Source: an uncultured SAR116 cluster alpha proteobacterium (GTDB taxonomy: Bacteria; Pseudomonadota; Alphaproteobacteria; Puniceispirillales; Marisalimonadaceae). Taken from it: 42,751 bases of DNA. Of the stretch, positions 1-42,751 are shown piece after piece. The notes under the pieces are model-generated. The model had not been told where the DNA came from, ran no database searches, and saw only the letters and a list, made by a program, of their open reading frames with translations. The position numbers and the translations under genes are program-made. Location: positions 1 through 42,751 of the forward strand of contig CACIRZ010000010.1 of NCBI GenBank assembly GCA_902589185.1, written 5' to 3'. How positions within the stretch are numbered: the stretch's first letter is position 1; each line of letters opens with the position of its first letter.

Positions 1-401
1 ACACCTAGTATTATACCTAAAATTATAGACATAGAAAAAGTTACGCTTAGAATTATTATTTCCAAAAAAGCAATTAGGATCACTTCTGTTTTAGAAAATG
101 CAATTCCTGTAGCAAAATTTTTATGTGCAAAGACTTTCATGAGAACATATGTAAATAAAACTTGAAAAACAGATCCAAATAAACACAAAAGAAGAGAATA
201 TAAAGAAAGGCTAGGAATATTGTTTCCAGGAACACTTATCCAAATTAACCAAATAAATGAGGTAAAAGGTAAGGCATAACAAAATCTAATATATGCAGCT
301 CCATAATCTCCTAATTTGGAGATCATATTTTTTTGAAATGCGGAACGGGCAGTTTGGCAGGCTGCAGCAAAAATTGCTGCAAAAATCCAGATAAATTCCA
401 T
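1..401 (-). CDS. DMT/EamA-family transporter, N-terminal part (cut by window edge)
   Basis: I translated this from the ATG at 401 on the minus strand; 133 codons are open and run off the window at base 1. The protein begins MEFIWIFAAIFAAACQTARS and shows at least four hydrophobic segments split by short loops with basic residues. This start (a small helix with QTAR, then a conserved R-F near 'GAAYIRFCYALPF') is typical of EamA-type drug/metabolite transporters of the inner membrane, which have ten helices in two repeats; only the first repeat is visible. The substrate cannot be told. It lies 34 bp upstream of the asd stop codon, on the same strand, so it may be a distal member of that transcription unit. 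The family call is fairly safe; the specific role is unknown. Confidence 0.75.
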   Translation of the reverse strand, partial: MEFIWIFAAIFAAACQTARSAFQKNMISKLGDYGAAYIRFCYALPFTSFIWLIWISVPGNNIPSLSLYSLLLCLFGSVFQVLFTYVLMKVFAHKNFATGIAFSKTEVILIAFLEIIILSVTFSMSIILGIILG

Positions 402-435
402 AACAATTATGTTGAAGTTTTAATAATTTTAAACA

Positions 436-1464
436 TTAAAGTGGAACTCCTTTAATTTTTTTGCTTACCAACAATTCAGCTATCTGAACAGTATTTAATG
501 CCGCACCTTTTCTCAAATTATCTCCAACACACCAAAAAACAATCCCATTATTTACTGATGGATCTTTTCTAATTCTACTAATGTAAATATCGTCTTCACC
601 AGCCACCTCCTCGGGAGTTACATATCCTTCATCTGCTCTATGATCTACAACCGTTACACCATTAGCATCTCTTAATAAGCTTCTAATATTTTTTTCATCA
701 ATGTTTTTTTTGCATTCAATAAAAACTGCTTCGCTGTGACCAATGAACACAGGAACCCTTACGCAATGAGCAACCAAATCAATATTAGGATCTAATATTT
801 TTTTTGTCTCAACTCTCATTTTCCACTCTTCTTTTGTAAATCCATCATCCATAAAAACATCAATATGAGGGATAACATTAAATGCTATTTTTTTGGTAAA
901 TTGTTCTGGTTTAGCTTGATCGTGAACAAAAAGCCCCTTTGTTTGACTAAATAGTTCATCCATAGCTGGTTTTCCAGCTCCTGAAACAGCTTGATATGTG
1001 GAGACAACAACTCTTGTTATTTCATATTTTTTATGAATTGGCTTTAAAGCAACAACTAGTTGGATAGTTGAACAATTAGGATTTGCAATTATATTTTTGT
1101 TTTTATAACTATTAATAGCTTCAGGATTAACTTCAGGTACAATTAAAGGGACTTTGTCATCCATCCTAAAACAAGAAGAATTGTCAATGACTATACATCC
1201 TTTAACTCCTGCCTTTGGACCAAATTTTTTTGCTATATCTGATCCTGCTGAAAAAAGAGCAATATCTGCTTTTTCAAAGTTAAAATCATCAACTGAGCTG
1301 ACTTTTAGTATTTTGTCATCACCAAAAGATACTTCCTTACCAACAGAGGATCTTGAAGCAAGAGCGTAGATATTTTTTACTGGAAATTTTCTTTCAAACA
1401 ATGTTTGAAGCATTTCTCTACCAACGGCACCCGTAGCACCAACAACAGCAACATTATAAGACAT
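436..1464 (-). CDS. asd: Aspartate-semialdehyde dehydrogenase
   Basis: This enzyme makes aspartate-4-semialdehyde from aspartyl phosphate with NADPH, the branch point to lysine/diaminopimelate, threonine and methionine. The 342-residue length is normal for the family. Visible landmarks are the N-terminal nucleotide loop GATGAVG (residues 9-15), the catalytic cysteine in NPNCST (Cys131) and the conserved 'VSTYQAVSGAG' segment after it. The ATG at 1464 directly follows the leuB stop codon (1465-1467) with no spacer, so translation is probably coupled to leuB. dapF, a later step toward diaminopimelate, lies about 9.5 kb away in the same run of genes. Confidence 0.97.
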   Translation of the reverse strand: MSYNVAVVGATGAVGREMLQTLFERKFPVKNIYALASRSSVGKEVSFGDDKILKVSSVDDFNFEKADIALFSAGSDIAKKFGPKAGVKGCIVIDNSSCFRMDDKVPLIVPEVNPEAINSYKNKNIIANPNCSTIQLVVALKPIHKKYEITRVVVSTYQAVSGAGKPAMDELFSQTKGLFVHDQAKPEQFTKKIAFNVIPHIDVFMDDGFTKEEWKMRVETKKILDPNIDLVAHCVRVPVFIGHSEAVFIECKKNIDEKNIRSLLRDANGVTVVDHRADEGYVTPEEVAGEDDIYISRIRKDPSVNNGIVFWCVGDNLRKGAALNTVQIAELLVSKKIKGVPL

Positions 1465-2580
1465 TTATTTTGTTAATTCCTCTAATTTGTTGATAACTGA
1501 GTCCATCATACCTTTCGTACCAACTTTGGCTCTCCCTGAAGCCATTATATCTTGCGTTCTTGGTCCAGCATCTAAAGCTCTTGAAACAGCTTCATCAATT
1601 AAATCTGCCTCTTCTTTCATTTCAAATGAATAACGAAATAACATTGACAAACTTAAAAGTTCTGCCAAGGGATTCGCTAACTCTTTTCCAGCTATATCTG
1701 GAGCTGAACCATGAACTGGTTCATACATAGCATGTCGCTTTCCCGTATTTTGGTCGATAGATCCTAAACTAGCAGAAGGAAGCATTCCTAGTGAACCGGT
1801 TAACATAGCTGCGCAATCCGATAGAATATCGCCAAATAAATTATCTGTAACAATAACATCAAATTGCTTGGGATCTCTTACTAATTGCATAGCGCAATTA
1901 TCAGCATACATGTGGTTAATTGATATATCTGAGCCTTCTTTTTCATGAAGATTAGTCATCACTTCTCGCCACAAAACACCTGACATCATTACATTAGCTT
2001 TTTCTACAGAAGTCACTTTACTATTTCTAGTTCTTGCCATATCAAAGCCAACCCTACCAATTCTTTCAATCTCTGGTGTGGTATAAAGATTAGTATCATA
2101 ACCTTTTTTTGTGAGGTTATCGATTTCTTCTATTCCACGAGGCTCTGCAAAATAAATACCTCCGGTTAACTCTCTTAATATTAGAATATCTAAGCCAGAG
2201 ACAATGCTAGATTTAAGAGAAGAAGCATCAACGAGAGCCGGAAAAACTATGGCAGGCCTAAGGTTAGCAAACAAATCCATTTCTTTTCTTAATCTCAAAA
2301 GACCATTTTCAGGTCTTTTTTCAAATGCAACTCCATCGTACTTTGGGCTCCCTACTGCACCAAATAAAATTGCATCTGCATCAATTGCGTCTGCTAACGT
2401 TTCGTCTGAAAGAGGCGTGCCATATTTGTCAAAAGAAGCACCACCTACTAAACCTTCCTTTAAGTTAAAACTAATACTTTTATTTTTTGCAAACCAATCA
2501 ACAACTCTTAAAGTTTCTTTAACAACCTCAGGTCCAACTCCATCTCCAGGTAGAACCATTAATGTACGATTAGATGGCAT
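1465..2580 (-). CDS. leuB: 3-isopropylmalate dehydrogenase
   Basis: This cytosolic NAD-dependent enzyme oxidises and decarboxylates 3-isopropylmalate in leucine synthesis. The protein has 371 residues, the usual LeuB size. It shows the N-terminal PGDGVGPEV motif (residues 11-19), the substrate-binding arginine stretch 'RPENGLLRLRKE', and the metal-binding acidic segment around 'TDNLFGDILSD', with 'EPVHGSAPDIAGK' toward the end. The start at 2580 follows leuD by 20 bp. Order leuC-leuD-leuB-asd on one strand suggests a single operon for branched-chain and aspartate-family amino acids. Confidence 0.98.
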   Translation of the reverse strand: MPSNRTLMVLPGDGVGPEVVKETLRVVDWFAKNKSISFNLKEGLVGGASFDKYGTPLSDETLADAIDADAILFGAVGSPKYDGVAFEKRPENGLLRLRKEMDLFANLRPAIVFPALVDASSLKSSIVSGLDILILRELTGGIYFAEPRGIEEIDNLTKKGYDTNLYTTPEIERIGRVGFDMARTRNSKVTSVEKANVMMSGVLWREVMTNLHEKEGSDISINHMYADNCAMQLVRDPKQFDVIVTDNLFGDILSDCAAMLTGSLGMLPSASLGSIDQNTGKRHAMYEPVHGSAPDIAGKELANPLAELLSLSMLFRYSFEMKEEADLIDEAVSRALDAGPRTQDIMASGRAKVGTKGMMDSVINKLEELTK

Positions 2581-2600
2581 TATATCAACTCACTTTTTAA

Positions 2601-3206
2601 TTATAACCACGGTCTTTCATGAGACATCTTGGTTTCAAATTTTTTAATATCACTAGATTTCTGCATTGTTATGCCTATATCATCTAATCCCTCAAGTAAG
2701 CATTTTTTTCTGAAAGGGTCGATTTCAAACTTGATAACTGCTCCATTAGGTCTTCTAATTTCTTGAGATGGAAGGTCAATTTCTAGTTCAGGATTTTCCA
2801 TGTCTTTTGAATCTGCCAACAAAGCATCTCTTTCGTCAGATGAAACTTTAATAGGTAAAAGACCATTTTTAAAAGAGTTATTGTAAAAAATATCAGCAAA
2901 AGATGTTGAGATAATACATTTTATTCCAAAATCAGATAAAGCCCAGGGTGCATGTTCTCTACTTGAACCACATCCAAAGTTATCACCTGCAACAAGGATA
3001 TTACTCTTTCTATATGGTTCTTTATTTAACACAAACTCTTCTTTTTCAGAACCATCATCATTAAATCTCATCTCATCAAAGAGATGTTTTCCTAAACCTG
3101 TTCTTTTAATTGTCTTTAAAAATTGTTTAGGAATTATTTTGTCTGTGTCTACATTAATAAAATTAAATGGAGCAGCTACACCTTTAATATTTTTAAATTT
3201 TTCCAT
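2601..3206 (-). CDS. leuD: 3-isopropylmalate dehydratase, small subunit
   Basis: LeuD is the swivelling small subunit that pairs with LeuC to isomerise 2- to 3-isopropylmalate. The 201-residue protein contains the characteristic '[14 protein letters not shown]' start and the '[17 protein letters not shown]' block that closes over the active site. It lies 16 bp downstream of leuC, so the two subunits are likely made from one message. Nothing in it looks degraded. Confidence 0.98.
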
Positions 3207-3222
3207 AGTTAAACCTCTAAAA

Positions 3223-4626
3223 TTACATGATTGAATTATAATCAGTTAATTTGCCTGTAATTGCAGAGGCAGCAGCTATTTCAGGACTAACTAGATGTGT
3301 TCTCCCACCTTTACCCTGTCTGCCTTCAAAATTTCGATTAGATGTACTTGCACACCTTTCACCAGGCTGAAGTTTATCTTCATTCATAGCTAAACACATT
3401 GAACAGCCAGGCTCTCTCCATTCAAATCCAGCTTCAGTAAATAACAAATTTAGACCCTCTTCTTCAGCTTGACTTTTCACCAACCCAGAACCTGGAACAA
3501 CCATTGCCCTTATGCCTTTTTTAACTTTTTTTCCATCGATTACTTTTGCGGCTGATCTTAAATCTTCAATTCTAGAGTTTGTACATGAACCGATGAATAC
3601 TGTGTTTATTTCAACTTCAGAAATTTTTTGGCCACCTTTCAATCCCATATAGTCAAGTGATCTTTGTACTTTAGCTCTTGCGTCCTCATCTTTAATCTTG
3701 GAAGGATCAGGTATATAACCATCAATTGAAACAACATCTTCCGGACTAGTGCCCCAGGTTACAGTTGGCTTAATTTTACTAGCATCAATGGTAATCTTCT
3801 TATCATAAAATGCATTTTCATCCGAAGGTAATGATTGCCACCACTCTAGAGCCAAATCCCAATCTTTACCTTTTGGAGACATGGGCTTATCTCTCAAGTA
3901 ATCAAATGTTACTTTGTCAGGGGCTATCATTCCTGCTCTCGCACCAGCTTCTATTGACATATTGCAAACTGTCATACGACCTTCCATAGAAAGTTTTTCT
4001 ATAGCTTGTCCAGAATATTCAATAACGTGACCAGTTCCACCTGCAGTGCCTATTTCTCCAATAATAGCAAGAACTAAATCTTTAGGAGACACACCTGGTT
4101 GAAGCTCACCTTCAACGTTAATAAGCATATTTTTAGCTGGCTTTTGAATCAAAGTTTGAGTAGCCAAAACATGTTCTACTTCTGATGTACCTATACCGAA
4201 AGCTAAAGCCCCAAAAGCTCCATGAGTTGCTGTATGGCTATCGCCACAAACTATAGTCATACCTGGTTGGGTAAAGCCTTGTTCTGGCCCTATAACGTGA
4301 ACAATTCCTTGCCTTTTGTCCATCATATTAAAATATGGTATTCCAAAATCTTCTACATTCTTGTCTAACGCTTCAACTTGGATCTTAGATTCTTCTTCTT
4401 GAATTCCTCCAGCTCGATCTGTTGTTGGAACGTTATGATCAGCGACAGCTAGAGTTCTATTTGGGGAATTTACAACTCTACCAGACATTCTTAAACCTTC
4501 AAATGCTTGCGGGCTTGTTACTTCATGAACTAAATGTCTATCAATGTATATTAATGACGCTCCATCTTCTTGTGTGCTAATAAGATGGTAATCCCAAATT
4601 TTATCAAATAATGTTCTGGGCTTCAT
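3223..4626 (-). CDS. leuC: 3-isopropylmalate dehydratase, large subunit
   Basis: This is the aconitase-family subunit holding the 4Fe-4S cluster. At 467 residues it is full length. The cluster cysteines are visible in '[12 protein letters not shown]' (one) and '[11 protein letters not shown]' (two), with '[20 protein letters not shown]' near residue 130-150 as the substrate region. It is first in the leuCDB-asd run. A 67-bp gap separates it from the rplS stop codon upstream, AT-rich and without a clear hairpin, so it could be read through from the ribosomal operon or have its own promoter there. Confidence 0.98.
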
Positions 4627-4693
4627 TTTAGAACTCCATTAAGTTAAAATCAAAATATTAACATATTTTTATTTTGATAAAGTTAATGAGCTT

Positions 4694-5125
4694 TTATGAA
4701 GTTGTATCTTCAGTAACTTCTTTAGAAACAGGTTCATCAACTTGAGTTTTACTGTCTTTTTTAGAAACTTGAATTTTTTCAACAATACGAGCTGATTTTC
4801 CTCTTCTATCTCTTAAATAATACAACTTAGCTCTTCTTACTTTACCTTTTTTAAGAACAGTAATTCCAGCAATTTTAGGAGAAAATATTGGGAAAATTCT
4901 TTCAACGCCTTCACCATAAGAAATTTTTCTAACGGTAAAACTTTCGTTCAAACCACCTCCACTTCGAGCAATACATAATCCCTCAAATGCTTGTATTCTT
5001 TCTTTATCACCTTCAACAATTTTTACATCAACTTTAATGGTATCACCTGCGCTGAAATCAGGTATGGCTCTTTCAGCAATAATCTTGTCCATCTGATCTT
5101 TTTGAATTTTATCAATAACATTCAT
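4694..5125 (-). CDS. rplS: 50S ribosomal protein L19
   Basis: L19 sits at the interface of the two ribosomal subunits. I place the start at the ATG at 5125, which gives 143 residues beginning [13 protein letters not shown] Shine-Dalgarno-like AAAGGG stands about 8 bases before it, and an upstream ATG at 5158 would add 11 residues foreign to the family. The conserved core includes '[13 protein letters not shown]', '[12 protein letters not shown]', '[17 protein letters not shown]' and '[19 protein letters not shown]'. The last 25 or so residues are a charged Thr/Glu/Lys tail, longer than in many L19 proteins. It follows trmD closely, as in the common rpsP-rimM-trmD-rplS operon. Confidence 0.97.
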
Positions 5126-5178
5126 CTGTCTACCCTTTCGTGAAAATACTTCTAGCAAATTAATAAATATTTTTCTAG

Positions 5179-5865
5179 TTAAGATTTAATATATTTTGAC
5201 CATAAATCTGGTCTCCTTAATTTTGTAAGATTTTCAGACATCTTTAACTTCCACATTTTGATTTTCTTATGATTTCCAGATAATAATACTTCTGGTACTT
5301 CCATATTGTTCCATACTCTTGGGTGAGTATATAATGGATATTCTAACAAATGTCTTTCAAAACTTTCATCCATCAATCCTGCGGCATTACCAACGACATC
5401 AGGAATAAGTCTTATGGTTGCGTCCATAATTAATTGAGCACCTATTTCACCACCAGATAAAACAAAATCTCCAACACTTACTTCTTCTATTTCGTTATGA
5501 ATTAAAAACCTTTCATCAACACCTTCATATCTTCCACATATAAAAACAGCACCTTTTTCTTGTGATAATTTATTTGCGAATTCTTGATCAAATTTTTTTC
5601 CTCTTGGTGAAAGATAAATTCTTCTACCTTTTTCTTTAGAAACAGACTTTAAAGCTTTATCTAAAACTTCTGGATTAATGACCATGCCAGGTCCTCCACC
5701 GAACGGAACTTCATCTACTTTACCATTTTTATCATTTGAGAAATGTCTAATGTTAACAGTTTTTAAAGACCACAAATTATTTTTTAGAGCTTTGCCTGCT
5801 ATTGAAAAATCTAAGGTGCCAGGAAACATTTCTGGGAATAATGACAAAACCGTTGCATTCCACAC
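5179..5865 (-). CDS. trmD: tRNA (guanine-N1)-methyltransferase TrmD
   Basis: TrmD methylates N1 of G37 next to the anticodon, using S-adenosylmethionine, and prevents frameshifting. The 228-residue protein carries the deep-knot motifs 'SPRGKKFDQ', '[10 protein letters not shown]' and 'VLSGGE', and the early 'VPFGGGPGM'. The start codon is GTG at 5865, supported by an AAGGAG ribosome-binding site 7 bases ahead, in the 14-bp spacer after rimM. The C-terminal DNA/RNA-binding half is complete. Confidence 0.97.
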
Positions 5866-5879
5866 AAAATATCTCCTTT

Positions 5880-6389
5880 TTAATTTTCAATAAAATCTAT
5901 CTCTAGATCTAAAATTATTCGTTTATATTTGTAATCAATTTTTTTTAGAAAAGCTTTTCCCATTGGCAAATAATGGGTTTTATCATTTTTTTTTACCTGA
6001 ACTAACAAACCTGCTCCAAAATCATCCAAAGATACTACCTCACCAAAGTTTTCTTTACTTAAATTATAAACTTTAAAGTTCAACAAATCAGAATGATAAA
6101 ACTCCCCATCGAAAAGTTTTGGCAAACTTTTTCTAGATGTGAATAACTTTAATCCTTTAAAAAACTCAGCATCACTTCTTGTTTCAACATTTTCAATTTT
6201 GCAAACAAATACTTTTTTAAATTTTCTAATAAACTTTAATTTTATTGGATTTTCATAACTCTCTACGAAAATTTCTTTGAAAGAAAAAATATTTTCTGGA
6301 ATTTCTGTAAAGCTTATGAGCTTGACTTCTCCTTTAATACCATGAACTCCAACAAAGGATCCAATTTCAATTAAATTTTTCTTAGACAA
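5880..6389 (-). CDS. rimM: Ribosome maturation factor RimM (probable TTG start)
   Basis: RimM helps mature the 30S head and binds protein S19. The frame is open up to 6539, but the upstream part is just the rpsP repeat tail read in another frame (Arg/Leu/Lys-rich and unlike any RimM). The family-like sequence starts at 'LSKKNLIEIGSFVGVHGIKG', so I choose the TTG at 6389, giving 169 residues, the usual size. No in-frame ATG exists nearby. The TTG lies 7 bases past the TAG that would end an unbroken rpsP tail. The start could be a different rare codon, but the gene boundary is clear. The PRC-barrel region is the second half, ending in 'INFIEN'-like residues. Confidence 0.88.
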   Translation of the reverse strand: MSKKNLIEIGSFVGVHGIKGEVKLISFTEIPENIFSFKEIFVESYENPIKLKFIRKFKKVFVCKIENVETRSDAEFFKGLKLFTSRKSLPKLFDGEFYHSDLLNFKVYNLSKENFGEVVSLDDFGAGLLVQVKKNDKTHYLPMGKAFLKKIDYKYKRIILDLEIDFIEN

Positions 6390-6396
6390 AATTATT

Positions 6397-6522
6397 CTAT
6401 TCGTTTTTATCCTCTTCAGCTTTAATCTCTTCTTTAGCCGCCTCCTCAACTGGAGCTTCTGTAGCAGGTGCCTCTTCTGGAGGCGCGTCCTCAACTGGAG
6501 CTTCTGTAGCAGGTGCCTCTTC
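6397..6522 (-). other. In-frame continuation of the S16 repeat tail beyond a stop codon
   Basis: Directly after the rpsP TAA the same frame stays open for 41 codons to a TAG at 6397-6399. It encodes more of the same repeat ([15 protein letters not shown], then [15 protein letters not shown]) and a short charged end (EEIKAEEDKNE). The TAA matches an AAA lysine codon at the same place in another repeat unit (6613-6615), so one base change explains it. The TAG end sits 7 bases before the rimM start, which fits an ancestral gene boundary. It is either a real recent truncation or a base-call/assembly error. Confidence 0.7.
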
Positions 6523-6690
6523 TTAAGCAGCCTCCTCAACTGGAGCTTCTGTAGCAGGTGCTTCTTCTACAGTCGCTTCCTCAACTGGAGCTACTGCCGT
6601 AGGTGCCTCTTCTTTAGCCGCTTCCTCAACTGGAGCTTCTGCCGCAGGTGCCTCTTCTACTGCTGCCTCCTCTGCTGGAGCCGCTGACTT
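6451..6690 (-). repeat. rpsP: 45-bp tandem repeat in the rpsP tail
   Basis: On the plus strand the word TGGAG recurs at 6451, 6496, 6541, 6586, 6631 and 6676, exactly 45 bp apart. The three units nearest rimM share long identical stretches (such as CTGGAGCTTCTGTAGCAGGT), while the two toward the S16 core have diverged, so the rimM end has probably expanded most recently. In frame each unit is 15 residues. Slippage or recombination between units would change tail length without breaking the frame. Confidence 0.9.
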
Positions 6691-7020
6691 CTCTGCCGCT
6701 TCTGCTTCTCTTTCTTGCCTTTTCTTACCTGGAGCACTTTTAATTGGTTGATCTCTAATCACAGGTGCTTTTACTAAACCGTCAGATGATAGCATTTTTG
6801 CAACTCTTAATGTTGGCTGAGCGCCTTTTGATAACCAGTATTTTGCTCTTTCAACATCAAGAACTAATCTTTCAGCGTGGTCTTTAGCTACCATTGGATT
6901 ATATGAACCTAATCTTTCTATAAATTTTCCATCTCTTGGTGACAATGCTTCTGCAACTACGATTTTGTAAAAAGGTCTCTTCTTTGCTCCACCTCTAGAC
7001 AATCTTATTTTTAACGCCAT
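6523..7020 (-). CDS. rpsP: 30S ribosomal protein S16 with repetitive Ala/Glu/Pro tail
   Basis: The first 80 or so residues are a normal S16 ('[24 protein letters not shown]', '[13 protein letters not shown]', '[10 protein letters not shown]'). From about residue 105 the protein becomes an acidic, low-complexity tail built from a 15-residue repeat of the type [15 protein letters not shown], giving 165 residues against the usual 80-110. Tail extensions on S16 are known in alphaproteobacteria. The reading frame stops at a TAA (6523-6525) inside the repeat array, while the same frame continues with two more repeat units to 6397 (see separate entry). The first cistron of the trmD operon, it is 36 bp downstream of ffh. 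Confidence 0.95.
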
Positions 7021-7056
7021 TTTTTTTCCTTATAATTAAGTTATTGTTTAATAAAT

Positions 7057-8577
7057 TTATCTTCTTTTTTTAGATGGTTTTCCACCTAACCCTGGTAAAC
7101 CCATACCTCCAAATCGATTTGCCATATTACCTAGATTAGGCATATTACCACCCATCATTTTTTGTAATTCGGCCATTTTATTGGCATCCATAACTGAATT
7201 TTGACCATCCCCTAATCCAGGATTTGGACTTGCTCCTCCAAGTGAAGACATCATATTTTTTAATCCACCAAGACCACCCATTTTACCCATTTTTTTCATC
7301 ATACGAGCCATATCTTGTTGTTGTTTCACAAGTCTATTTACATCAGAGACAGCTGTTCCTGATCCTGAAGCAATTCTTTTTCTACGAGAAGCATTCAAAA
7401 TAGAAACATTTACTCTTTCTTTTTTTGTCATAGAATAAATTATAGCTTCTTGTTTTGAAATTGCTTTATCATTAAAATTATTAGCAGCCATTTGTTTCTG
7501 GAGCTTACCAATACCAGGAAGCATAGACATTATTCCACCTAAACCTCCCATTTTTTTTAACTGACCAATTTGTTTTAACATATCATTCATATCAAAACTG
7601 CCCTGTGACATTCTTTTCATCATTTGCGCAGCGTCTTCTTCTGCGATAGTCTCTGCAGCTTTTTCTACAAGTGAGACAACATCACCCATATCTAAAATTC
7701 TACCAGCAGCTCTATCTGGATAAAATGGTTCTAATCCGTCTAGTTTTTCAGAAACACCAACAAATTTTATAGGGCACCCAGTTACTGACCTCATTGATAG
7801 CGCTGCACCACCTCTTGCGTCACCATCAGACCGCGTTAAAACAACTCCTGATATTTTTATTAGCTCTGAAAAAGCTTTAGCTGTCTGGACCGCATCCTGA
7901 CCTGTCATTGCATCTGCTACTAATAAAGTTTCGGATGGTTTAGATAATTTAAAAACCTCTTTTGCCTCAGACATCATTGCTGTATCAAGTGTCGTTCTAC
8001 CTGCTGTATCAAGTATCAATACGTCTATTGCCTGTACTTTAGATGCGGCCATTGCTCTTTTTGTTATTTTCTCTGGGCTTTCACCATCAATTTCTGGAAG
8101 TACTAAAACTTCTGCTTGTTCACCTAATATCCTAAGTTGTTCTCTAGCTGCAGGCCTGTAAATATCAAGCGATGCAAGCATAACTTTCTTTCTTTTTTTT
8201 GATTTCAAATGAAAAGCTAACTTACCTGCAGTTGTGGTTTTACCAGAACCCTGAAGACCAACTAACAATATGACTGCAGGAGGAGCGTGGTCTATTAATA
8301 GCTCTGATTCTGATGAGCCAAGAACTTCTATTAAAACGTCATTGACAATTTTTATAACTTGCTGACCAGGTGTAACTGATCTAAGAACTTCTTCACCAAC
8401 TGCCCTAACTTTAACTTTATCAATAAATTCTCTGACGACTGATAGAGCAACATCAGCCTCTAGTAGAGCTGTTCTAACCTCTTTAAGTGCGTTTTCAACA
8501 TCACTTTCAGAGAGAGCTCCTCTTTTAGTGAGACCTTTAAAAACATTTCCAAGTTTATCAGTTAAGTTTTCAAACAT
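7057..8577 (-). CDS. ffh: Signal recognition particle protein Ffh
   Basis: Ffh binds 4.5S RNA and signal sequences of nascent inner-membrane proteins and docks with FtsY. The 506-residue protein has the N-terminal helical bundle, the GTPase domain with the P-loop 'GLQGSGKTTTAGKL' (residues 107-120), 'DTAGR' and 'TRSDGDARGG' (the usual T-K-x-D has R in place of K), and the methionine/glycine-rich M domain from about residue 330 to the end. The last 80 residues are an extended Met/Gly/Asn-rich tail. It starts the block ffh-rpsP-rimM-trmD-rplS. A promoter and a hairpin leader precede it. Confidence 0.98.
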   Translation of the reverse strand: MFENLTDKLGNVFKGLTKRGALSESDVENALKEVRTALLEADVALSVVREFIDKVKVRAVGEEVLRSVTPGQQVIKIVNDVLIEVLGSSESELLIDHAPPAVILLVGLQGSGKTTTAGKLAFHLKSKKRKKVMLASLDIYRPAAREQLRILGEQAEVLVLPEIDGESPEKITKRAMAASKVQAIDVLILDTAGRTTLDTAMMSEAKEVFKLSKPSETLLVADAMTGQDAVQTAKAFSELIKISGVVLTRSDGDARGGAALSMRSVTGCPIKFVGVSEKLDGLEPFYPDRAAGRILDMGDVVSLVEKAAETIAEEDAAQMMKRMSQGSFDMNDMLKQIGQLKKMGGLGGIMSMLPGIGKLQKQMAANNFNDKAISKQEAIIYSMTKKERVNVSILNASRRKRIASGSGTAVSDVNRLVKQQQDMARMMKKMGKMGGLGGLKNMMSSLGGASPNPGLGDGQNSVMDANKMAELQKMMGGNMPNLGNMANRFGGMGLPGLGGKPSKKRR

Positions 8578-8609
8578 TTTAAAACCAATTAGTTATTATA
8601 ACCACGAGT

Positions 8610-8640
8610 ACGCCCGTGCTTGAAACTCAAGGACGCGCGT
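8610..8640 (-). promoter_or_regulatory. 31-nt imperfect hairpin in the ffh leader
   Basis: This GC-rich stretch in an AT-rich spacer folds on itself: outer 4 bp (ACGC/GCGT), a G-G mismatch, 3 bp, a C-C mismatch, then 4 bp (CTTG/CAAG) around a 5-nt loop. That is 11 pairs in 13 positions. It ends 32 bp before the ffh start codon and lies downstream of the candidate promoter, so it would be in the 5' untranslated RNA. It has no T-run on either side, so it is not a simple terminator. A regulatory leader or protein-binding site is possible; its function is unknown. Confidence 0.5.
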
Positions 8641-8671
8641 TTACGAATCTTTAACAATAAATTGATGTTTC

Positions 8672-8698
8672 AGTATAGAATTTTATCAATCAAGTCAA
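8672..8698 (-). promoter_or_regulatory. Candidate sigma-70-type promoter for ffh
   Basis: On the minus strand TTGACT (8698-8693) and TATACT (8677-8672) match both hexamers well but are only 15 bp apart, shorter than the ideal 17. It lies in the 140-bp gap between ftsY and ffh and points to ffh and the ribosomal genes. Confidence 0.45.
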
Positions 8699-8717
8699 GC
8701 CTAACTGAAAGAAATCA

Positions 8718-9650
8718 CTAATCCAAACCAGCTAATGCTTTTGAAAATGATACAGCTTCAAAAATTTGTAGATCATCTAATCCTTCACCAACACCAACTG
8801 CATGAATAGGAATTTCGAACTTTTCAGCTAAGGATACAACAACTCCACCTTTTGCACTTCCATCTAACTTTGTAATTATCATACCTGTTAAACCTATAGA
8901 TTCATCGAAGCTTTTTAATTGAGAATGAGCATTCTGACCAACAGTGCCGTCTAAAACTACAACTTTTTGATGTGGAGCATCATGGTCTAATTTTGATACA
9001 ACTCTACAGGTTTTTGTCAGTTCTTCCATTAAATCTTTTTTATTTTGTAATCTACCAGCTGTGTCGATAATAACAATGTCAATATCTTCTTTTTTTGCTA
9101 ATTCATATGCGCGAAAAGCTACAGCAGCTGAATCTCCTCCTTCTTCTCCAGATACCACTTGTGCACCAACTCTTTTTCCCCACGTCTTTAACTGTTCAAC
9201 GGCAGCTGCTCTAAAAGTGTCTGATGCAGCTAAAATAACTGATTTTTTTTCAAGTCTAAATTTTTCTGCTATTTTGGCAGCAGTAGTTGTTTTCCCAGAA
9301 CCATTAACACCTGCTAAAAGCAAAACGTGTGGTTTAGAGTTAACTTTTTCATAAAGATTTTGTTCACGAGGTAGCAAAATTTGTTCAATTTCTTCAGCCA
9401 AAGTTTTAGCGATTTGTGTCTTTTCTATTTCTTTATTTTTATTTAATTCGAATTTCTGATCTTTAATCTTTTTTGCTATTCTACCAGCGACTTCCACACC
9501 AAGATCGGCTAGTATTAACTGATCTTCAATATCATAAAGTGTTTGTTGATCAATTGTTTTTTTCCCAGTTATAGAAGCAATCGCACCTTCCACCTTAGAT
9601 GCCGATTTGCTTAATCCAGTCTTTAATTTTTTAAACCAATTTAATGCCAT
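8718..9650 (-). CDS. ftsY: Signal recognition particle receptor FtsY
   Basis: FtsY is the membrane-associated GTPase that receives the Ffh-ribosome complex. The protein has 310 residues: a short N-terminal region (no long acidic A domain), the N bundle, then the G domain with P-loop 'GVNGSGKTTTAAK' (about residues 114-126), 'DTFRAAAVEQL', 'DTAGRLQ' and 'TKLDGSAKGG'. Its pairing with ffh, next along the strand after a 140-bp gap, puts both halves of the SRP targeting cycle together. It is 16 bp downstream of mtaB. Confidence 0.98.
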   Translation of the reverse strand: MALNWFKKLKTGLSKSASKVEGAIASITGKKTIDQQTLYDIEDQLILADLGVEVAGRIAKKIKDQKFELNKNKEIEKTQIAKTLAEEIEQILLPREQNLYEKVNSKPHVLLLAGVNGSGKTTTAAKIAEKFRLEKKSVILAASDTFRAAAVEQLKTWGKRVGAQVVSGEEGGDSAAVAFRAYELAKKEDIDIVIIDTAGRLQNKKDLMEELTKTCRVVSKLDHDAPHQKVVVLDGTVGQNAHSQLKSFDESIGLTGMIITKLDGSAKGGVVVSLAEKFEIPIHAVGVGEGLDDLQIFEAVSFSKALAGLD

Positions 9651-9666
9651 TAAATTTGACTCTTTT

Positions 9667-10968
9667 TTATCTATTTGAATTTCGAATAGTTCCTAGCAAC
9701 CCATCAGAGTTAATTTCTAAAATTTTTGTAGAAACAATTGTGCACGCTTTTACATGTTCTTTTAATTTTATTTTTGAAAAATTTGTAGAATGACCAACTG
9801 AATTATTTTCTACTAAAACTTTTTGAGTGGTTCCAATCTGACTGACTAAAAACTTATTATGTTGTTTTTCAGCTAAATCTCTAAGTTCTTTAGCTCTATT
9901 TTGAATAATTTTTTTTTGGACTTGTGGCATATTTGATGCTGGAGTATTTTTTCTTTTAGAGTATGGAAAGACATGAATATATGTAATGTTAGCTTCTGTA
10001 ATTAGTTGTATACTCTTTTGGTGAGCTTTTTCATCTTCAGTAGGGAAGCCAGCTATAAAATCACCTCCGAACACAATATCATTTCTTCGTCTTTTTGCTT
10101 CTTTTACAAAATTAATTACGTCTCTATAAAGATGTCTTCTTTTCATTCTTTTCAAAATAATGTCATCACCATGTTGAATAGATAAATGAATATGAGGCAT
10201 TAGTCTTTCTTCATGTTCAAATGCATCCATCAAGTCAAAATCAACTTCAGCTGGATCAATGGAAGACAATCTAAGTCTATGCAAATTTGGGATATTTTTT
10301 AAAATTTTTTTTACTAACAATCCTAAACTAGGCTTTCCAAAAATATCAATACCCCAAGATGTTAAATCAACACCAGTGAGAACAATTTCTTTTACACCAT
10401 TTTTTAATAAAGAATTAATAGAGTTAATAACATCTTGAGTTGATACTGACCTGCTAGGGCCCCTTCCAAATGGAATAATACAAAATGTACACCTATGGTC
10501 ACATCCATTTTGAACTTGAACAAAACCACGTGTGTGTTTGTTGAATGATTCAACAAGATGCCCAGATGTACTTTTTACTTCCATAATATCTTGAACAAAT
10601 ACATTTTGATTTTGATGAATGCTATCTTCTGGTACAAATCTCTTCCAGAAATCTTCATCAAGCTTTTCTTTATTACCTATTACAAAGTCTACTTCTGGCA
10701 TGAAATTCCATTTTTGAGGATCTATTTGAGCAGCACAACCTGTAACCAAAATTTGAGCATCTGGTCTATTTCTTTTAGAAGATCTTATAGCCTGTCTTGC
10801 TTGACGTTCGGCTTCGCTAGTTACAGCGCATGTATTAAAAATTATTAAATCACTATGACCATTCTGACTGGCAAGGTCACTAATAACCTGACTTTCCCAT
10901 ATATTTAGCCTACATCCAAAAGTCTTGATATCAGGTAAAGAGTTTTTATTTTTTGAAGTAATTTTCAT
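9667..10968 (-). CDS. mtaB: tRNA t6A37 methylthiotransferase MtaB-type
   Basis: This radical-SAM enzyme adds a methylthio group to t6A37 of tRNA. The protein (433 residues) has the UPF0004 domain with cluster cysteines at 19 (KTFGCRLN), 47 (FNTCAVT) and 78 (TGCAAQ), and the radical-SAM CxxxCxxC at 156, 160 and 163 (CDHRCTFC). 'GCRLN' rather than 'GCQMN' at the first cysteine favours MtaB over MiaB. A TRAM-like C-terminus follows. The start abuts the dapF stop codon with no spacer. Confidence 0.93.
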   Translation of the reverse strand: MKITSKNKNSLPDIKTFGCRLNIWESQVISDLASQNGHSDLIIFNTCAVTSEAERQARQAIRSSKRNRPDAQILVTGCAAQIDPQKWNFMPEVDFVIGNKEKLDEDFWKRFVPEDSIHQNQNVFVQDIMEVKSTSGHLVESFNKHTRGFVQVQNGCDHRCTFCIIPFGRGPSRSVSTQDVINSINSLLKNGVKEIVLTGVDLTSWGIDIFGKPSLGLLVKKILKNIPNLHRLRLSSIDPAEVDFDLMDAFEHEERLMPHIHLSIQHGDDIILKRMKRRHLYRDVINFVKEAKRRRNDIVFGGDFIAGFPTEDEKAHQKSIQLITEANITYIHVFPYSKRKNTPASNMPQVQKKIIQNRAKELRDLAEKQHNKFLVSQIGTTQKVLVENNSVGHSTNFSKIKLKEHVKACTIVSTKILEINSDGLLGTIRNSNR

Positions 10969-11781
10969 TTATTCTCCAATAAATCCTTCAAACACTCTTT
11001 CAGTATCTCCAGAAAGAGTTACTGATCCATTATCAAGCCACTTAATAAATAAATCTCCACCGTCTAAAACAATTTTATTTTCCTTAGCACTTTTGTCTAA
11101 TGAAGAAGCTGCTACTAATGTTGCACACGCTCCAGATCCACATGCTGAGGTCATGCCTGCTCCTCTTTCCCAAACTCTCATTCTTAGAGATTTATCCTCT
11201 AAGACAGATACAAATTCAATATTTGCAAATTCAGGGAAAATAGAATTTTTCTCTAACCTTGGACCAATAGAGTTTATATTTAAATTCTCAAGCTCTTCCA
11301 AGTTATTTATAAATATAACTGCATGTGGATTTCCAATTGATAAACAGAAAGCTTCAAACTCATCTAATTTAACATTTTGTGTATTTTGATCTTTTGATAA
11401 TGGTATTTCATTCCAACTAAACTTGGGTACACCCATATTCACAGTAACTAAATTATCAGTTTTAGAACAAACTAAGTTATCACTAACGCTTCTAATAGTT
11501 ACATAATTTAGGTCATTCTTTTTCATCAGATAATCAGCTACGCATCTTGTACCATTGCCACAAGCACCAGTTTTCGAACCATCAGAGTTATACATTTTAA
11601 CTTTAAAATTTTCAGGAGTATTTGTGTTTTCAATAATCAAAACTTGATCACATCCAATTCCTAAACGTCTGTTACTTATTTTTTTTATAAATTTTGAGTC
11701 ATGAATTATAGAATTCTTAATATTATCAAAAATAATAAAATCATTTCCTAAACCATGCATTTTTATAAATGGTATTTTCAA
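10969..11781 (-). CDS. dapF: Diaminopimelate epimerase
   Basis: DapF converts LL- to meso-diaminopimelate for lysine and peptidoglycan. The two catalytic cysteines are both present: Cys74 in 'GACGNGTRC' and Cys214 in 'TSACGSGACA'. The protein is 270 residues, a normal size, starting 'MKIPFIKMHGLGNDF', a typical DapF opening. It is first of the dapF-mtaB-ftsY run; only 24 bp separate it from xth. Confidence 0.98.
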   Translation of the reverse strand: MKIPFIKMHGLGNDFIIFDNIKNSIIHDSKFIKKISNRRLGIGCDQVLIIENTNTPENFKVKMYNSDGSKTGACGNGTRCVADYLMKKNDLNYVTIRSVSDNLVCSKTDNLVTVNMGVPKFSWNEIPLSKDQNTQNVKLDEFEAFCLSIGNPHAVIFINNLEELENLNINSIGPRLEKNSIFPEFANIEFVSVLEDKSLRMRVWERGAGMTSACGSGACATLVAASSLDKSAKENKIVLDGGDLFIKWLDNGSVTLSGDTERVFEGFIGE

Positions 11782-11804
11782 AATTTAAGCTTTCATTTTT
11801 GTTT

Positions 11805-12590
11805 TTAAAAATCAATATCAACTATAATCGGCACATGGTCCGAAGGCTTTTCCCATGACCTAGTGTCCTTATAAATAACACCTGACTTTACTAATGAAAA
11901 TAAATTTTTTGATATCCAAAAGTGATCAAGTCTTCTTCCTCTATTAGAAATTTCCCAATTTCTATTTCTATATGACCACCAAGAATAAAGTTTTTCTTTA
12001 TGTGGAACAAATTCCCTCATAATATCTACCCATGCGCCAGCCTGGATTAAGTCTAGTAAACTTTCTGTTTCTATTGGAGTATGCGATACCACGTTTAGTA
12101 ATTGTTTATGTGACCAGACATCTTGTTCTAAAGGGGCAATATTTAAATCACCAACTAAAATTTTATTTTTTTTTGTGTTTGATAAAAAATAATCTTTCAT
12201 TTCATTAATGAAAGAAATTTTATGCTCAAACTTTGGATTAATTGAAATATCTGGCTCGTCTCCACCTGCAGGTACATAAAAATTATGAAGTTCAATATTA
12301 TCAGTTATTTTGACATAAACGTGACGAGTATCGTCTTTTTTACACCAATTCAGATATCCAGTGTCTGTAAATTCATATTTTGAAATGATAGCAACTCCAT
12401 TGTAGGATTTTTCGCCTCTGTAATATTGGTGTTTCATACCCGCTTTTCTAAAAGCCTCACTTGGAAAGTTTTCGTCAGTTGTTTTTGTTTCCTGTAGGCA
12501 CATAACGTCTATATTTTGTTCATTTATAAACTTCAAAACATGATGTATTCTCAGCCTTACAGAGTTTATATTCCAAGTTGCGATCCTCAT
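11805..12590 (-). CDS. xth: Exodeoxyribonuclease III / AP endonuclease
   Basis: This enzyme cuts DNA at abasic sites in base-excision repair. I choose the ATG at 12590, giving 261 residues that open 'MRIATWNINSVRLR', the standard start; an in-frame ATG at 12620 would add ten residues unlike the family. Active-site motifs seen are 'NIDVMCLQETK', 'VGDLNIAP' and the terminal 'PSDHVPI'. All point to a working metal-dependent endonuclease. It is the last core gene before the glycan island. Confidence 0.96.
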   Translation of the reverse strand: MRIATWNINSVRLRIHHVLKFINEQNIDVMCLQETKTTDENFPSEAFRKAGMKHQYYRGEKSYNGVAIISKYEFTDTGYLNWCKKDDTRHVYVKITDNIELHNFYVPAGGDEPDISINPKFEHKISFINEMKDYFLSNTKKNKILVGDLNIAPLEQDVWSHKQLLNVVSHTPIETESLLDLIQAGAWVDIMREFVPHKEKLYSWWSYRNRNWEISNRGRRLDHFWISKNLFSLVKSGVIYKDTRSWEKPSDHVPIIVDIDF

Positions 12591-12624
12591 TGAAAAACTC
12601 GTACTCCAAAAATACTCCAAATAT

Positions 12625-12741
12625 TTAATCTTTTACTATACACTTGAACGCACACATTACTAATGTTTCAACAATAATACCTATTGGCAAAATACAGATT
12701 AAAATAAGAAAGGCAACGAAAATAGAAATTAACAAATCCAT
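12625..12741 (-). CDS. Small membrane protein, 38 residues
   Basis: I found this by hand translation. It reads MDLLISIFVAFLILICILPI, one strong hydrophobic segment of about 25 residues, then a short tail with cysteines and basic residues ending CIVKD. AAAGG lies about 9 bases before the ATG, a plausible ribosome-binding site. It lies 34 bp upstream of the xth start, so it may share its message. I do not recognise the family. The coding call rests on the RBS, the clean membrane segment and the tight placement. Confidence 0.5.
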   Translation of the reverse strand: MDLLISIFVAFLILICILPIGIIVETLVMCAFKCIVKD

Positions 12742-12836
12742 TATATTAAACCTTTACTTTGTTTCTTATAATCTTTTACTTCTTTTTTAGTTTCTTTTTT
12801 GATTGAATAGAAAGGTAAAGGGAAAATCTTCAACAA
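12741..12836 (-). CDS. Possible short cistron overlapping the small membrane protein (non-ATG start)
   Basis: This frame encodes about 31 residues, LLKIFPLPFYSIKKETKKEV, continuing as a lysine-rich end. Its TAA overlaps the next gene's ATG as TAATG, a pattern often seen in translationally coupled genes. The only start candidates are TTG codons at 12836 or 12833, with no convincing ribosome-binding site. It may be a real tiny gene, the tail of a decayed one, or chance. Confidence 0.2.
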   Translation of the reverse strand: MLKIFPLPFYSIKKETKKEVKDYKKQSKGLI

Positions 12837-12843
12837 AACAAAC

Positions 12844-13050
12844 TACTAAAATCAAACTACCTTTACTTGATCAATACATTTAATAGAATTTTGATAAGAT
12901 TAACAATGAAGAGTTAAAAAAATCTAATCAATTTGGAAGTCTCTCTTTTGTTTTATTTCATAATGCTGATAACAATCAAACAAGTTTTCTAATCATTTAG
13001 CAGGAAAATTATTTAAAAAATAATTAGTAAAATCTGTGACTGGAAAATAT
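12844..13050. other. AT-rich spacer between the core block and the glycan island
   Basis: About 200 bp with no open frame I can support on either strand, no hairpin with a T-run and no clear promoter. It marks the junction where the housekeeping genes stop and the strain-variable type of gene begins. Confidence 0.5.
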
Positions 13051-13710
13051 CTATTTAATTTTTTTAAACAAAATATCTTTTTCAAATTCTTTAAAAATGT
13101 CATATCCAAGATCATTTAGAAAATTTACCAGATCATTATCGTTTGTTATTGTTTTCTCAATAAAAATTACTGGTTTGTCTCTTTTAATTGTTTCATAAGC
13201 CCCTTTTAAGAGATTAATTTCATAACCTTCAACGTCAATTTTAATAAAACTAATATTGCTTAAATTAAAAGAATCTAAAGTCCTAATTTTTTCATCACCA
13301 TTTTTATCTTCAATGACATGAGCATTGAATGCTGCATATCCAAATTTTTCAATTGCCCATACATTATTACCAACTGAACAATTAATTGCTTTGTTACCCA
13401 AGCCAAAGGGAAATAGTTTATAGTTACTAATATGAAAATTTTCCATATTTTTTAAAAAACAAATTCTGTGAGCATTTACTAGTTCAAAAGCATATATATT
13501 TTTAAAGTAGGGTTGTAACAAATATGTCCAAAAGCCGTAGCAAGCACCACAATCAATAGCGTTATCAAATGTGTCTAATATGGATAATATATTTTTTATG
13601 TATTTAGCATCTTTTCTTACAAAATCAATTTGTTTACTTTTTAAAATTGTAGCTTTATCTGGTTCAAATACTGTCCATTCTTTACCATCAGCAATAATAT
13701 GTTTAAACAT
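13051..13710 (-). CDS. FkbM-family methyltransferase
   Basis: The protein (219 residues) has an S-adenosylmethionine fold: 'NAIDCGACYGFWTYLLQPYF' (about 51-70) is motif I and 'ISFIKIDVEGYEINLLKGAY' (about 153-172) is the FkbM signature. FkbM enzymes O-methylate sugars or polyketides. Among glycosyltransferases it most likely methylates a surface sugar. AGGAAG about 7 bases before the ATG supports this start. It shares little beyond motifs with the two other FkbM-type genes here, so these look like separate acquisitions or old paralogues. Confidence 0.85.
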   Translation of the reverse strand: MFKHIIADGKEWTVFEPDKATILKSKQIDFVRKDAKYIKNILSILDTFDNAIDCGACYGFWTYLLQPYFKNIYAFELVNAHRICFLKNMENFHISNYKLFPFGLGNKAINCSVGNNVWAIEKFGYAAFNAHVIEDKNGDEKIRTLDSFNLSNISFIKIDVEGYEINLLKGAYETIKRDKPVIFIEKTITNDNDLVNFLNDLGYDIFKEFEKDILFKKIK

Positions 13711-13929
13711 TTTACATCTTCCTATTTTTCATATAACCATAAAAAATTTTTTGACTTGATTTAAATAAAGTTGTGGTCACTATATTTTTTTTTACTATTA
13801 ACTTTATAAAAAGTTACAAGTTCATTACCTTTTTTCTATTTTTAATTATGGAAACTTTTCATACATAACCAATCCACATTATAATAATTGAAAAATAATT
13901 AAAAAAGTAACTATTTCAGAAATAATAAT

Positions 13930-14751
13930 TTATGGTTTAACTTGAAAATTGTAACTATTAACTGAGGCATAAATATTAGCTACATTTTCAATTTTATAAT
14001 TTTGTAATTCTACGGGAACGATTTTTTCTGATATAATAAAAAATTTATAATTAAACTTTGCAAGAAATTTAATGATATCTATTTTGTTAGCTTCTCTCAT
14101 TTCAATAATTATATGTGGTTTAAAATTTTTTATAATATTTTCTGCTCCCAAAAGAACTTTATAATCTTCTCCTTCAGTGTCAATTTTTATCCCATTAATT
14201 TTTTTATTTCCACTTATTGAAATATCATCAAGTTTAATTACATCAATGTTTTCTCCCGACGATGCGATTCTACCTCCCTTTGACATAAATGTCTTGTCAG
14301 GATGGCTCATAAATAAACCTTGACCTGAATAATTTGATGCAGCTCCTAAAAAACAGGAATTATTTTTGAAAAGATTATTTAATCTTAAATTTGATTTCAT
14401 TCTTCCTAAATTAATAAAGCTTGGCTCAATTGATATAAGAAAATTATTTTCATTAGAGAGTAGGCCTACAATAGTGTATAGGCCTGTATGAGACCCTACA
14501 TCAATAAAAACGCCCTCATTTTCAGTGATTTTAGACCATAGATCTAATCCTACTTTATCATGATGACCTTTCCAAAAATACGACACAACTGACGTATCAT
14601 CGTTTTTTATACAAATAAGATTAAACTTATATTTCCCCGCGGTAAAATTATATATACCTGTTAATGCTGGGAACTTATTGAAGTCGCTTACACTTAATTC
14701 TTCATAATTTAAAAAATTTTTAGATTTAAATATTTCAGCTTCTTTTGTCAT
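13930..14751 (-). CDS. FkbM-family methyltransferase
   Basis: 273 residues. 'GVFIDVGSHTGLYTIVGLLS' is the SAM-binding motif I and 'INGIKIDTEGEDYKVLLGAE' is the FkbM signature, followed by 'KPHIIIEMREAN', the usual closing strand. The N-terminal 70 residues ('LTGIYNFTAGKYKFNLICIK') precede the fold and have no name I know. It is transcribed on the minus strand and diverges from the next FkbM gene (97-bp gap). Likely target is a hydroxyl on an O-antigen or capsule sugar; that is inferred from neighbours only. Confidence 0.8.
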   Translation of the reverse strand: MTKEAEIFKSKNFLNYEELSVSDFNKFPALTGIYNFTAGKYKFNLICIKNDDTSVVSYFWKGHHDKVGLDLWSKITENEGVFIDVGSHTGLYTIVGLLSNENNFLISIEPSFINLGRMKSNLRLNNLFKNNSCFLGAASNYSGQGLFMSHPDKTFMSKGGRIASSGENIDVIKLDDISISGNKKINGIKIDTEGEDYKVLLGAENIIKNFKPHIIIEMREANKIDIIKFLAKFNYKFFIISEKIVPVELQNYKIENVANIYASVNSYNFQVKP

Positions 14752-14848
14752 GTGCTACATTCAAACATATATAATAAAAATTATCAAAACTTTAAACTTT
14801 TATAAATATCCTATTTAAATTAAAATTTTTTTGAAATAATCATTTATT

Positions 14849-15754
14849 ATGGAATATCAAGAATTTATTAAAAGAACAAACAATGCAATAATAAATAAAA
14901 GTAAAGATGAAATTCTTTTAAATAATGAAAATAGGTTTTTAAGAGCAAATCTTATTTTACAACTGCTAAAAAACACTTCTCAGTATCTTAAATTTTTTGA
15001 TTTTCAAAACAACATCATTTTCGAGAAAAACGATCCTTTTATATTGATTAATGATCTGAAATTTAAACTTGATACATTTTTTTTCTTAAAAAAATCTGGA
15101 ACTCCTCATATCTCAGATGTAAAAAACACAATATCTTTTATTAAAAGTTATAATTTAAACCCTAAAGTAATAATTGACCTTGGAGCTTGTTGGGGAGAAT
15201 ACAGCTTATTTTTAGCCAAAGAATTCAAAAAATCAAAGATTTACAGCATTGAAGGCTCTCAAAAGAACTATGAAATTTTATTAACTAATTTAAAATATAA
15301 CTCATCCATTTCAAAATTTGTACTTCCATATAACCTAATTATTTCAAATCAAAATGGAATACAAGAAATCACAAATGAAATTGGCACAATGAATACAGTA
15401 AGAGATTTTTCTACAAATTTTAAAAATTTTACAAAAATGACTTCAAGTACACTCACTAATTTTTGTAATAAAAATTCTATAGAACGTATTGATTTTATAA
15501 AAATTGATATAGAGGGAAGTGAGTTAAAATTACTTAATGATTTAAATAACTTGTCAATAAGATCGATTCAGATTGAATTAATCAATTATAACTCTATAGA
15601 AAAAATTGTACATTTTATAAAAACACTATCAAATAATTTCCAATATGTGAAATATGATAATCAAGAAATAATTAATTTAGACCAAACAATAGATTTAATA
15701 AAAAAAACTTTACAAAAAAAACCAACTATTGATATTTTTTTAATAAAAAAATGA
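14849..15754 (+). CDS. FkbM-family methyltransferase
   Basis: 301 residues, plus strand. Motif I is 'VIIDLGACWGEYSLFLAKEF' (about 108-127), with 'IYSIEGSQKNYEIL' as the second strand, and 'IDFIKIDIEGSELKLLNDLN' is the FkbM signature. An N-terminal extension of about 100 residues has no recognised domain. Its last codons overlap the next gene by ATGA, so the two are translated together. No strong ribosome-binding site precedes the ATG. Confidence 0.8.
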   Translation: MEYQEFIKRTNNAIINKSKDEILLNNENRFLRANLILQLLKNTSQYLKFFDFQNNIIFEKNDPFILINDLKFKLDTFFFLKKSGTPHISDVKNTISFIKSYNLNPKVIIDLGACWGEYSLFLAKEFKKSKIYSIEGSQKNYEILLTNLKYNSSISKFVLPYNLIISNQNGIQEITNEIGTMNTVRDFSTNFKNFTKMTSSTLTNFCNKNSIERIDFIKIDIEGSELKLLNDLNNLSIRSIQIELINYNSIEKIVHFIKTLSNNFQYVKYDNQEIINLDQTIDLIKKTLQKKPTIDIFLIKK

Positions 15755-16659
15755 TCCAAATTTGTCTAACAAAATTTACTAATGGACCATGGGAAGAAAT
15801 GACAATTAAAGCCTTTAACAAAGCTTTGTCATACTACAAAAATAAATTTGAAATAGATATAATAAAAGGCTATCCCCAAAAAAATTATGATATAATCATT
15901 CTTGTTGGTATTAGGTCAATCGTCAAAAGAAAATTAGATCCAAAAAAAATTTTACCATATTGTAAGAAACTTGTCGATATGGGGGATAGCGGCATGGATC
16001 CAAGAACTAATTTTGAAGATCTCTATTTTTACTTTCTACCATCAAAAAACAAATTGCATGATCATTATGTATATTTACCTAAATATATAATTGCTGATGA
16101 ACTTTATCCAGAAAAATATAATGATGATAAACTTACAATTTATATTGATCATTTTAAATATCAAAATGAAGATGAAAGGGAAGTATCGATTAAATCAATA
16201 AATAAGATTTTTGATTCAATTCACAAGTCTAATATTCCCTTAAGAATATTTTATCATACATCAAAAGGAATAGAATTAAATAGATTGACACCAGAAATTA
16301 CAAAAACAAATGTACAAATCGCAAAATTTCTACCCTTTAATGAAATAGTTAAATATTATAGAAAAACCGATATTTTCTTTCCAACTCACAGAGAAACACA
16401 AGGAATGGTTGCACAAGAAATTGCAGCTTGTGGCGGCATTACTATGTTACAAGCATGGATGTACCCTACAAATACACTTAGTCAATTCGCACATATATTA
16501 TACAAAGAGGAGGATTATATAGATTTTCTATCCATAAAAGAAAATATAAAAAAAATAACGCATGAAAAAATTAGAAATCACACTTTAGAAAAGTGTAATT
16601 TTGAAAAATTTAAAAATACCTTATGCCAAGCTTTATTAAATTTAATAAGAGTAACTTAA
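15751..16659 (+). CDS. Glycosyltransferase, GT-B-like
   Basis: 302 residues, start overlapping the preceding gene by four bases. The C-terminal half has features of family-1/4-type transferases: 'FLPFNEIVKYYRKTDIFFPT' and then 'HRETQGMVAQEIAACGG', the place where an acidic residue and glycines bind the nucleotide-sugar. The N-terminal half is short. It probably adds a sugar to a surface polysaccharide intermediate in the cytoplasm; donor and acceptor are not readable. Confidence 0.65.
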   Translation: MIQICLTKFTNGPWEEMTIKAFNKALSYYKNKFEIDIIKGYPQKNYDIIILVGIRSIVKRKLDPKKILPYCKKLVDMGDSGMDPRTNFEDLYFYFLPSKNKLHDHYVYLPKYIIADELYPEKYNDDKLTIYIDHFKYQNEDEREVSIKSINKIFDSIHKSNIPLRIFYHTSKGIELNRLTPEITKTNVQIAKFLPFNEIVKYYRKTDIFFPTHRETQGMVAQEIAACGGITMLQAWMYPTNTLSQFAHILYKEEDYIDFLSIKENIKKITHEKIRNHTLEKCNFEKFKNTLCQALLNLIRVT

Positions 16660-16709
16660 ATAATTTTCTTAATAGTAAAGTATTTTATAAATTTTAGATA
16701 TTATTAAAC

Positions 16710-18413
16710 CTAAAAATTCATTTCATATGTTTTTTTCCAAGTCATAAAATGTAATAGAGGTGCCCATCTTTTATCTTCAGGCAGTTTTTTTATATCAGTT
16801 ATTTGACTAGCGATTCTATTTATTTCGCTACATTCTTTTTTATACTGGGATCTCCATAAATTTATTGGAGCGGTCCAGCCTGTTTTAGACTTGTCAATTA
16901 TGCTTTGTGGTAAGATGTTTTTGTAGGAATTCCTACTAATACTTTTTAAACTTTCTAATGAGTTATTCATCTTAAATGAAGAGTGAATATTCATGCAATA
17001 ACTAATCATTTTTTTACTGGCAAATGGAAATCTACCTTCCATTGAGTAAAGCATTCCTAGTCTATCATTTCTTCTAAAATAGTCCTCTGAACATAAGCCC
17101 TGCTGATCTAATCTCATATAGCTTGATACAGGGTCATCTTTATCCCATAACGAAACTGGAAAAATTGTGTCAATTAATAAATCTATCAATTCGTTTATAT
17201 TTATCTTCATTTTAAATGATGGTGGTCTTATCAATCTTTTAGTAAGCCAAAACAATACGCATTGTCTGTATGATTTAAAATTTTGTCTGTAAGCATTTAT
17301 ATATGAGGGATAACCACAAAGTATCTCATCACCCATATCACCTGCTAAAGTTATTACAATTCCATGTTTACTCATAACATCATTCATATGTGCGTACATT
17401 GGTATACTAGGATTATATAGTGGCTCTTCTAAAGCTTCAACACTAGTCTTCCAATATTTTGCATATAATTTTGGTGAGTGAATAACCATTGTATGATTAA
17501 AACCAGAAACATGAGCTAATTTTTTTGCTTCAGAACTATCAGAATTATAATCTTCATTAGGATCAGCTGGACAAGGCTGAATATGATTAGTAAATGTTTT
17601 CTGATTTGTATATTTCTTAGCATGAATGGCAATCATTGCTGAATCAAGTCCACCACTAAGAAATGTTCCAATTGGTCTTGTGCCAATTAAACTTTCTTGA
17701 ATTGTCTTATCAAATACATCTCTAAACTCTTCTTCCTTAAATGATAACCCTTTGCCACCTAATACTATATTTCTTTTTACTTGAATTAATTTTTTAGTCT
17801 TAATGTCATATTTCATTGTCTCACCAGGCATTACTTTTTTTATACCTCTAAAAAAACTATGATTTGACACATTCAAACCTGAAATATTCCAACATGCAAA
17901 TGCTGTATGGTCTATATTTCTTGAACCTGACACTATATCAAGCAATCCTTTAGCTTCAGAACCAAAAACAATTACTCCATTATTTTGAGAATAATATAAT
18001 GGTTTTATACCTGCATGATCTCTACTTAAAAAAAGTTGTTTTGTTTTTATATTCCACAACACAAAGGCATGCATTGAATCGATTTGATCAATAAAATCAA
18101 TACCAAACTCGTCTAATCCCCAGGCTAATAATTCTGTATCACATTGAGTTTTAGGTTTAAAATTTGGGTATCTATTGCATAAATCATAATAATTAAAAAT
18201 TTCCCCATTATATATTAAAATATTTCCCTTATTTGTCTTCCATGGTTGAATTCCTTGTAATGGAGTATCTGTAATTGATAGTAAATTATGTCCTAAAGTC
18301 ACATTTTCATCACAGTAAGTATCATTGTTGTCAGGTCCTCTATAATGACACTTACGCATGTATGATTTTACCCAAGAGAGGTTTCTCTCAGATATTCCAT
18401 AAATTCCACACAT
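16710..18413 (-). CDS. Asparagine synthase (glutamine-hydrolysing) type amidotransferase
   Basis: 567 residues with both domains: an N-terminal glutaminase with Cys2 after the initiator Met ('MCGIYGI') and 'IYNGEIFNYYDL', then a synthetase domain with the ATP loop 'SGGLDSAM' (253-260) and 'GDMGDEILCGYP'. In general these make asparagine. In polysaccharide clusters close relatives (WbpS-like) amidate uronic-acid sugars, and the position between glycosyltransferases favours that. Both readings remain open. The gene is convergent with the preceding GT (50-bp gap) and divergent from the next. Confidence 0.85.
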   Translation of the reverse strand: MCGIYGISERNLSWVKSYMRKCHYRGPDNNDTYCDENVTLGHNLLSITDTPLQGIQPWKTNKGNILIYNGEIFNYYDLCNRYPNFKPKTQCDTELLAWGLDEFGIDFIDQIDSMHAFVLWNIKTKQLFLSRDHAGIKPLYYSQNNGVIVFGSEAKGLLDIVSGSRNIDHTAFACWNISGLNVSNHSFFRGIKKVMPGETMKYDIKTKKLIQVKRNIVLGGKGLSFKEEEFRDVFDKTIQESLIGTRPIGTFLSGGLDSAMIAIHAKKYTNQKTFTNHIQPCPADPNEDYNSDSSEAKKLAHVSGFNHTMVIHSPKLYAKYWKTSVEALEEPLYNPSIPMYAHMNDVMSKHGIVITLAGDMGDEILCGYPSYINAYRQNFKSYRQCVLFWLTKRLIRPPSFKMKININELIDLLIDTIFPVSLWDKDDPVSSYMRLDQQGLCSEDYFRRNDRLGMLYSMEGRFPFASKKMISYCMNIHSSFKMNNSLESLKSISRNSYKNILPQSIIDKSKTGWTAPINLWRSQYKKECSEINRIASQITDIKKLPEDKRWAPLLHFMTWKKTYEMNF

Positions 18414-18521
18414 TAAAATCCCATAAGATAATTGCTATTTATTAAAATAATTTACATTAAAAAATTTAAACATAACAAAAAATAAATTTAAAATCTTTTA
18501 AAAATATTTTAATTAGTATAT

Positions 18522-19421
18522 ATGAAAAAATTAATTTCCTACATAACTGATAAACAATTAACAACAGAAATTGTTAGTATTTTTTCAAATGCTGTGAACA
18601 TACACATTAAAGGTTGGCAATCCGAAATTGTTCACATAAATGACTTTTTAAAAAATGGAATACCTACAAACGTACAGGCTATAGCCACTCAAGGTATCCT
18701 GAGAGGTACTGGTCATCTTCTAAAAGAAGCTGCAAGTAAAAATTTAGATAGATATTATATTGATCATGCTTATTTCAACGCTGGTTATAAAGGTGATTTT
18801 TGGTTAAGAATTTCGAAAAATAAACATACTATTAATAATTTAAAAAAAGTATCAAGTTTTAGATGGGAAAAATTTTTTTCTAAAAATAACTTTATAATAC
18901 CATGGAAAAGTTTTTCTGAAAGAGGAAAAAATATTTTAATTATACCTCCCACTAACGCAATTTGTTGGTATTTTAATGCGAATAATTGGGAAAAAAACAT
19001 ACTTAATTTTCTTAGAGAAACTCTATCAACGGAAGATTTTAAAAAAGTAAAAATTAGAGTTAAACCAAATGAACCTATAGTAGACTCAAAAGGCAAATAT
19101 ATAGGTTTGAAGGAAAACAAAGAAACTAAAAATATTCCCTTAGAAGATGATTTAAACGATGCTTCAATTGTAATTGCTTATAATAGTCAAGTAGCACTAG
19201 ATGCTACTTTAAGAGGGTTACCAGTAATTGTTGATAAACATAATTGCTGTTATAGTTTAAGTTTCAAACTATCAGATTTAAAATATGGTTTGAATAACCC
19301 GATTTTTGAAAATGAGCCAAAAAGAGAAGAATTATGTAAATGGCTTTCTTACTGTCAATTTAAACTAGAAGAAATAAAAAATGGATTAGCTTGGAAAACA
19401 ATCAATAACTTTCAAATATAA
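18522..19421 (+). CDS. Capsule-synthesis-like protein of unknown activity
   Basis: 299 residues. The C-terminal half, 'VKIRVKPNEP' followed by 'DASIVIAYNSQVALDATLRG' then 'LPVIVD', resembles the donor-binding part of KpsC/KpsS-like polysaccharide proteins. The N-terminal half 'AIATQGILRGTGHLLKEAAS' is unknown to me. No signal peptide or membrane segment is apparent. The 108-bp gap before it is divergent from the amidotransferase gene and probably holds promoters for both. A 13-bp gap links it with the next transferase. Confidence 0.5.
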   Translation: MKKLISYITDKQLTTEIVSIFSNAVNIHIKGWQSEIVHINDFLKNGIPTNVQAIATQGILRGTGHLLKEAASKNLDRYYIDHAYFNAGYKGDFWLRISKNKHTINNLKKVSSFRWEKFFSKNNFIIPWKSFSERGKNILIIPPTNAICWYFNANNWEKNILNFLRETLSTEDFKKVKIRVKPNEPIVDSKGKYIGLKENKETKNIPLEDDLNDASIVIAYNSQVALDATLRGLPVIVDKHNCCYSLSFKLSDLKYGLNNPIFENEPKREELCKWLSYCQFKLEEIKNGLAWKTINNFQI

Positions 19422-19434
19422 ACGATGATGAATA

Positions 19435-20244
19435 ATGTCAATATCAAATAATAAATATAGTGCGGTAACTACTTTTAATTTGAACAAGCACCCATACGGT
19501 GTTGAGATGATTAATAGTTTTTTTGCTAACTGGCCTGATGAAGTTACGTTAACAGCATTTATTGAAAAAAGCTCAGGGTTAGATGATAGGGCAGTAAAAT
19601 CTAAAATTATAATTAAAGATTTTTATAAACATGTGCCAGAATATAAATATTTTGTTGAAAAATTTAAGGATAAAGAAAAATATACTGATGATTTTCGTTT
19701 TAATGTTTTTAGATTTGCTCATAAAGTATATGCAATTGCATCAGCACTTAAAAATACAAAAGCTAAATACTTAATCTGGCTAGATGCTGATATCAAGACA
19801 TACAAAAAAATTCCTTTAGAATTTCTTGATACACTTGTATCTGACAACACTTACATGACTTATCTGGGTAGAGAAAGTATTTCAATCAAACATTTAACCT
19901 ATTCTGAATGTGGCTTTTTAATATTTAATACTGAACATCCCATACATAAATTGTTTTGGCAGAATATGATGAAAATGTATGATAATGGTGATTTGTTTAA
20001 AGAAAAAGAATGGCATGATAGTTATATTTTTGATGTGGTAAGAAAAAATCTAGAAAAAACTAAAAGTATAAAAAATTTTGATATAACCGGCCATGGTTTA
20101 GTAAACGTCAAAAATGACGATCATGTCTTTGTATCAAGTGTATTAGGCAGATTCATGGATCATAAAAAAGGAAATAGAAAAGATAGTAAGTGGTCTTTTG
20201 AACTTATCACCAGAATAAAAGAAGAAAAAAAAAATAAATCATAA
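19435..20244 (+). CDS. Glycosyltransferase-like protein, GT-A fold
   Basis: 269 residues. 'KYLIWLDADIKTYKKIPLEF' (about 112-131) holds a DxD motif (DAD) on a strand end, the metal/UDP-sugar site of GT-A transferases, and 'SECGFLIFNTEHP' is typical of the following acceptor region. It is the second gene of a plus-strand pair. Its final bases overlap the end of the convergent gene at 20239 by six bases. Sugar unknown. Confidence 0.65.
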   Translation: MSISNNKYSAVTTFNLNKHPYGVEMINSFFANWPDEVTLTAFIEKSSGLDDRAVKSKIIIKDFYKHVPEYKYFVEKFKDKEKYTDDFRFNVFRFAHKVYAIASALKNTKAKYLIWLDADIKTYKKIPLEFLDTLVSDNTYMTYLGRESISIKHLTYSECGFLIFNTEHPIHKLFWQNMMKMYDNGDLFKEKEWHDSYIFDVVRKNLEKTKSIKNFDITGHGLVNVKNDDHVFVSSVLGRFMDHKKGNRKDSKWSFELITRIKEEKKNKS

Positions 20245-20463
20245 TAGTTTAATTAATGGTAATAATTGAACCAAGCCGAAGATAGTTATGAATGTACCAA
20301 TAACTAACTTAGTGGTTGGTTTAATAAAAGGTGTCTTAGTGAAATCCTCATTTTTCTTTTTGCCTTGAACTACACCATATATTATTAATGATACGCCAAT
20401 TAAAAAGATAATAAGTCCGTATTCCCATGACATCATAATATCAATACGTAGACTTTTTTTCAT
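20239..20463 (-). CDS. Small two-helix membrane protein
   Basis: 74 residues with two hydrophobic segments, 'GLIIFLIGVSLIIYGVVQG' (about 16-34) and 'LVIGTFITIFGLVQLLPLI' (about 53-71), joined by a basic loop. The start could also be Met10 or Met11 (MMSWEYG). It lies between two transferase genes on the minus strand, 6 bp past the end of the GT8-like gene. It may be an accessory protein for glycan assembly; no family is recognised. Confidence 0.6.
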   Translation of the reverse strand: MKKSLRIDIMMSWEYGLIIFLIGVSLIIYGVVQGKKKNEDFTKTPFIKPTTKLVIGTFITIFGLVQLLPLIKLL

Positions 20464-20469
20464 ATTAAA

Positions 20470-21165
20470 TTACTTTAAAATTTCTTTTTTAAAGTATCCA
20501 TCTAGCAAATTAGAAAATGAGTTTTTCCAATAAGATGAAAAACTTTTGTTACTGTATTCCTTAAAACAAGGTGTTCCTATAGTATAATGAATTAAATTAA
20601 CGTCATCTTTTTCTTCGTATTCCATAGCCAACCAATTCCATTTTTTATCTATGTTTCCTATCTCTTCATCATTTAACCAATTGAAACGGTGTAAAAAAGC
20701 TCCAGTTTGATTTTGAATGAAATTGGGTGTCAATATTTTGTGCTTTTCATGAGAACAATTCCAAATAATAACACTTGACCAGTTTTTTCTTGGATAATCC
20801 TCATTTTTATTTCCCCAATATTTCTTAGCTATCTTAGTTTTATAATCATGTTGTACAACTTGAACAGCATATTTATCATTTCTTAAATCCCAAAGTTTTT
20901 TTATATCTTCAACACAAATCATGTCTCCATCTACATATATTGCCCACCCTTCAAAATTCATTAGATATGGAACTAAAAATCTAGAATAAATAAATTCATT
21001 ACTTCCGTCAGTATGCACTTCACTATATCCCGATAAAGATTTCATGTTTAAAGGCATGAACCTAACTGGAATTGAAGTCTTTTCTATAACACTTTGAACA
21101 AACGTGTGATAAGCCACGGCTTCTTTTTGATCAAATCCAACTAAAAGGTCAATTACGTTATCCAT
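20470..21165 (-). CDS. Glycosyltransferase, GT8-like
   Basis: 231 residues, beginning 'MDNVIDLLVGFDQKEAVAYH'. 'GWAIYVDGDMICVEDIKKLW' holds the DGD metal-binding motif of GT-A/GT8-like enzymes, and 'HYTIGTPCFKEY' near the end matches the usual His-x-x-Gly-x-x-K-like closing motif loosely. The start overlaps the end of the TPR-glycosyltransferase gene by 8 bases, so both are made together. Confidence 0.7.
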   Translation of the reverse strand: MDNVIDLLVGFDQKEAVAYHTFVQSVIEKTSIPVRFMPLNMKSLSGYSEVHTDGSNEFIYSRFLVPYLMNFEGWAIYVDGDMICVEDIKKLWDLRNDKYAVQVVQHDYKTKIAKKYWGNKNEDYPRKNWSSVIIWNCSHEKHKILTPNFIQNQTGAFLHRFNWLNDEEIGNIDKKWNWLAMEYEEKDDVNLIHYTIGTPCFKEYSNKSFSSYWKNSFSNLLDGYFKKEILK

Positions 21166-23104
21166 TAGTTCTTTCCTTTATTATTTTTTTTAGTTTTTCA
21201 ATTGGATAATCCCAACTATCTATGTTTTTTTGTTCAATTATTTGTATTGAATTATACCAAAAACATCTATCTTTATACGAACTCCAATACCAAAGTTTAC
21301 CTTTTCCTTTTGGTAATAAAAGGAATGTATCTTTACCTAATGCTCCACTTATATGAGCATTGGTGTTACTGACTGTAATCACAAAATCACATAAATCAAT
21401 TAGTGAGGTTAAACCATTTAAATCGTTAAAATTGTCTATATGTTCTATTTTGCTTATTTTTATACCAGTATTTTTAAAAAATCTATCTCTTTCGTCATTT
21501 GTATCATTATACTGTAAGTCTAAAAATTCTATATTTTCTAAAGATAAAATAGGTTTCAAAATTTCTAAACTTATACTTTTCTTATCTCCTATATCTTCGT
21601 TTTTACTGATCCACGACAAACCACAAATAAATTTCTTTTTAGTTTGAAAATTATTTTTTAATTCATTTGTCAAACCTTTTTCTGCTATTATATAATTTTT
21701 ATATTTTGTTAGATATGAAGCATCTTTTAAGAATAAGCACCCCAAATCCCCTATAGGCAATTGATAGTCAATTTTATAATTTTTATAATTTTCATTTTTT
21801 TCTAAAAATTTTATTTTTGGATAAATTCTATTTATAATACCATGAAGTCTAGGATCAATTTTAATAAATAAATTATCAACATAATGCTCTAAATCTTTTA
21901 AAAACCTCAGAAAAAGGATTTGATCACCTATACCTTGTTCACTCCATAAAAGTAAATTTTTTTTATCCTTATTAAGATTAAATTCTGGTAATTTTATATT
22001 TAATTTATTTGAGTTAAACTTGTTAGCTAGCCATCTATATTTATAGTTTATCCAACCTTCATTGAAATTAGCCTGTGCTAATTGACATTGAGCTAAATTG
22101 TAATGAGCATCATAATTATTATTATTACTTCTTATAGATAGTTCATAGATATTTTCAGCTTCTATAAAATCACCTATAAAATAATTTAGTGCAGCTAAAT
22201 TATTTAATGCCATCTTATTATTAGGCTTAATCTGAAGTGATTTATCGTAATTAAGTTTTGCGTTAGTAAAGTCGCCAATTGCTAAAAAATTATCACCTAG
22301 TAAAGTGTATGTATCACTATTTATATTATTTAGATTTATGGACTCATAATAAAAGGTATTAGCTAAATTAAATTGTTTTTTTTGAGAGTAAGCCAAACCT
22401 AATATTGATTTTAAAGTACTGTCTGATCCATTCTTCTTTTCAAATTTTTGGACATACAAAATAACATCATTTTCTTTTTTACATTTGATTAAATTATCAC
22501 AATAATCATATATTACATCTCTGCTAACATTTTTGTAACTAATTAATTCTTTATAAATTTGATCTGATTTTGAAAATTCTTTTAAATTAGTAAGTAATTT
22601 AGCCATTTTATGGTCTATATCTCTATTTTTAAGAGATAATATCTTTGCATAATATAAAACATTTAGAGCATCTTCTAACTTATTAATCTTTATCAATGTA
22701 TCTGAGAGATTAAGATAAAATGCGCTTTCTAGAGGATGATTTTGAATAGCTAATCTGTGAAAATAAACGGCTTTTTTGTAATTTCCCTCAAAAGACCAAA
22801 AATTAGCTAATAATGAAATAGTTAGTATATCATTTTGATTTTTTTCTAGAGTATCTGATAGTTTTTTAATTACAATCGATGATTTTCCTGATTTCACCAA
22901 ATTAAAAAAATTTTCAATTTCTTTTTTTGAATGTGTTTGAATTATAGGTATTTTAAACCTTTTTACCTTTTTATTTATTTCTTCTTCTAATCTTTTATTT
23001 TTAGGAAACTGAACCCAAATCTCCTTAAATATATCTAATCCTCCGAAAAAATTTTTTTCTAAAAATAGCTTGTTCCCTTTTATAAATAGATCATTTACAG
23101 ACAT
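21158..23104 (-). CDS. TPR-repeat protein with C-terminal GT9-like transferase domain
   Basis: 648 residues in two halves. About residues 60-355 are tetratricopeptide helices ('AVYFHRLAIQNHPLESAFYL', 'NAKLNYDKSLQIKPNNKMAL', 'YDAHYNLAQCQLAQANFNEG'). From about 380, 'LLLWSEQGIGDQILFLRFLK' starts a domain resembling heptosyltransferase-like (GT9) proteins, with 'SLIDLCDFVITVSNTNAHIS' and 'GALGKDTFLLLP' near the end. Such TPR-GT fusions are common in marine proteobacterial glycan islands. The likely role is transfer to a protein or lipid acceptor recognised by the TPR part; not proven here. Confidence 0.75.
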   Translation of the reverse strand: MSVNDLFIKGNKLFLEKNFFGGLDIFKEIWVQFPKNKRLEEEINKKVKRFKIPIIQTHSKKEIENFFNLVKSGKSSIVIKKLSDTLEKNQNDILTISLLANFWSFEGNYKKAVYFHRLAIQNHPLESAFYLNLSDTLIKINKLEDALNVLYYAKILSLKNRDIDHKMAKLLTNLKEFSKSDQIYKELISYKNVSRDVIYDYCDNLIKCKKENDVILYVQKFEKKNGSDSTLKSILGLAYSQKKQFNLANTFYYESINLNNINSDTYTLLGDNFLAIGDFTNAKLNYDKSLQIKPNNKMALNNLAALNYFIGDFIEAENIYELSIRSNNNNYDAHYNLAQCQLAQANFNEGWINYKYRWLANKFNSNKLNIKLPEFNLNKDKKNLLLWSEQGIGDQILFLRFLKDLEHYVDNLFIKIDPRLHGIINRIYPKIKFLEKNENYKNYKIDYQLPIGDLGCLFLKDASYLTKYKNYIIAEKGLTNELKNNFQTKKKFICGLSWISKNEDIGDKKSISLEILKPILSLENIEFLDLQYNDTNDERDRFFKNTGIKISKIEHIDNFNDLNGLTSLIDLCDFVITVSNTNAHISGALGKDTFLLLPKGKGKLWYWSSYKDRCFWYNSIQIIEQKNIDSWDYPIEKLKKIIKERTNG

Positions 23105-23116
23105 TATTTATACTTC

Positions 23117-23734
23117 TCAATTATTTGGCTCAGGAAAAGTATCTGGAAAAAATAACACATGAGAAAGTTTATTATTATATTTTGCATTTTGAATTAATAC
23201 AGTTGTGTTTTCTCCCAAACTATCTTGAATTATCCATTTTTTTAAACTAAATGGATTTTCTGAAAATTCTAAAACTAAACTTTCTTGTTTTTCATTATCT
23301 GGGCTTTTTAATTTTAATGATATAATGCCCGCCTCAGTACTATATTCTGCTTTTATATTTTCGTTACTTAAAAATGACTTGTTTTCTAATAAAATAGCAA
23401 AAGGTGTACTCTTAACAGGAATATTGTTAGTTGTTTTAGCGCCTCTATCTTGAATAACTATCCAAAATCCTTTACAAGTAATTAAAAGATTATTTGGGTT
23501 TTCATAATCAATTCTCAACTTACCTGGTAAATCCAAATATATTCTACCATTGCTTACGTTTCCTGAGGGACTTACCTGAATAAAATTTGCTTCTAGTGTG
23601 ATAAGATTTTTAAAAAATTTTTCAATTTGTAGAATAGCTGATTGTTTTTTCTCAAAAGCATAAGATGTTTGGCAAATTAGAATTATAAAAAAAATATATA
23701 AAAAAAAATTTATCTTGATCAATAATTGTTTCAA
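23117..23734 (-). CDS. lolA: Outer-membrane lipoprotein carrier protein LolA
   Basis: LolA carries lipoproteins across the periplasm. The 205-residue protein has a signal peptide ('FFLYIFFIILICQTSYAF', cut expected after TSYA) and the LolA barrel with 'LITLEANFIQVSPSGNVSNG' and 'GRIYLDLPGKLRIDYENPN'. Its ATG touches the end of ftsK. The lolA-ftsK order is conserved in alphaproteobacteria, which supports the call. Adjacent lipoprotein traffic genes are not in the window. Confidence 0.92.
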   Translation of the reverse strand: MKQLLIKINFFLYIFFIILICQTSYAFEKKQSAILQIEKFFKNLITLEANFIQVSPSGNVSNGRIYLDLPGKLRIDYENPNNLLITCKGFWIVIQDRGAKTTNNIPVKSTPFAILLENKSFLSNENIKAEYSTEAGIISLKLKSPDNEKQESLVLEFSENPFSLKKWIIQDSLGENTTVLIQNAKYNNKLSHVLFFPDTFPEPNN

Positions 23735-26098
23735 TTAATTATCCTCAATTAAAATTTCTCTTTTTCCAGCTCTGCCGGGCTTGGAAATAATGTTATTATC
23801 TTCCATTTTTTCGATTATAGTAGCCGCTCTATTATAACCTATTTTCAAGTGTCTTTGAATAAATGAAGTACTTGCCCTTCTTTCTCTAATAACTAAAGCT
23901 ACAGCTTCGTCATATAATTCATCTTTAGCATTTTTATTATTAAAATTATCTAGCTCACCTGAGGAAATATTTTCAGGTTCTTCAGTAATACTTTCATCAT
24001 AATCTGGATTAGATTGATTAGATAAAAATTTTGTGATTTTTTCAACTTCATCATCTTCTACAAAAGGGCCGTGTACACGAGTTACTTTTCCACCTCCTGC
24101 CATATATAACATATCTCCTCGGCCAAGAAGCTGTTCAGCGCCTTGTTCTCCTAAAATTGTTCTACTGTCAATTTTACTTGTAACTTGAAATGAAATTCTA
24201 GTTGGGAAGTTTGCCTTAATTGTCCCCGTTATTACATCAACCGAAGGTCTTTGTGTAGCCATTACAACGTGAATTCCAGCTGCTCTAGCCATTTGGGCTA
24301 ATCTTTGAACCGCAGCTTCTATATCTTTTCCAGCTACTAACATTAAATCTGCAACTTCATCAATTATCACTACAATGTAAGGTAAAGGTGTTAAACTTAT
24401 TTCTTGATCCTCAAAAATTGGTTGTCCAGTTTCTGGATCAAAGCCTACTTGAATATTTTTTGAGAGAACTTCACCTTTCTTTCTTGCTTCAATTAATCTG
24501 GCATTATAGCTATCAATATTTCGAACACCAAGCTTGCTCATTGACATATATCTAGTTTCCATTTCCCTAACAGCCCATTTTAAAGCAATAATTGCTTTAT
24601 TTGGATCAGTTACAACAGGTGTTAAGAGGTGAGGAATGCCATCATAAACTGATAATTCCAACATTTTAGGATCTATCATAATAAGTCTACAAGTTTCTGG
24701 AGTATGTTTATATAGCAAAGATAAAATCATTGCATTTATTCCTACAGATTTACCTGAGCCTGTTGTTCCAGCTACTAGTAAATGTGGCATTGTTGCTAAG
24801 TCAGCAACAATTGGATATCCTGCTATATTTTTACCAAGGCAGACTGGCAGACTAAAATCTGATTTTTGAAATTCGTGGTGTTCTAAAATATTTCTTAAAA
24901 TCACTGTTTCTCTTGATTTGTTTGGTAACTCGATACCAATAACATTTTGACCTGGCACCATTGCCACCCTTACTGCCTCCACAGACATTGATCTAGCAAT
25001 ATCATCAGCTAAAGATATTACTCTTTGACTTCTCAAACCCGGTGCTGGTTGTAAGTCATACCTAGTTACAACTGGGCCATATCTAACAGACTCAATATTT
25101 CCATTAATTGAATAATCTGACAAAACTCCCTCAAGAACTTTTGCATTCATATCAAGAGTTTCTTTGCTCGGAGGTTTGATATCTTCTGTAATATCTTTTA
25201 GTAAACTTATAGATGGTAGAATAAATCCACTTTCTGATCCTAATGGTAAGTCATCTTGATATAAGTCGTAATTTTCTTTTCTTTTCTTTAAATTTCTTTC
25301 TTTATGGAGATTTTTGATTAATATTGGAGACCTTCTAGCTTTTGGTTTTTTTCTATCTATGAAACTACCCTTAATGTTAAAAAACTTATTTTTAAACGTG
25401 TTTAAGAAACTGAGTTTGCCTTTTTGATCTTCTAATTCATTGTTCGCTTTTAAATCGTTGTAAAAAAACAAATTTAGAAACATTGTAACTATCCAGACTA
25501 AAGGTAGAAATATAGGTCTAAAAATAAATTTAAAAAATTTTATTTCTTTTTCTTCTGTGGATAATATCCAAAAAAACAATAACAAAGAAATAATTAGAGA
25601 CGCCAGCCCTAAAAATGTTTGTGATGAAACAATGTCAAAATCTGTTAAATCACCGATTTTATTTGAACAAATTAATAACAACCATTCGGACAAACCAGTT
25701 TGACCTAAAATTGGTAAGTTTAGTCCAAATTTTTGAGTTATATGAATCTCAAGATAAGCGCCTCCTAAAGAACTTAAAAATGTCATAAAGAAAATTGTAA
25801 GCAGTTTTGTTTTAAAAAATTTTATTTTAGTTTCATTAAATAACTTTAAAGACCACATAAATAAAATTGAGGAAAGAAATAATCCAGGTAAAATACCAAA
25901 TTCTCTTATTATTAAACCTGAGAAGAATGAACCTATTTCACCATAAAAATTTTTTGGAATATTCTCAGAAACATAACCCCAGCCAGGGTCTTCTGGATGA
26001 AATGAAAATAAAACTAAAAAGATTGATATAGAAATACAAAATAAAATTATAGAAAAAATTTTATTGGTTATTTTAATATAAGAATTACTGTTTTCCAT
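23735..26098 (-). CDS. ftsK: DNA translocase FtsK
   Basis: FtsK is the septal pump that clears the chromosome before division. 787 residues: four or five membrane segments in the first 215, a short basic linker (about 220-290, much shorter than in E. coli), then the motor with Walker A 'GTTGSGKSVG' (444-453), 'VIIDEVADLM' (Walker B) and 'ATQRPSVDVITG', and the C-terminal winged-helix gamma domain from about 715 ('RERRASTSFIQRHLKIGYNR') that reads the KOPS orienting sequences. Complete. It is 13 bp downstream of the aminotransferase gene. Confidence 0.97.
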   Translation of the reverse strand: MENSNSYIKITNKIFSIILFCISISIFLVLFSFHPEDPGWGYVSENIPKNFYGEIGSFFSGLIIREFGILPGLFLSSILFMWSLKLFNETKIKFFKTKLLTIFFMTFLSSLGGAYLEIHITQKFGLNLPILGQTGLSEWLLLICSNKIGDLTDFDIVSSQTFLGLASLIISLLLFFWILSTEEKEIKFFKFIFRPIFLPLVWIVTMFLNLFFYNDLKANNELEDQKGKLSFLNTFKNKFFNIKGSFIDRKKPKARRSPILIKNLHKERNLKKRKENYDLYQDDLPLGSESGFILPSISLLKDITEDIKPPSKETLDMNAKVLEGVLSDYSINGNIESVRYGPVVTRYDLQPAPGLRSQRVISLADDIARSMSVEAVRVAMVPGQNVIGIELPNKSRETVILRNILEHHEFQKSDFSLPVCLGKNIAGYPIVADLATMPHLLVAGTTGSGKSVGINAMILSLLYKHTPETCRLIMIDPKMLELSVYDGIPHLLTPVVTDPNKAIIALKWAVREMETRYMSMSKLGVRNIDSYNARLIEARKKGEVLSKNIQVGFDPETGQPIFEDQEISLTPLPYIVVIIDEVADLMLVAGKDIEAAVQRLAQMARAAGIHVVMATQRPSVDVITGTIKANFPTRISFQVTSKIDSRTILGEQGAEQLLGRGDMLYMAGGGKVTRVHGPFVEDDEVEKITKFLSNQSNPDYDESITEEPENISSGELDNFNNKNAKDELYDEAVALVIRERRASTSFIQRHLKIGYNRAATIIEKMEDNNIISKPGRAGKREILIEDN

Positions 26099-26111
26099 AT
26101 CCTAATCTTCA

Positions 26112-27323
26112 TTATTCTTTTGCGACATCCATTTTTAAAAATAAACAAATACGCCTCATTGTTTCTTCAATAACTTCCTTATTGTCAACTAATGATATTC
26201 TTAAGTATCCTCTACCTGGATTAATACCATTCACTTCTTTTGACATAAAACTTCCCGGCATTACCCTTAGCGAAAATTTTTGCCATAAAATTTTAGCTGC
26301 TTGCTTATCGTCATTGACTCTTAACCACAGAAAAAAACCTGCATCTGGAATTTTAAAATCTTTATAAAAAGGTTCTAAATACTTTTCTGCAATTTCAAAG
26401 TTTTTGTCATAATGTAAGCAACCTTTTATTTGATGATCATCGTCGTCATACAATGCGCTAGCAACTTTTTGAATAGGAATAGGCACTGGCGATGCACCAT
26501 TTGAAACTAACAACTTATAATTTTCTATTATTTTTTCGTCTCCAGCTATAAACCCAGCTCTCATTCCACAAGCATTACTTCTTTTTGATAAAGAATTAAA
26601 AATAATTAAATTTTGTAAACCTTTTCCTAAACTTAGTGCTGCATCTAATCCACCAGGTGGTTTGGCTTTGTTCATTCTATAAATATCTCCATAACATTCA
26701 TCAATAGCCAAAATAAATTTATATTTTCTAGCAAGTAAAATGGCGTTTTTTAAATAATCAATGCTAGCAACACTTCCGTGAGGATTAGATGGGGTGCAAA
26801 TATACATTATTACAGAAGAGTTCAATAAATTTTCAGGTAAATTAAAAATGTCTGGTAAATAATTATTTTCTGGCAAAGAATTTAACCAATGTACTTTGGA
26901 TCCACTTGATATACTGCCTGCAAACCAAGCATGATAAAAAGGATTAGTTACAAGAGCTGTTGTTTTTCCAATCTTTAAGTTCTTCGCAAGCAAACCTACA
27001 AGGTGTAAAGGTTCTCTTGTTCCTGGAACAGGAACAATGTTTTTATTTAATTTTATCAGTTTGTCTGCACCTGGGTATCTTCTTCTTATATAATTTAATA
27101 TACTATTACCAAAACTTGGTATTGCTTCACTTGAGGGATATTTTGCCCAATCTTTATAATTCAAGTCTAAAAATTTTTTAGTAAAATCTGGCATACCCAG
27201 TGTAGGTTCACCTAAAGACATTTTTAAGATTGGGTATTTATGATTGGGCTCAGTATTTTCTAAAAGAGATGTAAGTTTTCCAAACATCCAGTCCTTTAAA
27301 ATATTGTAATCTGAGTTCTCCAT
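26112..27323 (-). CDS. Class I/II aminotransferase, DapC-like
   Basis: 403-residue PLP enzyme. 'CTPSNPHGS', 'LAIDECYGDIYR' and the lysine of 'NSLSKRSNACGMRAGFIAG' (Schiff-base site) are in place, followed by the 'RGYLRISLV' arginine that binds the substrate carboxylate. Sister genes beside ftsK in alphaproteobacteria are often annotated as succinyl-diaminopimelate aminotransferase (DapC); asd and dapF in the same window fit that. Substrate is inferred, not shown. Confidence 0.8.
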   Translation of the reverse strand: MENSDYNILKDWMFGKLTSLLENTEPNHKYPILKMSLGEPTLGMPDFTKKFLDLNYKDWAKYPSSEAIPSFGNSILNYIRRRYPGADKLIKLNKNIVPVPGTREPLHLVGLLAKNLKIGKTTALVTNPFYHAWFAGSISSGSKVHWLNSLPENNYLPDIFNLPENLLNSSVIMYICTPSNPHGSVASIDYLKNAILLARKYKFILAIDECYGDIYRMNKAKPPGGLDAALSLGKGLQNLIIFNSLSKRSNACGMRAGFIAGDEKIIENYKLLVSNGASPVPIPIQKVASALYDDDDHQIKGCLHYDKNFEIAEKYLEPFYKDFKIPDAGFFLWLRVNDDKQAAKILWQKFSLRVMPGSFMSKEVNGINPGRGYLRISLVDNKEVIEETMRRICLFLKMDVAKE

Positions 27324-27426
27324 TTTTAAACCTTCAAATAATTTTTACATTTATTTATTTATTTATATTATACTAGTTAATTTTAAAACCAATATAATTG
27401 AGTTATTAGATTTAAAGAGATCATCA

Positions 27427-28629
27427 GTGACTATTAAAGACGTATCAAAGGAAAATTTTCATAAAATTTGTGTTGTTGGAGGAGGCATAACAGGTGCCAT
27501 GATGGTTTTGTTGTTAAAAAATTCAAATATGTTCAAGTTAAATGAAATAGGTTGGATTAAGCCAAAATTAAAATCAAAATATGATTTTAGAACTACATTT
27601 TATAATGAAACCAGTTTGAAATTGCTAAATAATTTAAATATTTTAAAAAGATTAAAAAAAAATGATTATACATCAGTTAAAAACATTAAAGTATTTGGTC
27701 CAAATCATAGCTCACCATTAGAATGGGATTATTTTGATACAAAAAGAGAACTTGGCGCGGTAATAAAAAATGATATTGTTTTGAATATCATAGAAGACAA
27801 AATTAAAGATATAAAACAATATGACAGTTTAGTAAATAATACTGAATGTAAAGAATTTGAAAGAACTTTATACTTAGAAAACAAAACATATATCAATACA
27901 CATTTAGTTTTGTCGGCAGATGGAAAAAATTCTTATCTAAGAAAATTACTAAATTTAAAAACTATAAAAAAAAATACTAAACATATTGCAATTTCTGGGT
28001 TTTTAAAACAATCTAAAAATCATAACTCAACTGCCATTCAAGCATTTACAAATATTGGTCCTATTGGAATACTTCCATATGAGAATAAAAATCTAGTGAA
28101 CTTTGTTCAAAGTATTGAAAAAGTTGTGTTTAAAAAAATTTTTTCTAAAGAAAATCCAGAATATTTTATATGTAATGAATTAAACAAATTTTTTTCACAT
28201 ATTGATCTTAATTTTAGTCCTATAAATAATATTAATAAAATAGAAAACAAATTATCGTTTTGGGATCTAGATTTAAACCTGGTGCTGAACCCTACATCTT
28301 CAAGAGCAATTTTAATAGGTGATGCTGCTCATTCAATCCATCCGCTAGCGGGGCAAGGACTTAACCTATCTTTGAGAGATTGTGGTTCTGCATTAAACGC
28401 AATAGAAAATTGTTTGAAATTTGGAAATGATCTTGGTGATAAATCGATTTTAGAGTCTTACAAAAGAGAAAGATTACCCAAAAATTTTTCAATGACGGCT
28501 TTTACAGACATAATGTTTTTTGGATTTACTTCAACTTCAAATAAAACAAAGTCATTGTTAACAAAAGGTATGGAAAATCTAAACAAAACTAATCTTAAAA
28601 ATATATTTAGAGATATAGCATCAATTTAA
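27427..28629 (+). CDS. FAD-dependent ubiquinone-type hydroxylase (UbiH/UbiF/COQ6 family)
   Basis: 400 residues with the N-terminal FAD loop 'ICVVGGGITGAMMVLLL' and the later FAD-binding motif 'LIGDAAHSIHPLAGQGLNLS', typical of UbiH/UbiF/UbiL aromatic hydroxylases that add oxygen to the ubiquinone ring. Which ring position is hydroxylated cannot be told. The start is GTG at 27427, with AGAG-like sequence upstream. It is transcribed opposite to the aminotransferase (103 bp apart) and converges with the DUF971 gene one base past its stop codon. Confidence 0.88.
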   Translation: MTIKDVSKENFHKICVVGGGITGAMMVLLLKNSNMFKLNEIGWIKPKLKSKYDFRTTFYNETSLKLLNNLNILKRLKKNDYTSVKNIKVFGPNHSSPLEWDYFDTKRELGAVIKNDIVLNIIEDKIKDIKQYDSLVNNTECKEFERTLYLENKTYINTHLVLSADGKNSYLRKLLNLKTIKKNTKHIAISGFLKQSKNHNSTAIQAFTNIGPIGILPYENKNLVNFVQSIEKVVFKKIFSKENPEYFICNELNKFFSHIDLNFSPINNINKIENKLSFWDLDLNLVLNPTSSRAILIGDAAHSIHPLAGQGLNLSLRDCGSALNAIENCLKFGNDLGDKSILESYKRERLPKNFSMTAFTDIMFFGFTSTSNKTKSLLTKGMENLNKTNLKNIFRDIASI

Positions 28630-28630
28630 T

Positions 28631-28957
28631 CTATAAAGAATTGTGATATTCTTGTAGATACTTATCATGATTTTTTCCAAAATCGTGTAATAATCCCCAA
28701 CTATAAATGCCTGAGGAATGGTTATCAGAAAAGATAATTCTGATAGCATAATTACCTACTGGTTCAATTTGATCAATTAAAACATTGCCTTTGTTTCTAA
28801 CTATAATTTTGGGGCCTCCATGACCTTGCACGTCAGCGGATGGACTTTCTACTCTCAATAATTCTGATAAAATGTTAAACTTAGAATTATCATCAAAATG
28901 AATTAGTAAATATTTACCATTATCTTTTTTTTGAATTAAGGTAGGAGTAAGTTCCAT
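28631..28957 (-). CDS. DUF971 domain protein
   Basis: 108 residues. 'LRVESPSADVQGHG', 'EPVGNYAIRIIFSDNHSSGI' and 'YSWGLLHDFGKN' match the small DUF971 fold, which is also the N-terminal domain of gamma-butyrobetaine hydroxylases. It is found in many proteobacteria next to iron-sulphur (ApbC/Mrp) or oxygenase genes. No catalytic residues are evident; function is unknown. Confidence 0.85.
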   Translation of the reverse strand: MELTPTLIQKKDNGKYLLIHFDDNSKFNILSELLRVESPSADVQGHGGPKIIVRNKGNVLIDQIEPVGNYAIRIIFSDNHSSGIYSWGLLHDFGKNHDKYLQEYHNSL

Positions 28958-29002
28958 AACATTTTCCTTTAAAAAACTAAAAAATTAACTTTTACAATCA
29001 AT

Positions 29003-29659
29003 TCAATGCTTACTTATATCGGAAATATATTCTTCACTAATATAGCTGTCTAATATAGTTTGTAATAACTTTTCTCTTTTTGAAATAGAAGTTGTTTCTA
29101 ACAATAATTGCTTTTCATTGTTTGCTAAAGGACATATCATTGTTATTTGATCAACAAAATTATAATCATTAAATGTATCAATTGCCTCCATGTTTGCTTT
29201 GATTTTTTTTGATTTAAAATATTTTTTTAGAGTTGTCTTTAAAGTTCTAAAATCTGAGGACTTTTCATTTACATTGAAATCTTTACTAAAATTTCTCCAA
29301 TCAATATTTGCTTCTCTAAAATTTTTATCATTAATTTTTTCTGAAATTAAACTAAATCTGCTTAAACCTTTAAGAGTAATTAAATATCTATTATCATCAG
29401 TTTCTTCAAATTTTATAATTTTTCCAGCACATCCAACTCTGTAGAATGAAAATTTATCGTTACTTTCATTTGAATTTATTGGTTGTATCATTCCAATCAG
29501 TCTATTTTTATTTGAAATGGCCTGATCTATCATTTTTAAATAACGAGGTTCAAATATATTTAATGGAAGATAAGTGTCTGGAAACATGACGACACCTTTC
29601 AACGGAAATATCGGAATTATATCTGGTAATTTTATTTCTTTTTTAAAATTATCAACCAT
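29003..29659 (-). CDS. Lon-substrate-binding-domain protein
   Basis: 218 residues that correspond to the Lon N-terminal domain without the protease. It opens 'DIIPIFPLKGVVMFPDTYLP' and has 'LNIFEPRYLKMIDQAI' and 'GCAGKIIKFEETDDNRYLIT'. Proteins of this kind are widespread and perhaps recruit substrates, but the exact task is unknown. It lies 15 bp downstream of the thioredoxin-TPR gene, an order conserved in many alphaproteobacteria. Confidence 0.9.
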   Translation of the reverse strand: MVDNFKKEIKLPDIIPIFPLKGVVMFPDTYLPLNIFEPRYLKMIDQAISNKNRLIGMIQPINSNESNDKFSFYRVGCAGKIIKFEETDDNRYLITLKGLSRFSLISEKINDKNFREANIDWRNFSKDFNVNEKSSDFRTLKTTLKKYFKSKKIKANMEAIDTFNDYNFVDQITMICPLANNEKQLLLETTSISKREKLLQTILDSYISEEYISDISKH

Positions 29660-29674
29660 TTAAATTTATCCTGA

Positions 29675-30577
29675 TTAAGAAAATAATAATGTTGCCAGCT
29701 TTTTTCTAGCTCTAATTGTCTCTTTAGCTTCTATACCTGCTGATGAAAAGAATTCAAGTAATTGCTTTCTAGCTGCTTGTTCATTCCACTCTTTATCTAT
29801 TTTAATAGATTTTAATAGCATTTCAAAAGAATCTTCAGTTTGACCTATGCCAAATAAAGCAATTGCCATTTGTAACAGATAATCCAAATTATCTGGTTCT
29901 TGATTTAATTTTTTTTCTAAATCTTCTATATTTCCTTTTGCTTTAAAAGCTTTTTCAGAAATTTCAAGTAATGAAATTGCTTCTTCAACTGGCTTAGAAT
30001 TTTTGATTTCTGGAGCTAAATTATCAATTAATTCTTTTGTTTCGTTAAACTTATCTAAGCCAATCATTGATCGAATAAGATTTCCAAAACCAATGTGATT
30101 TTCTGGATCTATAGCTAAAATCTTTTGAGAAATTTCAAAAGAACTATTCCAATCCCTTATTTCTATAAATCCTTTTGCACTTGAAATCAAATCTTCAACT
30201 TCTTGTCCAGGACCAGTTAGACTTGCTGCTTTTTTAACAAATTCTATTATTTCACTATTTGATTTAGCTCCTTGAAATCCATCAACAACTTTACCCTCAA
30301 AAAAAGTGTAGATTGTAGGAATAGATTGGATTCTTAATTGTGCGGCAATATTTTGATTTTGATCAATATCAATTTTAGCTAAAATTAATTCTTGTCCATA
30401 ACCTTTAACAGCATCTTCTAATAACGGTGTAAGTGTTTTACAAGGTTCGCACCATGGAGCCCAAAAATCAACTATGACGGGCTTTGTTTTAGAAATTTCT
30501 ACAACCTCATTCATAAATGTTTCTTCACTTACGTTTATGATATTGCTCGTTGTTGAGATTAAATCATTATTTTCCAT
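29675..30577 (-). CDS. Thioredoxin-TPR chaperone (CnoX/YbbN-like)
   Basis: 300 residues: a thioredoxin fold (about 15-125) with the redox pair WCEPC (Cys43, Cys46) and the cis-proline at 'SIPTIY', then TPR-like helices to the end. CnoX proteins hold unfolded clients for GroEL; members differ in whether both cysteines are kept, and here both are. AGGAG stands 11 bases before the ATG. It diverges from the sugar-module gene at 30727, with about 150 bp between. Confidence 0.87.
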   Translation of the reverse strand: MENNDLISTTSNIINVSEETFMNEVVEISKTKPVIVDFWAPWCEPCKTLTPLLEDAVKGYGQELILAKIDIDQNQNIAAQLRIQSIPTIYTFFEGKVVDGFQGAKSNSEIIEFVKKAASLTGPGQEVEDLISSAKGFIEIRDWNSSFEISQKILAIDPENHIGFGNLIRSMIGLDKFNETKELIDNLAPEIKNSKPVEEAISLLEISEKAFKAKGNIEDLEKKLNQEPDNLDYLLQMAIALFGIGQTEDSFEMLLKSIKIDKEWNEQAARKQLLEFFSSAGIEAKETIRARKKLATLLFS

Positions 30578-30726
30578 TATTTAGACTCCTGATTATGATT
30601 TGATATGGTTGTCAGTAAATAAAATTTCAACAATTTATTACAAAATACTACGATTGACCAATTACTAAAGTGAATGTATCTAATGAGTAGATAATAATGG
30701 AACCAAAATGAAAATTAAAATGTAAA

Positions 30727-31698
30727 ATGATAAAAGACCTAAATATTGCTTTAATTGGTTGTGGTAACTGGGGAAAAAATATAGCTAGAAATTTATATCA
30801 AATGGGGTCTTTAACATGTATATATGACTCAAATATTAAATTATCAGAAAAACTCAGTTATGACTATTCACTACCCACTTTAGAACTAAATAAAATTTTT
30901 AAAGATCATAATATCAATGCAATTGTCATTGCTTCACCTGCAATGACACATAAAGATATAGCCATCGAAGCTCTCAATAATGATAAAGATGTATTTATAG
31001 AAAAACCATTTTGTTTGTCATTGACCGATGCTCAAAAACTTTCAGAGTTAGCCACAAATAAAAAAAGAATATTAATGGTTGGCCATTTACTAAATTACCA
31101 TAACGCATTTATAAAAATGAAAGAACTTATCAAAAATGGGAAAATAGGCGTTCCACAGAATATTAGAGCAAATCGCCTTGCTCTAGGAGCTATTAGATCA
31201 GAAGAATCTGTGATTTATGATTTATCAGCCCACGATATATCTATGATACTTTCTATTGTAAAAGAATTACCTATTGATGTAAATGTTCAATCAATTCATC
31301 ATCATGATAACGTTGGACCAGACGCAGTTAGTATAAAATTATCATTTTCAAAAGGTTTAACTGCCCTAATTAATTCAGATTGGATGTCCCCGTATAAAGA
31401 ACATAAATTTTCTATAATTGGATCAAAAGGCTCACTGATCTTTGATGATACAAAAACTTGGTCAGAAAAACTACTGTATAATCCATCAATTGTAACATCT
31501 AAAAATTCTATAATTTATGCTCCAATAGAAAAAATTGAAATACAAGAAAACGAGCCACTTAAAAGTGAGTTAAAAGAATTTATAGACTGTATATATTCAA
31601 GAAAAAGCCCTTTAACAGATCATCAAGAAGCAGTAAAAGTTCAAACTGTTATGGATATGATAGACAAAAAAATTAAAGGAAATAAGATAGACACATGA
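30727..31698 (+). CDS. Gfo/Idh/MocA-family oxidoreductase
   Basis: 323 residues. The N-terminal Rossmann loop 'IALIGCGNWGKNIARNLYQM' and 'IEKPFCLSLTDAQKLSELA' (the EKP motif) are diagnostic. In surface-sugar clusters such enzymes (WlbA/WbpB-like) oxidise the C3 hydroxyl of UDP-sugars so that a DegT enzyme can aminate it. The overlap with the DegT gene (ATGA at 31695) supports that pairing. A WlbA-type activity is inferred. Confidence 0.85.
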   Translation: MIKDLNIALIGCGNWGKNIARNLYQMGSLTCIYDSNIKLSEKLSYDYSLPTLELNKIFKDHNINAIVIASPAMTHKDIAIEALNNDKDVFIEKPFCLSLTDAQKLSELATNKKRILMVGHLLNYHNAFIKMKELIKNGKIGVPQNIRANRLALGAIRSEESVIYDLSAHDISMILSIVKELPIDVNVQSIHHHDNVGPDAVSIKLSFSKGLTALINSDWMSPYKEHKFSIIGSKGSLIFDDTKTWSEKLLYNPSIVTSKNSIIYAPIEKIEIQENEPLKSELKEFIDCIYSRKSPLTDHQEAVKVQTVMDMIDKKIKGNKIDT

Positions 31699-32831
31699 TA
31701 CCATTTATTGATCTAAATGCTCAACAAAAGTTAATTCGAGACAAAATAAATAAGCGAATTAATCAAGTTCTTGATCATGGACAATATATTTTAGGTCCAG
31801 AAGTCAAGGAACTAGAAGATAGACTTAGTTCATTTACAGGCTCTAAGTATGCTTTATGTTGCTCTAGTGGAACTGATGCATTGTTATTATCTTTGCTTGG
31901 CTTAAAAATTAAACCTGGTGAAGGTGTGATTGTACCCGCTTTTACTTTTGCTTCCTCTGCAGAGGTGATGCCTTTACTTGGTGCCATTCCAATTTTCAGT
32001 GATGTTAAGCGTGATACGTTCAATATAGATCCAGCTAAGCTACCCGACTCTCTAAAAAGCGCTAAAGAATTAGGTATTGATGTAAAAGGTATAATGCCTG
32101 TTGGTTTGTTTGGGCAACCAGCAGAGATGGATTTAATAAATGATTTTGCAAAAAATAATAATTTATGGGTACTTGATGATGCTGCTCAATCTTTTGGAGG
32201 AATATATAAAGATAAAGTTGTTGGTAATTTATCTGAAGTAGCTGCAACGTCTTTCTTTCCAGCAAAGCCACTAGGTTGTTATGGTGATGGAGGGGCAGTT
32301 TTTACAAATGATAGAGAAATTTATGAAATAGCAAACTCTTCTCATATACACGGGATGGGAAAAAAAAGGTATGAATACGATAGAATAGGCATGAATGCTC
32401 GCATGTCTACAATTCAAGCTGCCATTTTGCTAGAAAAGCTTGAAATATTTCCAGAAGAGTTAAAAAAAAGGCAGATAGTAGCAGATAACTATAATAAAAA
32501 CTTAAGCTCTTTAAACCTAAGTATTGAATTACCAAAAATTTACAAAAATGCCAAAAGTAGTTGGGCTCAATATACAATCATACTCCCAGAAAACATCAAT
32601 AGAGACAAACTGCAAGAATATTTAAAATCAAAAAACATTCCTACTGCAGTTTATTATCCGATACCTCTAAATGAACACAAACCTTATAATAAATATCCAG
32701 TATCTAAAAGTGGTTTAGATGTGACATATTATTTATCTAAAAATGTTCTATCTCTACCCATGCACCCTTACTTAGAAGAAGATGAGATCATTTACATATC
32801 TGAGAACATAAATAATTTTATAAAAAAATAA
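31695..32831 (+). CDS. DegT/DnrJ/EryC1/StrS aminotransferase (WlbC/WbpE-like)
   Basis: 378 residues, PLP-dependent. Family landmarks are 'CCSSGTDALLLSLLGL', 'VPAFTFASSAEVMPLLGAIP', 'LDDAAQSFGGIYKDK' and the lysine of 'SFFPAKPLGCYGDGG'. The opening 'MIPFIDLNAQQKLIRDKINK' is close to WbpE/WlbC-type enzymes that make UDP-3-amino sugars (a step to diacetylated glucuronic-acid derivatives). It is the last gene before the tRNA-Gly. Confidence 0.88.
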   Translation: MIPFIDLNAQQKLIRDKINKRINQVLDHGQYILGPEVKELEDRLSSFTGSKYALCCSSGTDALLLSLLGLKIKPGEGVIVPAFTFASSAEVMPLLGAIPIFSDVKRDTFNIDPAKLPDSLKSAKELGIDVKGIMPVGLFGQPAEMDLINDFAKNNNLWVLDDAAQSFGGIYKDKVVGNLSEVAATSFFPAKPLGCYGDGGAVFTNDREIYEIANSSHIHGMGKKRYEYDRIGMNARMSTIQAAILLEKLEIFPEELKKRQIVADNYNKNLSSLNLSIELPKIYKNAKSSWAQYTIILPENINRDKLQEYLKSKNIPTAVYYPIPLNEHKPYNKYPVSKSGLDVTYYLSKNVLSLPMHPYLEEDEIIYISENINNFIKK

Positions 32832-32860
32832 TAATATAAATTATTTTTTTTTGTTTTTTC

Positions 32861-32888
32861 TTGATACTATAAATTAGAATGTTATATT
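32861..32888 (+). promoter_or_regulatory. Promoter of the tRNA-Gly gene
   Basis: TTGATA (32861-32866) and TATATT (32883-32888) are 16 bp apart, and the tRNA begins 14 bases after the -10 hexamer. The degenerate copy at 36989 has no comparable sequence, which supports this copy as the working one. Confidence 0.6.
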
Positions 32889-32901
32889 TCAACGAAATTA
32901 A

Positions 32902-32976
32902 GCGGGCGTAGCTCAGTGGTAGAGCATCTCGTTGCCAACGAGAATGTCGAGAGTTCGAATCTCTTCGCCCGCTCCA
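32902..32976 (+). tRNA. tRNA-Gly (anticodon GCC)
   Basis: The acceptor stem GCGGGCG pairs fully with CGCCCGC, the anticodon stem-loop reads CTCGTTGCCAACGAG with GCC in the loop, the T-arm is GAGAGTTCGAATCTC and CCA is encoded. All arms pair without mismatches. It is the integration target for the elements that follow: an 18-bp copy of its 3' end recurs at 34098 and nearly the whole gene recurs at 36989. Confidence 0.97.
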
Positions 32977-33041
32977 ATTCATGTGTTCCACCTCCCATAA
33001 GCAGTTGATATGTAAGCATATTTTGTATTGTGAGCTTGGAG

Positions 33042-33066
33042 GGTAGACCAAATGATAGACCATTTT
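33042..33066 (+). repeat. GGTAGAC double repeat, A-type, left end of element A
   Basis: The unit GGTAGACCAAATG is followed at once by a second, ATAGACCATTTT. It has the same shape as the copy at 33984, differing at two positions. It could be an arm-type binding site for a tyrosine recombinase; inferred from position only. Confidence 0.5.
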
Positions 33067-33182
33067 TTGCTTACTTTAACTTTAATTATTTGCCATCTAT
33101 TTAGATTTAATAATCGTAAATGTTTATAATCATCTTTGTTTATATATTTTACATCGAATAAAAGATTTATTATGGTTTAAGA

Positions 33183-33551
33183 ATGATGTGTCTAAGAAAA
33201 ATATTTTTGATATTTTTTATATCTATATTTATTATATCTTGCGATAATTCAGATAATTCTTCCAATGTTATTATAAAAATATATGGATATGCTGAATATG
33301 ATTGTACAGAAAAAAAGTATAGACTTACCAAAGAAACACCAATAATACCATTTTTAAAAGTTAACAAATGGTATTCTCAAAAACAATTTCATGAAGCTCA
33401 CTATGAAGATGCAATAAAAGCATTTAAGGATATGCCAATGAGTGAGGATAGTCTTAAAAAAATTGCGCCAACATTAGAATTAAGTAATCAATTTTTATAT
33501 GAGTTAACTACTGGAGTTGATTGTGAAAATCCTAAAGATATCCTATTCTAG
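33183..33551 (+). CDS. Small lipoprotein of unknown function
   Basis: 122 residues with a lipoprotein signal: basic start, a hydrophobic stretch 'IFLIFFISIFIISC' and the lipid-accepting Cys20, followed by Asp-Asn-Ser. An Asp right after the cysteine would favour inner-membrane retention under the rule known from E. coli, if it applies here. The mature part is about 100 residues with two further cysteines. Met1 and Met2 are both possible starts. I do not recognise the family. It is cargo of element A. Confidence 0.65.
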   Translation: MMCLRKIFLIFFISIFIISCDNSDNSSNVIIKIYGYAEYDCTEKKYRLTKETPIIPFLKVNKWYSQKQFHEAHYEDAIKAFKDMPMSEDSLKKIAPTLELSNQFLYELTTGVDCENPKDILF

Positions 33552-33609
33552 ATTTTTAAACATCAAAGATATATTACAAAGATAATTACAGTTCAGAAAA
33601 ACACCTGAA

Positions 33610-33735
33610 ATGCAAGTTGATAAAGATGGATTTGTATCATTAGAAATAGACGATATACTCAATGCAGAGAATGAATACTCTCAATGGAGAGATAGAAATG
33701 ATATGTGGATGAGTAAAAATAGAGAAAGTAAATAA
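33610..33735 (+). CDS. Short acidic reading frame, perhaps a gene fragment
   Basis: 41 codons reading MQVDKDGFVSLEIDDIL onward, rich in Asp/Glu, ending in NRESK. The frame is open back to 33586 without another ATG, and no ribosome-binding site is visible, so it may be the tail of a lost gene. Unlike random frames here it is not hydrophobic or lysine-dominated. Function unknown. Confidence 0.3.
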   Translation: MQVDKDGFVSLEIDDILNAENEYSQWRDRNDMWMSKNRESK

Positions 33736-33736
33736 C

Positions 33737-33811
33737 ATGAATAATAAAAGAATAGTTTACATACTCACCAATGAAGCAATGCCGGGCTTAATAAACCAAG
33801 TTTACTGGTGA
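33737..33811 (+). pseudogene. Truncated GIY-YIG nuclease (T5orf172-like), first 24 codons
   Basis: The translation MNNKRIVYILTNEAMPGLIN matches the conserved opening of T5orf172-type GIY-YIG proteins (pattern Y-V/I-Y-I-L-T/S-N-x-A/S-M-P-G-L), but stops where the KIG strand should follow and ends at a TGA after 24 codons. In another frame the next bases encode FTGELIPSICC, loosely like the later TGxPxPFxC segment, so an internal deletion plus frameshift is possible. Small, decayed homing-type nuclease; the family match is from memory. Confidence 0.5.
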
Positions 33812-33982
33812 ACTTATTCCTTCCATCTGCTGCACACCCTAACTATACATATCTACCCATACCCCCATGTCCCATACCCAGGGAGTGTTACACTTTAAGT
33901 GATACATATAAGTGTTATTATAGTTAGGTATATTAATACACTTATACACCCACTTGCTCTGTACTAATAACAGTTAATTTAA
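33812..33982. repeat. Nested inverted repeats in a noncoding stretch
   Basis: Two inverted repeats cross each other: CCTAACTATA (33838-33847) pairs with TATAGTTAGG (33919-33928), and TATAAGTGT (33907-33915) pairs with ACACTTATA (33938-33946). Between them is the small palindrome CACTTTAAGTG (33891-33901). C-rich tracts (such as ACCCATACCCCC) lie between. There is no coding frame. It may be a fold, a protein-binding region, or the junction of an old rearrangement. Confidence 0.55.
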
Positions 33983-33983
33983 G

Positions 33984-34008
33984 GGTAGACCAAACGGTAG
34001 ACCATTTT
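33984..34008 (+). repeat. GGTAGAC double repeat, A-type, right end of element A
   Basis: The same double unit as at 33042 (GGTAGACCAAACG then GTAGACCATTTT), 114 bp before the tRNA 3' remnant. Matching copies at both ends of one cassette are the main evidence that element A is a unit. Confidence 0.5.
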
Positions 34009-34015
34009 GTGCCTC

Positions 34016-34044
34016 TTGACACAGATTCAGTATTACATTATCTG
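34016..34044 (+). promoter_or_regulatory. Weak promoter-like pair near element A's right end
   Basis: TTGACA is followed 17 bp later by TATCTG. The -35 hexamer is perfect; the -10 is poor. No gene starts directly downstream on this strand, so it could be a relic. Confidence 0.2.
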
Positions 34045-34097
34045 AGGATAGAGCTTGTATACAACTATAAGTGGCGCACATAAGATGAGCTTAACTA

Positions 34098-34115
34098 CTC
34101 TTCGCCCGCTCCAAT
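34098..34115 (+). repeat. att-like 18-bp copy of the tRNA-Gly 3' end
   Basis: CTCTTCGCCCGCTCCAAT is identical to bases 32961-32978 (T-arm end, acceptor, CCA and two bases more). It is the expected right-hand attachment site if element A entered the tRNA 3' end. Just after it lies a small GC hairpin (CGCC-TTC-GGCG, 34117-34127) that may once have been the tRNA's downstream sequence. Confidence 0.75.
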
Positions 34116-34180
34116 CGCCTTCGGCGGGATGCCCAGTTTTCCTTAAATATTCGACCTTTTAGAAGTGTTGACTTTTGATG

Positions 34181-34209
34181 GGTAGACAAAATGGTAGACA
34201 AAAGATGAG
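34181..34209 (+). repeat. GGTAGAC double repeat, B-type, left end of element B
   Basis: GGTAGACAAAAT is followed by GGTAGACAAAAGATGAG. The second half matches 36910-36926 over 17 bases. It lies 66 bp after the tRNA 3' remnant, almost the same offset as the A-type copy from the intact tRNA. Confidence 0.5.
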
Positions 34210-34231
34210 AATTTTTTCACTGCTGAACGGT

Positions 34232-34876
34232 CTAATTGATTAATCCCATTACCTCAAAAGTCTTTTGAACATAGTCAACTAATTCAGCTTTCTTCTCAAT
34301 TATTTCAATGTCATAGTTTGTTTTTTTTGTAAATTCAAAAAATCGTTTTTCATCATCTTTATCAAGTTTGAATTTAATTTTTTTAGCAATTTCTCTAATT
34401 CTTCTATTAACTAAACTATCTATTCTTTCTAAATCCCTCTTATCTAAACTCTCTTCATTTTTAAAATTTTTAACAGCATCAAATAATCTTTCTTCTTTAG
34501 CAATTTCATAATTTTTAATAGATTTATAGCCATTTATTTTATTTCTAAAATTATCATTTCTATCATAATTATCGTCTGAAGAATTGTTGTTATTGTCATA
34601 TGAATATGATTGATCACTAGAGTTGTTTTGAACAGATGGTGTTTCTGCAGTTTTACTAGTAAGTGCATTATCTTTGCTTGAGTTAGTAATATTTTCTATA
34701 CTTTTACTTGCTGAAGCCTCTGTTTTAACTCCTACACTTTTGTCACCTGATTTATCTGCTTTACTTACAGAAACAGTGACACTTACTTTTCCAGAATTTT
34801 TGCTGTAAGAAAATGCTTTGTTTTGGATAAGTAATGTAGAAAGTATAAATATAAATATTTTAAATAAGATTTTCAT
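34232..34876 (-). CDS. Secreted low-complexity protein, unknown function
   Basis: 214 residues. A signal peptide is clear ('ILFKIFIFILSTLLIQNKAF', cut expected after AFS). About residues 27-115 are rich in Ser, Asn, Asp and Lys, probably unstructured. About 115-214 are charged and likely helical ('RIDSLVNRRIREIAKKIKFK'), perhaps a coiled coil. No family recognised. It is the only minus-strand gene in element B, and it diverges from the paralogue pair. Confidence 0.6.
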   Translation of the reverse strand: MKILFKIFIFILSTLLIQNKAFSYSKNSGKVSVTVSVSKADKSGDKSVGVKTEASASKSIENITNSSKDNALTSKTAETPSVQNNSSDQSYSYDNNNNSSDDNYDRNDNFRNKINGYKSIKNYEIAKEERLFDAVKNFKNEESLDKRDLERIDSLVNRRIREIAKKIKFKLDKDDEKRFFEFTKKTNYDIEIIEKKAELVDYVQKTFEVMGLIN

Positions 34877-35016
34877 TGTTTTCTATGTTTCAAATCATGA
34901 ATTGAGTATTGAATTTATATAATAGATTGGGTTAAATTTGAAAGAAATAAAATTGTTTTTTCGAATACATACTAATGTTTTTGCATATTTAATTTGCATA
35001 CTAACAGGTGACATAC
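34877..35016. promoter_or_regulatory. Divergent spacer with short direct repeats
   Basis: About 140 bp between two divergent genes. TTTGCATA occurs twice, 13 bp apart (34980-34987, 34993-35000), and CATACTAA occurs at 34968 and 34997. Such spacing could be a regulator site, but no good -10/-35 pair stands out. Confidence 0.3.
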
Positions 35017-35361
35017 ATGGTAAAACCAATAACCAAAGAGACTTTATTCATGAATTGTATGGAGCTAGATTTTGCAACAAAGGTTGAATTAGAGCACTGG
35101 ATGGCAACTTTTGAAGAAAAAGTATGGACAGAAGATATAATGAAAGAACTATCTAAAGCAGGATTAGTAAGAAGAACTGTTGCCCAAGTCTGGAACAAAC
35201 AAAATCATAGATTAACAAGTACATTTGAGTATGAAGATGAGAATGCTTACAAGGCGTGTCAAAAGATAATTGAAGAAAAAGTTATGCCTAAAGCACTAGC
35301 AAGTTATACCATAAAGTCTAGGAATAATAGGGGGGTAATTTTTTATGATTATAGAAGTTGA
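35017..35361 (+). CDS. Unrecognised small protein, paralogue 1 of a tandem pair
   Basis: 114 residues from the ATG at 35017, chosen because AGGTG lies 5 bases ahead and because the sister gene starts at the matching MVKPITKETLFMN. An upstream GTG (35008) would add three residues. The chain has mixed helix and strand character: 'ELEHWMATFEEKVWTEDIMK', 'AQVWNKQNHRLTSTFEYEDE', 'ACQKIIEEKVMPKAL', ending DYRS. No signal peptide or membrane segment. The alternation resembles a ferredoxin-like/dimeric alpha-beta barrel, but that is only an impression. I do not know the family. Confidence 0.8.
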   Translation: MVKPITKETLFMNCMELDFATKVELEHWMATFEEKVWTEDIMKELSKAGLVRRTVAQVWNKQNHRLTSTFEYEDENAYKACQKIIEEKVMPKALASYTIKSRNNRGVIFYDYRS

Positions 35362-35446
35362 TTTAGATCCATATCTAATCCTTAGTGATAATTGGTCTTG
35401 ATATAGCTACCCCGTTTTTTAAATAAAAACTCAAAAGGTGAGATAA

Positions 35447-35791
35447 ATGGTAAAACCTATAACTAAAGAGACTCTATTTATGAATGTTATGGAGTTAGAT
35501 TTTCCTTCAAAGATTGAATTAGAGCATTGGCTTGAAACCTTTCAAGATAGAATATGGACTGATGATTTAATGGCAGAGCTTTCTGAAGCTGGGTTGATTA
35601 GAGTAACAGTCTCCCAAGTTTGGAACAAAGAAAATCATAGGCTCACAAGGGTTTTTGAATATGAGTCTGAGAGAGCATATAGAGACTGTCAAAAAATAAT
35701 TGAAGAGAAAGTGGTTCCAAAAGTAGGAAAAAATTATAACACTAAATATAGGAACAATAGAGGAATTGTTCTTCATGATTATAGAAGTTGA
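35447..35791 (+). CDS. Unrecognised small protein, paralogue 2 of a tandem pair
   Basis: 114 residues, the same length as its neighbour and clearly homologous throughout (MVKPITKETLFMN, MELDF, ELEHW, QVWNK, NHRLT, FEYE, CQKIIEEKV, RNNRG, DYRS are shared). AAAAGGTGAGATAA precedes the ATG and resembles the leader of copy 1. The two differ most at surface-like positions, and both keep full-length frames, so both seem to be under selection. The 85-bp spacer has no obvious promoter, so they are probably co-transcribed. Confidence 0.8.
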   Translation: MVKPITKETLFMNVMELDFPSKIELEHWLETFQDRIWTDDLMAELSEAGLIRVTVSQVWNKENHRLTRVFEYESERAYRDCQKIIEEKVVPKVGKNYNTKYRNNRGIVLHDYRS

Positions 35792-35945
35792 TTTATAAGT
35801 TCTAAATCTATTTTTAAAAATATACATGAATTGTCAGCCTGCCAAATTTTAAATAACTTCTAAAATTATCAACACAGCAAACCTGAATTTTTTTGATAAT
35901 ATTTAGTGATATTGAAAATTATTTAAAAAAGATTAAATATTTACT

Positions 35946-36062
35946 ATGTCAACAATACAAAAAATCATAGTTATACCAATATTGAGATCTCAAGTTAGAC
36001 TTTATGTTTTTTTTGGTATTCTTTTTGGTTTTTATCAATTTATTTCATGGATAGAAAATTAG
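35946..36062 (+). CDS. Micro-membrane protein, 38 residues
   Basis: Found by hand: MSTIQKIIVIPILRSQVRLY then a hydrophobic run 'VFFGILFGFYQFISWIEN'. One transmembrane helix of about 16-18 residues is likely. No strong ribosome-binding site is seen before it, but its TAG is part of the AGGAG ribosome-binding site of the next gene, which hints at coupling. Confidence 0.45.
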   Translation: MSTIQKIIVIPILRSQVRLYVFFGILFGFYQFISWIEN

Positions 36063-36071
36063 GAGTTTAAT

Positions 36072-36224
36072 ATGTTTGGATTAGGAATAATTAAAGGCAC
36101 TATTATAGGTATGGGCGTGGGAGTAATGGCTGGTCTAGCTCTCAAAGAAGTTTGCAAAATTAAAAAAAAGAAAGATCAAATTAGTAAAACTGAAAGCGAT
36201 ATTGTTGACCCAGAAAATAGTTAA
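36072..36224 (+). CDS. Micro-membrane protein, 50 residues
   Basis: Reads MFGLGIIKGTIIGMGVGVMA and on with 'GLALKEVCKIKKKKDQISKT'. One Gly-rich hydrophobic helix (about 3-24) is followed by a basic stretch and a hydrophilic end. AGGAG is 6 bases before the ATG, a good start signal. It ends 16 bp before the DUF4174-like gene. Family unknown. Confidence 0.6.
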   Translation: MFGLGIIKGTIIGMGVGVMAGLALKEVCKIKKKKDQISKTESDIVDPENS

Positions 36225-36240
36225 TACAAATTAATGAAAA

Positions 36241-36786
36241 ATGGATTTATCGAAATACAAATGGAAATGTAGAATACTTTTGTTATGTACGACTTGCTAC
36301 AGAGATGATAACTACAAAAAATCTAAAGAACTTTATCAAAAGCATATAAAAGAATTTCATAAAAGGCATTTCAAATTAATGTCTTTCAGAAAAAAGGGTC
36401 TTAAGTTCTCTATTAAACTAATAGGTTACGACGGTACTTTAAAAAAAGAATATCCAACTTTGGAACCTAATATTATTTTTGATCTTATAGATGCTATGCC
36501 AATGAGTAAGCAAGACTATCAGGGAAAGTTAAAGCCTCTTAATCTGTCTCTATATTCAGATTACAAGCCCGAGAAAACTTTAAAAGGACTCGGATTTAAG
36601 AATAAAGAAAAAGCTACCTATACAGTAGATGCAATAAAAGCTAGAGACAAAAAATATCAAGTTAATGTTGTATCCACCATGTTAGGTAGAGCAAAAAAAC
36701 ATCCAAACAAAACTGCTGATATGGATGAAGCAATACTAGTTTTTGAGAAATGGATGCTGAATTACAAAAAAACTAAAGCAAATTAG
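36241..36786 (+). CDS. DUF4174-like protein with C-terminal helical module
   Basis: 181 residues. The first 90 or so fit DUF4174: the opening 'MDLSKYKWKCRILLLCTTCY' (D-L-x-x-Y-x-W-x-x-R) and 'NIIFDLIDAMPMSKQDYQGK' (the IDAMPM motif). From about 100 comes a lysine-rich part with 'GFKNKEKATYTVDAIK' and 'YQVNVVSTMLGRAKKHPNKT', unlike DUF4174 and possibly a separate helical module. It has no signal peptide although many DUF4174 proteins are exported. It is the last gene of element B; function unknown. Confidence 0.7.
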   Translation: MDLSKYKWKCRILLLCTTCYRDDNYKKSKELYQKHIKEFHKRHFKLMSFRKKGLKFSIKLIGYDGTLKKEYPTLEPNIIFDLIDAMPMSKQDYQGKLKPLNLSLYSDYKPEKTLKGLGFKNKEKATYTVDAIKARDKKYQVNVVSTMLGRAKKHPNKTADMDEAILVFEKWMLNYKKTKAN

Positions 36787-36858
36787 TTACTTGTACAACT
36801 AACGCTTCAACATAAAACGAAATCTAAATTACGCGCCTATACATACACCCCCCGGGTG

Positions 36859-36880
36859 GCCCTTGCAGGGCATTTCTTGT
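36859..36880 (+). terminator. Possible terminator after the DUF4174-like gene
   Basis: GCCCT and AGGGC form a 5-bp stem around TGC, followed by ATTTCTTGTT. The T-run is weak, so termination may be partial. It is about 73 bp past the DUF4174-like stop codon. Confidence 0.4.
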
Positions 36881-36909
36881 TATTAATTATAAAAGGCAGA
36901 ATACAAAAA

Positions 36910-36926
36910 GGTAGACAAAAGATGAG
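36910..36926 (+). repeat. GGTAGAC single repeat, B-type, right end of element B
   Basis: GGTAGACAAAAGATGAG is identical over 17 bases to 34193-34209 and sits 63-80 bp before the decayed tRNA copy. One unit only here, against two at the left end. Confidence 0.5.
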
Positions 36927-36988
36927 CATCTTTACTCCTTTTTTAATAATATTCTATCGTAGTAATTGCAGTTGAATACAAAGGAATA

Positions 36989-37063
36989 ATGGCGGTTGCT
37001 CAGTGGCAGAGCATCTCGTTGCCAACGAGAATGTCGAGAGTTCGAATCTCTTCGCCCACTCCA
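36989..37063 (+). pseudogene. Decayed tRNA-Gly copy / attachment site remnant
   Basis: From GCTCAGTGG to the CCA this matches the intact tRNA-Gly with only two substitutions. The 5' acceptor strand (ATGGCGG) does not pair properly with CGCCCAC: positions 1-72, 5-68 and 6-67 are mismatched. No promoter is visible. It is probably the displaced old tRNA end, or an att site kept by element B, and not a working tRNA. Its end is 17 bp from the dmdA stop codon. Confidence 0.75.
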
Positions 37064-37079
37064 AAAACCGTATATGTTA

Positions 37080-38183
37080 TTAAGTAATATTTGATAAGTC
37101 AAAATTTACTTTGTCCAAGATATAATAATCATTTAGGTTGTTCATAATATTTTTTGACGCAATAAAAAAACCTACATATTTAAAGTGTTTAGGTGACCAA
37201 ACAATTGAGGTTGCTCTTCCTATCTTTACATCTTCTTTAAACACTGGAAGATTATCATAAAAAACTTGTTTATTTTCACTTATAAAATCGAATTGAATTT
37301 TGAATATATCTTTTTCAAACCCTTCTTTTTTTTGTTTTAAAAGAGTAGATTTTCCAATGAAATCATAGTCTGTATCAAGATTACAAAATTTACCTAACCC
37401 ACAATCGTATGGTGTATCCTTATTTGTCATCTCATTGCCATAACTAAGAAGATCATTCTCTACTCTCTCAATCATATTTGGGCACCCAACCCTAATGTTA
37501 AATTCTTCACCTTTTTCTATTATAAGATCCCACAAAAGCTTCCCATTCTTAGGGTTGGTTAGCAAAATCTCATATCCAGATTGTTTGCTGAAGCCAGTTT
37601 TTGAAATAATAAGATTTTCTTTATTAAAAGAAAAATTTTGGAAATTAAAAAATTTAATAGATTTTATTTCATCACCAAAGATTTTGGAAATAAGTTTTTC
37701 AGATTTTGGGCCTTGAATTGCAATAGTTAATATGTCCGTTTCATTTACCTCAGCATGAAATTCTTTTGAATGATTTATTGCTGATATCCAATTGAACAAA
37801 TCTGAGTCAGATATAGATATTAAGAAATGATCATTATCAATACAAAAGACAACTGGGTCATTCAATAACCCACCCCCAAAGTTAACTATTGGTGCGTAGT
37901 ACGCTTTACCAGAGGAAATATTAGAGAAATCTCTACAAAAAAGATATTGCATTAATGACAAAGATTTACGACCTTTGACTTCAATAACTTTTTGACAACA
38001 TACATCCCATAACTGAACGTTTTCTATAAGATGGTAATAATCATCTTTTAACGATTTAAATATTGTGGGTAATAAGGTGTTATTATAAACGGTATAATTT
38101 TTAACACCTGCTAATTCATTCCTAGAAGAAAATGGTGTGCTTCTAATCCTATTGGATTTGCTAATAAAAAAACCATTAGACAT
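37080..38183 (-). CDS. dmdA: Dimethylsulfoniopropionate demethylase-type protein
   Basis: DmdA moves a methyl group from DMSP to tetrahydrofolate, making methylmercaptopropionate and 5-methyl-THF. The 367-residue GcvT-fold protein shows stretches recalled from the SAR11 enzyme: 'RIRSTPFSSR' followed by 'GVKNYTVYNNTLLP', 'LNDPVVF', 'AIQGPKSEKLISKIFG', 'SKQSGYEILL' and 'GCPNMIERVENDLLSYGNE'. Related GcvT-like proteins share parts of this, so DMSP as substrate is likely, not certain. It is divergent from the metF-type gene, 51 bp apart, and next to the tRNA elements. Confidence 0.75.
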   Translation of the reverse strand: MSNGFFISKSNRIRSTPFSSRNELAGVKNYTVYNNTLLPTIFKSLKDDYYHLIENVQLWDVCCQKVIEVKGRKSLSLMQYLFCRDFSNISSGKAYYAPIVNFGGGLLNDPVVFCIDNDHFLISISDSDLFNWISAINHSKEFHAEVNETDILTIAIQGPKSEKLISKIFGDEIKSIKFFNFQNFSFNKENLIISKTGFSKQSGYEILLTNPKNGKLLWDLIIEKGEEFNIRVGCPNMIERVENDLLSYGNEMTNKDTPYDCGLGKFCNLDTDYDFIGKSTLLKQKKEGFEKDIFKIQFDFISENKQVFYDNLPVFKEDVKIGRATSIVWSPKHFKYVGFFIASKNIMNNLNDYYILDKVNFDLSNIT

Positions 38184-38234
38184 TTGTTTGTACCCCCATT
38201 AAACAATATCTGATGATTACTTTGGACATTTTTT

Positions 38235-39125
38235 ATGAAAAGTAAATTAAGAAAATTACTTAGTGAAAATAAATTTGTTTTTACGGCTGAAACATCTCCA
38301 CCAGACTCTGGTAATAAAGATGTTGTTCTTGAAGAGGTAGAGTGTTTAAATGATTTAGCTGATGCCATCAATGTTACCGATGGGGCTGGAGCAAAATCTC
38401 ATATGTCGGCTCTAGCGACAGCCGCAATTCTTGCACAAAATGGCATTGAACCAATTTTACAATTTACTACCAGAGATAGAAATAGGATTGCAATTCAAGG
38501 TGACCTACTTGGTGGTTGGGCATTGGATATTCCAAACATTCTTTGTTTGTATGGTGACGAGGTTAAAGGCGGAGACCAACCAGACACTAAAGAAGTCAGA
38601 GACCTTGACACAATTGGTATATTGAAGACTGCTCATGATATTAAAACAAAAAAAATGTATCCCTCTGGAAGAAAAATTAGTGATGCACCTGAATTCTTCA
38701 TTGGTGGAGCTGATACTCCATTTAAAGTTAATAATGATTTTAATGGTTCAAACTTAATGAAAAAAATTGAAGCTGGTGTTGAATTTTTTCAAACACAATA
38801 TGCTTTTGATGAAAATATTTTAAAAAATTACATGCTTAAATTAAATGAGTTACATATCGCTGATAAAGCTTATTTTATTATCGGATTAGGAGTAATTAAA
38901 TCTGCAAAAAGTGCTAGATGGATGAACAAAAATCTATTTGGTATTAATATACCCGAGGAAATAATAAATAGGATTGAACAATCAAATGATGAAAGCCTTG
39001 AAGGTATAAAAATATGCATAGAATTAGTAGAAAAATACAAATCAATTGAGGGCGTAAGTGGAATTCATTTGATGGGTTATAAGCAAGAAAAAGAAATAGC
39101 TTCTGTTATTTCACATTTTAAATAA
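38235..39125 (+). CDS. Methylenetetrahydrofolate reductase-type protein
   Basis: 296 residues with the MetF barrel: 'FTAETSPPD' at the start, 'DAINVTDG' and 'PILQFTTRDRNRIAIQGDLL', and 'GVSGIHLMGYKQE' at the end. MetF interconverts 5,10-methylene-THF and 5-methyl-THF using FAD. Next to a DmdA it probably runs in the oxidising direction to recover one-carbon units from methyl-THF. It lacks the extra domains of some relatives. Ends 22 bp before convergent purT. Confidence 0.85.
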   Translation: MKSKLRKLLSENKFVFTAETSPPDSGNKDVVLEEVECLNDLADAINVTDGAGAKSHMSALATAAILAQNGIEPILQFTTRDRNRIAIQGDLLGGWALDIPNILCLYGDEVKGGDQPDTKEVRDLDTIGILKTAHDIKTKKMYPSGRKISDAPEFFIGGADTPFKVNNDFNGSNLMKKIEAGVEFFQTQYAFDENILKNYMLKLNELHIADKAYFIIGLGVIKSAKSARWMNKNLFGINIPEEIINRIEQSNDESLEGIKICIELVEKYKSIEGVSGIHLMGYKQEKEIASVISHFK

Positions 39126-39147
39126 ACAAGAATTTAAATTAATAAAA

Positions 39148-40287
39148 TTATTTTGCTTTAACAAAGATTTTTTTAGCAGCCCTTTTTGCTTGATCTAAAC
39201 TTGGAGCTAAAACAACGCCCATTCGACGATATGATTTTAAGAATGGTTTTCCAAAAATTCTGTAATCAACATTTTTATCCTCAAGTGCTTCCTCTATACC
39301 TTCAATAATATAGTCACCTGAAGCATTTTCTTCTGCTAAAATTACATGACTAGCACCAGGTTGATTAATTTTAATTTCAGGCAACGGCATCCCCAATAAA
39401 ACTCTTGCGTGAATATCAAACTGACTAAAGTTTTGAGTAAACATAGTAACCATTCCAGTATCATGTGGACGTGGGCTCAGCTCACTAAAAATTACTTCTC
39501 CTTTTTTATCAATAAAAAATTCTACCCCAAATATACCTGATCCACCCAAGTCTAAAACCATATTTTTTGCTGCTTCTTGCGCTTTGCTAATCACATCCTG
39601 TGAACAATCAGCAGGCTGCCAGCTATATTGATAATCACCCCTTTTTTGAAAATGTCCAATAGGGTTGCAAAATGAAACTTTTCCTGATTTTTCTAAAATT
39701 GTCAAAAGAGTAATTTCATAATCAAAATCTATAAACTCTTCAACGATTACACGTTTCCTGTTTCCTCTCATACCTTCGAGTGCAAATTTCCAAGATACTT
39801 TTAATTCATCCTCTGAATTTGCATAGCTCTGACCTTTTCCAGAAGAACTCATGACTGGCTTAACTGCTACCTTTTTACCAATTTTATTAGCCTCTAAAAT
39901 TAATTCCTCTTCAGTTTCTGCATAAGCAAAATTAGCAGTTTTTAATCCTAAATGTTTTGCTCTATCGCGTATTCTATCTCTATTCATTGTTAAATTTACA
40001 GCTTTTGCAGATGGTATAACGTTATAGCCATTTTTTTCAGCATCAATTAAAACGCTTGTCTCAATTGCCTCAACCTCTGGAACAATAAAATCTGGTTTAT
40101 GTTTATTTATAATTCCGTTTAACTTTTCTTTATCAAGCATGTTAAAAACTTCATTTTTATCACTGACTTGCATAGCAGGCGCATTTTCATATGCATCACA
40201 AGCTATTACATTACACCCAATTCTTTTAAGGCTAATTGTTAATTCTTTACCTAACTCACCACTACCTAACAGTAAAATTTTTTTCAT
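39148..40287 (-). CDS. purT: Formate-dependent GAR transformylase
   Basis: PurT uses ATP and formate to formylate glycinamide ribonucleotide in purine synthesis. The 379-residue ATP-grasp protein shows 'ILLLGSGELGKELTISLKRI', 'VVAL'-like linker, 'KPVMSSSGKGQSYANSEDEL' (ATP-binding), 'RVIVEEFIDFDYEITLLT' and 'VIFSELSPRPHDTGMVT' (metal site). Slightly shorter than E. coli PurT (392). With a methyl-THF route next door it could use released formate. Divergent from the methyltransferase gene at 40339. Confidence 0.95.
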   Translation of the reverse strand: MKKILLLGSGELGKELTISLKRIGCNVIACDAYENAPAMQVSDKNEVFNMLDKEKLNGIINKHKPDFIVPEVEAIETSVLIDAEKNGYNVIPSAKAVNLTMNRDRIRDRAKHLGLKTANFAYAETEEELILEANKIGKKVAVKPVMSSSGKGQSYANSEDELKVSWKFALEGMRGNRKRVIVEEFIDFDYEITLLTILEKSGKVSFCNPIGHFQKRGDYQYSWQPADCSQDVISKAQEAAKNMVLDLGGSGIFGVEFFIDKKGEVIFSELSPRPHDTGMVTMFTQNFSQFDIHARVLLGMPLPEIKINQPGASHVILAEENASGDYIIEGIEEALEDKNVDYRIFGKPFLKSYRRMGVVLAPSLDQAKRAAKKIFVKAK

Positions 40288-40338
40288 GTAACAACCTTTT
40301 AAGTTTAAATTGACTATCTTCTAGCTTAATGTAATTGA

Positions 40339-40992
40339 ATGACTTTTATCAAATCACTTATTCATAAGTTACTAAACAAACAAATATCTAACATTTATAA
40401 TAAACGTTTTGATAATTATGATAATACCCCCAAAGGAGTATTTTGGAATAGTAAATTATCACAAGATCTTAGATTAAATATAATTTTAGATAAAATATTA
40501 CAAAACGCAAAAAATGACGAATTCTCAATTGCAGATATTGGATGTGGATATGGTAGATTGTACGAAATTATTAGAGAGAGAAAACTAGACGGGAAAGTTC
40601 AATATCACGGGTTTGATATAAATAGGAAGTTGATTAGTTTTTGTAAAAATAATAAAGATTTTGAAAATATTAAGTTTTCAATAAATGCTTTCCCTTTTAA
40701 CAAAACTGATTATGTGGTTATGTCAGGTACATATAACCTTACTCCAACTAATAATATACCTTTGTGGGAAGATTACATAATAAAAAATCTTATTAGCAAT
40801 TGGAAGTTAGTTCAAAAAGCTATGATATTTAACTGCTTAATAAAAGAAAAAAAGCAAATTAATAAAGCATTATATTATACAGAGTTATCATGGATTAAAA
40901 ATATTTGTGAAGATAACTTTGGAAAAATACAAGTTTTCAAAAATCAACTTTTAAAAGATGATGTGACTATTGTTATAAAAAAATTAGCTTAG
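40339..40992 (+). CDS. Class I SAM-dependent methyltransferase
   Basis: 217 residues. The SAM motif is 'FSIADIGCGYGRLYEIIRER' (about 60-80) followed by 'VQYHGFDINRKLISFCK'. Beyond the fold there is nothing to give the substrate; it is not FkbM-type. Its last nine bases overlap the end of the convergent hydrolase gene. Confidence 0.75.
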   Translation: MTFIKSLIHKLLNKQISNIYNKRFDNYDNTPKGVFWNSKLSQDLRLNIILDKILQNAKNDEFSIADIGCGYGRLYEIIRERKLDGKVQYHGFDINRKLISFCKNNKDFENIKFSINAFPFNKTDYVVMSGTYNLTPTNNIPLWEDYIIKNLISNWKLVQKAMIFNCLIKEKKQINKALYYTELSWIKNICEDNFGKIQVFKNQLLKDDVTIVIKKLA

Positions 40993-41793
40993 CTTTTTTG
41001 CAAATTCATTTAAATGAATAGCAAATTCTTTTGGCTTTTCCAGAGGTATTAAATGTCCGCAATCAGAGAATTCTAATCTTTGGACATTTTTCATAGAATT
41101 AGCAATCTGATCAATATCATTAGCAATTCTAAAAACTTTATCATGGTGACCTGTCATAATTAAAACTGGCACTTCAATTTTAGACCAGTCAATATCCCAG
41201 TTAGCTGTTAGTGAGCCCTTCATTAGTTTGAAAATACCAGTATTTTCTTCTAATCCCTTGTAATTACTTGGATTAAGTGCGTTTGGTTTTATTTTATCTA
41301 AAAACAACGGTGAAGCAATTACAGGCATATTCATATCCATTAACAATGATGTACCCCCATATCGGGCAACGTTAACCATAGTCTCGTTAATCCATTTTAA
41401 CCTATTGTTATTTTTTCTAAGTGTGTTTATTAAAACTAAACCTTGAGACTTAATACCTTTTTCAAGAGCAAGTGACGCATACAATCCACCAATGGATAAA
41501 CCTACTAAAATGAGATTTTTAAGTTTTAATTTTTCTATCAAAAGGCATAAATCAGAAACTATTAAATCTGTATCTAAATTTAGTTTCTCATTAAATTTAC
41601 TAATATCCTGACCCCTGAAATTATAGGTTAGAAAACCGTTTCCAACTTCCTTGATTTTATCTCCAATTAGACCATTCCAAGCGGTTGTGTTACCTGTTAA
41701 AGCATTAACAAAAACAAAAGTATGTCCATTACCTTTTGGTTCTGTAAATTCGTAATAAATTTCATTTTTATCATCAATTTTTAAAGTAGACAT
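40984..41793 (-). CDS. Alpha/beta hydrolase
   Basis: 269 residues, alpha/beta-hydrolase fold: oxyanion-side 'FVFVNALTGNTTAWNG', nucleophile elbow 'LVGLSIGGLYASLAL' with Ser100, acid in 'MTGHHDKVF' and His in 'SDCGHLIPLEKP'. Similar proteins are often called 3-oxoadipate enol-lactonase-like, but the natural substrate cannot be told. Starts within the stop codon of the upstream gene (TAATG), so the two are coupled. Confidence 0.8.
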   Translation of the reverse strand: MSTLKIDDKNEIYYEFTEPKGNGHTFVFVNALTGNTTAWNGLIGDKIKEVGNGFLTYNFRGQDISKFNEKLNLDTDLIVSDLCLLIEKLKLKNLILVGLSIGGLYASLALEKGIKSQGLVLINTLRKNNNRLKWINETMVNVARYGGTSLLMDMNMPVIASPLFLDKIKPNALNPSNYKGLEENTGIFKLMKGSLTANWDIDWSKIEVPVLIMTGHHDKVFRIANDIDQIANSMKNVQRLEFSDCGHLIPLEKPKEFAIHLNEFAKKLS

Positions 41794-42377
41794 TATAAAT
41801 CCTGTTCTTCTACAGTTACTATTTTTAAATGTTGAAAATGTGTCTCTAATTCTTGGTCTCTTGAAATAGAAAATCTTAGAAATTCATCTTCGCTCAAAAT
41901 ATTGACATTAGATGGATCAACGGTATTTGTCATGCTTTCTTCGGAGTTAAGTGTTAATAGATTTTTTTCTATTTCTGACATTTCCTTTTTGATAGGCAAC
42001 TCACCAACTCGTTCCTGAAATTTTACGATAGCTCTAAGACCTCTCTCTATAGCTGATTTTTCATCATCATTTTCACTTTCATCAAAACCAACATAAAGAG
42101 CATGTATAATATGTTGTTTTGGGTCTGGCAAAAGATCAGTATCAAAAATCATTTCCTCTTCAGGATTTAAATTCATATAGAACTCACTAAATCTAGCAAG
42201 AATCTCTCTAGTTCTAGACGGACCTGGTTCTATTGGAGGTGCTTTTTCTGGGGGTTGAGGAGCATTTATGCTATTCCATATAGCAATACATATCATAAAG
42301 CTAAATGTTACGACTAAGGCTATTATAAATGGTGTAAAATCTTCAAACATATTATTTACATAGTAATTAGATTTCAA
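41793..42377 (-). CDS. Membrane-anchored protein, unknown function
   Basis: 194 residues. A short start, then one hydrophobic helix ('FIIALVVTFSFMICIAIW', about 17-34), a Pro-rich linker ('APQPPEKAPPIEPGPS'), then a mainly hydrophilic domain to the end with many acidic residues. The orientation cannot be told, since few charged residues flank the helix. Coupled to the alpha/beta hydrolase by a TAATG overlap, so they may act together. I do not recognise the family. Met10 (MFEDFTPF) is an alternative start. Confidence 0.7.
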   Translation of the reverse strand: MKSNYYVNNMFEDFTPFIIALVVTFSFMICIAIWNSINAPQPPEKAPPIEPGPSRTREILARFSEFYMNLNPEEEMIFDTDLLPDPKQHIIHALYVGFDESENDDEKSAIERGLRAIVKFQERVGELPIKKEMSEIEKNLLTLNSEESMTNTVDPSNVNILSEDEFLRFSISRDQELETHFQHLKIVTVEEQDL

Positions 42378-42542
42378 AAATATAAGAGATTAAGTAATAA
42401 ATAACTATAAAAATTTCTTTATTATATTATGAAATTTCTTAAAAAAATATTTTTCATATATATCATACACTTACTAAGAATTTATAGTTTTTTTCGCCAA
42501 CTGAGATTTGCAATTAATACTGTTTTATTGTTATGATGATTC

Positions 42543-42560
42543 TTGAATTTTTTAATTCAA
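42543..42560 (+). promoter_or_regulatory. Inverted repeat upstream of the binding-protein gene
   Basis: TTGAATT and AATTCAA are a perfect 7-bp inverted repeat around TTTT. As RNA it would be a weak hairpin with no strong T-run; as DNA it could be an operator. AT-richness raises the chance of coincidence. Confidence 0.3.
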
Positions 42561-42587
42561 ATTATTTTAATTTTAATAAATCAAGGT

Positions 42588-42602
42588 TTGTAATAATTAC
42601 AA
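42588..42602 (+). promoter_or_regulatory. 15-bp palindrome upstream of the binding-protein start
   Basis: TTGTAAT-A-ATTACAA is a perfect palindrome 19 bp before the ATG at 42622, just ahead of the AGGAG ribosome-binding site. Placement suits a repressor operator or leader hairpin controlling the transporter. No regulator gene is in view to pair with it. Confidence 0.45.
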
Positions 42603-42621
42603 GCGGAAACAGGAGAATAAA

Positions 42622-42751
42622 ATGAGAAGGTTATTCGGAGCTGCATTTACAATGGCAGCAACCGTAGCCGTAGGCCTTAGTTGGGCTACAATTGGAAATG
42701 CTGCATGTGGTAAAGTAAGCATATCAGAGATGAATTGGGCTTCTGCCTCAC
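42622..42751 (+). CDS. Glycine betaine/choline-type ABC transporter substrate-binding protein, start only
   Basis: 43 codons are visible before the window ends. AGGAG 7 bases ahead marks the ATG. A signal peptide 'RRLFGAAFTMAATVAVGLSW' with likely cut at 'GNAA' leads to 'CGKVSISEMNWASAS', the usual opening of mature OpuAC/ProX-type binding proteins for betaine and choline. In this AT-rich genome the start is relatively GC-rich (GCA, GCC, GGC codons), fitting a highly expressed gene. Ligand is inferred. A transporter for betaine- or DMSP-like osmolytes would suit the dmdA nearby. Confidence 0.8.
   Translation, partial: MRRLFGAAFTMAATVAVGLSWATIGNAACGKVSISEMNWASAS

Follow-up and report, generated by a model that had tools for sequence, protein, structure and literature searches.

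Several described systems resemble parts of the locus analysed here. Islands of dusA-associated integrases enter a conserved protein-coding gene within its 5′-end, which they replace together with the upstream region, and leave a 5′-remnant behind (PMC4482086). In aquatic prokaryotes, replacement flexible genomic islands occupy a constant place in the genome and contain surface-glycan-type genes of differing content, for which phage selection has been proposed (PMC4033161). A hypervariable glycan region of low-GC SAR116 bacteria contains variable genes for the outer envelope at a fixed place (PMC8547437), and the 596-aa protein FlmG of Caulobacter, whose protein target is flagellin, combines N-terminal TPRs with a C-terminal GT-B domain (PMC7591256). 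Here, we analysed a stretch of 42,751 nucleotides (the window) from an uncultured SAR116 cluster bacterium. We propose that its interval between lolA and xth is probably a layered hot spot, in which a glycan locus (layer 1) is combined with xth-targeting integrative elements (layer 2).

Gene content of the lolA-xth interval

ORF calling confirmed the ten genes on both strands between xth and lolA that the preliminary description had reported (Table 1). Nine ORFs encoding 219-648 aa were called within 13051-23104, and the count of ten is valid because the additional 74-aa ORF recurs adjoining the GT8 gene in relatives. The three FkbM genes were likewise borne out: judged by family resemblance they are FkbM methyltransferases, each scoring above the PF05050 cut-off of 22.7 bits as well as above that of NCBIfam TIGR01444, and the window's own genome (62% complete) gave no further PF05050 match. 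In G021, G033, G007 and G076, FkbM genes are also located near flagellin genes elsewhere in the genome. The amidotransferase reached 289.3 bits against TIGR01536 (cut-off 267.1). PDB profile searches with the 299-aa and 269-aa proteins yielded no match; the latter we take to be a glycosyltransferase from its LDAD motif. A Pfam search recognised no sugar-nucleotide synthesis gene in the island.

For residues 353-648 of the 648-aa protein, an AF2 model (pLDDT 86) compared by Foldseek gave the GT9 structure 3tov as best match (E 1.4e-7) and the heptosyltransferase 1psw with a TM-score of 0.61, and by this modelled fold the C-terminal domain is GT9/heptosyltransferase-like GT-B. In phage records only distant relatives were found for the GT8 gene (18 records, best 42%; 41% in Pelagibacter phage Mosig), AsnB (15 records) and the GT9-like domain (5 records). 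The GC content of the island genes is 26.7% compared to 31.9% in 23 flanking genes of the window (Mann-Whitney p 7e-4); however, composition alone is a weak sign of foreign origin, since GC3 is nearly equal (18.9 vs 19.5).

Table 1. Features of the lolA-xth interval and its borders; positions refer to the window.
Feature	Position	Strand	Evidence and remarks
xth, exodeoxyribonuclease III	11805..12590	-	TIGR00633 and TIGR00195 above cut-off; right border, integration target
First ~37 codons of xth, putatively element-derived	12480..12590	-	fragment ends and breakpoints near nt 94-113 in relatives
Relic, right end of xth-targeting integrative element	12592..12797	-	nhmmer E 2.1e-47
Paired TTTGGAGTA repeat within relic	12598-12621		
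38-aa membrane-type ORF within relic	12625-12741		
Tail of WYL regulator within relic	12741-12782		
FkbM-type methyltransferase 1	13051..13710	-	PF05050 54.5 bits; degraded in G023
FkbM-type methyltransferase 2	13930..14751	-	PF05050 51.4 bits
FkbM-type methyltransferase 3	14849..15754	+	PF05050 48.6 bits
Weak GT4-type glycosyltransferase	15751..16659	+	PF00534 E 5.7e-4, below cut-off
Asparagine-synthase-like amidotransferase (AsnB)	16710..18413	-	PF00733/PF13537; TIGR01536 above cut-off
299-aa protein	18522..19421	+	19.9 bits against TIGR04326 (surface carbohydrate biosynthesis), weak and far below its cut-off of 250
269-aa protein	19435..20244	+	no Pfam match; putative glycosyltransferase by LDAD motif
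74-aa small ORF, hydrophobic stretches	20239..20463	-	conserved next to GT8; Pfam matches weak only
GT8-family glycosyltransferase	20470..21165	-	PF01501 E 3.4e-8; adjoins TPR gene in lolA-xth loci seen
648-aa TPR protein with GT9/heptosyltransferase-like GT-B domain	21158..23104	-	Pfam TPR, AF2/Foldseek; lolA-side anchor
lolA	23117..23734	-	PF03548 above cut-off, TIGR00547 below cut-off; left border

Variation of the interval within the family

Within the window's family (order Puniceispirillales, SAR116), 31 lolA-xth sites could be read end to end; nearly all genomes compared are drafts, many of them 50-90% complete. The TPR-GT/GT8 pair is located at the lolA side in 13 of these closed sites, followed by differing cargo, whereas two contain unrelated cargo and 16 lack any ORF of at least 100 aa. 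The identical gene set was found in G023 only, with one FkbM gene degraded to a remnant covering profile positions 101-172. The island is therefore variable, as the preliminary description had supposed, and its content is not identical in all relatives: the lolA end is fixed and the cargo at the xth side changes. In the order, the GT8 gene is present in 24 of 136 genomes.

The gene-free sites are partly deletion scars, since in four of the 16 (G005, G002, G014 and G031) the first codons of the TPR gene persist between lolA and xth; the view that all of them are ancestral empty sites is thereby ruled out. The preliminary description had not noted these scars. As to an empty/occupied pair, the lolA-side spacer of G034 equals that of G001, G016 and G032.

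Traces of an integrative element in xth

The flanking genes named by the preliminary description, xth and lolA, were confirmed as borders; overlooked was a relic at the right border, which an nhmmer profile trained on six other genomes identifies as the right end of an integrative element that targets xth. Neither an xth fragment nor an integrase relic was found in the window. In G066, 13 bp separate xth from the last FkbM gene of the same glycan gene set, and the element's right end is absent; the glycan locus thus does not depend on the element.

The relatives hold the more complete traces. Nine 5′-fragments of xth were observed at the far end of inserts in eight genomes; all of them begin at nt 1-2 and break off at nt 94-113. 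When 61 genomes were searched with full-length xth, partial copies were either N-terminal or located at contig edges, and no internal partial copy of any other kind was found. In four cases the fragment, which ends at codon ~32-38, is followed by a tyrosine integrase gene: in G053 and G101 it is intact and directly adjacent (PF00589 E 7e-5 and 5e-5, below cut-off; for G101 also a PHROG integrase match, E 3e-26), and G115 (E 7e-4) and G113 (E 0.044) contain relics at the corresponding place. The other five fragments showed no integrase trace. At close range, this integrase occurs in only two of 136 genomes of the order; 385 genomes of the class, a sample containing no positive control, gave no match, and neither did the viral contigs scanned, while the scan of genome contigs returned a single match, Candidatus Puniceispirillum sp. 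AH-135-E14 (the contig of G101). As to cargo, the stretch from xth fragment to intact xth contains a methyltransferase gene in G034 and an FkbM gene in G021, and an acyltransferase gene of G011 is located just upstream of an element's right end. Relatives of the WYL regulator were also seen away from known xth in G031, G018 and G073.

Moreover, xth itself is mosaic in four genomes, its 5′-end being supplied by the element. In G034, other species and genera provide the matches to the first ~105 nt, and sister species those to the remainder: the remainder is 94-95% identical to four sisters and the 5′-part only 75-78%, whereas the 5′-part is 86-91% identical to G023, G073 and G075b, whose remainder reaches 65-79%. 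Diagnostic sites switch at nt 96-112 in G034, 105-135 in G011, 69-105 in G004 and 93-123 in G113, with stray diagnostic sites on either side of the switch points. Among cross-genus xth pairs, identity of the 5′-part versus the rest amounts to 82.7% vs 66.5% when both genomes have the right end (50 pairs), 75.0% vs 67.0% when one has it (115 pairs), and 71.8% vs 67.9% when none does (38 pairs); one in 5000 label shuffles, which ignore relatedness, reached this difference. Contrary to the prediction of a single recent insertion, the 5′-fragment of G034 is 72-73% identical to the 5′-end of its sisters' xth and 83% to that of its own new xth. By analogy with these fragment ends and breakpoints, the first ~37 xth codons of the window may be element-derived.

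Interpretation and comparison with known systems

According to the layered reading, layer 1 comprises the TPR protein with its GT9-like domain and the GT8 enzyme, fixed beside lolA family-wide, and a changing cargo of glycosyltransferases, AsnB-type amidotransferase and FkbM methyltransferases; whole glycan loci were deleted in some relatives. In layer 2, seen in relatives and as a relic in the window, elements that encode a tyrosine integrase and bear the WYL regulator at their right end enter xth at codons ~32-38. A 5′-fragment of the gene stays behind, and xth acquires both its upstream sequence and its first ~37 codons from the element. Decoration genes could be gained or lost at the xth site through insertions, single or in tandem, and through decay and deletion. 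The enzymes presumably assemble a short glycan residue by residue, with no polymerisation step, on a protein or a surface sugar, and may modify it by O-methylation or amidation. The variation may be maintained by selection acting on exposed surfaces, perhaps via phages; that the sugars are heavily O-methylated and thereby block phage receptors, as suggested by the preliminary description, is conceivable.

The most serious alternative, which we regard as quite possible but short of probable, is an ordinary replacement-type flexible genomic island, in which homologous recombination through ftsK-lolA on one side and xth-dapF on the other, both conserved, exchanges the cargo; the xth element would then be an unrelated, later arrival. 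Sequence identities fit this scheme: those of the TPR protein, compared among 19 relatives, follow lolA with r 0.89, as do those of xth (r 0.89), whereas AsnB (r 0.29) and the 269-aa protein (r 0.42) do not. Cargo exchange, which belongs to the layered reading too, is seen in AsnB, which is 73-75% identical both to G066 of the same genus and to G076, G079 and G080 of another, for which lolA identity is 57 versus 38-41. The glycan set of G066, present without the element, points in the same direction, and the mechanism has been described for other aquatic prokaryotes (PMC4033161). Flank recombination leaves unexplained the xth fragments, the integrase beside them and the breakpoint inside xth; however, it need not explain these traces, as both processes can act.

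An island for protein glycosylation of the FlmG kind, in which the TPR domain picks the protein and the GT domain attaches the sugar, appears unlikely; this estimate holds for the reading as a whole, including a protein substrate other than flagellin. The 648-aa protein is likened to Caulobacter FlmG (PMC7591256) by its architecture of TPR N-terminus and GT-B C-terminus, which is not special to the island, since distant TPR-GT relatives occur in 341 of 440 candidate stretches of viral contigs. Unlike FlmG, the island shows no link to flagellin: flagellin (PF00669) occurs in 15 of the 22 family genomes that have the GT8 gene and in 28 of the 36 that do not, which rules out a flagellin island, and G022 (93% complete), which carries the island, gave no match for flagellin.

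Less likely still is a true O-antigen locus with polymerase and flippase encoded elsewhere, for which a Wzy_C/ligase-type gene on contig 6 of the same genome (G000) and others on the xth contig of G002, G014, G017, G023 and further genomes, ~48-50 kb beyond xth, could speak, and against which stand the 16 of 31 family sites without any gene of at least 100 aa and the island's lack of a recognised sugar-nucleotide synthesis gene. Wzx or Wzy inside the cluster, the mark of an O-antigen cluster, was not seen: the nine large ORFs gave no Wzx/Wzy-type match, and none of the 51 PF04932 and 13 PF01943 places in 58 family genomes, compared by hand, is located at lolA-xth, so that a polymerase or flippase hidden in the locus is ruled out. 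The earlier view of a decorating cassette thus holds as to their absence from the locus and is qualified by the Wzy_C/ligase-type gene on the other contig.

Returning to the layered reading, a bolder version of it, which we put forward only tentatively and consider rather doubtful, assumes a SAR116-type element family with the catalytic QETK codons of xth as attachment site, whose insertions swap the xth start and deliver decoration genes, the window's island having grown in this way beside an older lolA-anchored locus. If so, one site would couple changes of the cell surface to the control of a DNA-repair enzyme, because each insertion would exchange the start of xth (its first ~37 codons) and the region upstream of it while delivering decoration genes. 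The layered hot spot would offer a concrete site and mechanism by which a group of ocean bacteria gains and loses surface-glycan genes, and a possible effect of insertions on repair-gene expression becomes testable. Automatic annotation would overlook such insertions, as the xth gene remains intact. A literature search, with most subscription journals outside its scope, found, among the papers listed, no report of xth or the exodeoxyribonuclease III gene as an integration site; xth would join the protein genes that are targeted for integration at their 5′-end.

The low-GC SAR116 region (PMC8547437) probably belongs to the same clade (~30% GC) and is likened to the locus by clade and trait; its flanks are not given, the main text mentioning neither lolA nor xth. 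With the dusA-associated islands (PMC4482086) only the behaviour is compared: here the target is not dusA but xth at codons ~32-38, a WYL regulator is located at the right end, and the window contains relics only. As in replacement flexible genomic islands (PMC4033161), the place is constant and the content differs between relatives. Such islands are present in all strains with similar function, whereas the commonest state of lolA-xth, compared between species, is no gene (16 of 31 sites, some of them scars), and one of its borders shows site-specific integration.

Gene content of the xth-lolA interval

The window represents contig 10 of a draft genome of 1.47 Mb in 80 contigs that is 62% complete. 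ORF calling placed nine large ORFs and one ORF of 74 aa between xth and lolA, thereby confirming the ten-gene island with three FkbM genes proposed in the preliminary description. The gene next to lolA encodes a TPR protein of 648 aa; after it come a GT8-family enzyme and the 74-aa ORF. A 269-aa protein and a 299-aa protein follow on the opposite strand. An AsnB-type amidotransferase is back on the strand of lolA, and a weak GT4 match and an FkbM gene are again on the opposite one; two further FkbM genes lie nearest to xth.

Features of the window and locations of a second integrase
Feature	Location	Strand	Profile
xth	11805-12590	-	TIGR00633
Element right end	12592-12797
FkbM1	13051-13710
FkbM2	13930-14751
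FkbM3	14849-15754
Small ORF, 74 aa	20239-20463
TPR protein	21158-23104
lolA	23117-23734	-	PF03548
tRNA-Gly(GCC), intact	32902-32976
tRNA-Gly, 18-nt copy	34098-34115
tRNA-Gly, 70-nt copy	36995-37064
Integrase of ~447 aa	G023 contig 23; G009 contig 12; G014 contig 5; G036 contig 8; G003 contig 18

Residues 353-648 of the TPR protein were modelled from an alignment with relatives from viral contigs only (29 of 80 loci; one stop-containing row was left out), yielding a pLDDT of 86.2 and a pTM of 0.88. As the best solved-structure matches of this model are GT9 enzymes and heptosyltransferases (3tov, E 1.4e-7; 1psw, E 4.7e-7, TM 0.61; WaaC) together with TibC, the protein combines TPR repeats and a GT-B domain of GT9-like type. 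It thus shares the TPR plus GT-B layout reported for FlmG of Caulobacter (PMC7591256). A comparison of island GT8 and flagellin matches across the family genomes revealed no tie between the island and flagellin.

In a profile search of the 62%-complete draft, PF05050 matched the three island FkbM genes only. Within the family, 27 of 58 genomes contain PF05050 matches at a total of 56 places, 16 of which were assigned by position to lolA-xth, by informal comparison far more than chance would place in some 10 kb of a genome of 1-2 Mb.

Variation at the lolA-xth site

Of 61 genomes, the window's own included, 53 gave a lolA match and 58 an xth match, some of the latter being to a paralogue only. 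In 31 family genomes, a single fetched contig spans both lolA and an intact xth; of these, 13 carry the TPR/GT8 pair (gaps of 4.1-13.6 kb) and two carry other cargo (an acyltransferase in G011, a methyltransferase in G034); the remaining 16 lack any ORF of at least 100 aa (gaps of 63-279 bp). G005, G002, G014 and G031 retain the opening codons of the TPR gene within the gap, and therefore the island was lost there. The gene set of G023 equals that of the window with one FkbM gene degraded, and large parts of it are common to G066 and, from another genus, G076, G079 and G080. Hence, the variable content of the proposed decorating cassette is borne out, while that description as a whole holds in part. 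Its heavily O-methylated sugars and a blocking of phage receptors by them are hypothetical.

Identity between genomes tracks that of lolA for the TPR protein (r 0.89, 19 genomes), the 299-aa protein (0.82), FkbM3 (0.79, six genomes) and GT8 (0.70). In contrast, it does not for FkbM2 (0.44, five genomes), the 269-aa protein (0.42) and AsnB (0.29, seven genomes, including G073 with a distant AsnB). Because of this difference, we read the island as probably comprising an old lolA-anchored core and some exchanged cargo, the cargo samples being small.

Three arrangements were observed besides. In G026 (contig 13, L073) the TPR/GT8 pair is inverted beside lolA, with xth on a different contig. The lolA-xth interval of G053 (contig 10, L076) encodes a 727-aa TPR-sulfotransferase fusion, a kinase/cytidylyltransferase-like fragment and an LpoB-like protein. 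G135, of family f2, harbors lolA, GT8, TPR protein and xth resembling those of family f1 on contig 84 (L150, 1-8000) and a second xth on contig 16, reflecting either bin contamination or transfer.

A putative element targeting xth

The unexpected part of the result is a putative element that targets xth. The stretch upstream of xth in the window (12592-12797), which corresponds to the right end of the element, is recognized by a profile built from six further genomes (E 2.1e-47). In it lie the end of a WYL regulator gene, a membrane-type ORF of 38 aa and the paired repeat TTTGGAGTA. Full-length WYL regulators precede xth in G053 (PF13280 and PF25583), G075 and G071; that of G062 lies 2.4 kb away, and relatives in G031, G018 and G073 are away from any known xth.

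Moreover, xth itself is a mosaic. After nt 115, xth of G034 is 94-95% identical to that of four sister genomes, as opposed to only 75-78% for nt 1-105. For its 5' part, identity is 91% with G023, 88% with G073 and 86% with G075, the remainder of whose xth reaches 79, 65 and 67%. Diagnostic sites change kind between nt 96 and 112 in G034, and at nt 105-135 in G011, 69-105 in G004 and 93-123 in G113, with stray sites of the opposite kind on both sides. The breakpoint falls in the CLQETK codons, which we take to include the exonuclease III catalytic glutamate. Pairs across genera g1 and g13 that have the right end in both genomes show 82.7% identity in the xth 5' part versus 66.5% in the rest, compared with 71.8% versus 67.9% when neither has it; 1 of 5000 label shuffles, which ignore relatedness, reached the observed difference.

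At least nine xth 5' fragments in at least eight genomes, all ending at nt 94-113, were detected in 61 scanned stretches, the genomes being chosen among the matches listed in searches of sets of 61 and 136 genomes. A tyrosine integrase gene directly follows the fragment in G053 and G101 (79% identity between the two), and N-terminal integrase relics occupy the same place in G115 and G113; the other five of the nine fragments yielded no integrase trace. Two fragments and the intact xth stand in a row in G053, as tandem insertion would give. Counted against an xth-targeting element are the rarity of the integrase (at close range in 2 of 136 genomes of the order), Pfam scores under the curated cut-off, with the G101 copy matching more strongly in PHROG (E 3e-26), and the weak relic of G113 (E 0.044). 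Also counted against it is the fragment of G034, 83% identical to its own new 5' end versus 72-73% to those of the sisters, a pattern not predicted by a single recent insertion.

A methyltransferase separates the fragment from the intact xth in G034 (PF13489) and G021 (PF05050), and the acyltransferase of G011 sits ahead of the right end; therefore, such insertions can carry decoration genes. Searches of the window found neither an xth fragment nor an integrase relic, and in G066 much of the glycan set occurs with no right end. Some or none of the window's genes may therefore derive from the element.

In G074 (contig 2, 48000-67500, L104, at about 9800-10080) an xth 5' fragment follows a right end with lolA not nearby, perhaps by tandem insertion or rearrangement. 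A different integrase, 25-26% identical to that at xth, occurs in five genomes of the genus. In the window, an intact tRNA-Gly gene and copies of it, the 70-nt one matching its 3' part at 96%, enclose small ORFs, among them two DUF6974 genes in tandem; this arrangement suggests a second integration relic (32902-37064) with tandem insertion at a tRNA gene.

Comparison with known systems

A hypervariable envelope-glycan region at a constant place has been described for a low-GC subclade of SAR116 (order Puniceispirillales; PMC8547437), to which low GC suggests that the genomes compared here belong. The main text of that source names neither lolA nor xth; its region could be the locus of the window or a different one. 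As for the xth-targeting element, the closest known behavior is that described for islands replacing the 5' end of dusA (PMC4482086).

Follow-up and report, generated by a model that had tools for sequence, protein, structure and literature searches.

How did two small genetic units, neither carrying an integrase gene, come to lie in tandem behind a tRNA-Gly gene, each with a matching pair of repeats near its ends? The question is raised by a 42,751-nucleotide stretch of contig CACIRZ010000010.1 (assembly GCA_902589185.1), here called the window, from an uncultured SAR116 cluster alphaproteobacterium. The SAR116 lineage is abundant in the ocean and for the most part uncultured, and it poses the wider question of how small genes pass between genomes as streamlined as these.

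Organization of the tRNA-Gly array

The target is an intact tRNA-Gly(GCC) gene (32902..32976, forward strand, called by ARAGORN), whose last nucleotides form the 18-nt recombination core (repeat D3, 32961-32978). An exact copy of this core at 34098..34115 (forward) forms both the right boundary of the first unit, cassette A, and the left boundary of the second, cassette B. The outer boundary of the array is a distal tRNA-Gly copy (36989..37063, forward) comprising tRNA positions 7-75 with 96% identity, and a gcvT-like gene comes next. All three elements lie where a first-pass annotation had placed them. It had described the distal tRNA as decayed; the acceptor stem is indeed broken, but the copy is near-complete and still called as a tRNA by ARAGORN.

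Measured from core to core, cassette A is 1,137 bp and cassette B 2,950 bp, in accord with the original estimates of about 1.1 and 2.9 kb, and both are integrase-less as had been claimed, a profile search of the region giving no Phage_integrase match in either. The integrases of this genome are XerC, XerD and one P4-type enzyme, all outside the region, and the assembly, which is 62% complete, yielded no integrase of A or B type. Neither cassette contains transfer genes, the cargo families being unrelated to transfer, and a search of the cargo families revealed no phage genes. With no integrase and no phage genes, a phage satellite of the PICI or PICMI type was rejected. Core copies flank both cassettes (32961, 34098 and the distal tRNA copy, 36995-37063), as attL and attR flank CIMEs (cis-mobilizable elements), which are defined as units without integrase or transfer genes, stacked by accretion behind one target gene (PMC5704250).

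The left end of cassette A (32977..33065, forward) carries an A-type arm with the motif GGTAGACCAAATGATAGACC at 33042. In full-length A-type elements the homologous sequence is the leader and start of the integrase gene; homology to the relative G034 stops at 33065. The cargo gene cA (33183..33551, forward) encodes a predicted lipoprotein of 122 aa, and is followed by the 5′ remnant of a T5orf172/GIY-YIG gene (33737..33811, forward; MNNKRIVYILTNEAMPGLI...). In the right end (33823..34097, forward) the motif GGTAGACCAAACGGTAGACC at 33984, where ACG replaces the start ATG, precedes a conserved GTGCCT.TTGACA module, with 129 bp from motif to core end.

Cassette B begins with a B-type arm (34116..34204, forward; GGTAGACAAAATGGTAGACA at 34181) whose leader matches the B-type integrase leader in G027, G039 and G023. 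Its cargo comprises a 214-aa secreted or membrane-anchored protein of no family (34232..34876, reverse), a DUF6974 protein with a dimeric ferredoxin-like fold close to PDB 2op5 (35020..35361, forward), a second DUF6974 paralogue (35447..35791, forward), a 50-aa ORF of uncertain coding status with a single hydrophobic stretch (36072..36224, forward), and a DUF4174-related protein of 181 aa (36241..36786, forward). The right end (36776..36988, forward) has a G+C-rich hairpin-like stretch and then GGTAGACAAAAGATGAG at 36910, and shares homology with the corresponding end of the G023 element that carries a B-type integrase. Both left motifs and the right A motif are double, consisting of two 12-bp repeats, and the right B motif is single. 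The left motifs begin 66 and 68 bp past their respective tRNA ends; these distances, and the assignment of A-type and B-type motifs to the two ends of their own cassettes, are as first annotated.

Spacing and pairing of the arm repeats

The arm motif GGTAGACNAANNGGTAGAC is present in 37 of 121 relatives, and a control using the reversed pattern gave zero matches in every genome. A search of the window's own genome that allowed up to two mismatches placed it in cassettes A and B and at a single further tRNA, tRNA-Arg(TCG), and nowhere else. The relatives contain 45 distinct exact sites, 36 of which have a tRNA-end core at fixed spacing: 20 follow a tRNA 3′ end at 64-68 bp and 16 precede a core by 129-130 bp. 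Five of the other nine are truncated by a contig end. Random positions have such spacing in only 0.5-0.7% of cases. From the restriction to tRNAs in this genome, the reversed control and the comparison with random positions we conclude that the motif is not a product of chance. The first-pass annotation had counted random placement genome-wide among the results that together would speak against its reading; the repeats occur almost only at tRNA cores.

Left and right arms of the same cassette resemble each other. Over 20 cassettes the mean alignment score between them is 16.9, compared with 12.1 ± 1.0 after shuffling, and none of 20,000 shuffles of arms among cassettes reached the observed value. 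As judged from these alignments, the pairing of arm variant with cassette, proposed initially from the two examples in the window, holds across the 20 cassettes.

Distribution of the cassettes in related genomes

In five congeners cassette A is precisely absent at the 18-nt core, leaving the empty site that corresponds to 34098-34115, and G031 lacks both cassettes. The slot upstream of B can also be filled differently, by 18-kb elements in G020 and G032 and by a different integrase-less cassette of 1.85 kb in G022. Empty and differently filled sites, which the initial reading of the array had named as support, were both found among the relatives. The gene cA is present in only 9 of the 121 relatives, at other loci that include tRNA-Arg cores. 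Cassette A itself, again integrase-less, lies at a tRNA-Arg core in congener G019, and the two copies share an identical arm-to-cargo junction at different tRNAs. Homologous recombination between arms is another way in which cA might, in principle, have passed from one tRNA to another. A full copy of the T5orf172/GIY-YIG gene, a candidate for PADLOC PDC-S57, is the cargo of an A-type cassette in G022. The window cargo has no convincing PADLOC match, a Cas11-like match being dismissed as weak (E = 0.007), and a defence island was rejected on this basis.

Cassette B has a different history. Most congeners carry its cargo at this locus, in one orientation or the other, and the orientation follows the tree of the flanking genes with only 2-3 changes, so that repeated flipping of the cargo was rejected. 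Because cargo orientation follows the tree, cassette B is old, mostly vertically inherited and long quiet. Parts of it recur elsewhere: cB2 lies at a tRNA-Leu in G013 (91%), cB3 next to a tRNA-Arg core in G023 (96%), and both have their start in the arm. The proposal of two separate, stacked insertions is upheld in that each cassette has its own arms and A has a precise empty site, but B is not a recent insertion.

The constancy of the B cargo in most congeners, with its few changes of orientation, is also what would be expected if the 4 kb were ordinary resident genes in a variable but vertically inherited locus, the repeats being incidental. Such an explanation is already contradicted for cassette A by its precise absence from five congeners and the absence of everything from G031, and it does not account for arm repeats that stand almost only at tRNA cores. 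We regard it as very improbable.

The associated integrase and its inverted attachment sites

Full-length relatives of the cassettes encode a tyrosine integrase of DUF6538 type (DUF6538 + Phage_integrase), examples being the A-type enzyme of G007 (L052:1736-2911) and the B-type enzyme of G039 (L062). The first-pass annotation had advised looking for the repeats near integrase genes, and the integrase start codon in fact lies inside the left arm motif. The catalytic residues R, K, H, R, W and Y are invariant in 12 of 12 integrases. From these features we infer that the helper would be the DUF6538-type integrase of such relatives. Matches to this integrase among viral contigs were four and all distant, and those in phage records were distant and partial; plasmids gave eight records below 60% identity, one of them full-length at 43%. 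DUF6974 had no match among viral contigs, with a query reaching close relatives only. The integrase family is thus all but missing from the viral, phage and plasmid records searched, so the cassettes are not ordinary prophage remnants, and a phage origin was rejected.

Of 50 integrase loci, 34 have beyond the integrase gene a second, inverted copy of the tRNA end plus left arm, and then an inverted right arm; direct copies of the tRNA end and left arm were found behind the integrase at none of the 50. In G003 inverted left arms surround the integrase and inverted right arms surround the cargo, and the starts of small ORFs often fall within the inverted left arm or next to it. Chimeras of single-cell amplification were rejected as the source, given the same architecture in independent genomes, in the isolate HTCC2207 and in the one-contig genome L076, and are further contradicted by the lack of direct copies. 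Nor is the inverted copy a general property of tRNA integrases, being absent at four SAR116 tRNA loci with other integrase types, including the tRNA-Ser locus of the same genome. The open-access library searched yielded no description of inverted att sites around an integrase and nothing relevant on DUF6538.

This architecture suggests one way in which the cassettes might have originated, as by-products of an integrase that recombines direct and inverted att sites and so separates the integrase module of an element from its cargo module. The inverted arms at the 34 loci, the arrangement in G003 and the ORFs starting at inverted left arms are all in keeping with it. The recombination steps that would join a left arm to cargo are absent from the data, however, and some joins might have come about by ordinary homologous recombination, of the kind seen in the hybrid left/right scars of G010 and G024. 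We consider such an origin unlikely, and it would be compatible with the explanation we prefer below.

Decay and mobilization in trans as possible explanations

Comparison with relatives places the window cassettes in a widespread family of cassettes anchored at tRNAs. Among 19 core-to-core units in congeners (0.7-5.4 kb), 16 have no integrase gene, two have fragments and one has a full gene; a few of the 16 match only the first integrase codons, which the arm encodes. At tRNA-Arg, integrase-less cassettes form arrays of up to four in a row (G020).

As the left repeat doubles as the 5′ end of the integrase gene, an origin of integrase loss by decay must be taken seriously, a correction to the initial reading. 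The two cassettes would then be decayed tandem islands, that is CIMEs formed by decay and accretion, from which the integrase and most cargo have been deleted; the arms would be relics and nothing would move. Integrase remnants of differing lengths do lie behind intact left arms: the gene breaks off after about 54 codons at the tRNA-Arg locus of the window's own genome (C3, L096) and after fewer in G008 (L105), is reduced to a 143-aa fragment in G021, and is frameshifted in G034. These are intermediate stages, and they demonstrate that decay by deletion occurs as well. In G027 a broken integrase lies between the left end of B and the B cargo, and in many congeners the B arms are lost or broken, again as decay would predict. 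Yet decay in place does not give an integrase-less A junction common to two tRNAs. The left-end homology of the window cassettes ends about 87-89 nt past the tRNA, near the 32-82 nt at which the inverted functional copies stop and not at random, and arm spacing and pairing are preserved in cassettes that have no integrase. Decay alone is thus a somewhat doubtful account of the array.

We think it probable that these are non-autonomous, CIME-like tRNA cassettes moved in trans by DUF6538-type integrases. Each, with its core, left arm, small cargo, right arm and second core, would offer all that such an integrase needs as a substrate; the enzyme, for which the cassette has no gene, would come from full-length relatives with the same type of arm, A-type for A and B-type for B. 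The integrase would recognize the paired GGTAGAC arm repeats, excise the cassette between the cores and put it back at the 3′ end of a tRNA or into the core of a cassette already resident, so that cassettes become stacked. Mobilization in trans, integrase binding to the arms and the route between cells are what we infer from the relatives. We regard the dependence on an outside recombinase, proposed in the first-pass annotation, as probable.

More tentatively, and we hold this to be possible rather than likely, there may be a family in marine Alpha- and Gammaproteobacteria that is tRNA-anchored and has two inverted att sites around the integrase. The enzyme might flip its own gene, or swap it with a small cargo gene having the same leader and start, beside the tRNA, and the intact inverted site might act as a landing pad for integrase-less cassettes. 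This would be an integron-like or 2-micron-like system derived from a tRNA integrase, with the window cassettes as passengers.

Implications and relation to known systems

Movement in trans, if it takes place, would allow a handful of helper integrases to serve a large stock of cassettes with one to three genes each. All of these can be sought by sequence through their paired arm signatures, in single-cell genomes as well, and the inverted att sites predict inversion of the integrase gene behind the tRNA.

Integron cassettes are small, mostly one- or two-gene units of uncharacterized cargo, a single tyrosine recombinase serving the whole array, and in these respects the SAR116 cassettes resemble them; the latter are instead bounded by tRNA cores with double-stranded arm repeats. 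An IntI-served cassette was rejected, as the associated integrase (DUF6538 + Phage_integrase) scores 19 bits with the integron integrase model, far below the cut-off of 265, and no IntI-type gene lies near the region. Mobile insertion cassettes are transposase-less IS derivatives whose ends are recognized by a related enzyme and in which cargo replaces the enzyme gene. The likeness lies in those ends and that replacement; here the enzyme is a site-specific tyrosine integrase with tRNA targets, not a transposase.

Tycheposons and additive flexible genomic islands also place cargo at tRNA genes in streamlined marine bacteria, and the additive island of Methylopumilus has recurring tRNA 3′-end repeats (PMC10872708). 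As cited there, tycheposons span 4-200 kb and carry a tyrosine recombinase. Against that description the term tycheposon-like, used at first for these cassettes, had to be dropped: the tRNA location agrees, but cassettes of 1.1 and 2.9 kb fall below the size range and bear no recombinase.

The ssrA islands of Dehalococcoides are tandem, bounded by copies of the target 3′ end, and in 15 of 31 cases have no integration module (PMC3146451). Tandem order, target-end boundaries and the frequent lack of that module are shared with SAR116, but the former use serine recombinases and the single target ssrA, and the latter a tyrosine integrase with DUF6538 and several tRNAs. Finally, the CIMEs related to Streptococcus ICESt1 are likewise att-flanked, integrase-less and in tandem behind one target gene. 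CIMEs are ICE or IME derivatives that have lost modules; integrase loss is visible in the SAR116 relatives. No ICE or IME conjugation genes were seen, and the SAR116 cassettes are much smaller (0.7-5 kb), have arms paired by type, form arrays of up to four, and one of them is found at different tRNAs.

Organization of the tandem cassettes

The window corresponds to contig C10 in a genome of 1.47 Mb with 62% completeness. Within it, tRNA-Gly(GCC) (32902-32976) has two partial copies downstream: 18 nt from its own 3' end, starting at 34098, and 69 nt with 96% identity, ending at 37063. The first stretch bounded in this way contains A-type arm repeats at 33042 and 33984, and the second contains B-type repeats at 34181 and 36910. 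No integrase lies in either stretch between the tRNA-Gly boundaries (32902-37063). The layout described in the first-pass annotation, with two stacked integrase-less cassettes each having its own end repeats, is correct. Close to the right end of both cassettes there is a G+C-rich, hairpin-like stretch (33850-33885, CCCATACCCAGGG, and 36847-36872, CCCCCGGGTGGCCC) that is found in many relatives too; it may act as a terminator or else contribute to the function of the right end.

Placement and pairing of the arm repeats

The close relatives that we compared are SAR116 alphaproteobacteria close to SCGC AAA536-G10, and many of their genomes come from single cells. The pattern GGTAGACNAANNGGTAGAC is present in 37 of 121 relatives and its reversed control in none of the 121. 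At the fetched loci there are 45 distinct motif sites, of which 20 lie 64-68 bp downstream of a tRNA-end core and another 16 are 129-130 bp upstream of one; a contig end truncates five of the nine sites that have neither spacing. Random positions have either spacing in 0.5-0.7% of cases, and the placement is not due to chance. Within the genus, four tRNA genes serve as targets: tRNA-Gly(GCC), Gly(TCC), Leu(GAG) and Arg(TCG). In the window's own genome, allowing up to two mismatches, the motif is confined to the array and to a tRNA-Arg on contig C3.

Left and right arms of the same cassette are more alike than shuffled pairs. Over 20 cassettes their similarity is 16.9, compared with 12.1 for shuffled pairs, and none of 20,000 shuffles scored as high. 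The pairing extends to arms that are not of the GGTAGAC type, including CTGTGAAA and CTGATGYACA. Hybrid left/right arms lie directly behind tRNA-Gly(TCC) at one locus (L100:10038-10306, about 180 bp core to core) and tRNA-Arg(TCG) at another (L073:1061-1320); these may be scars left where the two arm repeats recombined, or else empty cassettes.

The left arm of full-length relatives continues into a tyrosine integrase gene (DUF6538 plus Phage_integrase), with the start codon inside the arm motif (GGAGGGTAGACCAAATGGTAGACCAT, giving ...M V D H). In the right arm ACG replaces ATG, and a conserved module (GTGCCTGTTGACACAG...) then extends to the core. The catalytic R, K, H, R, W and Y are invariant in all 12 aligned integrases. 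Present at both ends, with the integrase start contained in one of the two, the arms look as integrase binding sites should, and we infer that they are putative sites of this kind.

Cassettes across the genus

Congeners contain 19 core-to-core units with the conserved right module, ranging from 0.7 to 5.4 kb; one has a full integrase gene, two have fragments and 16 have none. Four cassettes stand in a row at tRNA-Arg in genome G020, and three in each of G033 and G001 within the stretch counted. At L069 (8055-8070) an element at tRNA-Gly(TCC) contains a tRNA-Arg core together with its right module, a case of one tRNA type's cassette being carried into another type.

Most of the cargo consists of small proteins (DUF6974, DUF1330, cupin, MORN and secreted unknowns). 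DUF6974 genes, located at 35020-35791 in the window, recur as cassette cargo and are found in 84 of 121 relatives, where a genome has as many as eight copies; all 14 control genomes lack them. The predicted DUF6974 model (pLDDT 84) matches PDB 2op5, a dimeric protein with a ferredoxin-like fold that comes from an uncultured marine organism, and also 2od6 and 2od4, likewise solved from uncultured marine organisms. A second cassette of the window's own genome, at tRNA-Arg(TCG) on C3 (L096:840-3703), has a DUF6974 gene inside and an integrase cut after about 54 codons.

Movement or decay in place

Five congeners (G008, G011, G002, G012 and G009) have a precise empty site for cassette A, the tRNA core being joined straight to the left end of B. 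The same slot holds 18 kb of other content in G020 and G032, and in G022 an integrase-less cassette of 1.85 kb that includes a gene for a T5orf172 nuclease; a 5' remnant of this gene survives in the window (33737-33811). The T5orf172/GIY-YIG cargo gene at L059:2741-3379, cut short in the window, matches the candidate defence family PDC-S57. The cargo of cassette A, a 122-aa lipoprotein, is found in only nine of 121 relatives. The G019 copy follows a tRNA-Arg-type core and has the window's left-arm-to-cargo junction, and the 1.3 kb that remain before the contig ends show no integrase. The G018 copy is flanked by tRNA-Arg cores, has another arm type and likewise lacks an integrase. These two loci are the strongest evidence for movement of the integrase-less unit itself.

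Most congeners have the cargo of cassette B between the same flanking genes, in two orientations within the arms. On the tree of the flanking aminotransferase three orientation changes suffice, of which well-supported branches force two; inversion is thus rare and B for the most part inherited. A gcvT-like gene directly follows the tRNA in G031. In G027 the same left arm leads into a B-type integrase that is broken, with the B cargo beyond it. In G023 an insertion of 15 kb that includes a B-type integrase precedes that cargo and is joined to it via a common 31-bp arm repeat. Taken with the mostly inherited cargo, this makes B look like an old family member that has lost its integrase in the window.

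We think it rather probable that the cassettes are non-autonomous units that matching integrases move in trans. The main rival, that each cassette lost its integrase by decay in place, we consider fairly unlikely. Decay certainly occurs, as the approximately 54 integrase codons retained in the tRNA-Arg cassette of the same genome demonstrate, but three observations favor movement: an integrase-less junction that recurs at different tRNAs, arm spacing that has been preserved, and arms that are paired. The two readings overlap, since cassettes may originate by decay and move later.

An inverted site around the integrase

We surveyed 1.5 kb behind the integrase at 50 loci with an upstream tRNA (within L141-L220). 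An inverted copy of the tRNA end and left arm is present at 34 of these (50 nt, mostly 96-100% and often fully identical; for example L201 from isolate HTCC2207, L144 from G003, and L199), and a direct copy at none of the 50; cross-locus controls gave 4 of 300. The identity reaches a median of 68 nt past the tRNA, stopping about at the arm motif, and an inverted right arm of matching type comes after the inverted left arm. Eight further loci where no upstream tRNA was detected have the same inverted pair. Isolate BAL199 matches too, and a one-contig genome of the SAR116 order (L076) has an inverted arm and core behind its second integrase. No inverted copy was found at loci with other integrase types. 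One such integrase lies at tRNA-Ser(GCT) on contig C32 of the window's own genome (L111), likewise free of inverted copies. Small ORFs often begin in or beside the inverted left arm.

The inverted copies bracketing the integrase possibly form an invertible integrase module. At one locus (L178, the same as L080, in G076; 1665-3971) the integrase is directed toward tRNA-Arg(CCG) and another gene adjoins the tRNA. This is a candidate for the flipped state, but its leader is no clear copy.

Comparison with known systems

Tandem att-bounded islands lacking integrases are already known as cis-mobilizable elements (CIMEs; PMC5704250) and in Dehalococcoides (PMC3146451). We found no description of an inverted site around the integrase in the open-access literature searched. 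The SAR116 cassettes differ from the CIMEs and the Dehalococcoides islands in size, arm pairing, tRNA range and arrays, and the chief difference is the inverted site around the integrase.
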